DNA of 40,174 nt from Desulfuromonas sp. GTDB lineage: Bacteria > Desulfobacterota > Desulfuromonadia > Desulfuromonadales > BM501. Made by a program: the position numbers and the translations under genes. Below are positions 1 to 40,174 of the stretch, one piece after another. Under the pieces are notes generated by a model, which saw nothing but the letters and a program-made list of their open reading frames with translations, searched no databases and had not been told where the DNA came from. The stretch's first letter is position 1; the number at the start of each line of letters is the position of its first letter. The DNA is taken from positions 40,837 through 81,010 of the forward strand of contig NZ_PKUB01000026.1 in the NCBI RefSeq assembly GCF_002868845.1, read 5' to 3'.

Positions 1-1431
1 CAGGGCCTTCCCGGTGAAAGCGGGGTTGCGACCCAGGCTGAGGTTTTGGCGAAGATTGCCGAGCAGGCTGATGGGGCGGTTTTGACTGTTCAGCAGGGCG
101 CCACCGAAGCGACGACCACGAATAAGCTGGATATAAAAGATGCAGCAGGAAACAGTAAATTCGTCGTCCAGGCAAGTGGAGCGGTTGGAATCGGCACCGA
201 TACACCCGGGGCGGCGATGGAGACCGTTTCCAGTGGCTTCCCGGTGGGATCATTTGTTCGCACTACGAGTCTTACCGGCGGACCACTATCCAGTAAAAGC
301 GGAATCTCTAGCGGGTACAGCCTGCGGACCAAAACCAGTGGCAACATGGGGGACGGTTTTGGCGGCGGAATTGTGCTGAGTTCTCAGGATAATACCTCGT
401 CCAGTTCTTACACCTCCGGAGTTATGGCGAGGCTTTACGCGCGGCGTGACGGGGGCGACAGCAATGGTGCCCTTCAGTTTTTCACCACAGGATATAATGC
501 GGATTCACCGACTATGACCTTGAGGAATTCGGGTTACGTTGGCATCGGCACCGTGGATCCAACCCAGATGCTGGACGTTAGTGGAAACGTCAAAGCCACC
601 ACTTTTATTGGTGATGGCTCGCAGTTGACCAACTTGCCGTCGGGTGGTTCATGGGGGGGGATCACTGGATCCCTATCCGACCAGGTCGACCTGAAAACAG
701 CTCTTGATGCAAAGGCTGGCGTTGTGGCATTTTCCACCGGTATGAACGGTCTGGTGCCTGGACCGACCTCTCAGTTAGGTAACTGTCTCAAGGATGATGG
801 GACTTGGGGGGATTGTGGAAGCGGTTCCAGTCAGTGGACCATGACTGGAAGTGACATCTCCTACGATATCGGCAATGTTGGCATTGGTACGGATTCCCCC
901 GGGGCGGCAATGGAGACCGTTTCCAGTGGCTTCCCCGTGGGATCATTTGTTCGCACTACGAGTCTTACCGGCGGGGCACTATCCAGTAAAAGCGGAATCG
1001 CTAGTGGGTACAGCCTGCGCACTAAAACCAGTGGCAACATGGGGGACGGTTTTGGCGGCGGAATTGTGCTGAGTTCGCAGGACAATACCTCGTCCAGTTC
1101 TTACACCGCCGGAGTTATGGCGAGGATTTACGCGCGGCGTGACGGAGGCGACAGCAATGGTGCCCTTCAGTTTTTCACCACAGGAGATAATGCGGACGCA
1201 CCGACGATGACCTTGAGAAATTCTGGCCATGTCGGTATTGGGACAACCGCTCCAGTTCAGATGTTGGATGTGAATGGTGCGATAAAGATTGGGGCAGACC
1301 CTGAGCAAACAACATGTGACGACTCGACCCGTGGTACAGTTCGTTTTGTCAATGGCGGACTAAGCGATGATGCCGTTGAGGTTTGCGGAAAGTTTGGGGG
1401 GGCGTTTCTTTGGAAATCTATCGTTCAGTAG
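1..1431 (+). CDS. Surface/fibre-like repeat protein, 5' end outside window
   Basis: The frame is open from base 1 (476 codons visible), so the gene starts upstream of the window; the TTG at 46 is not a credible start. The first residues read QGLPGESG, which looks like the end of a collagen-type Gly-X-Y stretch. The body holds two near-identical blocks of about 135 residues (bases 184-588 and 877-1281). Each is bounded by VGIGT..P...LDV-type motifs of the kind seen in tail-fibre-like and large bacterial surface proteins. Between the blocks is a fibre-like segment with the motif GDGSQLTNLPSG. The C-terminus has two Cys about 26 residues apart, and this tail is shared with the protein at 2044-2883. 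A terminator follows. No enzymatic motif is visible. A role as an exported adhesin or fibre is inference. Confidence 0.8.
   Translation, partial: QGLPGESGVATQAEVLAKIAEQADGAVLTVQQGATEATTTNKLDIKDAAGNSKFVVQASGAVGIGTDTPGAAMETVSSGFPVGSFVRTTSLTGGPLSSKSGISSGYSLRTKTSGNMGDGFGGGIVLSSQDNTSSSSYTSGVMARLYARRDGGDSNGALQFFTTGYNADSPTMTLRNSGYVGIGTVDPTQMLDVSGNVKATTFIGDGSQLTNLPSGGSWGGITGSLSDQVDLKTALDAKAGVVAFSTGMNGLVPGPTSQLGNCLKDDGTWGDCGSGSSQWTMTGSDISYDIGNVGIGTDSPGAAMETVSSGFPVGSFVRTTSLTGGALSSKSGIASGYSLRTKTSGNMGDGFGGGIVLSSQDNTSSSSYTAGVMARIYARRDGGDSNGALQFFTTGDNADAPTMTLRNSGHVGIGTTAPVQMLDVNGAIKIGADPEQTTCDDSTRGTVRFVNGGLSDDAVEVCGKFGGAFLWKSIVQ
184..1281 (+). repeat. Intragenic direct repeat, two ~405-bp copies
   Basis: Copies at about 184-588 and 877-1281 lie 693 bp (231 codons) apart, so the frame is kept. 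The central parts are almost identical in DNA, for example around GTGGGATCATTTGTTCGCAC in both. The edges are more diverged. This indicates recent duplication or ongoing gene conversion. Confidence 0.9.
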
Positions 1432-1457
1432 TTAAATAAATGCATGTTTTTGATTTG

Positions 1458-1492
1458 AGCCCTCAAAGACTTTTCTCTGCGAGGGCTTTTTT
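1458..1492 (+). terminator. Rho-independent terminator
   Basis: A 7-bp perfect stem, AGCCCTC (1458-1464) with GAGGGCT (1481-1487), is followed by a run of six T ending at 1492. It lies 27 bases after the stop of the upstream surface-protein gene and closes that transcript. Confidence 0.85.
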
Positions 1493-2043
1493 CTCTTTCC
1501 AGTAGGGGCTTTTTGTGATGCGATTGATGGATTGTTGCTGTTTGAGATGGCTCAAGCTTACCATGGACGCCAGGGACGACATGTCAGCCAGGTCAATTCC
1601 CCTCCGGTGAAAGGTTGGAAGAATTTCGGCAGCAGCAGGGTTTGGCCTTTTCAGCGCAATATGTATAAGAAAGCTTGCAATGGGGCCTTGGAACGGATTA
1701 AAATAATGTCGTGCAGGTGGTTTTTGCCCTCTTTTTCTGGAGATAAGGGGTGTCAGGTTGGTTTCCGTTGTTTTGTTTTTTTGCTTTCAGTTTCTTTCGT
1801 GTCTAATGTTGGCACTTGGGCCTGGTCGGGTTGAATCAATGGATTGCAGTGTCTGATAGGGCAGGGAGGGTGATCTGATTCATGACACCTGATAAAATCT
1901 TCCATAATAGGTCCATTTTTTAGGTCCATTTTTTCGACGTAAGGCAAGTTGGTGCTTGATGGTCAGGTTGATTGCAGACTGGCCGTGGGCAATGAGTAGT
2001 TAGTGCCAAAAACCAACATTAGGTGAGAAAGAGGGAGGCTCTA
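1493..2043. other. Intergenic stretch without a supported gene
   Basis: About 550 bases between the terminator and the next start. A 100-codon open frame at 1532-1834 has no recognisable protein features or good ribosome site. The only structure I see is a tandem near-duplication of TAGGTCCATTTTT at 1908-1920 and 1921-1933. The promoter of the next gene should lie here, but I could not pick out a convincing one. Confidence 0.6.
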
Positions 2044-2883
2044 ATGGAAAAGCTTGGGTCGGGCAAAAAGATCGGATTGTGTTTGTTTTTGGCGGTGCTA
2101 GTTTATGCCGTGGTTTCGGCAGGATCCGTCGTCGTGGCCTTGGAAAGTGATCGTGTTGTGATCGAGGACGATCTTGGAAATACCACTTTTAAGGTCACGT
2201 CCGAAGGGAGAGTAGACGGTCTCTCAATGACGCTGAGCCAGGCACAAGGCGAGAGCGAAGAGTCCACAAAGTTCTCTCTTGAGAATTCCTCTGGGACAAC
2301 TGTCATGAACATCAATGCCAAGGGGAATATGGGCATTGGTGAACCTGCCAGTCTCACGGTTCCCGTGGTGACTAGGGGAAGTACTTTTCCGGTTGGGTTT
2401 TTTGCCCGAACAACCTCTCTTACCGGAGGATCGTTTGATGGGTATTCAGGCATAGCCAGCGGGTATAGCCTGCGGACAAAAACCAGTGGAAACATGCAGG
2501 ATGGGTTCGGGGGGGGGATTTTGCTGAGTGTTCAGGATAATACCTCTTCGTCTGGCTATACTCAAGGAACTATGGCAAGGATTTATGCGCGTCGTGATGG
2601 AAGTGACACTAATGGCGCGCTGCAATTTTTCACAAAAGGAACAAATGCATCTTCACCGACGATGACCCTGAGAAGCTCGGGAAATGTTGGGATCGGGACG
2701 AGCGCTCCGGCGGCTGAACTTGAAGTCGATGGTGGGATGCGGTTGAATCCTGTTGATGCCAGCAAACCGACTTGTGACCCCAGTGCACGGGGGACCTTTT
2801 GGGTGACTCAGGGCGAAACGGATGATGTCGTGGAGGTCTGTGTTATGGTTAGCGGCGCTCTGCAATGGAAACCCGTCTGGTAA
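2044..2883 (+). CDS. Secreted surface repeat protein, paralogue of the first gene
   Basis: The 279-residue protein begins at ATG 2044, which has GGGAGG at 2033-2038. A GTG at 2023 in the same frame lies upstream of that site and is less likely. Residues 1-35 form a Sec-type signal: a basic stretch (KLGSGKK), then a long hydrophobic core ending near VVSAGS. Residues of roughly 95-230 match the repeated block of the upstream gene, including SGYSLRTKTSGNM and ARIYARRDG, flanked by GIG motifs. The C-terminus repeats the same Cys-containing tail (TCDPSARGT ... VEVC). It therefore contains one copy of the block where the neighbour has two. Probably an exported or surface structural protein. The exact function is not recognised. 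Confidence 0.8.
   Translation: MEKLGSGKKIGLCLFLAVLVYAVVSAGSVVVALESDRVVIEDDLGNTTFKVTSEGRVDGLSMTLSQAQGESEESTKFSLENSSGTTVMNINAKGNMGIGEPASLTVPVVTRGSTFPVGFFARTTSLTGGSFDGYSGIASGYSLRTKTSGNMQDGFGGGILLSVQDNTSSSGYTQGTMARIYARRDGSDTNGALQFFTKGTNASSPTMTLRSSGNVGIGTSAPAAELEVDGGMRLNPVDASKPTCDPSARGTFWVTQGETDDVVEVCVMVSGALQWKPVW
2335..2725 (+). repeat. Third, diverged copy of the surface-protein block
   Basis: Encodes the same residue pattern (TTSLTGG, SGYSLRTKTSGN, DNTSSS, MARIYARRDG, GALQFFT) as 184-588 and 877-1281. The DNA is clearly more diverged than the two upstream copies are from each other. Confidence 0.8.
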
Positions 2884-3353
2884 AAAAGAGTGGGTTGTTC
2901 AAGGTCGGTCAATGCCGGTAAGTCAAGGCGAAACATCAGGTTTGATTGGTCACCCGTGGGCTGAAATCTAGATTGGCGGATTTTGCAAACCGGGTAGCTG
3001 CAAAGGCGAGTCAGTTAAACAATGCCAGGGCAAGAAAGTTAACCCTGGAGGTGTGAATCCCTTTACTTTTTTGAAGCAACAAAGCTATGTTTATTTTGTT
3101 TTGTTAATGACTTAGGCGGTTGTGTCCGGTTGTCTAGTCCTTGGTCTTGTTGACATGTCTTGTTTTCGAAAAAAGTAGATTGTGTTCATTGGGGCAAACA
3201 ATAAGAATCCTTTGTTGTTTGCCCCAATCGCTATCTGGGGTGGATGAATTGATAATGGAAAACTCCTTTTGGGCGAGTGGGCGGATTGCTTTAGTTTTTT
3301 TATCAAGGTCGTGAGTTTTTAAAGCAACTTGTCGTTGCTTGTGGATGAATTCT
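2884..3353. other. AT-rich intergenic stretch
   Basis: About 470 bases without a supported gene, marking the shift into the AT-rich operon that follows. It holds one strong inverted repeat (3188-3228, listed separately). No terminator with a T-run is visible after the upstream stop. The promoter of the downstream operon is expected here but not identified. Confidence 0.6.
3188..3228. repeat. Perfect 14-bp inverted repeat with 13-nt spacer
   Basis: ATTGGGGCAAACAA (3188-3201) and TTGTTTGCCCCAAT (3215-3228) are exact reverse complements. No T-run follows on the plus strand, so it is not a typical terminator. It could be a mobile-element remnant, a protein-binding site or an mRNA-stabilising hairpin. 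Confidence 0.85.
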
Positions 3354-4271
3354 ATGAAATTTTCAGTAGTTATTCCAGTCTATAATAGTGAAAAATCACT
3401 TGAAGAATTGTACGCTCGGCTTAGGTCTGTCTTTAAGGGTATGGGTAATGATTTTGAAGTGATTTTTGTAAACGATTGCAGCCACGATAGAAGCTATGAA
3501 ATTTTAGAGAAAATATATCGTGAAAATATAAACATAAAAATTGTCGATTTTTTTAAAAACTATGGCCAGCAAAATGCCCTCCTTTGCGGGTTTGGATACT
3601 GTGAGGGGGACTATGTTGTCACGATTGACGATGATCTTCAGAACCCTCCAGAGGAAATCCCTAAACTATATGAAAAATTGGCAGAAGGGTACGATGCTGT
3701 ATTCGGTTGTTATCGGGACAAGAAAGACAAGTCGTATAAAAATTTCGGGAGTTATCTGATAAGAAAAATAAATCACAACGTATTTAACATAAAAGATGAT
3801 TTAAAATTTTCTAGTTTTAGAGTTATTAGGAAAGAGGTTGTTGATCAAATAAAAAACACGAGAACAATATATCCTTATATTTCCGGGATGTTGATGTCTG
3901 TAACCAGCAAAGTTGCAAATGTGTATATCCAGCATGAAAAAAGAAAATACGGAGAATCAAACTACACTTTGGGTAAGTTGATTTCTCTTTCATATAACTT
4001 GATTATCAACTATTCATCTCTCCCTTTGAAGGCTATTAGTGTCCTGGGTCTGGCCGTTTCCTGTCTTTCGTTTCTGGTAGGAATGATTTTCGTTGTAAAG
4101 AAATTGCTTTTAGGGCAGGCCCCTGCTGGATGGACAAGCCTAATCGTCTTGATGTCCCTTTTTAATTCTATCATTCTTGTGATTTTATTTGTGTTTGGTG
4201 AATATTTGTCCAGAATTTTAAAAGAAGTTTCTGGGCACAAGCAATTTACGGTCAAAGAGGTTTTGAAGTGA
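3354..4271 (+). CDS. Polyprenyl-phosphate glycosyltransferase, GT2 (ArnC/GtrB-like)
   Basis: The 305-residue protein begins MKFSVVIPVYN, the usual start of this family; in-frame TTG and ATG codons at 3339 and 3345 only add odd residues. The GT-A domain carries VNDCSHD near residue 40 and the DDD metal/nucleotide motif at 92-94 followed by LQNPPEEI. Near residue 200 is RKYGESNYTLGKL, characteristic of the DPM1/ArnC/GtrB group. Two hydrophobic helices close the protein (about 224-247 and 258-286), as expected for enzymes that load a sugar on undecaprenyl phosphate at the inner membrane. The stop overlaps the next start (GTGA at 4268-4271), so the two are translationally coupled. The low GC compared with the rest of the window suggests transfer. 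The sugar donor cannot be read from sequence; context suggests an amino sugar. Confidence 0.85.
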   Translation: MKFSVVIPVYNSEKSLEELYARLRSVFKGMGNDFEVIFVNDCSHDRSYEILEKIYRENINIKIVDFFKNYGQQNALLCGFGYCEGDYVVTIDDDLQNPPEEIPKLYEKLAEGYDAVFGCYRDKKDKSYKNFGSYLIRKINHNVFNIKDDLKFSSFRVIRKEVVDQIKNTRTIYPYISGMLMSVTSKVANVYIQHEKRKYGESNYTLGKLISLSYNLIINYSSLPLKAISVLGLAVSCLSFLVGMIFVVKKLLLGQAPAGWTSLIVLMSLFNSIILVILFVFGEYLSRILKEVSGHKQFTVKEVLK

Positions 4272-4927
4272 AAAAGAGGCTGATTGTTGTTGGGGGACAT
4301 GGCAGTGGTGAAATTGCCATGTCTGTTTTTCAGGAAGTAAACAGTCTCACAAATGAATGGATCATTGAAGGGTTTTTGAACGATATCGTTGATCCGGGCA
4401 ATTGCCTGGGGAAGTACAAGGTGATTGGGCCTACAGACGCTATTCTGGACTACGTCAACAAAGGTTACCATATACACTACACCCTTCACTTTAATGCAAA
4501 AAACAAAGAACAGAGAGTTGATAAGTTCAAATCTTTAAACATCCCCCTTGAGGCAAATGCCACGGTAGTACACCCCAGGGCGCACATTGATCCCTCCACG
4601 GAAATCGGGTTCGGGACGATGATCTGTGCCAATGCGAGCACCTCCTTCGGTCCCAAAATTGGGAATTTTGTTCACGTCTATACCAATGGTTTTGTGGGGC
4701 ATGATTCAACGGTCGGCGATTATGCCACGGTTGCGGCACATTCTGTTATCGGTGGCAGGATAGATATCGACACGGGCGCCCATATAGGGCTTAACTCGTG
4801 TATCAGGGAGGATCTGCGCATTGGGAAATTCGCTATCGTGGGAATGGGGGCAGTGGTTACCAAGCCTGTCGAAGATTACGCGATAGTTGCCGGAAACCCA
4901 GCCAAGGTCATTGGTTCGGTTAAGTAG
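4268..4927 (+). CDS. Sugar N-acyltransferase, PglD/NeuD family
   Basis: The 219-residue protein starts at GTG 4268, inside the stop of the preceding gene. The N-terminal segment begins KKRLIVVGGHGSGEIA, the small Rossmann-like domain of PglD/NeuD enzymes. From about residue 95 the chain shows left-handed beta-helix hexapeptide repeats (for example IDPSTEIGFGT and VVTKPVEDYAIVAGNPAKVI). NGFVGHD places the likely catalytic base at His145. Family members transfer an acyl group from acyl-CoA to the amine of a nucleotide-linked 4-amino sugar. Here it lies next to a hydratase, a lyase and an aminotransferase. I infer that it attaches an acyl group, possibly one made by those neighbours, to a 4-amino-4,6-dideoxy sugar. 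Confidence 0.8.
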   Translation: MKKRLIVVGGHGSGEIAMSVFQEVNSLTNEWIIEGFLNDIVDPGNCLGKYKVIGPTDAILDYVNKGYHIHYTLHFNAKNKEQRVDKFKSLNIPLEANATVVHPRAHIDPSTEIGFGTMICANASTSFGPKIGNFVHVYTNGFVGHDSTVGDYATVAAHSVIGGRIDIDTGAHIGLNSCIREDLRIGKFAIVGMGAVVTKPVEDYAIVAGNPAKVIGSVK

Positions 4928-4961
4928 GTCTTCGAAAGATAGTCAATCAGGAGTAATAAAG

Positions 4962-5420
4962 ATGAGCCGCCTTCCCTATCGACGCACCCTTGATCAGTTC
5001 ACCGTTGGTGAGACTCTCGACCATTGGCCGCATAAGACGGTCACTGAGAGCGACAACAATCTGTTTTGCCTGCTGACACTAAACCATCATCCAGTCCACA
5101 GTGACGCGGTCTATGCTGGGGGGACCCAGCACGGGAAGTTGCTCGTGGTTGGAACTTACGTGCTCAGCACGGTCGTTGGGATGACCGTCCCGGAGATCTC
5201 GGGCGCTGCGATAGCAAATCTCGAGTACGAAAAGGTGGTTCACAACGGCCCCGTTTTTATCGGCGATACCATCCGGGCGGAAACGGAGGTCCTTGATGTC
5301 ATCCCCTCTAAAACCAAATCCGATCGTGGGGTCCTTTATGTTGAGACCCGTGCCTTTAACCAGAGAGAAGAAAAGATTCTGACCTTTCGGCGCCGGATTT
5401 TGCTGCCTTTAAGCAAATGA
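4962..5420 (+). CDS. MaoC-like (R)-hydratase / mesaconyl-CoA hydratase-like
   Basis: The 152-residue hot-dog-fold protein starts at ATG 4962, with AGGAG at 4949-4953. An upstream in-frame ATG at 4887 would overlap the acyltransferase and has no ribosome site. The segment TESDNNLFCLLTLNHHPVHSD is the family's active-site region: His46 is present, and the residue usually Asp five positions earlier is Asn41. This matches the subgroup related to mesaconyl-CoA hydratases, which often sits beside CitE-like lyases, as here (30 bases separate the genes). It probably hydrates or dehydrates a CoA-linked acyl chain. In this cluster I infer a role in making the hydroxyacyl donor for the adjacent N-acyltransferase. 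Substrate unknown. Confidence 0.75.
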   Translation: MSRLPYRRTLDQFTVGETLDHWPHKTVTESDNNLFCLLTLNHHPVHSDAVYAGGTQHGKLLVVGTYVLSTVVGMTVPEISGAAIANLEYEKVVHNGPVFIGDTIRAETEVLDVIPSKTKSDRGVLYVETRAFNQREEKILTFRRRILLPLSK

Positions 5421-5449
5421 GAACCCGTACTTTTATATAGGAGTTCGTT

Positions 5450-6391
5450 ATGGCCAAACCATATGATGGGGACTGGGTGCTGCGCACGTTGCTTTTTCTT
5501 CCCGGGCATGTCGAAAAGATGGTTCACAAGGCTGCCTCCTCCGGCGCCGACTGTGTCGTTCTGGACCTGGAGGACGCCGTGCCCCACGACCAGAAAGAGG
5601 CTGCGCGTCAGAGTATTCGCGGCTTTTTGGGGGAGGGGCTTTTTGAAAACAGGACCGTTTTCGTGCGGATCAATCCAATCAGTTCGGGGCTTACGTTGCG
5701 CGACCTTGACGGTGTGGCCTGTGAGGAGCTGCATGGTTTCGTTTACCCGATGGCTCACACGGCGGACGACATAAAGAAATTTGACGCCCAGCTCAGTTTG
5801 ATTGAGAGCAATCTCGAACTGCCGAAAGGCCACTTTTCTCTGATCGTCCTCATTGAGACGCCCCTTGCGGTCCTCAATGCATACGAGATAGCTACTGCGT
5901 CCGATCGTGTGGTGGGTCTGCTGTTTGGATGCGAAGATTACATGGCGGATATGCAGGCCCGCTATGCCGAATTGGACATGCCCCTGCACACCCCGCGCAG
6001 CATGGTGGCCATGGCATCCCGGGCCGCTGGGGTGGAGCCGATCGATACTCCGTACGTGCGTGTTCACGATTTGGCCGGGCTGGAGACCTTTGCTTCGAGG
6101 GCGCGGGATATTGGTATGGCGGGGATGCTGGTCATGACTCCCCGGCAGATTGACGTTGCCAACGAGATTTATACGCAGACGGACAGGGAGATCGCCGACA
6201 GTCGCGAGATTGTCGATGCGGCTGAGAATGCCCGGAAGGAGGGCCGCAGCATTGTGGTGGTTAACGACAAGTTTGTTTCACCGCCGACCCTTAAGCAAGC
6301 GAAGAAGGTTCTGGAGCGGGTCGGAGCGATAGAGGAATTGGTCCGGGTGACCCAAAAAGAGACCGTTTTACTTTTGACAATCAATGTTTAG
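5450..6391 (+). CDS. HpcH/HpaI aldolase, citrate-lyase-beta-like (CitE family)
   Basis: The 313-residue TIM-barrel enzyme begins at ATG 5450 with a GGAG at 5431-5434. It carries the CitE hallmarks: LLFLPG at 14-19, LDLEDAV at 38-44, VRINP at 72-76, IETP with Glu136, and FGCEDYMAD at 159-167. The last of these supplies acidic residues for Mg2+ and the CoA ester. Family members make or cleave beta-hydroxyacyl-CoA esters such as malyl-CoA, methylmalyl-CoA and citramalyl-CoA. Pairing with a mesaconyl-CoA-hydratase-like gene suggests interconversion of hydroxy-dicarboxylic and unsaturated CoA esters. Its place between an acyltransferase and aminosugar genes suggests a biosynthetic rather than catabolic use. 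That is inference. Confidence 0.8.
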   Translation: MAKPYDGDWVLRTLLFLPGHVEKMVHKAASSGADCVVLDLEDAVPHDQKEAARQSIRGFLGEGLFENRTVFVRINPISSGLTLRDLDGVACEELHGFVYPMAHTADDIKKFDAQLSLIESNLELPKGHFSLIVLIETPLAVLNAYEIATASDRVVGLLFGCEDYMADMQARYAELDMPLHTPRSMVAMASRAAGVEPIDTPYVRVHDLAGLETFASRARDIGMAGMLVMTPRQIDVANEIYTQTDREIADSREIVDAAENARKEGRSIVVVNDKFVSPPTLKQAKKVLERVGAIEELVRVTQKETVLLLTINV

Positions 6392-6409
6392 CCCTGACGG
6401 CTATCGAAT

Positions 6410-6754
6410 ATGCATCTCCTTTTTTTGTCTCTAATTTTCAGATCCCTTGCATCGATATGCGCGAAGCAGGCGGCCTTGACCAGTCTTGGCGAGGGCCTTT
6501 GGGGGATTCTTTTCAACCCCTGGCTTTTTTCGGAAATCGTCATGCTGGCATTGCAGGCCGTCATGTGGTCTCTGGTTCTGAGGCGGATGCCCATTACTCT
6601 TGCATACCCTTTCATGAGCTTGGTGATTGTTTTTAACCTGTTGGCCGCATGGCTCCTTTTTGGGGAAACAATATCATTGCAGAATTTGGGTGGGGCTTTC
6701 TTTATCGTTTGCGGCATTCTGGTTATGTCGGTGAAGAAAAGAACGGTAGCATAA
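6410..6754 (+). CDS. Small multidrug-resistance-fold membrane protein (ArnE-like flippase subunit)
   Basis: The 114-residue protein has four predicted membrane helices and the EmrE/SMR signature region PITLAYPFMSLVIV, followed by LLAAWLLFGETIS. This matches ArnE, one half of the pair thought to flip undecaprenyl-phosphate-aminoarabinose. It starts 18 bases after the CitE-like stop and is followed four bases later by a second small membrane protein. The obligate-pair arrangement and the ArnC-like enzyme upstream support a lipid-linked-sugar flippase over a drug pump. The ribosome site is weak. Confidence 0.7.
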   Translation: MHLLFLSLIFRSLASICAKQAALTSLGEGLWGILFNPWLFSEIVMLALQAVMWSLVLRRMPITLAYPFMSLVIVFNLLAAWLLFGETISLQNLGGAFFIVCGILVMSVKKRTVA

Positions 6755-6758
6755 ATAG

Positions 6759-7100
6759 ATGTTACTTGAGTTTGGCCACGAAATCAGCTTAGGGTTGGCA
6801 GTTGCTTTTACGATAGTATCTCAAATGCTATTGAGGCTTGGCTCAAAAAAAAAGCAAAAGGCGGTCGATGTTTTTTTTAACTGGCACACATTTTTTGGCT
6901 ACTTGATATTTCTAGTTGTCATTGTTCTTGTCGTTTTTGCCATGCAAAAATTGCCACTTAAGACAGTTACCGCATGGAATTCTGTCACCTTTTTTCTTGT
7001 TCCGCTGTCCGGTTTTGTCTTTCTTGGTGACCCCTTTTCAAGAAAGATGCAATTTGGCTCTGTTTTAATCCTTATTGGGGTTCTTGTTTTCAATTTGTGA
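6759..7100 (+). CDS. Second SMR-type membrane protein (ArnF-like flippase subunit)
   Basis: The 113-residue protein has four predicted helices (about 8-24, 44-64, 68-86 and 95-113) and begins at ATG 6759, four bases after the stop of its partner. The pattern LPLKTVTAWNSVTFFLVPLSGFVFLGDPF corresponds to helix 3 and the loop before helix 4 in SMR/EamA half-transporters. Sequence identity to its neighbour is low, as for ArnE and ArnF. Its length, order and spacing argue for a heterodimer. The cargo is inferred to be a polyprenyl-phosphate-linked acylated amino sugar. Confidence 0.65.
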   Translation: MLLEFGHEISLGLAVAFTIVSQMLLRLGSKKKQKAVDVFFNWHTFFGYLIFLVVIVLVVFAMQKLPLKTVTAWNSVTFFLVPLSGFVFLGDPFSRKMQFGSVLILIGVLVFNL

Positions 7101-7159
7101 TCATTTGGTTTTTATAGTTTTCGCATTTTTCATGACATCTCAAGGGTTGGGTTAGATAT

Positions 7160-8347
7160 ATGGCGATCCCTTTTAATAAACCGTTTGTTGTGGGCAAGGA
7201 ACTCTTCTACATCTCCCAGGCGGTCCTAGAGGGCAATCTGGCAGGAGACGGCCGGTTTACAAAACTTTGCCATCGATGGATGGAGGAAAGGTTTGGCGCG
7301 CGCAAGGTCCTTCTGTCGACCTCTTGTACCGCCGCACTTGAGATGTGCGCAATCCTCGCCGATATTGGCCCCGGGGACGAGGTTATTATGCCCTCTTACA
7401 CCTTTGTCTCCACGGCCAACGCTTTTGTTTTGCGAGGTGCAAGCATCAAGTTTGTTGACATCCGCAAAGACACTTTGAATATCGACGAAACTCTCATCGA
7501 AGCGGCCATCACCGATCGCACCAAGGCAATTGTGCCCGTCCACTATGCGGGTGTCGGGTGTGAGATGGACACCATCATGGAGATCGCCGAAAGGCACAAT
7601 CTGCTGGTCATCGAGGATGCAGCCCAGGGGGTCAATGCCACCTACAAGGGCCGTTACCTTGGGACAATAGGTCATCTGGGTACCTACAGTTTTCATGAAA
7701 CAAAGAATTTCATCAGTGGAGAGGGCGGAGCTTTGGTCATCAATGATGACCGTTTCCTCGAACGGGCCGAAATAATCCGTGAGAAGGGGACCAACCGAAG
7801 TCAGTTCTTCCGGGGCGAGGTAGACAAATACACCTGGGTCGATGTGGGCTCTTCCTACCTGCCGTCGGAGATGATCGCCGCATTTCTCTATGCCCAGCTG
7901 GAAGAGGCCGAAGCCATCACCAGCAAACGGTTGTCCATTGTCGGATATTATTCCCAAAAGTTCGGCCCCCTGCAGGAGCAGGGCCTTGCGCGGCTGCCTT
8001 TCTGCTCCGGGGACGTCTGCCACAACGCCCACATGTTTTACCTCCTCCTGTCGACGGCACGGCAGCGGGACGAACTGCTCGCATATCTGAAGAACCAGGG
8101 CGTTGGCGCTGTCTTTCATTATGTTCCTCTGCACACTTCCCCCATGGGTCGGGAGATGGGGTACGAGGAAGGCGACCTGCCCTTGACTGAAGATTTGAGC
8201 TCGCGCATTCTGCGGCTCCCCTGCTATTTCGACCTGACCCGGGAAGAGCAGGACCGGGTGGTGGGCCATGTGTTTGGGTTCTTAGGGCAAGGAAAGGGCC
8301 GCCTCTCCGACGCGGCTTTGTTCTCGGCGAGTCAGGAGGTTTCTTAG
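7160..8347 (+). CDS. wecE: dTDP-4-amino-4,6-dideoxygalactose transaminase (WecE/RffA family)
   Basis: The 395-residue PLP enzyme of the DegT/DnrJ/EryC1 family starts at ATG 7160. The opening IPFNKPFVVG and LAGDGRFTKLC are typical of the WecE/RffA branch. The PLP lysine is Lys182 in SFHETKNFISGEGG, and Asp153 in IEDAAQG contacts the pyridine nitrogen. WecE aminates dTDP-4-keto-6-deoxyglucose, the product of RfbB, whose gene lies at 31161 in this window. Its amino-sugar product would be the natural substrate of the PglD-like acyltransferase upstream. C-4 amination giving the galacto rather than the gluco product is assumed from subfamily resemblance only. Confidence 0.85.
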   Translation: MAIPFNKPFVVGKELFYISQAVLEGNLAGDGRFTKLCHRWMEERFGARKVLLSTSCTAALEMCAILADIGPGDEVIMPSYTFVSTANAFVLRGASIKFVDIRKDTLNIDETLIEAAITDRTKAIVPVHYAGVGCEMDTIMEIAERHNLLVIEDAAQGVNATYKGRYLGTIGHLGTYSFHETKNFISGEGGALVINDDRFLERAEIIREKGTNRSQFFRGEVDKYTWVDVGSSYLPSEMIAAFLYAQLEEAEAITSKRLSIVGYYSQKFGPLQEQGLARLPFCSGDVCHNAHMFYLLLSTARQRDELLAYLKNQGVGAVFHYVPLHTSPMGREMGYEEGDLPLTEDLSSRILRLPCYFDLTREEQDRVVGHVFGFLGQGKGRLSDAALFSASQEVS

Positions 8348-8419
8348 GGGCGGGAAACCCTCTTGGCCAGTCATGAAGGGCAATGCTCTGGTTTTTTCGC
8401 CCCTACTCACAAATTCTGC

Positions 8420-8827
8420 GGAAGGGGCTGGTTTAAAACCTAACGAGGATGTAGAAAAACTATCTTTCCAGATTCAACCTCATCCCTTTTGCCCCCCCCC
8501 AGTCCAAACCCACCCGTTCAACCCTGAACACCTTATTATTGCTATTTCGCTGATTTATACCGGCAGGGCCTATCCTGCGGCGTTCTTTGGTCTTTTCCTC
8601 ATCTTGTGCCGCAATCCGTATCGTTGGGTCTTGAAGATGTTGTGCAGCATCGTCATCAGTTTTCACTGGCCGTTGACCTTCTCCCGGTTCCGCAAAGAGA
8701 AACGTCTGGGCTAGGGTTTCGCGAATGTTTCCGAAAACCGGTTCGACGATGATTATTTCTCTGCCGCGAAACCGCGGGATGGCATGGGGAAAAGAGCCTT
8801 GCGGTTTGGAGGAAGGGTGGTTTAAAA
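8420..8827. repeat. Direct repeats flanking a decayed insertion element
   Basis: GGAAGGGGCTGGTTTAAAA (8420-8438) and GGAAGGGTGGTTTAAAA (8811-8827) lie in the same orientation on either side of the transposase remnant. They suggest an old element or a recombination scar. The remaining non-genic sequence between 8348 and 8905 shows a 113-codon open frame (8373-8714) that runs antisense to the remnant and is not supported as a gene. Confidence 0.5.
8570..8800 (-). pseudogene. C-terminal remnant of an insertion-sequence transposase (IS1182/IS5-like)
   Basis: Read on the minus strand, about 8760 to 8720 encodes IIIVEPVFGNIR. A frame change near 8710 then gives RRFSLRNREKVNGQ, an in-frame TGA (8663-8665) and KLMTMLHNIFKTQRYG, ending at the TAG at 8570-8572. 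EPVFGNIR ... R.REKVNG.W.L....HN is the conserved C-terminal pattern of IS1182/IS5-type DDE transposases. The stop replaces what is usually Trp. Only the last quarter or so of the protein is recognisable, so the element is dead. The remnant separates the amino-sugar operon from the ABC-exporter operon. Confidence 0.7.
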
Positions 8828-8905
8828 TGAGGGTTGATTTTACATGGTTTTATTCCTTTTAGGGGTTGCCATAACTGCTTAATAAACAGAGCAAAGTTTG
8901 TCATC

Positions 8906-9682
8906 ATGAACCTGTTTCACTTTTTCTCACTAGTCAACACGCAAGCCAGGATGGCATTGAAGGCCGAGGCCTCAAAGTTTGTTCTGAGTTACCTTTGGTG
9001 GGTTATCGAACCATTGCTCTTTGTTCTTATCTATTACCTTGTCTTTGAGGTTTTGCTCGGTAGGGGGCGGGACGATTTTCTGCTGTTCCTGATCTGCGGG
9101 AAAATCCCATACCTGTGGTTCCAGAAGGGTGTGGTCTCCGCTTCCAATAGCATTGTTCAGAATAAAGGGTTGATCAACCAGGTTGAGATGCCCAAAGCCC
9201 TGTTCCCCTACGCCTCTGTTCAAGAAGCAATGTATAAGCAGTGGGTGGTGTTTCTTGTTCTGTTTGGCGTGGTCACGTTCTATGGGTTCCGTCCGGAACT
9301 CAATTGGCTCTGGTTGGCTCCTGTCGTCATCGTTCAGTATGCCCTGATCCTGGCATGTTCCCTGCTGGGAGCTTTATGCGTTAGTTTTTATGGTGACTTT
9401 AGAATGGTCATCAATATGGGGATGCTGTTTCTGATGTTCTCATCAGGCCTTTTCTGGGACGTGAATGACATTGCCGATCCTGCGACCCGCGACCTGTTGT
9501 TTGCCTGCAATCCACTCGCTTTCCTGATCGATGCATACCGACAGGTATTGATGGGCCGGACCGTGTATGACCTGGAGCACATGGCGGTTCTCGCTGGTGT
9601 GATTGCGGTCGCTTTGCTCATTATGCATATCGTTTTACACAAGATGAGCAGAATCATAGCAGCGCGGGTTGTGAACTCTTGA
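8906..9682 (+). CDS. Polysaccharide ABC transporter permease (Wzm/KpsM-like)
   Basis: The 258-residue inner-membrane protein of the ABC-2 type has about six hydrophobic segments. I chose ATG 8906 (MNLFHFFSLVNTQ), which gives the short amphipathic N-terminus followed by LKAEASKFVLSYLWWVIEPLL that is typical of Wzm/TagG permeases. Starting at 8834 would add 24 unlikely residues. FSSGLFWDVNDI and ACNPLAFLIDAYRQVLMG near the C-terminus match the family. The stop overlaps the start of the ATPase gene (TTGA at 9679-9682). It should export a lipid-linked polysaccharide across the inner membrane. Confidence 0.88.
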   Translation: MNLFHFFSLVNTQARMALKAEASKFVLSYLWWVIEPLLFVLIYYLVFEVLLGRGRDDFLLFLICGKIPYLWFQKGVVSASNSIVQNKGLINQVEMPKALFPYASVQEAMYKQWVVFLVLFGVVTFYGFRPELNWLWLAPVVIVQYALILACSLLGALCVSFYGDFRMVINMGMLFLMFSSGLFWDVNDIADPATRDLLFACNPLAFLIDAYRQVLMGRTVYDLEHMAVLAGVIAVALLIMHIVLHKMSRIIAARVVNS

Positions 9683-10407
9683 GCACTCTGTCGAAGAACA
9701 TTCTTGAAGCACATGATCTGGCGCTTCGCTACAGGAGTCGTTCGGGCTTGTTCAAAAGATTCGAACACACGGCCCTGAAAGGCGTTTCCTTTGAACTCAA
9801 GCGGGGGGAAACCCTCGGAATTCTGGGGCGCAACGGCTGTGGCAAGAGCACTCTGCTGCGCCTCCTGGCAGGCATCATCAAGCCGACATCAGGGACTATC
9901 GTCTGCGATAAACAAGTCAGGCGCGCCCTGTTGATTCTTGGGCTCGGTTTTCGGCCGGATCTCACGGGTCGTGATAATGCTCTGTTAAGCGCCATGCTCC
10001 AGGGATCGAGCCGAAAGCAAGCCCTTGCCGCGTTGCCGGGCATCCACAAATTCTCCGAACTTAGGGAGTTCTTCGATCAACCGGTCAAGACCTATTCGGC
10101 GGGCATGCGCGCCAGGCTGAGTTTCGCCACGGCGATAGAGACCGAAGTGGATGTGTTGCTGCTCGATGAGGTGCTCAGTGTTGGGGATGCGCATTTCAAA
10201 AAGAAGGCTGAAAAAGTAATGCTTAAGAAAATTGAAAGCGAGCAGACGGTTGTTTTCGTTTCTCATAGTGCTGCAGAGGTCAACAGATTGTGTGACCGGG
10301 CGCTGTGGCTGGAAGATGGAGTCGTGAAAAGTGAGGGCGATGTCAAAACGGTCTCCGACCAGTATGGTGAGTTCATAGAGGGCTTAAATGCAAAAAATGG
10401 TAAGTAG
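9679..10407 (+). CDS. Polysaccharide ABC transporter ATP-binding protein (Wzt/KpsT-like)
   Basis: The 242-residue ATPase starts at TTG 9679, overlapping the permease stop, so it is coupled to it. Walker A is GRNGCGKST (50-58), the signature is TYSAGMRARLSFA near 140, Walker B is DVLLLDEVLSVGD and the H-loop is VFVSHSAAEV. TYSAGM is the variant signature of polysaccharide exporters. At 242 residues it lacks the C-terminal carbohydrate-binding domain of O9a-type Wzt. It is therefore KpsT-like, and export should not depend on direct end-group recognition by this subunit. Confidence 0.9.
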   Translation: MSTLSKNILEAHDLALRYRSRSGLFKRFEHTALKGVSFELKRGETLGILGRNGCGKSTLLRLLAGIIKPTSGTIVCDKQVRRALLILGLGFRPDLTGRDNALLSAMLQGSSRKQALAALPGIHKFSELREFFDQPVKTYSAGMRARLSFATAIETEVDVLLLDEVLSVGDAHFKKKAEKVMLKKIESEQTVVFVSHSAAEVNRLCDRALWLEDGVVKSEGDVKTVSDQYGEFIEGLNAKNGK

Positions 10408-10446
10408 ACAGATCTGCGTAGTTTAGTTTTTCGTGGCTGTGTTGTG

Positions 10447-10477
10447 TTGAAAGTCCAAAGACCGATATACGTATAAC
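10447..10477 (+). promoter_or_regulatory. Candidate sigma-70 promoter
   Basis: TTGAAA (10447-10452) and TATAAC (10472-10477) are separated by 19 bases, upstream of GTG 10522. The spacer is long and the call is tentative. A 10-bp palindrome, TATACGTATA, overlaps the -10 region. Confidence 0.3.
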
Positions 10478-10521
10478 GATTAGGATGCTTTCAATGTGTA
10501 TTTTCATGACAGGGGGATGTT

Positions 10522-13026
10522 GTGAGCCAGGTAAACAGTACGGATGCCAGAGACAGGACTCTTGAGTTGCCGAATTCCCGCCATGCCATTCATGCCATTC
10601 AACCGCTTGCCCAGCGCTCCATGTTCTGGCGGCCGGCTTACCTTCAAGATTCCGCATGGCTGGAGCAAATCCCGATAGCCTTCTGGCTTGTTGAAGCCCA
10701 CAAACCAGGGGTGTTTGTTGAATTGGGCACTTGCTCGGGCGTCTCTTACTTCGCATTCTGCCAGGCCGTGGAAAAACTCGGGCTTGACACCCGCTGTTTC
10801 GCCATTGACCCCTGGAAGGGTGAAGAACAGACCGGTGGCGACGACGAAAGCGTTTTCCGCCAGGTGCAGGCGTACAACGATGTGCAATACTCCGGCTTTT
10901 CCCGTCTTGTACGCAGCACGTTCGACGGGGCGTTGCCCCACTTTTCCGATGGCTCGATCGACCTGTTGCACATTGGCGGGTCTCAGAGTCTCGAAGCCGT
11001 CCGCCACGACTTCGAAAGCTGGTTGCCGAAACTTTCTGATCGGGCCGTGGTGCTCTTGCATGACACCCATGTGGGCGAGGGCTCGTCCGGCGTGTCTCTG
11101 TTTTTCAAGGAACTGAAAAAGAAGTACCCCGCTTTCGAGTTCGTCCATGGTCGCGGCCTGGGGATCCTCAGTATTGGCTCCGACCAGTCCGGCCTGGTTC
11201 AGGGGCTCTTTCGGGCGACTGAAAGTCAGTCCGCCCTGCGAGCCGTAAACGACGTCTTCTCCAGGCTGGGGCGGGCCTGCGCAGACACCTTCCGGGTCGG
11301 TCAGCAGCAGGAGCATGCCCGCCTGCTCAGGGCGGAGGTGGATAAGCGGCAAAAGGAGCTGGACGAAATCAGGCAGACCCTCGATGAGACGAGGACCGAT
11401 CTCGGCGCCCGCTCCAGGGAGCTGGCTGATACGAGCGCCCAAATGCATAAACAGTTGGCCCAGCACGAAATCGAGCGGGGGCGGCTGGCCGAGCGGGTCA
11501 ATCTGCTGCAGGAGATCCGCACGGAGCTCAAAGGGGAGGTAACCCGGCAGCAGAAGCACATCGAAACCATGGCCAGCGCCGGGGCCGATAACGGCCGTCA
11601 ACCGAGTGGGTTCTCCGGGCGGGTCACGGAACGAAGGGAAACTGACGGACTCATAAAGGAGAAGGACCGCCAGATTGCTGAGCTCACAGACGAATTGAAA
11701 GGGCTGAAATCAGAGATTGCCCGGCGTGACGCCCAACAGGAAGAGGCCGTGGCCGAAGTCGAGCGGGTTAAGGCCAACCAAGCCTCCCAGGCGGATGCGC
11801 TTTGCAGTGCCCAAGCCAACGAGCAAGCCCTCGCCGATAAGGTAGCGCAGCTGACTCAAGACCTGGCGGCGCGCGACGAGGAAATCGATGCGGCCAACGC
11901 CGCATCGAAGGATCTCCAGCAAAAATGCATGGCCCTGCACCAGCAGTTGATTGCTCGCCAGCGGGAGTTCGCTGTTTTGAAGAAAACGCATGCGGGGGAG
12001 GTTGCCAAAAGGGATGAAAGCCGGGAGGCCCTGAAAGAGCAGGGGCAACGTCTCGATGCGGCGCTGGCGGAGATTCAGGCGCGCGAAGAGGAAATCGCGT
12101 CGGCCAATGCCTCCGAGAAGGAAATACAAAAAAAGTATATGGCCTTACATCAGCAGTCAGTCGCCCGGGAGCGGGAGCTTTCTGCCCTGAAGCATGCTCA
12201 GGAAGAGCTTCAGCGGGAAATGAAGGAGCAGGTTCGGCGCCTCGAGGCGGGATTGGCTGAAAAGCAGGTCCTGAGCGGCAGTAATGAGGGCCTCCGTAAA
12301 GAACTTGCATCTTTGAAGAACCGATTGGAACAACGAGAGTCCAGTCTGCAGGAGACGAGAAAAAAGCTGGCTGTTCAGCAACAGTTTGCAGGCAAGCTGG
12401 ATAGTGAACTGAAGATGAGAGTCAAAACACTCACGGTCACAGAGGGGAAATTGGCTGATGCCAGGAACCATGCCGGGGATCTTCAGAAACAGAGCGAGGC
12501 GTCCCTGTCCCAAATGGAAGCCGAAAACAACAAGCTCAGGAACGAAAAAAATGTTCTTGTAAAAAAGCTGGAGGATCGCTTCAAGGAACTTGCCGCCCTG
12601 ACCAAACTGCTGGAGTCCGGCGCCGTTGAACCGGTTTTCGATGGCCAGATCCCCGAGGAGCAAAAGGAAGAAACAGGCGAGTCGAAAGAGTCCCAGGAGA
12701 GCAATATCACCTTTCCCCTTCGGGCTTATAAAAGGGCAAAGAGCATAAAAAAGCAAATGGCTATTATCGAAGAATCCGACCTGTTCGACAAACCTTGGTA
12801 CCTGGAGCACTATCCGGATGTCGCTGAAAAAGGGTTGGACCCGATAAAACATTATATTTGTTTCGGTGCTTCTGAAGGGAGAGACCCCGGGCCGGACTTT
12901 GATACGGAGGGTTATTTGGAACAATACCCCGACGTATCCGAATCCGGAATCAACCCGCTTGCGCATTACATCCAGTTTGGGAAAGAAGAAGGCCGCTTCG
13001 CTTCTCGGTCCAAGTTAAGGAGCTGA
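10522..13026 (+). CDS. Methyltransferase-long coiled coil-WYL..YPDV repeat protein
   Basis: The 834-residue protein starts at GTG 10522 with AGGGGG at 10511-10516. Residues of about 55-215 form a class I SAM methyltransferase domain: VELGTCSGVSYF as motif I, AIDPWKGEEQTGG, and LLHIGGSQSLEAVRHD. Residues of about 260-705 are almost continuous charged heptads (Glu/Lys/Gln/Arg/Ala/Leu), a coiled coil of roughly 60 nm if fully extended. Residues 748-828 hold two copies of a motif of the form W/GYLE.YPDV....G..P..HYI.FG..EGR, also found in the next gene and in the glycosyltransferase at 26374. It follows a Wzm/Wzt pair, as wbdD does in E. coli O8/O9a. WbdD caps chains, and its coiled coil measures their length. 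An analogous role is inferred. No kinase domain is visible. Confidence 0.75.
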   Translation: MSQVNSTDARDRTLELPNSRHAIHAIQPLAQRSMFWRPAYLQDSAWLEQIPIAFWLVEAHKPGVFVELGTCSGVSYFAFCQAVEKLGLDTRCFAIDPWKGEEQTGGDDESVFRQVQAYNDVQYSGFSRLVRSTFDGALPHFSDGSIDLLHIGGSQSLEAVRHDFESWLPKLSDRAVVLLHDTHVGEGSSGVSLFFKELKKKYPAFEFVHGRGLGILSIGSDQSGLVQGLFRATESQSALRAVNDVFSRLGRACADTFRVGQQQEHARLLRAEVDKRQKELDEIRQTLDETRTDLGARSRELADTSAQMHKQLAQHEIERGRLAERVNLLQEIRTELKGEVTRQQKHIETMASAGADNGRQPSGFSGRVTERRETDGLIKEKDRQIAELTDELKGLKSEIARRDAQQEEAVAEVERVKANQASQADALCSAQANEQALADKVAQLTQDLAARDEEIDAANAASKDLQQKCMALHQQLIARQREFAVLKKTHAGEVAKRDESREALKEQGQRLDAALAEIQAREEEIASANASEKEIQKKYMALHQQSVARERELSALKHAQEELQREMKEQVRRLEAGLAEKQVLSGSNEGLRKELASLKNRLEQRESSLQETRKKLAVQQQFAGKLDSELKMRVKTLTVTEGKLADARNHAGDLQKQSEASLSQMEAENNKLRNEKNVLVKKLEDRFKELAALTKLLESGAVEPVFDGQIPEEQKEETGESKESQESNITFPLRAYKRAKSIKKQMAIIEESDLFDKPWYLEHYPDVAEKGLDPIKHYICFGASEGRDPGPDFDTEGYLEQYPDVSESGINPLAHYIQFGKEEGRFASRSKLRS

Positions 13027-13034
13027 TAAAAGTC

Positions 13035-13574
13035 ATGAACCAGAACACCGAAGCCATTTCCCTCATCAAGAAATCCCGGCTGTTTGACGAGGACTGGTAC
13101 TTGGAGCAATATCCGGACGTTGCATTGTTGTCCATGGATCCGGTGGAACACTACCTGAGAATAGGAGCGTTCATCGGCAGGGATCCGAGCCCCATGTTTT
13201 CGACCACCGGCTATTTGCAGGCCCACCCCGATGTGAAAAATGCGGGCCTGAATCCGCTTCATCACTACGTTAAATGGGGAAGGAGAGAAGGTCGCCCTAC
13301 GCTTCAGAGTCAGAGGCCCTGGGAAGACCGGAGCCCCTTCGACGAGGTGGCAAGGGAACCCAGCAAAGGGGCGACTGTCAACAGGGGACAGACCTCCCCT
13401 TCTTCCACTTTGGCCGAAAACCAGACCAGATCGGCGGAGATGGAAGGAACATGTCGGGAGTTGAGGAAGGAGAACGAGATGCTGCTGCTTCAACTCCACC
13501 AGGTTCAGAAAGAGTTGGAGGAGCACGTCCTGAAATGCCAGGGGTTGGCCGCCAAGTCGACAACATTCTCTTAA
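13035..13574 (+). CDS. WYL..YPDV repeat protein with short coiled coil
   Basis: The 179-residue protein at ATG 13035 starts eight bases after the preceding stop. Residues 15-93 contain two repeats (DEDWYLEQYPDV ... EHYLRIGAFIGRDP, then TGYLQAHPDV ... HHYVKWGRREGR), closely matching the C-terminus of the upstream protein. Residues of about 135-170 form a short coiled coil (RELRKENEMLLLQLHQVQ). There is no catalytic domain. It may be a spacer, an adaptor or a fragment of a once larger enzyme. The repeat is known mainly as an accessory segment of glycosyltransferases, and its function is not established to my knowledge. Confidence 0.65.
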   Translation: MNQNTEAISLIKKSRLFDEDWYLEQYPDVALLSMDPVEHYLRIGAFIGRDPSPMFSTTGYLQAHPDVKNAGLNPLHHYVKWGRREGRPTLQSQRPWEDRSPFDEVAREPSKGATVNRGQTSPSSTLAENQTRSAEMEGTCRELRKENEMLLLQLHQVQKELEEHVLKCQGLAAKSTTFS

Positions 13575-13597
13575 CAAACCCCAAATGGGTCGATTGA

Positions 13598-14938
13598 ATG
13601 CATATAGAAATTTCCTTTGACAGCTGGCTCGAGCATCTGAGGTGTCTGCTGCCTGTTACGGGTATGCTGCATGTCGGGGCCGGAGCCGGGGCCGGGTCGG
13701 CGAAAAACCAGTACGATGACTGGGGGGTCCCCAATGTCCTTTTTGTCGGGGCGGATGGGGGCCAGGATGAGACGTTGGACGCAATGGTCCAAGGCCGTGA
13801 GGGCTGGGTTGAACACAAGGCGTTTTTGAGTGATTCGGAAGGGGAAGCCGATTTTTACATCGGCTCTGAACCCAACGGGTGCAGCCTTCTGCCTTCCGAA
13901 AGCTTTGCCCGTGTGGCAGGTGTAAAGCTCGGTGAAAAGCGCCGCCTCAAGACAACGACCATTGAGTCTCTTCTCTCAAGCCTGAATTACTCTCCCCACC
14001 TGCTCAACTGGGCAACTATCGACTGCATCCCGGCCTTGCCCATTGTGCAGGGTGCAGGCGAGCATCTTGGCGAGTGGGATGTCATCGTGGCCAGGGTCCT
14101 TTTCGACGGGGAAAACCTGCCGGAGCATGGAGCGACCAAGGGCGAGGTCGACGGCTTTCTTTCCTCTTCCGGCTACCTTTGCGTCGCAACGAAGGAAGAT
14201 GAACTCCGATCGTCGGTCGGACAAGCACTTTATGTGCGGCACTGGCAGGATTCAAGCCGAACCCGGGTTGCTGAACTCCAGAAGCGGTCCACCGAAAAGG
14301 CCGCAGAGCACGCCAAGGCGGTCGCCGGGCTTGAGGGTTCGTTGAGGAGCCAGGAGGCGGTGGTCGTTCAATGCCGGGAGGAAGTGGCCTTCCTTACCAA
14401 GGCCCGGGATGAGCAGGCCAAACTGGCGGGCGAGCGGCAGCAAAAGGTCGAGGAGCTGACCAAGGCCAGGGAAAAACTGGCCAAACGCCCCAGCGAAGTG
14501 CAATTGCAGTTGGAGAAGTTGATCAAGGACCTGGACGAGCAGGTAAAGCTGGCGGCGGAACGCCAAGTGCTCCTTGAAAAAGCCAATGCCACAAAGGAAG
14601 AACAGGTCCGGTTGGCACAAGAGCTTCAAAAGAAGGTCGAGTCCCTTGAGGGGGCGCAGGTCCACAAGGACAAGCTTGCGGTCGACAGTCTGGCATGGAT
14701 AGAGCAGCTCAAGGCGGAGCTCCAGCAGGCGCGCCAGGCTGCAAATCTTGCTACCAAGCTCCAATTGTTGCGCGAGTCGGATCTCGAGGAGCTTCAGCAG
14801 CGGTACAGAGATGCGATCGCCACTCAAGAGCGCCAACACCATCTTCTGGGCGAACTCGAAGAACGATTGCGTGCGGCGGCCCAGTATTTCAGTCAGATGT
14901 TGGAGCGGCAGGATCAGCACGCCGACCGGGAGGAATGA
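13598..14938 (+). CDS. FkbM-like methyltransferase fused to a coiled coil
   Basis: The 446-residue protein starts at ATG 13598, 23 bases after the previous stop. Residues of about 1-210 resemble a FkbM-type SAM methyltransferase, with MLHVGAGAGAGSAKNQYDDWG in the motif I position, FLSDSEGEADFYIG, and NGCSLLPSE. The VGA.G pattern and the C-terminal half of the domain (TIDCIPALPIVQGAG) look degenerate, so activity is uncertain. Residues of about 225-446 are a coiled coil rich in Glu, Lys, Gln and Ala. It repeats the enzyme-plus-coiled-coil architecture of the protein at 10522, which suggests that the two act together, possibly at the end of the polysaccharide chain. Confidence 0.7.
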   Translation: MHIEISFDSWLEHLRCLLPVTGMLHVGAGAGAGSAKNQYDDWGVPNVLFVGADGGQDETLDAMVQGREGWVEHKAFLSDSEGEADFYIGSEPNGCSLLPSESFARVAGVKLGEKRRLKTTTIESLLSSLNYSPHLLNWATIDCIPALPIVQGAGEHLGEWDVIVARVLFDGENLPEHGATKGEVDGFLSSSGYLCVATKEDELRSSVGQALYVRHWQDSSRTRVAELQKRSTEKAAEHAKAVAGLEGSLRSQEAVVVQCREEVAFLTKARDEQAKLAGERQQKVEELTKAREKLAKRPSEVQLQLEKLIKDLDEQVKLAAERQVLLEKANATKEEQVRLAQELQKKVESLEGAQVHKDKLAVDSLAWIEQLKAELQQARQAANLATKLQLLRESDLEELQQRYRDAIATQERQHHLLGELEERLRAAAQYFSQMLERQDQHADREE

Positions 14939-14996
14939 CCCCCGGAAGGGTCGCGCTCCGAGCCGGCGTGGCGCGGGCAGAGAAGAGAATGAGTTG

Positions 14997-15971
14997 ATGG
15001 GTGAGATGAATCCAAACCTGCTGCTTGAGTTAAAGCACCTTGCCGATACTCTCGACGGCGCATATCGATTGCTCGATGCGAATGGGGCCGGCAGCGGACA
15101 GGCCGCATCGGTAGAAACCGTTCGGCCAAGCTTGTTTGAAGAGTGCATTGGACTCTGCCGGCAGCGCGTGCCTTGGGATGCCGGGCCCATTCGGACGATC
15201 CACCACCTTTCCTGCACGGGTGGGACCCTGATCACGAAGTGCCTGGCCGCGATGCCGAATGTTCTGGTGCTCAACGAAATCGACCCGCTGAGCACCATGA
15301 CGCCCAAGGGGGGGACGTTCAATCCGGACAAGCCGCCCTTTACACCGACCGATATTGTTTCTCTGCTGAGGCAGGGGGATCGAAAGGTGCCCGAGGGGCT
15401 TCTGGTGAAGCTCTTTCTGAAGAATCTGGACCTGTTGCGCGATTAGTACGGAAGGGCAGGACGGAGGCTCCTCCTGCGGGACCATTCCCACAGCCACTTT
15501 CTCGCGGGAGATGAAATCGCCCAGAGGCCAAGTCTCCTCTCTATGGTCAAAAGCCGTTTCCCTGTGCTCTCCGTTGTGACCGTTCGGCATCCGATCGACA
15601 GCTTTTTGTCGCTGGAGAGTCATGGATGGCCCAATTGCCCCAGAAAATTCGAGGAGTATTGTCGGCGCTATCACGCTTTCCTCGATGCGCATGAAGAGGT
15701 ACCCGTCTTTCGATATGAAGATTTCGTGAACGATACCTCGGCCATCGTGGCCGAACTGTGCCAGAGCCTCGAGTTGAGTTATTCCGAATCCTTCCTGGAT
15801 ACTTTCGACGTCTTCAGGTTTTCAGGGGACAGCGGCAGGACGGGGATGACGATTGAGGCCCGCCCCAGGAGGGAGGTCAATGAGGATTTCCTCGCCGAGG
15901 TGAACAGCTCTTCGGTTTCGGTCGAGTTGCTGTCCCGTTTGGGATATGAATCCGGCGGTCGCGATGCGTAG
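14997..15971 (+). pseudogene. Sulfotransferase gene interrupted by one in-frame TAG
   Basis: One continuous frame from ATG 14997 to the stop at 15971 (324 codons) is broken only by TAG at 15444-15446. Before it, TIHHLSCTGGTLITKCL is a PAPS 5'-phosphosulfate loop, and LLVKLFLKNLDLLRD leads up to the stop. After it, the same frame continues directly as YGRAGRRLLLRDHSHSHFL, then SVVTVRHPIDSFLSL (the 3'-phosphate-binding motif) and FRYEDFV. There is no frameshift. The base change fits a Tyr, Gln or Trp codon mutated to amber. The gene is therefore a recent nonsense mutant, a sequencing error or a readthrough product. If intact, it would sulfate a sugar of the polysaccharide. Confidence 0.75.
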
Positions 15972-16169
15972 CCGGTTCGGTGCTGGTATGCAGGCCTGGT
16001 CTCGGGCCCGGGTGATTGCCGGAGGGGACGGGACTGCTAGGCGCCTGGGCAACGAGGCCTGTTCGTTCGCGGAAAAGTTGCCTCGTTTGCCTGCCCCCCC
16101 TTAGTGTTTGGTGAGATTTCATCGACAGGGCATCTTCCTTTTGCTCTGAACTGTTATTGGCGAGGCGAT

Positions 16170-18446
16170 ATGTCAAAAATATTCATAACTACACCGTCAT
16201 TTAATTCCAGCGAGACTATCGACGCGACCATCACCAGTGTCCTGTTTCAGGCCGGTGATTTTACCGTCCACTACCATGTGCAGGACGGGGGATCTACGGA
16301 CGGAACGGTCGATTTGCTTAAGGCCTGGGAAGAAAGGGTCAATAACGGCCTTTTCCCCTTGGCGAGCAAGGGGGTGTTCTTCTCCTATGCGACAGAGCCC
16401 GATTCGGGGATGTACGACGCAATAGTGAGAGGATTCAAGACGTTTCGCATGGGGCCTCATGATTGGATGGCCTGGATCAATTCGGACGATCTTCTCCTGC
16501 CGGGGTCTTTTGCCTTTCTCAGGGCCATTGATGCTCACCTGAACCCAGAGGAGGTGCGCTGGGTGACGGGTGCCTCTGCAATCTCCAACGACAATGTCAG
16601 GGTTTATACGGGGCCCCGCCCTTTCTGCCAAGATGCCATAAAGAATGGGCTGTGTGACGGAAAACACTGGAACTTTGTTCAGCAGGAAGGGACCTTTTTC
16701 CGCAACAGCTTGTGGGAAGCCATCGACAGTTACGAGGATTTCAGTCGCTACAAGTACGCCGGGGACTGGAACCTGTGGCGCTCGTTTGCGCAAAGCTACC
16801 GCATCTACCAGACCCAGTTCCCCCTCGGGGAGTTCTTTAAAAGGGAGGGACAAATCTCCCAGTCCTGCCGCGACCAATACGATGAAGAAATCAATTCGAC
16901 TGTCAGCGTGAAGGAGCGGGTGGAGGCCCTGAGGGTGTTAAGCCATGCCGGCCGGGGGGAGCAGCTGGTACTTCAAACCCACTGGGCGTCAAAGGCCGTC
17001 TCCATCGCCCAATGGCCCATCGATTATGAGGTGAAGTACTGGGTGAAAAGGGTGTTCGGTGAAGACGAGGAGTCCTCCGAGCCCGTCGAGGAAAAACAGA
17101 GTGCAAAGACCCCGGCCAAGGAGAGCGCCAAGACCCCGGATAAGGCAGTTGCTTCCAGTGGGCCGCCTTCTGCGCAAGACTCAGAAGCGGCCGTTGTCGG
17201 TTACGATGCCGATTGGCAGTTTCCGGCGATAACGGAGAAGCAGGCCTACACCAAGGCGGTTGAATTGCTGCCGGAAGTGCCCGGCGTCGTCTATTTCGGC
17301 TTTCCCTGGGCGACCCTGATAGACCGGTTGGCGAATGGGACCGCCGACGCGGAAGTTTTGAAGGACACTCTTTACGGATTTCGCTCGGAGTTGAAGAAGT
17401 TTAAAAGAGTGGTGACCGTGTGCCAGCACATTTTGATGCTCGACTTTCAGGACCTCTTTATCGACTTGGGCGTCACGGATATATTTTGGACCCATGCTGT
17501 AAAGGGACAGGAGTCTCTAAGCAAGAATAGTGACGTCAGGATTCATCCCTTTCCACTTTTCCCGGTGCAGGCTCTCGACAGTGGTTCGCAAATCGATCCG
17601 AGTCAGAAAAAGTACCTTTTCTCCTTCATCGGCGCGAAGGCGAACGATTGGTATCTGACCAATTCCAGAGAACTGATACTTGAACACCTTGGTCAGGATG
17701 AAAGAGGGCTGGTCGTTGGAAGAGAGAAATGGCATTATGAGGGCGTTGTCTATCAGCACCAGATTTTCAAAAGGTCGGGTGCTGACGATAAAGACCTGAT
17801 CGACAATGACGCTTCGCAGCAGTTCAAAAATGCGATGGCCCTCAGCCTGTTTTCGCTCTGCCCTTCAGGCTCGGGGCCCAACTCCATCAGGCTTTGGGAG
17901 TCTTTCGGTTCCGGGGTGATTCCCGTCGTCCTCGCAGACACCTACCTCCCTCCGGGGGACCAGGCTCTGTGGGAGGAGGCCACGGTGTCTTGCGCGGAGA
18001 AGCTGGAGGATATTCTGGCCCTTCCCGACCGGCTTGAGGCCCTTTCTCGCGACGAGGCTCTCCTCGAGAGGAAGCGAAAAGCCCTGCGGCAGCTTTGGAT
18101 GTTGTATGGCCCGGACCACTTTGTTTATGACATCCAGAAACTGTTCATATCTCTGTCGGGAGACGCCGCCGACCGTACTGTGTCACGGCAATCCCCCTCA
18201 CACGACTACCTTATTCGCATGGCGCAAGCGGTCCTTGATAAGGGTGCGGGTGATGCACCGCTGCTGAGGACTTTTGTCCTGGGATGCTGCACGCGCCTGA
18301 TGATCAATAGCAGTGAATTCGTGCAACAATACAATCAAAGCAAGGAGCTGCGAAGGGCCTACAGGCATGCCCTCGCTTCTTGCGACATCAAACATGTCGA
18401 AAACTTGGAGAGAGTGCTTCAGGTCAGAGACGTTGAATTGAAATGA
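16170..18446 (+). CDS. Bifunctional glycosyltransferase: GT2 plus exostosin-like (GT47) domain
   Basis: The 758-residue protein starts at ATG 16170 (MSKIFITTPSFN), with GGCGAGG just upstream; 16104 is a poorer start. Residues 1-260 are a GT2 domain: VQDGGSTDGT, EPDSGMYDAIVRGF, and WINSDD as the metal motif. A Lys/Ala/Ser/Pro-rich linker spans about 302-340. Residues of about 480-700 resemble the exostosin/GT47 family, with FSLCPSGSGPNSIRLWESFG and GVIPVVLADTYLPPG. In animals, exostosins polymerise heparan sulfate. In bacteria, related domains occur in polysaccharide clusters. Its stop overlaps the next start (ATGA). Two transfer steps by one polypeptide are inferred. Donor sugars are unknown. 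Confidence 0.8.
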   Translation: MSKIFITTPSFNSSETIDATITSVLFQAGDFTVHYHVQDGGSTDGTVDLLKAWEERVNNGLFPLASKGVFFSYATEPDSGMYDAIVRGFKTFRMGPHDWMAWINSDDLLLPGSFAFLRAIDAHLNPEEVRWVTGASAISNDNVRVYTGPRPFCQDAIKNGLCDGKHWNFVQQEGTFFRNSLWEAIDSYEDFSRYKYAGDWNLWRSFAQSYRIYQTQFPLGEFFKREGQISQSCRDQYDEEINSTVSVKERVEALRVLSHAGRGEQLVLQTHWASKAVSIAQWPIDYEVKYWVKRVFGEDEESSEPVEEKQSAKTPAKESAKTPDKAVASSGPPSAQDSEAAVVGYDADWQFPAITEKQAYTKAVELLPEVPGVVYFGFPWATLIDRLANGTADAEVLKDTLYGFRSELKKFKRVVTVCQHILMLDFQDLFIDLGVTDIFWTHAVKGQESLSKNSDVRIHPFPLFPVQALDSGSQIDPSQKKYLFSFIGAKANDWYLTNSRELILEHLGQDERGLVVGREKWHYEGVVYQHQIFKRSGADDKDLIDNDASQQFKNAMALSLFSLCPSGSGPNSIRLWESFGSGVIPVVLADTYLPPGDQALWEEATVSCAEKLEDILALPDRLEALSRDEALLERKRKALRQLWMLYGPDHFVYDIQKLFISLSGDAADRTVSRQSPSHDYLIRMAQAVLDKGAGDAPLLRTFVLGCCTRLMINSSEFVQQYNQSKELRRAYRHALASCDIKHVENLERVLQVRDVELK

Positions 18447-19483
18447 TTTCGAGGGAAAGCATGAAAAAAATCCATATTATGGGGAAGCGCGCCCATCGCA
18501 CGCCGCTCTCCTATCCTGAGTATAAAAAAATAGCCCAAAGATATTTCGAATATACGCCAAAACCGGAAGACGCCGATTTTCTCGTCTTCAGCTTTAAGCT
18601 CGATATGCTCGAAAATATGGAAGAGGTCAACGATCTTCTTTCAAAGCGCCCCGATATGCGATTGGTTATTTTGTCTGAAGAGCCGTTGTGGGATACGGTG
18701 TGGGGCGGAGAGTTCCTGTCGAAAAAATCAAAAGTATTGCTCGGTGATCGTGAGCATCCCGTCGTAGTGCTCAATCATTTTACGACCTCGATATATGATT
18801 ACGAATCAATACCGTACTTCGTGACAACATCCGATGATTATTTCGCGAGGTATTCCTACCTTTTTTCCAGAAATCGAAATTTGAAAGGGTCGGACTTGAC
18901 TGCCCTGTGGGGGAAGGCTTCCCTGAGGGCGGCCTTTTACGCGGAGAACCGCGACAACCCCCAGTATGACGTCCATTTCTCTTCCCTCGATGTCTGGGGA
19001 CTGAGCCGCTACCGAACGCTTGTGGCGAAAGGGATGGCGGGTGCAGGGGTCGCCCGGGTCGGACAGGGGTGGGGCGAAACGGTCCGTCGCCAGCAGTTGC
19101 CCGATTGGCATCTGGATAAGCTGGCGGCCTTGGATCGGGGAGTCTTTTTCGCTTCGGGGCTTGAGAACACTCATCAGTGGAATTACGTGTCGGAGAAGAT
19201 TTTCGACGCTTTTGCCGTTCAAGGCGTACCTCTCTATTTTGCCAGCGCAGATCACGGCGTTATGCGCCTCGTTCCGCCGGGGTCGTTTGTCAACCTCTAT
19301 GGCCTGAACCCCGATGCGGCTATCGAAAGGCTAAAGGGGTTCCGTCCCGACAAGGAGTTCCTGGATCGGTATCTGGAGGCGCAGTTTATGCTCCATGGGG
19401 TGTTTTCGAATTCGATGAATTTGGCAAGGGAGCGCCGGCGAATTGTTGGGGAGATCGTAGCCGAATTTGAGGTCATCGATTAG
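18443..19483 (+). CDS. GT10-like (fucosyltransferase-type) glycosyltransferase
   Basis: The 346-residue protein starts at ATG 18443, overlapping the upstream stop; ATG 18461 (MKKIHIMGKRAHRTP) is also possible. The C-terminal part, FFASGLENTHQWNYVSEKIFDAFAVQGVPLYF, followed by VPPGSFVNLYGL, follows the alpha-1,3-fucosyltransferase donor-site pattern (FENS...YVTEKIFDA...GT.P.Y.G). The N-terminal half is divergent. GDP-fucose is made by gmd and fcl at 22649 and 24780, so the donor is available. I am fairly confident of the fold, less so that fucose is the sugar transferred. Confidence 0.65.
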   Translation: MISRESMKKIHIMGKRAHRTPLSYPEYKKIAQRYFEYTPKPEDADFLVFSFKLDMLENMEEVNDLLSKRPDMRLVILSEEPLWDTVWGGEFLSKKSKVLLGDREHPVVVLNHFTTSIYDYESIPYFVTTSDDYFARYSYLFSRNRNLKGSDLTALWGKASLRAAFYAENRDNPQYDVHFSSLDVWGLSRYRTLVAKGMAGAGVARVGQGWGETVRRQQLPDWHLDKLAALDRGVFFASGLENTHQWNYVSEKIFDAFAVQGVPLYFASADHGVMRLVPPGSFVNLYGLNPDAAIERLKGFRPDKEFLDRYLEAQFMLHGVFSNSMNLARERRRIVGEIVAEFEVID

Positions 19484-19666
19484 GTTCCGGTTCGGGCTTT
19501 TCCCCTTTGGGGGCAAAGACCCTAGACGGGGATGTGGCCTCTGTCTGCCGCGGTAATTCGATCTGTGTGGCTCAATACCCCACAATGGGCGATTTTTTTC
19601 AAACAAAGGTCGTTTTTAGCAAAATATAGAAATTCGGTTACAATCAAGAGGCTGAAGGAATAAACG

Positions 19667-21751
19667 ATGTGTTCGTCTGGAAAAATTAAGGAAAATTCAA
19701 GCAAGAGCGAAACGCTCTTGCTTTTCTCCGTGTTTTTCTCGGTTGTTGTTTTTAACGCGCACATTCCCTTTGTGGACCTGCTTTGGCATGATGACCAGAC
19801 ATGGATTTACCGTGCGGCGACCGACTCGATTTACCAGGATTGGAGAGCAAAGACCGCATTTCTGGTCCCTCTGAAGGATTATTTCTATTCGTTTTCTTTG
19901 TTTTATCTCGGGGTGCCATTCGCGAGAATAATATATGTCTGCATTTTAGCTCTCTCATCTGTTCTATTCTATATCATTTACAACAAAATATTTGGCATTC
20001 GAAAATCAGTCTCTTTTGCCTCTGCCGTTGTGCCAAACATTCTTCCGAGTCTTATAGGTATACCGATTGGGCTCAACAATACTTATGCCGTTTGGAGCTT
20101 GATCCCGACCCTGTCCTGTCTGATATTGTTGAGATATGCCATTTTCGCTGAGAAGGTGAAATTTGTCTTCTTGTCTCTTTTGTCCTTATTGCTGTTTGTG
20201 GCTGGCCTTAACTTTTCGTCAGCAGGAATTTTCCTCATTCCAAATGTTCTCCTGTTTTGCCTCTTCTTTGTGAGGGCAAATAAGTATTATCTATCTGTAT
20301 GCCTCGGTTTTTTCGTCTCCTTCGGGGCATGGCAAGTTTATAAACAGGCCCACCTTGGCTCGAAGGCACCGGTCGCTTTTGAAAAGGCGGTTTTTGTCAA
20401 AAGGCTGCATCGGTTTTTCGAGGTCTGTACTCCTCTGCCTAAAACATTTCCATATGTTGAAATCGTTGTGCCATCTCTGATGCTGGTCGGCGTGCTGGTC
20501 CTTTTGTTTTTTCACAGGAGGTTTGTCGAAAAGCCGGATCATTTCAAAAACGTAAACAACCTGTATTATGGCGTTCTTGTCGCTCTTTGGCCTGCTTTGT
20601 GGGTCGTGTCAAACATTGCTGTTTATCTGACGGTGTCTCCCGATTTCAGGATTGACACCTATTCCTATGTCGCCAATTTTGGTGTTTCCCTTCTGATGCT
20701 GACCGGCACCCTTTTTGTCGCCGGAGCCATTTTATACCCCTTCACCTTTTTCCTTAAGCACAAGCCTGTCTATTGGGTTCTAGCCGTCTTGTTGATCTGT
20801 TTCACGGGGGGGTATAGATACGTCAAAACGAGCCACGCATACACCAAGTACGAAAAGGACATCCATCTTCTCAGGTCCAATCTCGGCCAGTATTCCTTTC
20901 CGCCCAACTCCCAGATCGTGACGTTGGGAGGGTTCTCCGCCTTCAATCAGGGATTGACGGTCTCCAATTCGGGTATTTTTATCTGGATATTTAACCGCGA
21001 GGACCTACGGGGGATGATTGGGAAGGATCAATTTCCCGCGGATCTTTTCTCCAAATTCAGTTGGAGCAAAAGGATGCGAGGCATCGATCCCGATAAACCG
21101 CTTTTTGTCTTCGCGAAAGACAAGAAGGCCGGCTTGGAGAGGGTGAAGTTGTTGCTGAGCACCACCAGTTCGAAATTGGCCAGTGGGCCGAGAATTATGT
21201 GGAGGCTCTACGATGTGAGTTCTCCGGGTGGTGAAGTGGTTGAGATGGCTAGCGGGAGCGGCCTGAAGTCCTATTACGACTATTTGAAAGACGGCATGCC
21301 AGTCGAATTCGTCAACGAATCCATTGCCTTTTCACCCTCGAAAGGCATTGCTTATGACATCATCGATCAGGATTCGGCAAAGGAGTTCCTTGAAGGTTCG
21401 AACCTGATCCAGAATGAAGTTCAATTTGAGGATGTCGTTACTCTGGGCGGAGTTAAGTGCCGCGAGATTGATCCAAAAAAGCAAGCGATCAATTTGGTTT
21501 TTCGTGTCGACAAAAATCCAAAGTACCGCATAGGTTTTTCCTTGAACGGAAAGCGCAAGTATCTGCCAATATATGACCTTGCCATGGCCGGGGATTACGT
21601 GAAGATTTCTGTATCTACACCAAAGTCCAAGAATGCAAAGCTTGAATTTTTCAAAGCAAACCGTTGGCCTCACCCTCCTATCAAAATCAAAGATAACAGT
21701 AACGAAAACAATGGATTTCTGAGTGTTGATCTCGAAGCCTGTAGTCTTTAA
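19667..21751 (+). CDS. Large polytopic membrane protein, possibly GT-C type
   Basis: The 694-residue protein starts at ATG 19667 with AAGGAA about five bases before. About ten hydrophobic segments occupy residues 16-390, followed by a soluble region of about 300 residues. After the first helix comes LLWHDDQTWIYRA (Asp42-Asp43). A di-acidic motif in the first outer loop is the hallmark of GT-C glycosyltransferases, which use polyprenyl-linked sugars. I do not recognise a specific family, and the rest shows no clear motif. Low GC matches the next gene. It may transfer the amino sugar from the lipid carrier built by the 3.3-8.3 kb operon, but this is speculation. A polymerase or a generic membrane protein remains possible. 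Confidence 0.6.
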   Translation: MCSSGKIKENSSKSETLLLFSVFFSVVVFNAHIPFVDLLWHDDQTWIYRAATDSIYQDWRAKTAFLVPLKDYFYSFSLFYLGVPFARIIYVCILALSSVLFYIIYNKIFGIRKSVSFASAVVPNILPSLIGIPIGLNNTYAVWSLIPTLSCLILLRYAIFAEKVKFVFLSLLSLLLFVAGLNFSSAGIFLIPNVLLFCLFFVRANKYYLSVCLGFFVSFGAWQVYKQAHLGSKAPVAFEKAVFVKRLHRFFEVCTPLPKTFPYVEIVVPSLMLVGVLVLLFFHRRFVEKPDHFKNVNNLYYGVLVALWPALWVVSNIAVYLTVSPDFRIDTYSYVANFGVSLLMLTGTLFVAGAILYPFTFFLKHKPVYWVLAVLLICFTGGYRYVKTSHAYTKYEKDIHLLRSNLGQYSFPPNSQIVTLGGFSAFNQGLTVSNSGIFIWIFNREDLRGMIGKDQFPADLFSKFSWSKRMRGIDPDKPLFVFAKDKKAGLERVKLLLSTTSSKLASGPRIMWRLYDVSSPGGEVVEMASGSGLKSYYDYLKDGMPVEFVNESIAFSPSKGIAYDIIDQDSAKEFLEGSNLIQNEVQFEDVVTLGGVKCREIDPKKQAINLVFRVDKNPKYRIGFSLNGKRKYLPIYDLAMAGDYVKISVSTPKSKNAKLEFFKANRWPHPPIKIKDNSNENNGFLSVDLEACSL

Positions 21752-21841
21752 TTTGTGCTCATTGGAATGTTGAGTAGTTTTTAAAATAGCCTGAGCGTAA
21801 TAGATTTATAGTTCGTCATTGTATTAATTGAGGAGAAGCAT

Positions 21842-22513
21842 ATGATTACTTTCTTTTCACATATCCCAAAGGCCGGTGGCACGACGTTGAAACAAATTTT
21901 TTATAAAGCCTTTGGGCAGCAAGGTTGTATAAAGGTTTGGCCAAATTTTGGTGCGGATGTCGATGTCGAAGGGTTCAAGGGGCTTGAGGAGTCCAGTTTT
22001 AGAGAGATTTCTGCAGTAGTGGGCCACCTCCCCGTAGGTTCTTTCATGGAAAACAGATTTGGGGAAAGCCTTTTTGAAAAAGGGGTCGTCGACATAATAA
22101 CTTCCGTGCGTCACCCCTTTGAAAGAATTGTTAGTCTGTATAACTATTTATATTACAATGCCGAACATCCTCATCATGAGGAAATGAAAAAGACGCCTTT
22201 AGGCAATTTCGTAAAGTATCAACCGGGGAACTATCAGTTTGAGTACTTAAAAACGGATTGTTTTGATTCTCCGAAAAAAATACTGGAAAAATTCAAAGTG
22301 TTCTCGATGGAAAATTCTATCGATGGGTTCAAGGAGTATTTTGCCGAAAAACATAACCTTATCATGGGCAATGTTGAAGTACAGAATACATCAAAGACAC
22401 ATGCCGGAGCGGGAAGGCTTTTTAAAGTCGAAGATATTCCAAAGGAAATACTTTTGGAACTAGAAAAAAAGCATGAAATTGATCTGGAATTGTACGAGGG
22501 TGCAAAAAAATAG
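21842..22513 (+). CDS. Sulfotransferase, Sulfotransfer_2 (heparan 2-O-sulfotransferase-like)
   Basis: The 223-residue protein starts at ATG 21842 with a strong GAGGAG at 21830-21835. FFSHIPKAGGTTLKQIF (residues 4-20) is the PAPS 5'-phosphosulfate loop of the HS2ST/Gal3ST class. SVRHPFERIVSLYNY near residue 88 is the 3'-phosphate motif. GHLPVGS lies between them, where the family has its catalytic-region His. It is shorter than eukaryotic relatives and has no membrane anchor, so it should act in the cytoplasm on a nucleotide- or lipid-linked sugar. A T8 run at 22557-22564 follows the gene, but no convincing stem precedes it. The gene is AT-rich compared with gmd downstream. Confidence 0.82.
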   Translation: MITFFSHIPKAGGTTLKQIFYKAFGQQGCIKVWPNFGADVDVEGFKGLEESSFREISAVVGHLPVGSFMENRFGESLFEKGVVDIITSVRHPFERIVSLYNYLYYNAEHPHHEEMKKTPLGNFVKYQPGNYQFEYLKTDCFDSPKKILEKFKVFSMENSIDGFKEYFAEKHNLIMGNVEVQNTSKTHAGAGRLFKVEDIPKEILLELEKKHEIDLELYEGAKK

Positions 22514-22648
22514 GTGCCGAAGTTGGAAGTGTTGGCGCCAATGTTGCCGGGGTAGCTTTTTTTTGCAAGTTCCGTTCGTCGCGATTCGTATGTTTTTGAG
22601 GGACATAGTTTTTCTTTAATAACTTTTTTCGATCTGGAGGATTGAACA

Positions 22649-23791
22649 ATGTCTAACAAAGTTGCATTGATTACCGGAATTACCGGCCAGGACGGTGCCT
22701 ACCTCGCCGAGTTCCTGCTGAAGAAGGGATACGTCGTCCACGGCATCAAGCGCCGGGCATCGCTCTTCAACACCGACCGGATCGATCACCTCTACCAGGA
22801 TCCGCACGTGGAGAACCGCAACCTGATCCTCCATTACGGCGACCTGACCGACTCCACCAACCTAATCCGCATCGTTCAGCAGGTGCAGCCCGACGAGATC
22901 TACAACCTGGCGGCCATGTCCCACGTGGCGGTCTCCTTCGATACCCCCGAGTACACCGCCAACGCCGACGGCATCGGCACCCTGCGCATCCTCGAGGCCA
23001 TCCGCATCCTCGGGCTCGAGAAGAAGACCCGGTTCTACCAGGCCTCCACCTCCGAGCTCTACGGGCTGGTGCAGGAAGTGCCGCAGAAGGAGACGACGCC
23101 TTTCTACCCCCGCTCCCCCTACGCGGTGGCCAAGATCTACGGCTACTGGATCACGGTCAACTACCGCGAGGCCTACGGGATCTACGCCTGCAACGGCATC
23201 CTGTTCAATCACGAGTCGCCGATCCGCGGCGAGACCTTCGTGACCCGCAAGATCTCCCGCGCGGTGGCGCGACTCGCTCTCGGTCTGCAGGACTGCCTTT
23301 ACCTGGGGAACATGGACTCGCTGCGTGACTGGGGCCACGCCCGCGACTACGTGGAGATGCAGTGGCTGATGCTGCAGCAGGAGCAGCCCGAGGACTTCGT
23401 CATCGCCACCGGTGTGCAGTACTCGGTGCGCGACTTTGTCAATTCGGCCGCCAAGGAGCTCGGCATCACCATGCGTTGGGAAGGCGAAGGGGTCGATGAA
23501 GTCGGCATCGTCGAGAGCGTGGACGCCCACGGGACGAAGACCGAAGGGGGCGGCACGGGCCACCTGCACAAGGGGGATGTGATCGTCCGTGTCGATCCGC
23601 GCTATTTCCGCCCCACCGAGGTCGAAACCCTCCTCGGGGACCCGACCAAGGCCAAGGAAAAATTGGGATGGGTGCCCAAGACCACTTTCGAGGAGCTGGT
23701 GAGCGAGATGGTCCGGTCGGACTTGGAAGCGGCCCAGCGGGACGAGTTGTGCAAGACTCATGGCTTTCAGACTTTTGATTACCATGAATAG
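22649..23791 (+). CDS. gmd: GDP-mannose 4,6-dehydratase
   Basis: The 380-residue short-chain dehydrogenase starts at ATG 22649 with TGGAGGA about eight bases upstream. [14 protein letters not shown] is the NADP-binding glycine motif. ASTSELYG and [10 protein letters not shown] supply the catalytic Thr/Ser-Glu-Tyr-Lys set, and [15 protein letters not shown] is specific to Gmd. It converts GDP-mannose to GDP-4-keto-6-deoxymannose, the first step to GDP-L-fucose, completed by fcl at 24780. High GC and a conserved sequence contrast with the AT-rich genes before it. About 990 bases of repeats plus a GxxExxY gene now separate it from fcl. Confidence 0.96.
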
Positions 23792-23799
23792 GGACAGTT

Positions 23800-24358
23800 C
23801 ACCGCAGAGTCGCAAAGAACGCAAAGGGTGAAACGGAAGGTCCACGTTTTTGGTGTAAACCAGAAGACCTTGTCTATGGTTTCCTTGCGAACTTTGCGCC
23901 TTAAGTGAACGAAGCGAACGGGCGGTGAATTTATATCCATTGTCACCGCAAAGCCGCAAAGAACGCAAAGGGAGAATCGGGAGGGTCATGTTTTTGGTGT
24001 AAACCAGAAGACGTTGCCTGTGGTCTCCTTGCGAACTTTGCGCCTTGAGTGAACGAAGTGAACGGGCGGTGAATTTGTATCCATTGTCACCGCAAAGCCG
24101 CAAAGAACGCAGGGAGAAACGGAAGGGTCATGTTTTTGGTGTAAACCAGAAGACGTTGCCTGTGGTCTCCTTGCGAACTTTGCGCCTTGAGTGAACGAAG
24201 TGAACGGGCGGTAAATCTGTATCTATTGCCACCGCAAAGGCGCAAAGAACGCAGTGGAATAAACAGAAAATCCATGTTTTTGGCTTAAATCAGAAGGCCT
24301 TGCCTATGATTTCTTTGCGAACTTTGCGTCTTGAGTGAGCGAGGCGAACGGGCGGTGA
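23800..24358. repeat. Tandem array of four ~144-bp palindromic units
   Basis: Units start at 23800, 23944, 24088 and 24230 (spacings 144, 144 and 142). Each begins CACCGCAAAG.CGCAAAGAACGCA and ends with CTTTGCGAACTTTGCG..TTGAGTGA..GA.G.GAACGGGCGGT. The start and middle arms are inverted relative to each other (GCAAAG / CTTTGC), so each unit can fold. Units 2 and 3 are almost identical, while units 1 and 4 are more diverged. The array runs right up to the GxxExxY gene. Confidence 0.9.
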
Positions 24359-24776
24359 CCGGAATGAAGTTCGAAGACCAGATTTCCAACAAAATTCTTA
24401 TTGCTGCAATTGAGGTTCACAGGGCTCTTGGGCCAGGGTTGCTCGAGTCAGCATATGAAGAATGCCTTTTCCGGGAACTTCAAATTCTGGGGCTAAGCGT
24501 CGATCGCCAACGGGCGCTTCCGGTGACCTACAAGGGCTTTCTTCTCGATTGCGGGTATCGCCTTGATTTGGTGGTTGAAGATGTAGTGATCATAGAACTT
24601 AAAGCAGTGCATAAAATTGAGCCTATCCATGAAGCTCAAATGTTGACTTATCTCAAGATGTCCGAGCTTAAGCTCGGACTTCTCCTGAATTTTAATGTCC
24701 CGCTGATGCGGGATGGCATCAGGCGTATCGTCCACAATCTGTAATCCTTCTTTGCGCTCTTTGCGCCTTTGCGGTT
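24230..24776. mobile_element. Putative GxxExxY cassette with terminal inverted repeats
   Basis: ACCGCAAAGGCGCAAAGA at 24231-24248 recurs in inverted form at 24750-24776 (CTTTGCG...GCGCCTTTGCGGT), just before the fcl start. The GxxExxY gene lies between. The arrangement looks like a small element with ends of about 22 bp (one mismatch). No transposase is visible, so mobility is inferred only. Confidence 0.5.
24364..24744 (+). CDS. GxxExxY family protein (PD-(D/E)XK nuclease-like)
   Basis: The 126-residue protein starts at ATG 24364; the upstream in-frame codons from 24331 fall in the repeat array. The family motif is GLLESAY in [31 protein letters not shown] supplies the Asp and Glu-x-Lys spacing expected of PD-(D/E)XK nucleases. 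Function in vivo is not established. It has nothing obvious to do with GDP-fucose synthesis, yet it sits between gmd and fcl inside palindromic repeats. A relative with the same motif (GFLEKVY) lies at 33380 inside a different repeat family. Confidence 0.85.
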
Positions 24777-24779
24777 AAT

Positions 24780-25757
24780 ATGATGAATACAAATTCCAAG
24801 ATTTTTGTCGCCGGTTCCAACGGCCTGGTCGGTTCTGCCCTCGTTCGTCGTTTGGAGAAAGGCGGCTATACGAACCTCGTCACCCCCGAGATCGACGAGC
24901 TCGACCTGACCGACAGCGCGGCGGTCCAGGGGTTTTTCGAGCAGGAGAAGCCGGAGTACGTCATTCTCGCCGCGGCCAAGGTCGGTGGGATCCATGCCAA
25001 CAACACCTACCCTGCCGAGTTCATTTACCTGAACCTGATGATCCAGAACAACGTCATCCACCAGGCCTACCTGAACGGGGTCAAGCGGCTGCTCTTTCTC
25101 GGCTCGTCGTGCATCTATCCCAAGCTCGCCCCCCAGCCGATGAAGGAGGAGCACCTGCTCACCGGCCTGCTCGAGCCGACCAACGAGCCGTACGCCATCG
25201 CCAAGATCGCCGGGCTGAAGATGTGCGAGTCGTACAACCGCCAGTACGGCACGCGCTTCGTGGCGATGATGCCGACCAACCTCTACGGCCCCGGGGACAA
25301 TTTCCATCCGGAAAATTCCCACGTCCTGCCGGCGCTCATCCGCCGTTTCCATGAGGCGAAGGAGGCGGGGCTGCCGGAGGTGGTGGTCTGGGGCACCGGA
25401 ACGCCGATGCGGGAATTCATCTACGTCGACGACATGGCTGACGGATGCCTGCATGTGCTGACCCTGCCCGATGACGTTCTGGACGCCGAACTGTGCAGCT
25501 ACCCGAAGCCCAATTTTGTCAACCTCGGCACGGGGGTGGACGTCACCATCAGGGAGCTGGCCGAAACGGTCAAGGGCGTTGTCGGCTACTCGGGGCGGTT
25601 GGTCTTCGATACGTCGAAACCGGACGGAACCCCGCGCAAGTTGATGGATGTTTCCCGCCTCAAAGTCCTGGGTTGGCAAGCGTCGACCGGCCTTGAGGAT
25701 GGGTTGAGAAATGCCTATCAGTGGTTCCTGGACCATCGGCACGATTTCAGGGCGTGA
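24780..25757 (+). CDS. fcl: GDP-L-fucose synthase
   Basis: The 325-residue SDR enzyme starts at ATG 24780 or the adjacent ATG 24783. The repeat end at 24776 abuts the start, and there is no ribosome site of the usual kind, so initiation may have been altered by the insertion. [18 protein letters not shown] is the NADP motif, [19 protein letters not shown] follows the family, and [10 protein letters not shown] gives Tyr-x3-Lys. It epimerises and reduces the Gmd product to GDP-L-fucose. Its stop overlaps the start of the Nudix gene (GTGA, 25754-25757). Confidence 0.95.
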
Positions 25758-26272
25758 CGGTGTTTCTCGACCCGGACACCTTTCGCACGGTGGTGGCCAG
25801 CACCCCTCTGATATCGATCGACCTGGTGGTTCAGAACCCCGGGGGGGAGATTCTGCTGGGGCGAAGGGTCAACCGCCCGGCACAGGGATGCTGGTTCGTG
25901 CCGGGTGGAAGGGTGCTGAAGGACGAGACCCTGGACGGCGCCTTTGAGCGGCTGACCGAGGACGAGCTGGGCTTTTGCCGCAGGCGCAGCGAGGCGTCCT
26001 TCCTGGGTGTCTATGAACACCTCTATGCCGACAGCGTGTTCAGTGCCGCCCCTGACGGGGGGCCGAGCACCCATTACGTTGTCCTGGGGTACCATCTGAG
26101 GCTGGACAAAGAGTCGTTGAACGGACTGCCTCGAGCCCAGCATGAGCGCTACCGCTGGTGGCCGGTCGATGAAGTCAGCGTTGACCCAGCCGTTCACGAC
26201 AACACCCGCGCCTATCTGCCCGCCGTGACCCGGGCTGCAGGGACGGCGCCCGGCAGGGGTGGGATATCCTGA
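25754..26272 (+). CDS. gmm: GDP-mannose mannosyl hydrolase, Nudix
   Basis: The 172-residue protein is read from GTG 25754, which overlaps the fcl stop and gives [20 protein letters not shown], the normal start of Gmm. The modified Nudix box is [24 protein letters not shown] (residues of about 50-73). Upstream of it is [19 protein letters not shown]. Gmm hydrolyses GDP-mannose (and GDP-glucose) to GDP and sugar. It is a common companion of gmd-fcl and may balance GDP-mannose and GDP-fucose pools. Confidence 0.92.
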
Positions 26273-26373
26273 CCCGGTTGGAGTAAAATACAAGAGTTGG
26301 GATTGGCCGGTTCCTCGGTCTTTGTCACCTTTGCACTGGCGGTCCCGGCAATAAAGCGGAGGTTCTCGTCCCG

Positions 26374-28281
26374 TTGCTTTTCAACCCATTCCGAAAGAAA
26401 CCCCCGGAGTCCGCATCGACGACCGCTGGCAGGGGCGTGTCCAGCGTTGATCGGGCAGAGGTTGCCGAGAGCGGCCTGTTCCGCGAGGACTGGTATCTGA
26501 ACCACTATCCTGATGCGGCCATGGCCGGGGTTGATCCCGTTTCGCACTACCTGGAAAACGGCGCGGCCCTCGGCTACGACCCGGGACCGGGCTTCAGCAC
26601 CTGCGGGTATTGGGGGCGGTATCCCGATGTGGCCAGTGCGGGGATGAACCCCTTGCTTCATTACCTGCGCCACGGCAGGGACGAGGGGCGGGCGACCGGC
26701 CCGGCAGGGAGGGAGAGGGACGGTTTCGACAGGAAACCTTATCGGAATTTTTCGGAATTTCTCCGCCACAGCCTGCTGCAGCCTCTCGTCAAGGCCCCCT
26801 TCTCGGAGGATGACCTCTGCAGTTTCGCAGTCATGGGCCGGATCGGCGCCCAGCTGGCCGAGCGCGCACTGAGCTGCCCCGACAGTGAGGCGCCCCTCGT
26901 TTCGGTCGTCATGCCGGCCTTCAACCGCGAGACGGTCATCGCCGAGGCCATTGCGTCGGTATTGCTACAGAGCTATGGCCGTTTCGAGCTGATCGTGGTC
27001 GATGACGGCAGCACGGACGGAACGGTTTCGGCGGCGTTGCCCCATGCCGCCGACCCGAGGGTGCGGGTCGAGAGGTGCCCGGAGCGCCGGGGCGTCTCGG
27101 CGGCGCGCAACCGGGGAATCGCCCTCGCAAAGGGCGCGTTGATCGCCTATCTCGATTCGGACAATACCTGGCTGCCCGACTACCTCGGGGCGATGGTCGG
27201 CGCCTTCCTGCAATCGCCCGAAATCGAGGCCGCCTACAGCGGACAGTATATCTGCCGCTCAGAAGAGCCGGAGCCGGTCGCGGTGCGTTTCGGCAGCTAC
27301 AACAAGTCGCTCCTGCGCAACCACAATTACATCGACCTGAATTGCTTTATGCACCGAAGTTCGGCGCTGGAGCGGGCCGGCGGGGGGTTCTGCGAGACCC
27401 TGACGAGGCTTGTCGATTGGGAGCTGATCCTGCGCATCTCGCGTTCGTGTCCCATGGTGTCGGTGCCGGTGCTGCAATCGAACTACTTTCACGACCGGGC
27501 CGACAATACCATCACCCGGACCGAGACCCTTGCCCCGGCGCTCGAGGTCATGACCAAGAGGCTGGCCGAACCGGTCGCCGTCGATCCGCCTGCCCCCCTG
27601 GCAGGGCCCGTGGCGGTCGTCGTCGTGAACCGCGAGGGCCTCGAGCCCCTGCACGCCCTTGTGGACGATCTCTGTGGGACCTATTCCCGGGCCGACGTGG
27701 AGTTGATCGTCGTGGACAACGGTTCCTCCGCCCCCGTGCGGGACTACCTCGAGAGCCTGCGGCCGATGGGGGTCGGGCTGGTTTTCAGTGACCTCGACTG
27801 CGACTTTCCGTCTGCGGCCAACCAGGGAGCGGCGCTGGCGCGGCCCGGGGCGGATATCCTGTTCCTGGGCGCCGGATCTCTTCCGGGACGGGGAGCGGTC
27901 GAGGCGCTGCAGGCCGCTGTCTATGCATCGCCCGACGTCGCGATTTCGGTCCCGCAGATCGTAGTGCCCGCCGGTCATGCCGATGCCGGGATGCATGTGC
28001 CCGACACGCTGGACGCCTTGCCCTGCGACGTCAGCCTGTCGCTTCGCCATCGCAACGTCGCCCGGGTCGGGACGTTTCACGACGGGGAGCGGGTGGAGTT
28101 GGACTATGCCCCCTTCTCCTGCGTCTACATCAAGCGGGAGGTCTGGGACCGGTGCGGCGGGCTGGCCGCCGACGGCGATTGCCCCGTCTCGCCGGAGCGC
28201 ATTCTGTGCGATTACGTCCGTCAAGTGCTGGGGATGAAGATCGTCTACACGCCGGCCGCCCTGGCGCGGCACAACGCCTGA
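26374..28281 (+). CDS. Tandem GT2 glycosyltransferase with N-terminal WYL..YPDV repeats
   Basis: The 635-residue protein probably starts at TTG 26374, with GGAGG at 26358-26362 (a rather long spacing of 11). Residues of about 33-107 hold two repeats (REDWYLNHYPDA ... SHYLENGAALGYDP and CGYWGRYPDV ... LHYLRHGRDEGR). Residues 175-400 are a first GT2 domain (VSVVMPAFNRE, VVDDGSTDGT, AYLDSDNTW). Residues of about 410-630 are a second GT2-like domain (VVVVNREGLEP, LIVVDNGSSAP) in which the usual DxD is replaced by LFLGAGS. The second domain may therefore be inactive or metal-independent. It lies in the fucose part of the cluster, and its substrates are unknown. Confidence 0.8.
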   Translation: MLFNPFRKKPPESASTTAGRGVSSVDRAEVAESGLFREDWYLNHYPDAAMAGVDPVSHYLENGAALGYDPGPGFSTCGYWGRYPDVASAGMNPLLHYLRHGRDEGRATGPAGRERDGFDRKPYRNFSEFLRHSLLQPLVKAPFSEDDLCSFAVMGRIGAQLAERALSCPDSEAPLVSVVMPAFNRETVIAEAIASVLLQSYGRFELIVVDDGSTDGTVSAALPHAADPRVRVERCPERRGVSAARNRGIALAKGALIAYLDSDNTWLPDYLGAMVGAFLQSPEIEAAYSGQYICRSEEPEPVAVRFGSYNKSLLRNHNYIDLNCFMHRSSALERAGGGFCETLTRLVDWELILRISRSCPMVSVPVLQSNYFHDRADNTITRTETLAPALEVMTKRLAEPVAVDPPAPLAGPVAVVVVNREGLEPLHALVDDLCGTYSRADVELIVVDNGSSAPVRDYLESLRPMGVGLVFSDLDCDFPSAANQGAALARPGADILFLGAGSLPGRGAVEALQAAVYASPDVAISVPQIVVPAGHADAGMHVPDTLDALPCDVSLSLRHRNVARVGTFHDGERVELDYAPFSCVYIKREVWDRCGGLAADGDCPVSPERILCDYVRQVLGMKIVYTPAALARHNA

Positions 28282-28332
28282 CCCAAAAGGGGAACGAGAG
28301 CGTTTGAAGGCTACTCCGAAAAAGACCTTGCT

Positions 28333-29802
28333 ATGATTCAATTCAAAATCGAAAACAGTTTGCCCGATAAGCTGGCCCCGAAGAATATCAATCGTTACCT
28401 GGTAGAGGGTTGGGTTGCCGGCGGATCGAGGATCAGCTATATCCGAATCAGGGTCGGTGGCAAAACGTTCGCCTCCAAAGATGTCGAGTTGTACCGCCCC
28501 GACGTCAGGACCTCCTTCTTCGCGAAAGAAAAGTCTTTTCAGACCCTTTTCCCGGGTTTCTCCATCCCCGTCGTTGTCGGCCCCGTCGAGGCCGCCGAAG
28601 AGCATGCCGTCATGTTGGAGTGTGCCTTTGCCGACGGCTCCTCCCTGAAGGAAAAAATCGGAACCGTTTCCATCGGTCCCTATGCCAAGGAAGTCCGAAC
28701 CTTCGAGATTCCGCCGCATATCGACCAGGACAACCTCCTGGCCATTTGCATGGCGACCTACAATCCGGACGGCCCCTACTTCAAAAGGCAGATAGACAGC
28801 ATCATCGGCCAGGAGCACCAGGACTGGATCTGCATCATTTGCGACGACAACTCGTCGGAAGACAGCAGGGATTTGATCAAGGAGGCCGTCAAAGACGACC
28901 CCCGGTTCTTTCTGGTGGAAAACGATCAGAACGCGGGCTTTTATGGCAACTTCGAACGTTGCCTCGAACTCGCCCCCGCCGAAGCAAAGTTCGTTGCACT
29001 CGCCGACCAGGACGACATCTGGTATCCGCACAAGCTGAGCAGTTGTCTTGCGGAATTCGATGCGTCGACCATGCTGGTTTACAGCGACATGAAGGTTGTC
29101 GACAAAGACAGAAACGTGTTGTGCGACACCTACTGGAGGAACAGGAAAAACTACTACGAGTCGAAGGACATCGACCTGCTGACACTTGCCAATACGGTCA
29201 CGGGAGCGGCCTCGGTTTTCAGGCGGGAACTGCTCGACCTGGCGCTGCCTTTCCCCCCCCGTTACGGGGAGGTTTTTCATGATCAATGGCTGGCCATCAT
29301 GGCCGCCGGGAATGGCGGCATCCGGTATGTTGACGAGCCCCTTTATGAGTATGTTCAATATGACAACAATGTCATAGGTCACACCGACTTCGGCCGTCGG
29401 TCCCTCTTCTCGGTCGCGAAGGACTATGTTCGCGAGGCCTATGACATTCAAAAACAACACCAAGGACTCTTTAAGAAACTTCTGTTGTGCCTTAAGGCGA
29501 TACCGTGTCTTGTCATAGGCCTCTACCACTTCAAGCATACCCATGGGAAACATATTGACACCCTTGCGGAAACAGCATTGCTTCGCCGGCTGAACGCCTC
29601 TTCGCAGCGACTTGTTCAAAGAACAAGATCCGCAACAGGTTTGTTCCGGATTCATTTCAAGGTTTGGAAGCGCAAAGAGACACTGAATAATCTTGAACTG
29701 GTATTCTGTTTCAGTGCAATGGCCAACACCCTGTTTCGCTGGGCCGCGCCTTTGCTCTGTTGGTATATGAAAACTTTCCTTCAAAGACGTGTGGGGAATT
29801 GA
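28333..29802 (+). CDS. GT2 glycosyltransferase with N-terminal beta-rich domain (rhamnosyltransferase-like)
   Basis: The 489-residue protein starts at ATG 28333. Residues 1-130 are a beta-rich region without catalytic motifs. From about residue 135 comes a GT2 domain: ICMATYNPDGPYFKRQIDSI, ICDDNSSEDS, ALADQDDIWYPHKL as metal motif (near 225) and GEVFHDQWLAIMAA. ADQDDIW and F.DQW are typical of rhamnosyl- and related transferases of the WbbL/RfbF type. dTDP-rhamnose is made by the genes from 31161. The C-terminal 100 residues are hydrophobic and basic, probably membrane-associated. Thirteen bases separate it from the next gene. Confidence 0.82.
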   Translation: MIQFKIENSLPDKLAPKNINRYLVEGWVAGGSRISYIRIRVGGKTFASKDVELYRPDVRTSFFAKEKSFQTLFPGFSIPVVVGPVEAAEEHAVMLECAFADGSSLKEKIGTVSIGPYAKEVRTFEIPPHIDQDNLLAICMATYNPDGPYFKRQIDSIIGQEHQDWICIICDDNSSEDSRDLIKEAVKDDPRFFLVENDQNAGFYGNFERCLELAPAEAKFVALADQDDIWYPHKLSSCLAEFDASTMLVYSDMKVVDKDRNVLCDTYWRNRKNYYESKDIDLLTLANTVTGAASVFRRELLDLALPFPPRYGEVFHDQWLAIMAAGNGGIRYVDEPLYEYVQYDNNVIGHTDFGRRSLFSVAKDYVREAYDIQKQHQGLFKKLLLCLKAIPCLVIGLYHFKHTHGKHIDTLAETALLRRLNASSQRLVQRTRSATGLFRIHFKVWKRKETLNNLELVFCFSAMANTLFRWAAPLLCWYMKTFLQRRVGN

Positions 29803-29815
29803 AAGGTCTTGTTTG

Positions 29816-31114
29816 ATGAAAAAAATAAACGTTTCGAAAGAAGAGAACTATATTTTCAATACAGCAGGATTTGAAGTTTCAGGTGGCAAGGAGTGCCTTG
29901 TCAAATTAAGCATAAAAGGGGTGAATGGCAGTCCTTATTCTTTTTATTTCTGCGTTTGCATCCTCGATGAGGCGGGCAAAGAAATAAAGAGATTTATCAA
30001 GTGGGTCGACGATTTCAGTGGAAAATCGAAAAAATACTCTCTCGTCTTCTCCGTTCCCGAGATGGCTCACAAGGCCGTGCTGGGCTATCGGGGGAATGTC
30101 GAAGGGGCTGATAAGTCTGACTTGTCATTGGCCCTCCCCGATTTGTCGGAGAATTGTCTTCGGCAGGTCGAGGGCCTGCCTGAGACTTTTGACGATTTGA
30201 AAAAACGTCCGCCGAGGGTTCTTTTCACCATCCCCGAATTGGACGGGGCAGGGGAACAACTTCTGGAGAAAAACATTGTCGGCATCTTCGGCTCCCCGAG
30301 GACCGGGTCGACCTGGCTCGGGCAGCGGCTTCTCAAAGACCATAAGGGCATCGCCAATTGGCAGGAACCGTATCTCGGGAATTTGCTTGGAACAAACCGA
30401 AGCATAAAGGATCCTCTTACGGGTGAAATGACACTGCAAAGAGTTCACGACAAGTTTGCTGAAACGGAGGATTACTTTTTTTCCAATAAACATAAAAAAT
30501 ATTGGTTGGCTGGCTTGAACAAGATGATCCTGTATAGAGCCTTTGCCCAATGCAGCGATTTTTCAAAAAAGATCGTCTTTAAGGAACCCAACGGTAGTCA
30601 GGCCGCCGACATAATCATGGAGGCGCTCCCGAATGCCAAGATGATTTTTCTTCTGAGGGATGGCCGGGATGTGGTTGATTCCCTCGTTGACCTGCACAGA
30701 AAAGGTTCATGGAACCAAAGGCCAACCTTGGACACGAAACAAAAAAGGCTGAGCAGTATCGCAAATTACTCCAAGTCATGGAGGCTCCAAACGGAGGTTG
30801 TTAAAAAGGCATTTGAAAATCACGATGAAGATTTGAGATTGCTTGTGAAATATGAGAAGCTGAAAAGCGACACCTTCGCAGAGCTGAAAAATATTTTTGA
30901 ATTTATTGGTGTTGACGCTTCAGATAAGGAAGTCTCCCAAAGAGTTGACAAGCACGATTTCAAGAATATTCCAACTTCGGAAAAGGGTCCCGGCAAGTTC
31001 AATCGCGCGGCCTCAACGGGTGGATGGAGAGATGCTTTCGCCGAGGAAGAGATCGATCTGATGCATTCAATAATGGGTGAGACTTTATTGTCTTTAGGGT
31101 ATGGTGTACGTTGA
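29816..31114 (+). CDS. Sulfotransferase with N-terminal accessory domain
   Basis: The 432-residue protein starts at ATG 29816, with AAAGG at 29802-29806 overlapping the end of the preceding gene. In-frame residues from 29789 would overlap that gene and lack a ribosome site. Residues 1-140 are a beta-rich, non-catalytic domain. Residues of about 155-432 form the sulfotransferase: VGIFGSPRTGSTWLGQRLL (PAPS 5'-loop) and MIFLLRDGRDVVDSLVDLH (3'-phosphate motif, near 279). This type sulfates sugars in the cytoplasm. It is the third sulfotransferase of the window, and PAPS is supplied by cysD and cysNC. Confidence 0.85.
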   Translation: MKKINVSKEENYIFNTAGFEVSGGKECLVKLSIKGVNGSPYSFYFCVCILDEAGKEIKRFIKWVDDFSGKSKKYSLVFSVPEMAHKAVLGYRGNVEGADKSDLSLALPDLSENCLRQVEGLPETFDDLKKRPPRVLFTIPELDGAGEQLLEKNIVGIFGSPRTGSTWLGQRLLKDHKGIANWQEPYLGNLLGTNRSIKDPLTGEMTLQRVHDKFAETEDYFFSNKHKKYWLAGLNKMILYRAFAQCSDFSKKIVFKEPNGSQAADIIMEALPNAKMIFLLRDGRDVVDSLVDLHRKGSWNQRPTLDTKQKRLSSIANYSKSWRLQTEVVKKAFENHDEDLRLLVKYEKLKSDTFAELKNIFEFIGVDASDKEVSQRVDKHDFKNIPTSEKGPGKFNRAASTGGWRDAFAEEEIDLMHSIMGETLLSLGYGVR

Positions 31115-31160
31115 AAATTTCTCCATAGTTTATTAAACAGATCACTTTTGAGGAATCAAC

Positions 31161-32285
31161 ATGCAAACTCTTCTTGTCACCGGCGGGTCCGGGTTTATCG
31201 GGTCCAACTTCGTGCGCCTCGCCCTGGAAAAACGTCCCAACTCCCGTGTGGTCAACCTGGACAAGTTGACCTATGCCGGTAACCCCAACAATCTCTCGGA
31301 TATTGAGAGCGACCCTCGCTATCGCTTTGTCCAGGGGGATATTTGCGACGCTGAACTGGTCGCCAGGCTTTTTGAAGAAGAGCAGATTGACACGGTAATC
31401 CACTTCGCCGCCGAGTCGCACGTCGATCGCAGCATCACCGGACCGGGGGAGTTCATCCGCACAAATATCAATGGAACCTTCACGTTGTTGGAGGCTGCCA
31501 AAAATGCATGGCAGCCAGTGACGGATGACGAGTCACGAGTCACGAGTAAAGATGATTCAAAAACTGGTCACTCGTCACCCGTCACTCGTCACCGCTTTCT
31601 TCACGTCTCCACCGACGAGGTCTACGGATCCCTTGGGGAGACGGGTCTCTTCAAGGAGACCACCCCCTACGATCCCCGTTCCCCCTATTCGGCAAGCAAG
31701 GCCTCTTCGGATCACCTGGCCAGCGCCTATTTCCATACCTACGGCTTGCCGGTGCTGATCACCAACTGCTCCAACAACTACGGTCCCTTCCAGTTACCGG
31801 AAAAGCTCATCCCCCTGATTTTGAACAACGCCCTCAATGGGAAAAGCCTTCCCGTCTACGGCGACGGCAGGAACGTGCGCGACTGGCTCTACGTGGTGGA
31901 CCACTGCGAGGCGATCCTGGCCGTTTTGGAGAAGGGCAAGGCCGGCGAGACCTACAACATCGGCGGCAACAACGAGAAGCAGAACATCGAGATCGTCCAG
32001 ACTCTCTGCGACCTGCTCGACGAGAAGGCGTCTCCTCTCGAAAACGGTGAGCCGCGTCGCTCCCTGATCACCTTCGTTAAGGACCGGGCCGGCCACGACC
32101 GGCGCTATGCGATCGATGCCACGAAGATCAAGGAGGAGTTGGGCTGGGAGCCTTCGATGACCTTTGAGGAGGGGATCCGAAAAACTGTCGAGTGGTATTT
32201 GGAGCATTCGGATTGGGTGGCTGCGGTGCTGGACGGATCGTATCGGGAGTATTATGAAAAGCAGTATGGAGGGGGGGACTCGTGA
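31161..32285 (+). CDS. rfbB: dTDP-glucose 4,6-dehydratase with an in-frame palindromic insert
   Basis: The 374-residue SDR enzyme starts at ATG 31161, with TTGAGGAA upstream. [11 protein letters not shown] (7-17) binds [15 protein letters not shown] carries the catalytic Thr-Asp-Glu, and Tyr176/Lys180 lie in [10 protein letters not shown]. It makes dTDP-4-keto-6-deoxyglucose for both rhamnose (rfbD, rfbC) and the WecE-type transaminase at 7160. Between AAKNAW and [12 protein letters not shown], about 25 extra residues are encoded by a palindromic repeat (31518-31593). They read through in frame and lengthen a loop that varies in the family. The stop overlaps the rfbD start. Confidence 0.95.
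31518..31593. repeat. Palindromic element inside rfbB (GTGACGAG family)
   Basis: The 5' arm starts GTGACGGATGACGAGTCACG and the 3' arm ends CACTCGTCACCCGTCACTCG followed by TCAC. The arms are imperfect inverted copies. The same family occurs at 32282-32300 and 32899-32992. In rfbB it is translated to give VTSKDD and SSPVTRH. Confidence 0.85.
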
Positions 32286-32300
32286 CGCGTAACGCGTCAC
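32282..32300. repeat. Perfect palindrome forming the rfbD start
   Basis: GTGACGCGT, A, ACGCGTCAC: nine-base perfect arms around one base. The first three bases are the rfbD start codon, and bases 2-4 are the rfbB stop. It belongs to the GTGACG family by its outer bases. Confidence 0.9.
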
Positions 32301-33253
32301 CCGCCAAACTCGCCCTCATCGGCTCCAACGGCATGCTCGCCCAGGCGGTGCGAAGGATTGCGCCGGCGGAGTATGACGTGTTCGGCTATGATCTGCCGGA
32401 GTTCGACCTGACAAACCGGGAGCAGGTGCTGGCGGCGATGACCGCGCTGGAGCCGGAGCTGATCGTCAACTGCGCCGCTTTCACCAACGTTGACGGCTGC
32501 GAAACGGAGGAGGAGGCGGCCACCCGGGTCAACGGGGACGGGCCGGGCTACCTGGCCGAGGCGGCGAAGGCGCTTGGTGCGGCGTTGCTCCACGTCTCGA
32601 CCGACTACGTTTTTGACGGGCGGAAGATGGAGCCCTATACGGAGGATGATCCCGTTTCCCCCCAGTCGGCCTACGGCCGCTCCAAGCTCGCCGGGGAGAG
32701 GGCCATCCTGGAGAGCGGCCTGGAGGAATATTTCATCCTGCGCACCAGCTGGCTTTATGGGCCCGGCGGCAAGAACTTCGTCGAGACCATCGTCCGCCTG
32801 GCGATGGAACGCGAGGAGTTGCGCATCGTCGCCGACCAGGTCGGCACGCCGACCTACACGGAGGATTTGGCGGAAGGAGTCTTCAACTTGTTGAAGACGG
32901 TGACGAATGACTTTAAGGGCGGTGACGAGTTGCAAGTGACGAGTAAGGAGTCAGGGCAAAAGTCGTCACTCGTTACCCGTCACCCGTCACCGCCTTACGG
33001 CATCTACCATTTCTCCAACGCCGGCTCCTGCAGTTGGTACGACTTTGCCGAGGCGATCGTCGAGGAACTGAAACAATCCGGCGAGGAGATCGCCTGTCAA
33101 AGAATCCTGCCGATCCGCACCGAGGAGTATCCCTTGCCGGCGGCGCGGCCCGCTTTCTCTGTTTTTTCGAAAAACAAATATATGCAGGCGACGGGGGCTG
33201 CCATACCGGAGTGGCGTGAGAGCTTGAAGAAATACATTTCAAACCGGCAATAA
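32282..33253 (+). CDS. rfbD: dTDP-4-dehydrorhamnose reductase with palindromic inserts
   Basis: The 323-residue protein starts at GTG 32282, overlapping the rfbB stop (GTGA). [17 protein letters not shown] is the nucleotide motif, [11 protein letters not shown] and [10 protein letters not shown] follow the family, and Tyr131/Lys135 lie in YGRSKLAGE. It reduces the last intermediate to dTDP-L-rhamnose. The first seven residues, MTRNASP, come from a perfect palindrome at the junction. A second element at 32899-32992 inserts about 30 residues (VTSKE ... [10 protein letters not shown]) before [10 protein letters not shown]. Both keep the frame. The protein is longer than its usual size of about 290-300 residues by roughly that amount. 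Confidence 0.94.
32899..32992. repeat. Palindromic element inside rfbD (GTGACGAG family)
   Basis: Begins CGGTGACGAATGAC and ends CACCCGTCACCG, so the outermost CGGTGACG and CGTCACCG are exact inverted copies. Inside are AAGTGACGAGTAAGGAG and GTCGTCACTCGTTACC. It is translated in the same frame as the element in rfbB. Confidence 0.88.
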
Positions 33254-33262
33254 GCCTTGAAT

Positions 33263-33363
33263 GGGACACGGATCAAATCTGATGAACACGGATTTTTGAA
33301 ATCTTGAATCAAGCCAGAGGATTTCAAGCATTATCCGTGTGGATCCGTGTGAATCCGTGTCCC
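33263..33363. repeat. Palindromic element upstream of GxxExxY gene (ACACGGAT family)
   Basis: GGGACACGGAT at the 5' end and ATCCGTGTCCC at the 3' end are exact inverted copies. Internal ACACGGAT and ATCCGTGT steps repeat between them. It can fold into one long hairpin with a loop near 33300-33325. Confidence 0.9.
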
Positions 33364-33379
33364 AGAAATAAATGACTTT

Positions 33380-33754
33380 ATGAAACACAAAGAACTAACG
33401 GACCAGATTATTTGTTTGTTCTACAACGTTTATAATACACTTGGTTATGGATTTTTGGAGAAGGTTTACGAAAATGCCTTGATGCTTGAGTTGCAAAAAT
33501 CTGATGTTATGGCTGTTGCTCAATCGGGGATTAATGTTTCTTATGAGGGGAATATTGTCGGCCAATATTTTGCTGATATTTTGGTTGGGGACAAAGTAAT
33601 CGTGGAGATAAAGGCGGTTAAAAATGTCCTTCGGGAGCACGAAGCACAATTGCTGAATTATCTTAAGGCAACCGATGTTGAGGTAGGACTTTTGTTGAAC
33701 TTTGGGCCAACACCTGAGATAAAACGCAAAGTATTGTACAATTCTCTAAAATAA
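33380..33754 (+). CDS. GxxExxY family protein (PD-(D/E)XK nuclease-like)
   Basis: The 124-residue protein starts at ATG 33380, 17 bases after the upstream palindrome. The signature is GFLEKVY in GYGFLEKVYENALM. ADILVGDKVIVEIKAV gives the Asp and Glu-x-Lys of a nuclease-like core. It is AT-rich compared with rfbD and rfbA on either side and is bracketed by two copies of the ACACGGAT palindrome. It splits rfbBD from rfbAC. It is a paralogue of the protein at 24364 but is not especially similar to it outside the core. Biological role unknown. Confidence 0.87.
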   Translation: MKHKELTDQIICLFYNVYNTLGYGFLEKVYENALMLELQKSDVMAVAQSGINVSYEGNIVGQYFADILVGDKVIVEIKAVKNVLREHEAQLLNYLKATDVEVGLLLNFGPTPEIKRKVLYNSLK

Positions 33755-33762
33755 ATGCTTTT

Positions 33763-33868
33763 GGACACGGACGAACACAGATTGACACGGATCAGGAATA
33801 GATCTCACAGGCTTTAGCAACCTCCGTTTTTTTGATTTATCCGTGTGCATCCGTGTAATCCGTGTCCC
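33763..33868. repeat. Palindromic element downstream of GxxExxY gene (ACACGGAT family)
   Basis: Begins GGACACGG and ends ATCCGTGTGCATCCGTGTAA then TCCGTGTCC. It is the second copy of the element at 33263-33363, in the same orientation, and lies directly before the rfbA ribosome site. Decayed pieces of the same family lie at about 35398-35424 and 36283-36343. Confidence 0.88.
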
Positions 33869-33888
33869 ATAAGAAGGAGGAGACTGAA

Positions 33889-34761
33889 ATGATTAAGAAG
33901 GGAATAATTCTCGCCGGTGGAGCGGGGACCCGTCTTTACCCCCTGACCCTGGTGGCGAGCAAGCAGCTGCAGCCGGTCTACGACAAGCCGATGATCTACT
34001 ATCCCCTGTCGACCCTGATGATGGCCGGGATCAACGACATCCTGATCATCTCCACCCCGCACGACACGCCGCGGTTCGAGGCCCTGCTTGGCGACGGAAG
34101 CCGGTTCGGCATCCGCCTGTCCTATGCGGTGCAGCCCGAGCCCAAGGGAATTGCCCAGGCGTTCCTGGTCGGCGAGGACTTTGTCGGCAACGACCCGGTG
34201 GCGCTGATTCTCGGAGACAACCTGTTCTACGGGAAAATGCGTTTCGACAGGATTGGCCAGGAATTCGACGGCGGCGCCCGGGTGTTCGGCTATCCGGTCC
34301 AGGACCCGGAGCGTTACGGCGTGGTGGAGTTCGACGCGTCGGGTAAAGTCCTGAGTATCGAGGAAAAACCCGAAATCCCGAAATCCCACTATGCCGTCCC
34401 CGGACTCTACATCTACGACGGGACGGTTGTGGAGCGGACCAAGGCACTCACGCCCTCGGCCCGGGGGGAGTTGGAGATCACCGACCTCAACCTCTCCTAC
34501 CTGGCGACAGGGGATCTGCGGGTGGAGAAATTGGGCCGGGGCATCGCCTGGCTCGACACCGGGACCCACATGAGCCTGCTCGAAGCGAGCCATTTCATCG
34601 GCACCCTGGAGGCTCGGCAGTGGCTGAAAATCGCCTGCCTGGAGGAGATCGCCCTGTACATGGGATTCATCGATAAGGAGAAGATGAAGGCGATCATCCA
34701 GGACACCCCGAAGTCGAGCTACCGGGAATACCTTGAAAGGGTCGTGAAGGATGGGGTCTAA
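33889..34761 (+). CDS. rfbA: Glucose-1-phosphate thymidylyltransferase
   Basis: The 290-residue protein starts at ATG 33889, with a strong AGGAGG at 33875-33880; the in-frame ATG at 33862 lies inside the palindrome. [16 protein letters not shown] is the nucleotide-binding loop, followed by [20 protein letters not shown] with the catalytic Lys. [10 protein letters not shown] contains the metal-binding Asp, and EEKPEIPKS and [12 protein letters not shown] are typical. It makes dTDP-glucose, the substrate of RfbB. Length matches the family. Confidence 0.96.
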
Positions 34762-34764
34762 AGG

Positions 34765-34796
34765 GCAGCTATAAGCTGTCAGTTGTCAGCTGTAAG
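34765..34796. repeat. Short inverted repeat (AGCTGTCAG family)
   Basis: GCAGCTATAAGCTGTCAG then TTGTCAGCTGTAAG, between rfbA and rfbC. The 16 bases AGCTGTCAGTTGTCAG (34774-34789) recur exactly at 39719-39734, between cysNC and cysQ. Confidence 0.75.
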
Positions 34797-34838
34797 TTTC
34801 TAAACTCTATCAAAGTCACCAGTCACGGACTTTAAGCT

Positions 34839-35384
34839 ATGAATATTATTCCCACTGAAATTCCCGAAGTGCTGATCGTCGAGCCGAAGGTGTTTGGAGA
34901 CGATCGCGGTTTTTTCTTTGAAAGCTTCAACGAGCGTGCCTGGCGGGAGGCCACCGGTCTGGACTCCTGTTTCGTTCAGGACAACCACTCGCGTTCAGCC
35001 AAGGGCGTTCTGAGGGGCCTGCACTACCAGATTCGGCAACCTCAGGGCAAGTATATGCGGGTCGTCGCCGGCGAAGTTTTCGATGTGGCCGTCGATGTCA
35101 GGAGAAGTTCTTCGACCTTTGGCAAGTGGGTCGGTATTCATCTGTCGGCGGAGAACAAGCGCCACCTTTGGGTGCCGGAAGGCTTTGCTCACGGTTTTCT
35201 GGTCCTTTCGGATTTTGCCGAGTTTCTCTACAAGACGACCGATTATTACGCCCCGGAGCATGAGCGAGCGATCCTCTGGAACGATCCGGACCTGGCCATT
35301 GAGTGGCCCTTCGTCGGCGAACCGCTGCTGTCCGGTAAGGATGGGGCGGCTCCGCATTTCCGGGACGCCGAGTATTTCGAATAG
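34839..35384 (+). CDS. rfbC: dTDP-4-dehydrorhamnose 3,5-epimerase
   Basis: The 181-residue cupin-fold protein starts at ATG 34839. DDRGFFFESFNE, the catalytic His in VLRGLHYQ, GEVFDVAVDVRRSS and LWVPEGFAHGFLVLSD are all diagnostic. It epimerises dTDP-4-keto-6-deoxyglucose at C-3 and C-5 before RfbD. It is the last of the rhamnose genes, whose order B-D-A-C is interrupted by repeats and a GxxExxY gene. The usual ribosome site is not clear; palindromic sequence lies close upstream. Confidence 0.96.
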   Translation: MNIIPTEIPEVLIVEPKVFGDDRGFFFESFNERAWREATGLDSCFVQDNHSRSAKGVLRGLHYQIRQPQGKYMRVVAGEVFDVAVDVRRSSSTFGKWVGIHLSAENKRHLWVPEGFAHGFLVLSDFAEFLYKTTDYYAPEHERAILWNDPDLAIEWPFVGEPLLSGKDGAAPHFRDAEYFE

Positions 35385-35471
35385 GCATGTTTGGGCCACG
35401 GATCGAGTCTGATCAAATCTGATGACAGCGGTAAGACATCTCCTTTTCTGGGTTTTCTGAGGCCAACGACC

Positions 35472-36206
35472 ATGCAGTACGAAACCAAGGGACGTTCCAT
35501 TCTCAAGGCGATTTCCTGGCGCACCTGGGCGACGATCACCACGGCGGTCATCGTTCTTATCTTCACCGGCAAGTTGACTCTCGCCATTACCGTCGGCCTC
35601 CTCGAGGTCGTCGCCAAGATGGGGCTCTATTTCATCCATGAGCGGATGTGGCACCGGATTGGCTATGGGAAGAAGGAGATCCCGTCCTTTATCCTCTGGT
35701 TCACGGGGCTGCCCGCCTCGGGCAAGAAGGAGCTTGCCGATCGCGTCTACCGGCAACTGCTCAAGGACAAGCTCAAGGCGGAGCGGCTGGACAGTCTCGA
35801 TGTGAGGCCCCTCTTCCCGGAGACCGGCTTTGCCCGCGAAGATGTCAACGAGCACGTCAAGAGGGCGGGACACCTCTGCGCCATGCTGGAGAAGAACGGC
35901 GTCATCGTCGTCGCCTCCTTCGTTTCGCCCTACCGGGAGAGCCGGGAATTCGTTCGAGGGGTGGCGAAGAATTACGTGGAGGTCTACCTGAAGACGACCC
36001 CGGAGGCCTGCGAGAGGCGCGACACCAAGGGGCATTATCAAAAAGCCCGGGAGGGCATCTATCGGGATTTCCACGGGGTGGACGTGGATTACGAAGAGCC
36101 GAGGTCGCCCGAGGTTGTCATCGAGGTCGATGAGATAGGCATGGACGAGGCGGCCCAGAAAATAGTATCCTTCCTGAAAAAGAATGTGATTAATCAAGGC
36201 AAATAG
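35472..36206 (+). CDS. DUF2061 membrane domain fused to an APS-kinase-like domain
   Basis: The 244-residue protein starts at ATG 35472; codons from 35391 run through decayed repeat sequence. Residues of about 5-65 are a DUF2061 domain with two membrane helices (KAISWRTWATITTAVIVLIF, then ITVGLLEVVAKMGLYFIHER). Residues of about 73-240 resemble CysC, but the P-loop is GLPASGKK: Lys replaces the Ser/Thr that normally follows the P-loop lysine. The usual LDGDNVR reads LDSLDVR. VASFVSPYRESREFVR and DTKGHYQKAR keep the family pattern. A complete CysC domain is present in cysNC downstream. This one may be a membrane-tethered regulatory or altered-specificity version. Confidence 0.8.
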   Translation: MQYETKGRSILKAISWRTWATITTAVIVLIFTGKLTLAITVGLLEVVAKMGLYFIHERMWHRIGYGKKEIPSFILWFTGLPASGKKELADRVYRQLLKDKLKAERLDSLDVRPLFPETGFAREDVNEHVKRAGHLCAMLEKNGVIVVASFVSPYRESREFVRGVAKNYVEVYLKTTPEACERRDTKGHYQKAREGIYRDFHGVDVDYEEPRSPEVVIEVDEIGMDEAAQKIVSFLKKNVINQGK

Positions 36207-36264
36207 TGTCCCAAGCCGTACGGAATCCCTCTGAATGCCATCTGGCGATAAAGGCCTCAAGGGG

Positions 36265-36345
36265 AAACGTTGAAACCCGTTGGGACGCGAATTCGAACGG
36301 ATGAACACGGATAATGCCGAGAAACCTCGGGATTGATCCGTGAAA
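36265..36345. repeat. Decayed ACACGGAT-family palindrome
   Basis: GATGAACACGGATAATGCCG and GGGATTGATCCGTG face each other between the APS-kinase-like gene and cysD. The outer arms are degraded compared with 33263-33363. The gap 36207-36407 holds nothing else that I can identify. Confidence 0.55.
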
Positions 36346-36407
36346 ACCAGGTTCTTAAACACCTAAAACCTCAGACATAAAACCTAAAACTTTTTCTCCG
36401 GACAGTG

Positions 36408-37319
36408 ATGACAATGATTCAGGACATGACCCATCTCCGTCAGCTCGAGGCGGAAAGTATTCACATCATTCGCGAAGTGGCCGCCGAGTTCGAAAACCCG
36501 GTGATGCTCTATTCCATCGGCAAAGACTCCTCCGTCATGCTGCACCTGGCGCGGAAGGCTTTTTATCCCTCCAAGCCCCCCTTCCCGCTGATGCACGTGG
36601 ATACCACCTGGAAGTTCCGCGAGATGATCGAATTTCGCGACCGCATGGCGGCCGAGCACGGCTTGGACCTTTTGATCTACACAAACCAGGAGGGGGCCAA
36701 GCAGGGGATGTCGCCCTTCACCCACGGCTCCGCCCTGTACACGGACGTGATGAAGACCGAGGGGCTCAAGCAGGCCCTTGAAAAGTACAAGTTCGACGCG
36801 GCGTTCGGCGGGGCGCGGCGGGATGAGGAGAAGTCCCGCGCCAAGGAGCGCATCTATTCCTTCCGCACCGCCAACCACCGCTGGGACCCCAAGAGTCAGC
36901 GCCCCGAGCTGTGGAACCTTTACAACGCCAAGGTCAAGCAGGGCGAAAGCATCCGCGCCTTCCCCCTCTCCAACTGGACCGAACTCGATATCTGGCAGTA
37001 CATCTACCTGGAAGAGATTCCCATCGTGCCCCTTTATTACTCCAAAAAGCGACCGGTGGTGGAGCGTGACGGGATGCTGATCATGGTCGATGACGATCGC
37101 ATGAAGCTTCATCCCGGGGAAAAGGTGGAGATGAAATCGGTCAGGTTCCGGACCCTGGGGTGCTACCCGCTTACCGCCGCCGTGGAGTCGACCGCCGCCA
37201 CCCTGCCGGAGATCATCCAGGAGATGCTCCTGACCCGCACTTCCGAGCGGCAGGGCCGACTGATCGACCATGATCAGGCGGGATCGATGGAGAAGAAGAA
37301 GCAGGAAGGATATTTTTAG
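36408..37319 (+). CDS. cysD: Sulfate adenylyltransferase subunit 2 (ATP sulfurylase small subunit)
   Basis: The 303-residue protein can start at GTG 36405 or at ATG 36408, 36414 or 36426; I use 36408, but no ribosome site separates them. [37 protein letters not shown] (the PP-loop-like ATP site), [14 protein letters not shown] and [14 protein letters not shown] are nearly identical to known CysD. With CysN it makes adenosine phosphosulfate from ATP and sulfate. Placement in a sugar cluster with three sulfotransferases suggests that it serves PAPS supply for glycan sulfation rather than only cysteine synthesis. Confidence 0.97.
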
Positions 37320-37340
37320 AATAACCTTCCTGCTTCTTTT

Positions 37341-37374
37341 GCAGCTGGAAGCTGAAAGCTTTAAGCTGGAAGAG
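37341..37374. repeat. AGCTTTAAGCTG-type repeat, left side of S23 gene
   Basis: GCAGCTGGAAGCTGAAAGCT followed by TTAAGCTGGAAG. AGCTTTAAGCTG recurs in inverted orientation at 37779-37809, on the other side of the four-helix-bundle gene. Confidence 0.7.
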
Positions 37375-37387
37375 AAGGTAGGGGCGG

Positions 37388-37729
37388 ATGGATTTTGAGA
37401 AGTTGGAAGTCTGGAAGCGAGCGTGCCGGATTTCCGTAGAAATTTATCAAACCCTACGAGAACTAAAGGATTTCGGTTTTAAGGACCAAATTACAAGATC
37501 CTCGCTTTCGGTTGCCAGTAACATCTCTGAAGGGATGGTGCGGCCGACAGCGAATGACAAGATCAGGTTTTTGCATATAGCCAATGGGTCTTGCGCAGAA
37601 TTACGAACCCAGGCATATATTGGAATAACAATTGGCTACATACCAGAGGATGTTGGCAGAAAGTGGGTTAGGGAAACCAAAGAGATCAGCGCCATGCTCA
37701 TGGGGCTAGTCAAAAAGCTGCGGGATTAA
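37388..37729 (+). CDS. Four-helix-bundle protein, S23/23S-rRNA-IVP family
   Basis: The 113-residue protein starts at ATG 37388 with AGGGGCGG just before. FEKLEVWKRACRISVEIYQ, GFKDQITRSSLSVASNISEG and a long C-terminal helical region are diagnostic of the four-helix-bundle family first seen in 23S rRNA intervening sequences and related to the Avd protein of diversity-generating retroelements. No reverse transcriptase or variable repeat is visible here. The gene interrupts cysD and cysNC and is flanked by inverted AGCTTTAAGCTG repeats, parallel to the GxxExxY cassettes. Function unknown. Confidence 0.9.
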   Translation: MDFEKLEVWKRACRISVEIYQTLRELKDFGFKDQITRSSLSVASNISEGMVRPTANDKIRFLHIANGSCAELRTQAYIGITIGYIPEDVGRKWVRETKEISAMLMGLVKKLRD

Positions 37730-37778
37730 ACCTCCCTTCTCCACTGGCCTTTTTTGCCTTAATAAATTGATTTAAACT

Positions 37779-37809
37779 TACAGCTTAGAGCTTGCAGCTT
37801 AAAGCTTTT
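37779..37809. repeat. AGCTTTAAGCTG-type repeat, right side of S23 gene
   Basis: TACAGCTTAGAGCTTGCAGC followed by TTAAAGCTTTT. It is the inverted counterpart of 37341-37374 and merges into the hairpin that covers the cysNC start. Confidence 0.7.
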
Positions 37810-37828
37810 GAAATCGGAGATTTCAAAA
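37806..37828 (+). promoter_or_regulatory. Hairpin over the cysNC ribosome-binding site and start
   Basis: TTTTGAAATC (37806-37815), loop GGA, GATTTCAAAA (37819-37828): ten perfect pairs. The Shine-Dalgarno-like GGAG (37816-37819) lies in the loop and the A of the ATG closes the stem, so folding could limit initiation. Confidence 0.55.
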
Positions 37829-39714
37829 TGGCTCATCAATCTGAATTGATCGCTGAAGATATACACGCCTACCTCAAGGCCCAGGAAGAGAAGGGGATGC
37901 TGCGCTTCATCACCTGCGGCAGCGTGGACGACGGCAAAAGCACCCTGATCGGGCGCCTGCTGTGGGATTCCAAGCTGGTCTTCGAGGACCAGCTCGCCGC
38001 CCTCAAGGCCGACAGCAAGCGGGTCGGCACCCAGGGGGATGACATCGACTACGCTCTGCTGCTCGACGGCCTGCAGGCCGAGCGGGAGCAGGGGATCACC
38101 ATCGACGTCGCCTACCGCTTCTTTTCCACCGACAAGCGCAAATTCATTGTCGCCGATACCCCCGGCCACGAGCAGTACACCCGCAACATGGTCACCGGGG
38201 CGTCAACCGCCGGGGTCGCTGTTATCCTGATCGATGGCCGCAAAGGGGTGTTGACCCAGACCAAGCGGCACAGCTACCTCGTGTCGCTGGTGGGAATCCG
38301 CAACGTCGTGCTGGCGATCAACAAGATGGACTTGGTCGACTATTCCGCCGAGCGCTTCGAGGCCATCAAGGAGGAGTACGAAGCCTTCGCCGCCGATCTC
38401 GGTTTCGAGAAGATCACCAGTGTCCCCATCTCGGCGCTCAAGGGCGACAACATCATCGAGCCCAGCGCCCGGACCCCCTGGTATCACGGTCCCACCCTCT
38501 TGGCCTACCTTGAGACCGTCGAGGTGGCCAATGACGCCTGCGAAAAGCCGTTCCGCATGCCGGTGCAGTGGGTCAACCGGCCGGACCTCGATTTCCGTGG
38601 TTTCTGCGGCACGGTCGGTTCGGGCGTCATCCGTCCCGGCGACGAGGTCGTGGTCCCTTCCTCCGGCCAGACCAGCCGGGTCGAGCGGATCGTGACCATG
38701 GACGGCGACCTGGAGGAGGCCTTCGCGGGCCAGGCGGTGACCCTGACCTTGAGCGACGAGATCGATATCAGCCGTGGAGATCTGCTCGCCGCCCCCCTGG
38801 CGAGGCCGGCCCATGCCGACCAGTTCGAAGCGCACCTGGTCTGGATGCACGAGGACGCCCTGCTGCCGGGGCGCAGCTACCTGATCAAGACCGGGGCGAC
38901 GACGATCCCCGCCCAGGTCAGCGACCTCAAATACAAGGTCAACGTCAATTCCCTGCAACGCGAGGCCGGGAAGACCCTGGAACTCAACGAGGTCGGGGTC
39001 TGCAACATCAGCGTCAGCAAGGCGATCTCCTTCGACCCCTACCGGGAGAACCGGGCCACCGGAAATTTCATCCTGATCGACCGGTTCAGCAACGCCACGG
39101 TCGGCGCCGGCATGATCGACTTCGCCCTGCGCCGGGCCACCAACATCCACTGGCAGTCCCTCGACATCGACAAGCACACCCGCGCCGAATTGATGGGGCA
39201 GAAGCCCCGGGTGCTGTGGTTCACCGGCCTTTCCGGGGCCGGCAAGTCGACCATCGCCAACCTGGTGGAGAAAAAGCTCCACTCCCTCGGCAAGCATACC
39301 TATACCCTCGACGGCGACAATATCCGCCACGGCCTCAACCGCGATCTCGGCTTCACCGACGCCGACCGGGTGGAGAACATTCGCCGCGTCGCCGAGAGCG
39401 CCAAACTTTTCGTCGATGCCGGCCTGATCGTGCTGGTCTCGTTCATCTCCCCCTTCAAGAGCGAGCGGGACATGGCGCGGGAGATGCTGGAGACGGGAGA
39501 GTTCGTGGAGGTCTTCGTCAATACCCCGCTGGAGGTCTGCGAGGAGCGCGACCCCAAGGGGCTCTACAAGAAGGCCCGCGCCGGCCAGCTGAAGAACTTC
39601 ACCGGGATCGACTCGGACTACGAAGCGCCGGAGAATCCCGAGATCATCCTCGATGCCGGGGAGAAGACGGCCGAGGAACTGGCGGAGGAGATTGTTCGGG
39701 AGTTGTGGGGGTAA
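37828..39714 (+). CDS. cysNC: Bifunctional ATP sulfurylase GTPase subunit / APS kinase
   Basis: The 628-residue fusion starts at ATG 37828 ([16 protein letters not shown]); codons from 37792 are repeat-derived. Residues of about 30-440 are the CysN GTPase: [15 protein letters not shown] (G1), [12 protein letters not shown] (G3) and NKMDLVD (G4). Residues of about 455-628 are Cys[44 protein letters not shown] and [10 protein letters not shown], all with the expected catalytic residues. It converts sulfate and ATP to PAPS with CysD. PAPS is the donor of the sulfotransferases at 14997, 21842 and 29816. Confidence 0.97.
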
Positions 39715-39717
39715 GGG

Positions 39718-39862
39718 CAGCTGTCAGTTGTCAGTATCCAGCTATCAGCTATCAGTATCCAGCTATCAGCTATCAGCGGCACACTCCAAAAGGTTAATGC
39801 CTAAGCCCAGAAACTTAAGATCAAAACTGGCCACTGGAACTGGCAACTGACAACTGAAAGCT
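39718..39862. repeat. AGCTGTCAG-family element with internal 21-bp tandem repeat
   Basis: CAGTTGTCAGT (39725-39735) and ACTGACAACTG (39846-39856) are exact inverted copies. Inside, a 21-base unit beginning CAGTATCCAGCTATCAG is repeated exactly (39732-39752 and 39753-39773). The whole cysNC-cysQ gap consists of this element. Confidence 0.85.
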
Positions 39863-39881
39863 ACGAAGCCGAAGGATTCGT

Positions 39882-40174
39882 ATGAACATCGACATTGAGA
39901 AGGTCTGCGCCATCGCCCGCGAGGCCGGCGCGGCCATCATGGATATCTACGACGGCGATCACGCCGTTGAATTCAAGGACGACAAGTCTCCGCTGACGGC
40001 TGCCGACAAGGCGTCCCACGAGGCGATCATGGCGGGACTCCAGGCGCATTTCCCCGAGATCCCGATCCTTTCGGAGGAGGGGAAGGACATCCCCTACGAG
40101 GAGCGCAAGGACCGGGAGCGCTTCTGGCTGGTCGATCCCCTCGACGGGACCAAGGAGTTCATCAAGCGCAACGG
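39882..40174 (+). CDS. cysQ: 3'(2'),5'-bisphosphate nucleotidase, 3' end outside window
   Basis: The first 97 codons are visible from ATG 39882, with AAGGA at 39872-39876. IAREAGAAIMDIY, DKSPLTAADKASHE, PILSEEGKDI and WLVDPLDGTKEFIKRN are the Mg-binding motifs of the inositol monophosphatase superfamily, CysQ branch. CysQ removes 3'-phosphoadenosine 5'-phosphate, the inhibitory by-product of every sulfotransferase reaction. This completes the PAPS cycle of the cluster. The gene runs off the window. Confidence 0.93.
   Translation, partial: MNIDIEKVCAIAREAGAAIMDIYDGDHAVEFKDDKSPLTAADKASHEAIMAGLQAHFPEIPILSEEGKDIPYEERKDRERFWLVDPLDGTKEFIKRN

Follow-up and report, generated by a model that had tools for sequence, protein, structure and literature searches.

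Our analysis of a window from Desulfuromonas sp., meaning the whole 40,174-nt stretch of DNA under study, identified seven closely spaced genes, all on the + strand, together with an ABC-2 exporter, an RmlABCD gene set and a large membrane protein in the same 40 kb. The features are as follows:

3354-4271, +, GT2 polyprenyl-phosphate glycosyltransferase (GT) of the GtrB/ArnC type, from profile and structure matches, with two C-terminal hydrophobic helices
4268-4927, +, PglD/NeuD/VioB-type left-handed beta-helix N-acyltransferase (pglD), active-site His145 kept
4962-5420, +, MaoC hydratase/dehydratase resembling the mesaconyl-CoA hydratase kind, with Asn41...His46 instead of Asp...His
5450-6391, +, CitE-like TIM-barrel protein, with Mg ligands Glu136/Asp163, Arg73 and Glu41-Asp42 kept and the lid Asp replaced by Ser277
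6410-6754, +, putative ArnE-like small transporter half, 45% identical to the copy in the KSB1 genome G522
6759-7100, +, putative ArnF-like small transporter half, 30% identical to the G522 copy
7160-8347, +, WecE, dTDP-4-dehydro-6-deoxyglucose 4-aminotransferase, PLP Lys182 in place
8906-10407, +, ABC-2 permease and ATPase of a polysaccharide exporter, in the next transcription unit
19667-21751, +, 694-aa membrane protein, tentative GT-C partner, with about nine predicted membrane helices and Asp-Asp after the first
31161-32285, +, RmlB
32282-33253, +, RmlD
33862-34761, +, RmlA
34839-35384, +, RmlC

These coordinates and family assignments bear out the preliminary description of seven genes running in one direction with short gaps. 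Specifically, intergenic distances range from a 4-nt overlap, at which the GT stop codon overlaps the pglD start, up to 59 nt; beyond wecE, the next gap is 558 nt long.

The window aminotransferase scored 612 bits against the WecE model (cut-off, 375) and 600 bits against TIGR02379 (cut-off, 434.85), and it is the only WecE-type copy in the host genome. RmlA and RmlB would supply dTDP-4-dehydro-6-deoxyglucose, which WecE would aminate at C4, and the product is probably a dTDP-4-amino-4,6-dideoxy sugar of the Fuc4N type. Further, the GT had ArnC (PRK10714) as its best model, at 187 bits versus a cut-off of 529, short of an ArnC specific for the 4-deoxy-4-formamido-L-arabinose donor, and structure matches placed it equally close to the GtrB protein sll0501 (5ekp) and to ArnC; it is a GT2-type polyprenyl-phosphate sugar synthase with C-terminal membrane helices, in keeping with the three-component systems considered below. 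The first small transporter reached 45.6 bits in its ArnE-like match, for a cut-off of 92, the second matched EamA-type models only, and the aminotransferase reached 223 bits against the ArnB model PRK11658, for which the cut-off is 631. No PMT_2 (ArnT-type GT-C) match was found in the host genome (99.84% complete, 56 contigs). With the ArnC, ArnE and ArnB cut-offs missed and PMT_2 absent, an Arn (L-Ara4N) system proper was rejected, and the earlier reading needs correction on this point. The 694-aa membrane protein had no family or fold match, and its predicted structure (pLDDT, 36) is uninformative.

The acyltransferase matched TIGR03570 (the NeuD/PglB/VioB family) over its full length at 147 bits versus a cut-off of 160.8, and its best PDB match was VioB (7txp). 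Profile models assigned the two genes that follow to MaoC/RipB-like and CitE/RipC-like families. For the MaoC protein, the best profile matches were 4e3e and 8hgn, in whose second domain the Asn and His align, and PhaJ-type hydratases were far weaker matches than hydratases of C5 dicarboxylyl-CoAs. Its nearest neighbor in the tree was a Streptomyces ethylmalonyl-CoA-pathway copy, which shares 52% identity and the same Asn...His motif. Judged by sequence kinship and this residue pair, the MaoC protein is thus nearest to the mesaconyl-CoA hydratases. MaoC homologues with 54% identity, retrieved in a phylum search, were considered as additional cassette members and rejected: the two readable contexts (G083 and G429) proved catabolic, and a CitE match was missing from the stretch examined for each of the five with the highest scores.

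The neighborhood recurs beyond Desulfuromonas, contrary to the earlier proviso that it might be conserved nowhere else. A KSB1 MAG (G522), from another phylum, carries all seven genes in unchanged order, interrupted by a single gene for a PaaK-like CoA ligase, and five more KSB1 genomes retain the order GT-PglD-MaoC-CitE-ligase-WecE together with an NDP-hexose 2,3-dehydratase, with a PMT_2 GT-C in four of these five operons. The window operon has no CoA ligase; the host genome has distant PaaK-like homologues (23-27%) at other sites. The company and order of the GT, PglD, MaoC, CitE and WecE genes are therefore kept in seven genomes from two phyla, and this synteny rules out a chance neighborhood.

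Considered more broadly, the MaoC and CitE pair of this kind occurs as a cassette at 14 loci in two phyla, nearly all of them within plain glycan clusters. An N-acyltransferase adjoins the pair at every locus and a sugar aminotransferase at 13; MaoC Asn41 is replaced by Cys or Val at two. In G546, the adjoining acyltransferase belongs to the unrelated AAC(3) type, which hints at N-acylation as the common purpose, and in G477 the cassette is flanked by RmlA/RmlB/FdtA on one side and a DegT aminotransferase on the other, together a set for a 3-amino sugar. The cassettes of G007, G468, G477 and G540 stand alongside genes for Wzx or Wzm/Wzt-type export, and the stretches examined around them showed no ArnC-like gene. 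The acylation cassette is independent of Arn-type carriage, and the earlier link to a lipid-carrier route needs correction in this respect. Only the window and G522 have ArnE/F genes as part of the operon. Between these two, MaoC, CitE and WecE share 61-71% identity and the GT, PglD and ArnF 30-34%; G+C content is 35% in the window GT gene versus 54-57% in maoC, citE and wecE. This divergence and the low G+C of the GT gene mark the operon as a mosaic, such that the GT and flippase might serve a different sugar.

The CitE-like protein has the malyl-CoA-lyase fold, a TIM barrel with a C-terminal lid (Z = 35.9 to 5ugr). The 14 cassette CitE proteins form a single clade (support, 99/99) apart from the paralogues, and the lid aspartate, referenced to Asp299 of R. 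sphaeroides Mcl, is absent from all 14, with Ser in eight (including the window), Gly in five and Ala in one. It is kept in 12 of the 12 paralogues covering the site and in 5ugr, 5vxc, 1sgj, 4l9y and 3qll. The Mg ligands Glu136 and Asp163, as well as Arg73, Glu41 and Asp42, are invariant across the clade. Relatives use the lid aspartate to protonate the enolate. None of the other operon genes adjoined CitE in 14 other paralogue loci (short flanks), plasmid searches found no CitE of the cassette clade, and viral contigs yielded one distant match (27%). Gene content, order and conservation, along with the lineage, fold and residue changes of these proteins, are established by these comparisons.

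The accepted malyl-CoA lyase mechanism requires the lid Asp (PMC3832036). Its loss throughout the clade makes the usual Claisen chemistry doubtful and argues against a plain malyl-CoA lyase. One example of another route is a decarboxylation-driven condensation, in which decarboxylation would generate the enolate, so that no base would be needed. We tentatively raise the possibility that this Asp-less lineage performs a different C-C chemistry and, with MaoC, yields a C5 dicarboxylyl-CoA (methylmalyl- or mesaconyl-CoA) for the N-acylation of surface amino sugars.

Taken together, we propose, with a probability of roughly 60%, that the operon directs the synthesis of an N-acylated dTDP-4-amino-4,6-dideoxy sugar and its loading onto undecaprenyl phosphate. 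We infer the individual enzyme reactions, the identity of the acyl and the service of all seven genes to one sugar. MaoC and the CitE-like protein, joined in KSB1 by the PaaK-like ligase, would form a dedicated supply of a short beta-hydroxy- or alpha,beta-unsaturated dicarboxylyl-CoA, with an acyl of the beta-methylmalyl/mesaconyl type as our first guess. The PglD-type enzyme would attach this acyl at the 4-amino position. The GtrB/ArnC-type transferase would then transfer the acylated sugar onto undecaprenyl phosphate for flipping by the small EamA/SMR-like pair, and a GT-C enzyme, for which the 694-aa protein is a tentative candidate, would add it to a surface glycan, possibly exported by the adjacent ABC-2 system. 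The earlier idea of a CitE/MaoC-made acyl on an amino sugar gains from the finding that the pair's lineage accompanies sugar N-acyltransferases, while its malyl- or methylmalyl-CoA suggestion is weakened, as simple synthesis by an Asp-less CitE is questionable.

Carriage has a rival explanation. The acylated dTDP-sugar could instead be used by cytoplasmic glycosyltransferases for an ABC-exported polysaccharide, with the GT and small transporters carrying another sugar, as might be read from the exporter directly next in the window, the compositionally foreign GT gene and the four same-clade cassettes with Wzx or Wzm/Wzt-type genes in which no ArnC-like gene was seen. We consider this unlikely, given the gene order kept in seven genomes and the overlap of the GT stop with the pglD start, and an undecaprenyl-phosphate route is likely to operate in the window operon. 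The acyl itself could be an ordinary one, e.g., (R)-3-hydroxybutyryl that MaoC would derive from crotonyl-CoA, with a CitE-like protein devoid of C-C chemistry serving in binding, as a scaffold or as a thioesterase. Such a role would fit the lost lid Asp, and 3-hydroxybutyryl groups are known on 4-amino-4,6-dideoxy sugars (PMC3927599, PMC3210612). However, the five invariant residues of the clade are unlike those of a decayed enzyme, and the MaoC protein lies nearest to C5 dicarboxylyl-CoA hydratases rather than to the PhaJ type, so this explanation appears unlikely to us.

It is far harder to maintain that MaoC and CitE are enzymes of central carbon metabolism or itaconate-type catabolism and lie in a sugar operon by chance. 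MaoC/CitE pairs are indeed common in catabolic clusters, such as that of a Pseudosulfitobacter plasmid with a CoA transferase, MmgE and acyl-CoA dehydrogenase, but no CoA transferase, acyl-CoA dehydrogenase or C4-dicarboxylate transporter adjoins the pair in the window, and every member of the clade sits beside an N-acyltransferase. Further, the host genome has a second CitE with the lid Asp at C9, which falls outside the clade, thereby ruling out a misplaced central-metabolism CitE. The preliminary description had itself allowed for a role in central carbon metabolism, which these results strongly disfavor.

If our proposal of a dedicated acyl supply is correct, the operon contains a mobile cassette of CoA-lyase and mesaconyl-CoA-hydratase relatives, pluggable into 3- and 4-amino-sugar pathways and different export routes, from which bacterial surfaces would gain chemical diversity in a new way. 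A CitE branch that departs from the superfamily's reported conservation would then also have a function. The cassette parts are single soluble enzymes and can be assayed. A literature search, covering few subscription journals, found no paper tying CitE or mesaconyl-CoA to glycan N-acylation and no report of a C5 dicarboxylyl N-acyl group (methylmalyl or mesaconyl) on amino sugars.

The arrangement is reminiscent of several known systems. In the Bacillus anthracis anthrose operon, an aminotransferase, an acyltransferase, a crotonase-type hydratase and a glycosyltransferase occur together, much as an aminotransferase, acyltransferase, CoA-chain enzyme and glycosyltransferase do here; that operon is not known to have a CitE-like protein or undecaprenyl-phosphate carrier genes. 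Amino-sugar acylation with its own acyl chemistry is already known from the Pseudomonas syringae viosamine island (vioA, vioB, vioS, vioR, acp, vioM and vioT), which likewise unites a dTDP-4-amino-4,6-dideoxy sugar, an aminotransferase, a VioB-type N-acyltransferase and acyl-chain genes in one cluster, although its 3-hydroxybutyryl is attributed to acyl-carrier-protein enzymes (PMC3927599); the present operon instead has MaoC and the CitE-like protein, joined in KSB1 by a CoA ligase. The GtrA/GtrB/GT-C three-component systems share the polyprenyl-phosphate sugar synthase and pair it with a small flippase (PMC11127046), for which the window's two small transporter halves are candidates, whereas here the amino sugar has its own acyl supply built in and the GT-C partner is only tentative. 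Finally, relatives of MaoC and CitE stand side by side in the ethylmalonyl-CoA pathway (malyl-CoA lyase and mesaconyl-CoA hydratase) and in itaconate degradation by RipB/RipC, from which the present cassette differs in its glycan context and in a lid Asp replaced by Ser, Gly or Ala.

The co-occurrence of a MaoC and CitE-like gene pair with surface-sugar genes is real and spans two phyla. Within the window, the pair belongs to seven closely spaced genes on a single strand, all lying where the preliminary description placed them, in one orientation, and all with Pfam and NCBIfam family matches:

3354-4271, same strand as the other six, GT2 polyprenyl-phosphate transferase (GT)
4268-4927, same strand as the other six, PglD/VioB-type acyltransferase
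4962-5420, same strand as the other six, MaoC
5450-6391, same strand as the other six, CitE-like
6410-6754, same strand as the other six, ArnE-like
6759-7100, same strand as the other six, ArnF-like
7160-8347, same strand as the other six, WecE

WecE scored 612 bits, above its curated cut-off of 375, and the PglD-type protein 147 bits, narrowly under the NeuD/PglB/VioB cut-off of 160.8. Genes for RmlA, RmlB, RmlC and RmlD lie downstream of the operon, inside the window, and would supply the WecE substrate.

With the window CitE protein as query, genome contigs yielded two relatives at 63-64% identity, one in G522 and one in G007. The neighbourhood claimed in the preliminary description recurs in G522 (L011, a candidate division KSB1 MAG), where WbqC, GT, PglD, MaoC, CitE, ArnE-like, ArnF-like, PaaK-like ligase and WecE genes follow the window order, and the MaoC/CitE cassette recurs across both phyla. 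G007 (L010), a Desulfuromonas MAG from the same taxonomic order as the window's genome, encodes an aminotransferase, MaoC, CitE, PglD and a Wzx-like protein. As sampled from genome collections, close CitE relatives occurred in 10 of the 39 genomes searched of the G522 phylum, and glycan-type CitE in 4/277 genomes of the window genome's class, where an E-value jump from 1e-137 to 1e-81 separated it from ordinary paralogues. Five KSB1 genomes (G533-G537) carry WbqC, GT, PglD, MaoC, CitE, ligase and WecE, with one additional open reading frame between maoC and citE in G537. An NDP-hexose 2,3-dehydratase is added to these operon copies (L100-L104), and the hydroxyl group at position 2 may thus be missing from the sugar they make. 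Upstream of WbqC in three of them (L102, L103, L104), a conserved divergent set on the opposite strand comprises, by eye, dehydrogenase, KDO8P/DAHP-synthase-like and aminotransferase-like genes. Elsewhere in the phylum, DegT aminotransferase, MaoC, CitE and PglD occur together in G523, G530 and G540, and on a short contig of G546 MaoC and CitE stand with a ligase of weak kinship and an N-acetyltransferase of the AAC(3) type. Two more loci come from the window genome's own order: in G468, DegT, MaoC, CitE and PglD adjoin an ABC exporter; in G477 the set is RmlB, RmlA, FdtA (the mark of a 3-amino sugar), MaoC, CitE, PglD, DegT and a Wzx-like protein. The window's genome has a second CitE of ordinary type; as a control, the short flanks of 14 other CitE loci, from relatives of that genome and including its own copy, held no GT, PglD, MaoC, flippase or WecE match.

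All cassette loci share MaoC, CitE and an N-acyltransferase, plus a sugar aminotransferase where the contig permits. Read most economically, MaoC and CitE would be dedicated to supplying an unusual acyl-CoA with which an NDP-amino sugar is N-acylated. The kinship of both proteins favours a C4-C5 dicarboxylyl-CoA as the candidate. Amino sugars with a malyl substituent are known from marine bacteria (PMC3210612), and a dicarboxylic N-acyl group would thus not be foreign to glycans. For MaoC, the top profile matches were mesaconyl-CoA hydratase/beta-methylmalyl-CoA dehydratase (4e3e, 8hgn). A 52% identical homologue on a Streptomyces plasmid lies within a cluster of ccr, mutase, lyase, MaoC and acyl-CoA dehydrogenase genes, a layout consistent with the Streptomyces emc operon of PMC4606968; this homologue adjoins the glycan-linked MaoC in the tree (joint group 91/90), within which the latter are weakly set apart (73/42). 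The Asn41-His46 pair of the window MaoC fits the mesaconyl-CoA hydratase kind, although two glycan-linked members have Cys or Val in place of Asn41.

The 14 glycan-linked CitE were split from 18 paralogues by one branch (support 99/99), in a tree without the distant CitE families of other phyla that does not itself prove a single origin across the whole superfamily. The AlphaFold model of the window protein (pLDDT 90) best matched malyl-CoA lyases (5ugr, Z 35.9; 4l9y, Z 35.0; ties within 1). According to Zarzycki and Kerfeld (PMC3832036), two residues, Arg76 and Asp299 in the Rhodobacter enzyme, are kept throughout the superfamily; the sole exception is Glu for Asp in the thioesterase group, and this Asp is proposed to protonate the enolate. 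This lid Asp is present in the 12 paralogues covering the site, two plasmid-read lyases and five PDB relatives, and absent from 14/14 glycan-linked CitE (Ser 8, Gly 5, Ala 1; motif F[VI][SAG]PP). Its loss weakens a plain malyl/methylmalyl-CoA lyase version. The simple CitE chemistry of the preliminary description is not supported; its biochemical idea of an acyl group made by CitE and MaoC for the sugar stays plausible and is partly strengthened. The metal ligands, arginine and Glu-Asp pair are invariant across the clade, as is Cys161, which adjoins the metal site and is missing from paralogues. Judged by these residues, the glycan-linked CitE looks more like an enzyme whose chemistry has changed than like one that has decayed.

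Core and carrier parts of the operon have separate histories, given that comparison of the window with G522 gives 61-71% identity for MaoC, CitE and WecE vs 30-45% for GT, PglD, ArnE and ArnF, and that the GT gene has 35% G+C vs 54-57% for maoC, citE and wecE. From this composition, the GT gene would be a recent acquisition. In G007, MaoC and CitE of the window's type stand with PglD and Wzx of the sort seen in the other group, a further sign that parts have been exchanged.

Elsewhere in the window, two sulfotransferase-family genes and a sulfate-activation set (APS kinase with DUF2061, PAPS_reduct/CysD-like, CysN-APS kinase fusion) occupy 21842-22513, 29789-31114 and 35391-39714, and the glycan made here is therefore probably sulfated. 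A collagen-like Gly-X-Y gene precedes two adjoining genes with repeated fibre- or adhesin-like modules (FPVG.FVRTTSLTGG...; contig stretch L031, 9192-10854, and window 46-2883).

The Arn label of the preliminary description found no support, as the GT is equally close to GtrB and ArnC and a search of the window's genome found no PMT_2. PMT_2 GT-C proteins are encoded in 4/5 of the G533-G537 loci, within the stretch read; in the window, a 694-aa membrane protein (19667-21751) is a tentative candidate for the acceptor transferase. The GT and two small transporters suggest that the donor would be linked to undecaprenyl-phosphate, and in this they resemble the three-component systems (PMC11127046).

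What the first reader, a model, noticed from the sequence alone, without database searches (positions are those of the whole stretch)
8906..14938. Candidate WbdD-like molecular ruler: methyltransferases on long coiled coils next to an ABC exporter
In E. coli O8/O9a, WbdD is a methyltransferase(-kinase) whose coiled coil sets O-antigen length, and it is encoded beside wzm-wzt. Here a Wzm/Wzt-like pair is followed by a methyltransferase with roughly 445 residues of coiled coil and then an FkbM-like methyltransferase with about 220 residues of coiled coil. No kinase domain is seen, and the ATPase lacks the carbohydrate-binding tail. This could be an independent solution to capping and length control.
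Basis: partly seen in the sequence, partly recalled or inferred. Interest (0 to 1): 0.75.

Follow-up and report, generated by a model that had tools for sequence, protein, structure and literature searches.

The report
Candidate glycan ruler with degenerate methyltransferases
A bacterial sugar-coat gene cluster encodes a very long rod-shaped protein that resembles the rulers known to set sugar-chain length, but the enzyme that should cap the chain seems to have lost key residues, so length may be set, if at all, without a methyl cap.

Summary
In detail: 8906-14938 encodes an ABC-2 permease, an ATPase without a carbohydrate-binding tail, an 834-aa methyltransferase/coiled-coil protein (coil 261-699) and a second methyltransferase-like coiled-coil protein; no kinase. 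The capping interpretation is only half right. The first methyltransferase (PF13578) belongs to a widespread family on coils of variable length in glycan loci, so a ruler-type scaffold is a fair reading. But its HIDGLH motif reads HIGGSQ here (Asp and His each kept in 79 of 80 named relatives), and the FkbM-like domain lost its signature: methyl capping is unlikely. In relatives, 11 of 11 split rulers with PDV are followed by a PDV-glycosyltransferase, against 1 of 56 others. The nearest relatives lie in Kps-type capsule settings, E. coli included; the window has a Wzt-lineage ATPase and no KpsC/KpsS in its genome. Best reading: a mosaic coiled-coil scaffold or ruler coupled to its polymerase through PDV repeats, whose capping enzymes became pseudoenzymes. 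Function untested.

The parts
8906..9682 (+). ABC-2 type polysaccharide export permease (Wzm-like)
   Evidence: PF01061 3.7e-6; NCBIfam galactan_ABC_perm 1.5e-9, below that model's cut-off
9679..10407 (+). ABC ATPase, 242 aa, nucleotide-binding domain only, no carbohydrate-binding tail; groups with the NBDs of CBM-bearing Wzt, not with the short KpsT-like ones
   Evidence: PF00005 6.3e-24; tree support 0.96; CBM profile negative
10522..13026 (+). 834-aa protein: Methyltransf_24 domain + coiled coil + C-terminal PDV repeats (candidate ruler/scaffold)
10969..10986 (+). HIGGSQ (residues 150-155) in place of the family's HIDGLH: conserved Asp (metal ligand by recall) and His lost
   Evidence: 80 named relatives: Asp 79 of 80, His 79 of 80; aligned with Asp141/His144 of MeT1
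11302..12618 (+). coiled coil, residues 261-699 (about 65 nm at 1.485 A per residue if continuous)
12757..13014 (+). two PDV repeats at the C-terminus (residues 746-831), all-helical, high pLDDT
   Evidence: profile 8e-45 (the window copy is one of its 6 seeds); AlphaFold2
13035..13574 (+). 179-aa protein: two PDV repeats + short coiled coil (residues 130-171), no glycosyltransferase
13598..14242 (+). FkbM-like Rossmann domain with degenerate signature (IDCIPAL where relatives have ID.QGAE; acidic residue after beta-2 lost)
   Evidence: profile 28.7 bits; AlphaFold2; 2py6 Z 13.1, rmsd 2.6, 160 aligned
14243..14932 (+). helical/coiled-coil tail of the FkbM-like protein
26374..28281 (+). dual GT2 glycosyltransferase with N-terminal PDV repeats: candidate polymerase that docks on the ruler
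   Evidence: PF00535 with 2 stretches; PDV 5.9e-32, GT2 profile 3.4e-85

Best explanation
The 10522-13026 protein is a coiled-coil scaffold/ruler of a (probably sulfated) glycan assembly system. Its PDV repeats (membrane-proximal end, inferred) hold the polymerase, most likely the PDV-bearing dual GT2 enzyme 26374-28281, with the small PDV protein 13035-13574 as an adaptor. The coil carries a methyltransferase-fold head up to about 65 nm away. In intact relatives that head would O-methylate the chain end and stop growth, as WbdD does. Here the head, and the FkbM-like head of the second coiled-coil protein, have lost catalytic signature residues, so they act at most as SAM- or glycan-binding pseudoenzymes, and the chain is exported by a Wzm/Wzt pair that has no cap-reading CBM. 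Shown by computation: coils, folds, motif loss, PDV placement, ATPase lineage, absence of CBM and of KpsC/S. Inferred: docking through PDV, ruler function, lack of catalysis, sulfation of the glycan.
For: Coil and architecture. Variable coil, 0-701 residues at P>=0.5, between a fixed head and C-terminal modules in 80 relatives. PDV sits between coil and glycosyltransferase when fused (14 loci) and on both halves when split: next ORF has PDV in 11 of 11 split rulers against 1 of 56 others that have a downstream ORF (Fisher 9e-12, or 2e-9 after collapsing to 8 lineages); in 13 of 13 E. coli loci analysed the next ORF also carries PDV. Three PDV proteins in the window. Motif losses; the window has the most departures from 71 conserved columns, 12. 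MeT1, a sugar 1-O-methyltransferase, is the only PDB sequence match below 0.001 (2.7e-4) and the best Foldseek match (2.7e-8). ATPase in the CBM-Wzt clade (0.96) yet without a CBM. No KpsC/KpsS family in a 99.84% complete genome.
Against: No function was measured. Loss of two motif residues does not prove loss of catalysis; the SAM-side residues (E67, G69, G73, D96) and H180-D181 are kept. PDV-PDV binding is inferred from gene layout only; PDV-glycosyltransferase ORFs also occur in loci whose methyltransferase protein lacks PDV (L025, L026, L045, L055, L068). Lack of a CBM is not tied to methyltransferase loss: relatives with short ATPases have an intact motif. A neighbouring sulfotransferase-like ORF carries an in-frame TAG, so local decay cannot be excluded.
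Confidence: 0.5

Rival explanations
1. One reading: an active WbdD-like terminator; one or both methyltransferases cap the chain and the coil sets its length.
For: Layout as in WbdD; intact relatives beside Wzm/Wzt with CBM; SAM-side residues kept.
Against: HIGGSQ in place of HIDGLH, FkbM signature lost, no CBM to read a cap.
Confidence: 0.17
2. Decaying remnant: a ruler gene set acquired from a capsule locus and no longer used, with the methyltransferase heads drifting.
For: Two degenerate heads; adjacent sulfotransferase-like ORF with an in-frame stop; PDV partner 13035-13574 has no glycosyltransferase, unlike the downstream partner in the 11 split relatives.
Against: All three coil/PDV ORFs are open; 59 of 71 conserved methyltransferase columns are kept; GC3 of 0.67-0.69 in these three ORFs resembles several neighbouring ORFs; the same Asp-to-Gly and His-to-Gln pair arose in a separate lineage, L069.
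Confidence: 0.18
3. The cap is not methyl but another group, e.g. sulfate from the locus's sulfotransferases, and the degenerate head only binds the chain end.
For: Two sulfotransferases plus CysD-like and CysNC proteins (PAPS supply) in the window.
Against: No link between a sulfotransferase and the coil was found; sulfation may decorate the repeat unit.
Confidence: 0.1

Closest known systems
WbdD (E. coli O9a/O8) coiled-coil chain terminator/ruler
   Same: Methyltransferase at one end of a long coil, polymerase-recruiting region at the other, beside an ABC exporter; the O8 form has no kinase (PMC3482155, passages read).
   Different: No PDB sequence match of the methyltransferase profile to WbdD at E<=1; PF13578 head with lost motif; PDV repeats; longer coil; no CBM on the ATPase.
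K. pneumoniae O7 ORF6 / O4 ORF7 / O12 WbbB coiled-coil terminators
   Same: Terminator on a coil, polymerase modules fused or separate (PMC11231755, passages and first part of the Discussion read).
   Different: Terminating domains are a methyltransferase-kinase or Kdo transferases; no PDV repeats mentioned in what I read.
Putative methyltransferases with length-variable coiled coils in E. coli group 3 capsule clusters
   Same: In 13 of 13 E. coli loci analysed: the same type of head, coil, C-terminal PDV, next ORF with PDV and a glycosyltransferase-type domain. PMC13171606 (passages only) mentions such genes; that these loci are its group 3 is my inference.
   Different: There the HIDGLHT motif is intact in 13 of 13, and the ATPase is short with KpsE/KpsD-like partners.
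MeT1 of Mycobacterium hassiacum (6g7d, 6g80)
   Same: Closest solved relative of the methyltransferase head by sequence and Foldseek; methylates a sugar 1-OH (PMC9883506, passages read).
   Different: I know of no coil in it (recall); its Asp141/His144 correspond to Gly152/Gln155 here.

Membership tests
WbdD-type chain terminator/ruler | Extended coiled coil between a head domain and a polymerase-side region | tested here: met
   Coil 261-699 and C-terminal PDV
WbdD-type chain terminator/ruler | Catalytically competent terminating domain | tested here: inconclusive
   Conserved Asp and His replaced in the PF13578 head; FkbM signature lost; activity not assayed
WbdD-type chain terminator/ruler | Kinase domain (O9a form only) | tested here: not met
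   No Pfam kinase in 10522-13026 or 13598-14938 and no room between head and coil
WbdD-type chain terminator/ruler | Cognate Wzt with cap-binding CBM | tested here: not met
   242-aa ATPase; CBM profile negative in the whole window
WbdD-type chain terminator/ruler | Coil length sets glycan length; C-terminus recruits polymerase | not testable with these tools
   Only indirect: coil length varies and PDV is shared with glycosyltransferases
Methyltransf_24 (PF13578) | Profile match above the curated cut-off | tested here: met
   81.4 bits against 26.3
FkbM methyltransferase (PF05050) | Profile match above the curated cut-off | tested here: not met
   No Pfam match up to E 1; only a home-made profile and the fold link it
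KpsMT-type (group 2/3) capsule system | KpsC/KpsS (PF05159) in the genome | tested here: not met
   0 matches in G000; 9 of the 11 other genomes searched have it
KpsMT-type (group 2/3) capsule system | ATPase of the short KpsT lineage | tested here: not met
   Window ATPase falls in the CBM-Wzt clade, support 0.96

The most novel reading that the evidence does not exclude
A cap-less ruler: the coil measures the chain and a pseudo-methyltransferase head stops or releases it without covalent modification, matching an exporter that no longer reads a cap. In parallel, intact MT-coil-PDV proteins would be the missing length regulators of KpsC/S-type capsules, with PDV repeats as the plug that couples ruler to polymerase.
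Probability: 0.25. Interest if true: 0.8.

Novelty: new variant of a known kind. Interest (0 to 1): 0.58.

Why it matters
How ABC-dependent capsules get their chain length is called unresolved in a 2025 review (PMC12220298, passages read: presumed to depend on synthesis and export together, 'warrants further investigation'). The relatives found here put a coiled-coil methyltransferase with a shared repeat module next to glycosyltransferases in several such loci, including E. coli loci whose coils differ naturally in length, so a ruler hypothesis can be tested directly. The window adds a natural variant with a damaged head, which would separate the scaffold role from the capping role.

Tried and rejected
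FkbM-like N-domain relatives: 1 of 136 genomes of the order (itself), none among the ORFs of L008-L014 and L021-L100, none in viral contigs, weak relatives in the phylum (13 of 395 at E<=0.1 including itself; the best, L129, is a PF05050 protein; the L130 and L132 matches lie in ORFs of no evident relation and were not used; the remaining weak ones were not looked at).

Idea that lack of a CBM goes with loss of the cap enzyme: dropped as a general rule, because L021, L022 and L024 have short ATPases and an intact motif.

Idea that EIATLT marks the end of the coil: found in 6 of 11 split relatives and the window, and in 1 of 69 others, but the E. coli coils repeat variants of it internally (by eye), so it is a coil repeat, not an end marker.

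SxSWRxTxPLR-like motif after the coil: 22 of 57 by one pattern; not clear in the window, so not used.

The whole-model comparisons with PDB covered the methyltransferase parts only (residues 34-221, 4-218); the fold of the PDV repeat was not tested, and no PDB sequence matched it below 0.7. WbdD did not appear among the 50 VIA rows nor among the PDB sequence matches, which does not exclude a shared fold.

Paper searches on PF13578 metal sites gave nothing useful. The catalytic role of MeT1 His144 and the metal role of the Asp are recalled from the literature, not read. Papers on the PDV repeat could not be searched by sequence; Pfam and NCBIfam gave no matching entry.
Full report
What is there. 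The window is G000:C26:40837-81010. From 8906 on, on the + strand, lie an ABC-2 permease, an ABC ATPase of 242 aa, an 834-aa protein, a 179-aa protein and a 446-aa protein. Downstream are glycosyltransferases, sulfotransferases, a GDP-mannose 4,6-dehydratase, an NAD-dependent epimerase, a set of Rml-type dTDP-rhamnose genes (32282-33253 RmlD-like, 34839-35384 dTDP-4-dehydrorhamnose 3,5-epimerase, 31161-32285 and 33862-34761 by family only), and a PAPS-reductase-family (CysD-like) and a CysNC protein that could supply PAPS. A sulfated, deoxyhexose-containing surface glycan is the inferred product.

The coils are real. A COILS-type score with the MTK table recalled from memory gives 370 residues at P>=0.5 in the 834-aa protein (span 261-699), 123 in the 446-aa protein and 42 in the 179-aa protein; 20 shuffles gave at most 68, 84 and 0; nine control proteins of the window gave 0. 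AlphaFold2 on a 30-row alignment (mean pLDDT 79.3) shows the methyltransferase domain, helices 236-355, 364-580 and 589-698, and a helical C-terminal domain of high pLDDT. The 446-aa protein on a 5-row alignment (mean pLDDT 70.4) is a Rossmann domain followed by helices 216-295 and 299-445. At 1.485 A per residue the coil would be about 65 nm if continuous.

The methyltransferase heads. The first is Methyltransf_24 (PF13578, 81.4 bits). Its nearest solved relative is MeT1 of M. hassiacum (E 2.7e-4 by profile; first Foldseek row, 2.7e-8), a sugar 1-O-methyltransferase (PMC9883506, passages); the VIA-align rows are mostly O-methyltransferases of the COMT type (best 3tr6, Z 18.1, rmsd 3.7, 181 aligned, tied with many). 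A genome scan gave 380 relatives and kept 80 named loci. Aligned with these, the window has Gly where 79 of 80 have Asp, Gln where 79 of 80 have His, and Ser where 80 of 80 have Phe; at 71 columns with a state shared by at least 85% it departs 12 times (one of these is an insertion column), the most of all 81 sequences. The lost Asp and His align with Asp141 and His144 of MeT1; that these are metal ligand and catalytic residue is recalled, not read. Further samples: intact in 5 of 5 other order relatives, 6 of 6 strong phylum hits, 11 of 13 hits in the phylum of L023, where two could not be read by the pattern and one of the 11 repeats L023, and 13 of 13 E. coli genes. The one other exception, L069, an Anaerolineae MAG, has the same Asp-to-Gly and His-to-Gln pair in a separate branch. 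The second head has no Pfam match, but a profile of two PF05050 proteins and two of their relatives scores it 28.7 bits and the FkbM structure 2py6 is among the tied best folds (Z 13.1, rmsd 2.6, 160 aligned). Where the closer ones have ID.QG, it has IDCIPAL, and the acidic residue after the second strand is Gly. Both heads therefore look catalytically degenerate, though this was not assayed.

The PDV repeats. The C-terminus of the 834-aa protein and the N-terminus of the 179-aa protein share a repeat of the form FDxxWYLxxYPDVAxxGxxPLxHYxxxGxxEGR, called PDV here. Pfam and NCBIfam gave no entry that matches it. A profile finds it in three window proteins: these two and the dual GT2 enzyme 26374-28281. 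Among the 80 loci: 2 methyltransferase ORFs are cut by the contig end, 11 have coil plus PDV and no glycosyltransferase, 14 have PDV plus glycosyltransferase, 24 have a glycosyltransferase without PDV, 29 have neither. A downstream ORF (starting within 400 bp, at least 120 aa) exists in 11, 13, 20 and 23 of these; it carries PDV in 11, 0, 0 and 1. All 11 also carry a glycosyltransferase domain. Fisher's test gives 9e-12, or 2e-9 with three related pairs collapsed; relatedness is not fully removed. In the fused proteins PDV lies between coil and glycosyltransferase (in L069 one glycosyltransferase also lies ahead of the coil). Against a strict rule: 24 PDV ORFs are not methyltransferase ORFs, 18 with a glycosyltransferase, and several lie in loci whose methyltransferase protein lacks PDV (L025, L026, L045, L055, L068). 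The simplest reading is that PDV couples ruler to polymerase; binding was not tested.

The setting differs from that of the relatives. The methyltransferase domain groups with L021 and L022 (support 0.96) and then L024 (0.82). Where an ATPase related to the window's is in the stretch, split-PDV loci have short ones, 216-233 aa (5 of 5 loci with one; L021 also, 215), while most loci without PDV have CBM-sized ones of 354-528 aa (exceptions L025, L026 with 237 aa and L035 with 246 aa at a contig end). Nine of 11 genomes (ten with split-PDV loci, plus that of L021) have KpsC/KpsS (PF05159), the misses being those of L030 and L031; the window's genome has none; controls 2 of 14. The window's ATPase instead groups with NBDs of CBM-bearing Wzt (0.96) but has no CBM, and no separate one was found in the window. 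The locus is thus a mosaic: a ruler of the capsule lineage with an O-antigen-type exporter.

E. coli. The Aeromonas relative's methyltransferase part (L024) matches 67 records in 66 of 5426 E. coli genomes, 53 places on chromosomes and 14 on plasmids. Of 14 stretches fetched, 13 were analysed: gene order export protein - permease - 216-aa ATPase - KpsE-like - methyltransferase/coil/PDV - PDV protein with GT2 or WbsX-type domain; proteins of 840-912 aa, with the alignment gaps mainly in the coil. A 2026 paper (PMC13171606; [quoted passage not shown] I infer that these are the same genes. So the family in capsule loci is in print, but I saw no ruler claim for it (searches).

Mechanism and verdict. 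WbdD-type rulers separate termination from polymerisation by a coil, with the polymerase held at the other end and the cap read by the Wzt CBM (PMC11231755 passages; PMC3482155 passages). The window keeps the coil and a polymerase-side module but seems to have lost both cap making and cap reading. I take it as a coiled-coil scaffold or ruler working without a methyl cap (0.5), ahead of decay (0.18) and an active terminator (0.17). It is a new variant of a known kind.

Noticed in passing
window 15000-15971: Sulfotransferase-like ORF interrupted by one in-frame TAG: a pseudogene or a sequencing error.
   Followed up: partly
window 21842-22513, 29789-31114, 36405-37319, 37792-39714: Two sulfotransferases plus CysD-like and CysNC proteins: a local PAPS supply, suggesting a sulfated glycan.
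   Followed up: partly
L069 (Anaerolineae MAG): A 1675-aa protein (open at its 5' end) with a PF13578 head carrying the same HIGG.Q change in a separate lineage, an FkbM-looking N-terminal stretch, PDV and glycosyltransferases.
   Followed up: partly
L009-L013: In order relatives the methyltransferase gene follows a Wzt with a CBM-sized tail; in L010, L011 and L013 ORFs that look like a type I secretion set lie upstream, and L010 and L011 have large ORFs of possible S-layer type downstream (by eye from sequence ends).
   Followed up: no
E. coli plasmids, e.g. L160, L162-L164, L171: Capsule-type export genes with the methyltransferase/coil/PDV gene lie on plasmids in some E. coli (14 of 67 places).
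   Followed up: partly
L014 14192-17268 (upstream of the window in G000:C26, partly overlapping it): Collagen-like Gly-x-y repeat ORFs with masked stretches upstream of the glycan locus.
   Followed up: no
window 8373-8720: Stretch between the aminotransferase and the permease with no convincing gene; may be a mobile-element remnant (impression only).
   Followed up: no
window 19667-21751: 694-aa ORF, apparently multi-membrane-spanning, without a Pfam match; possibly a GT-C type enzyme or a polymerase.
   Followed up: no
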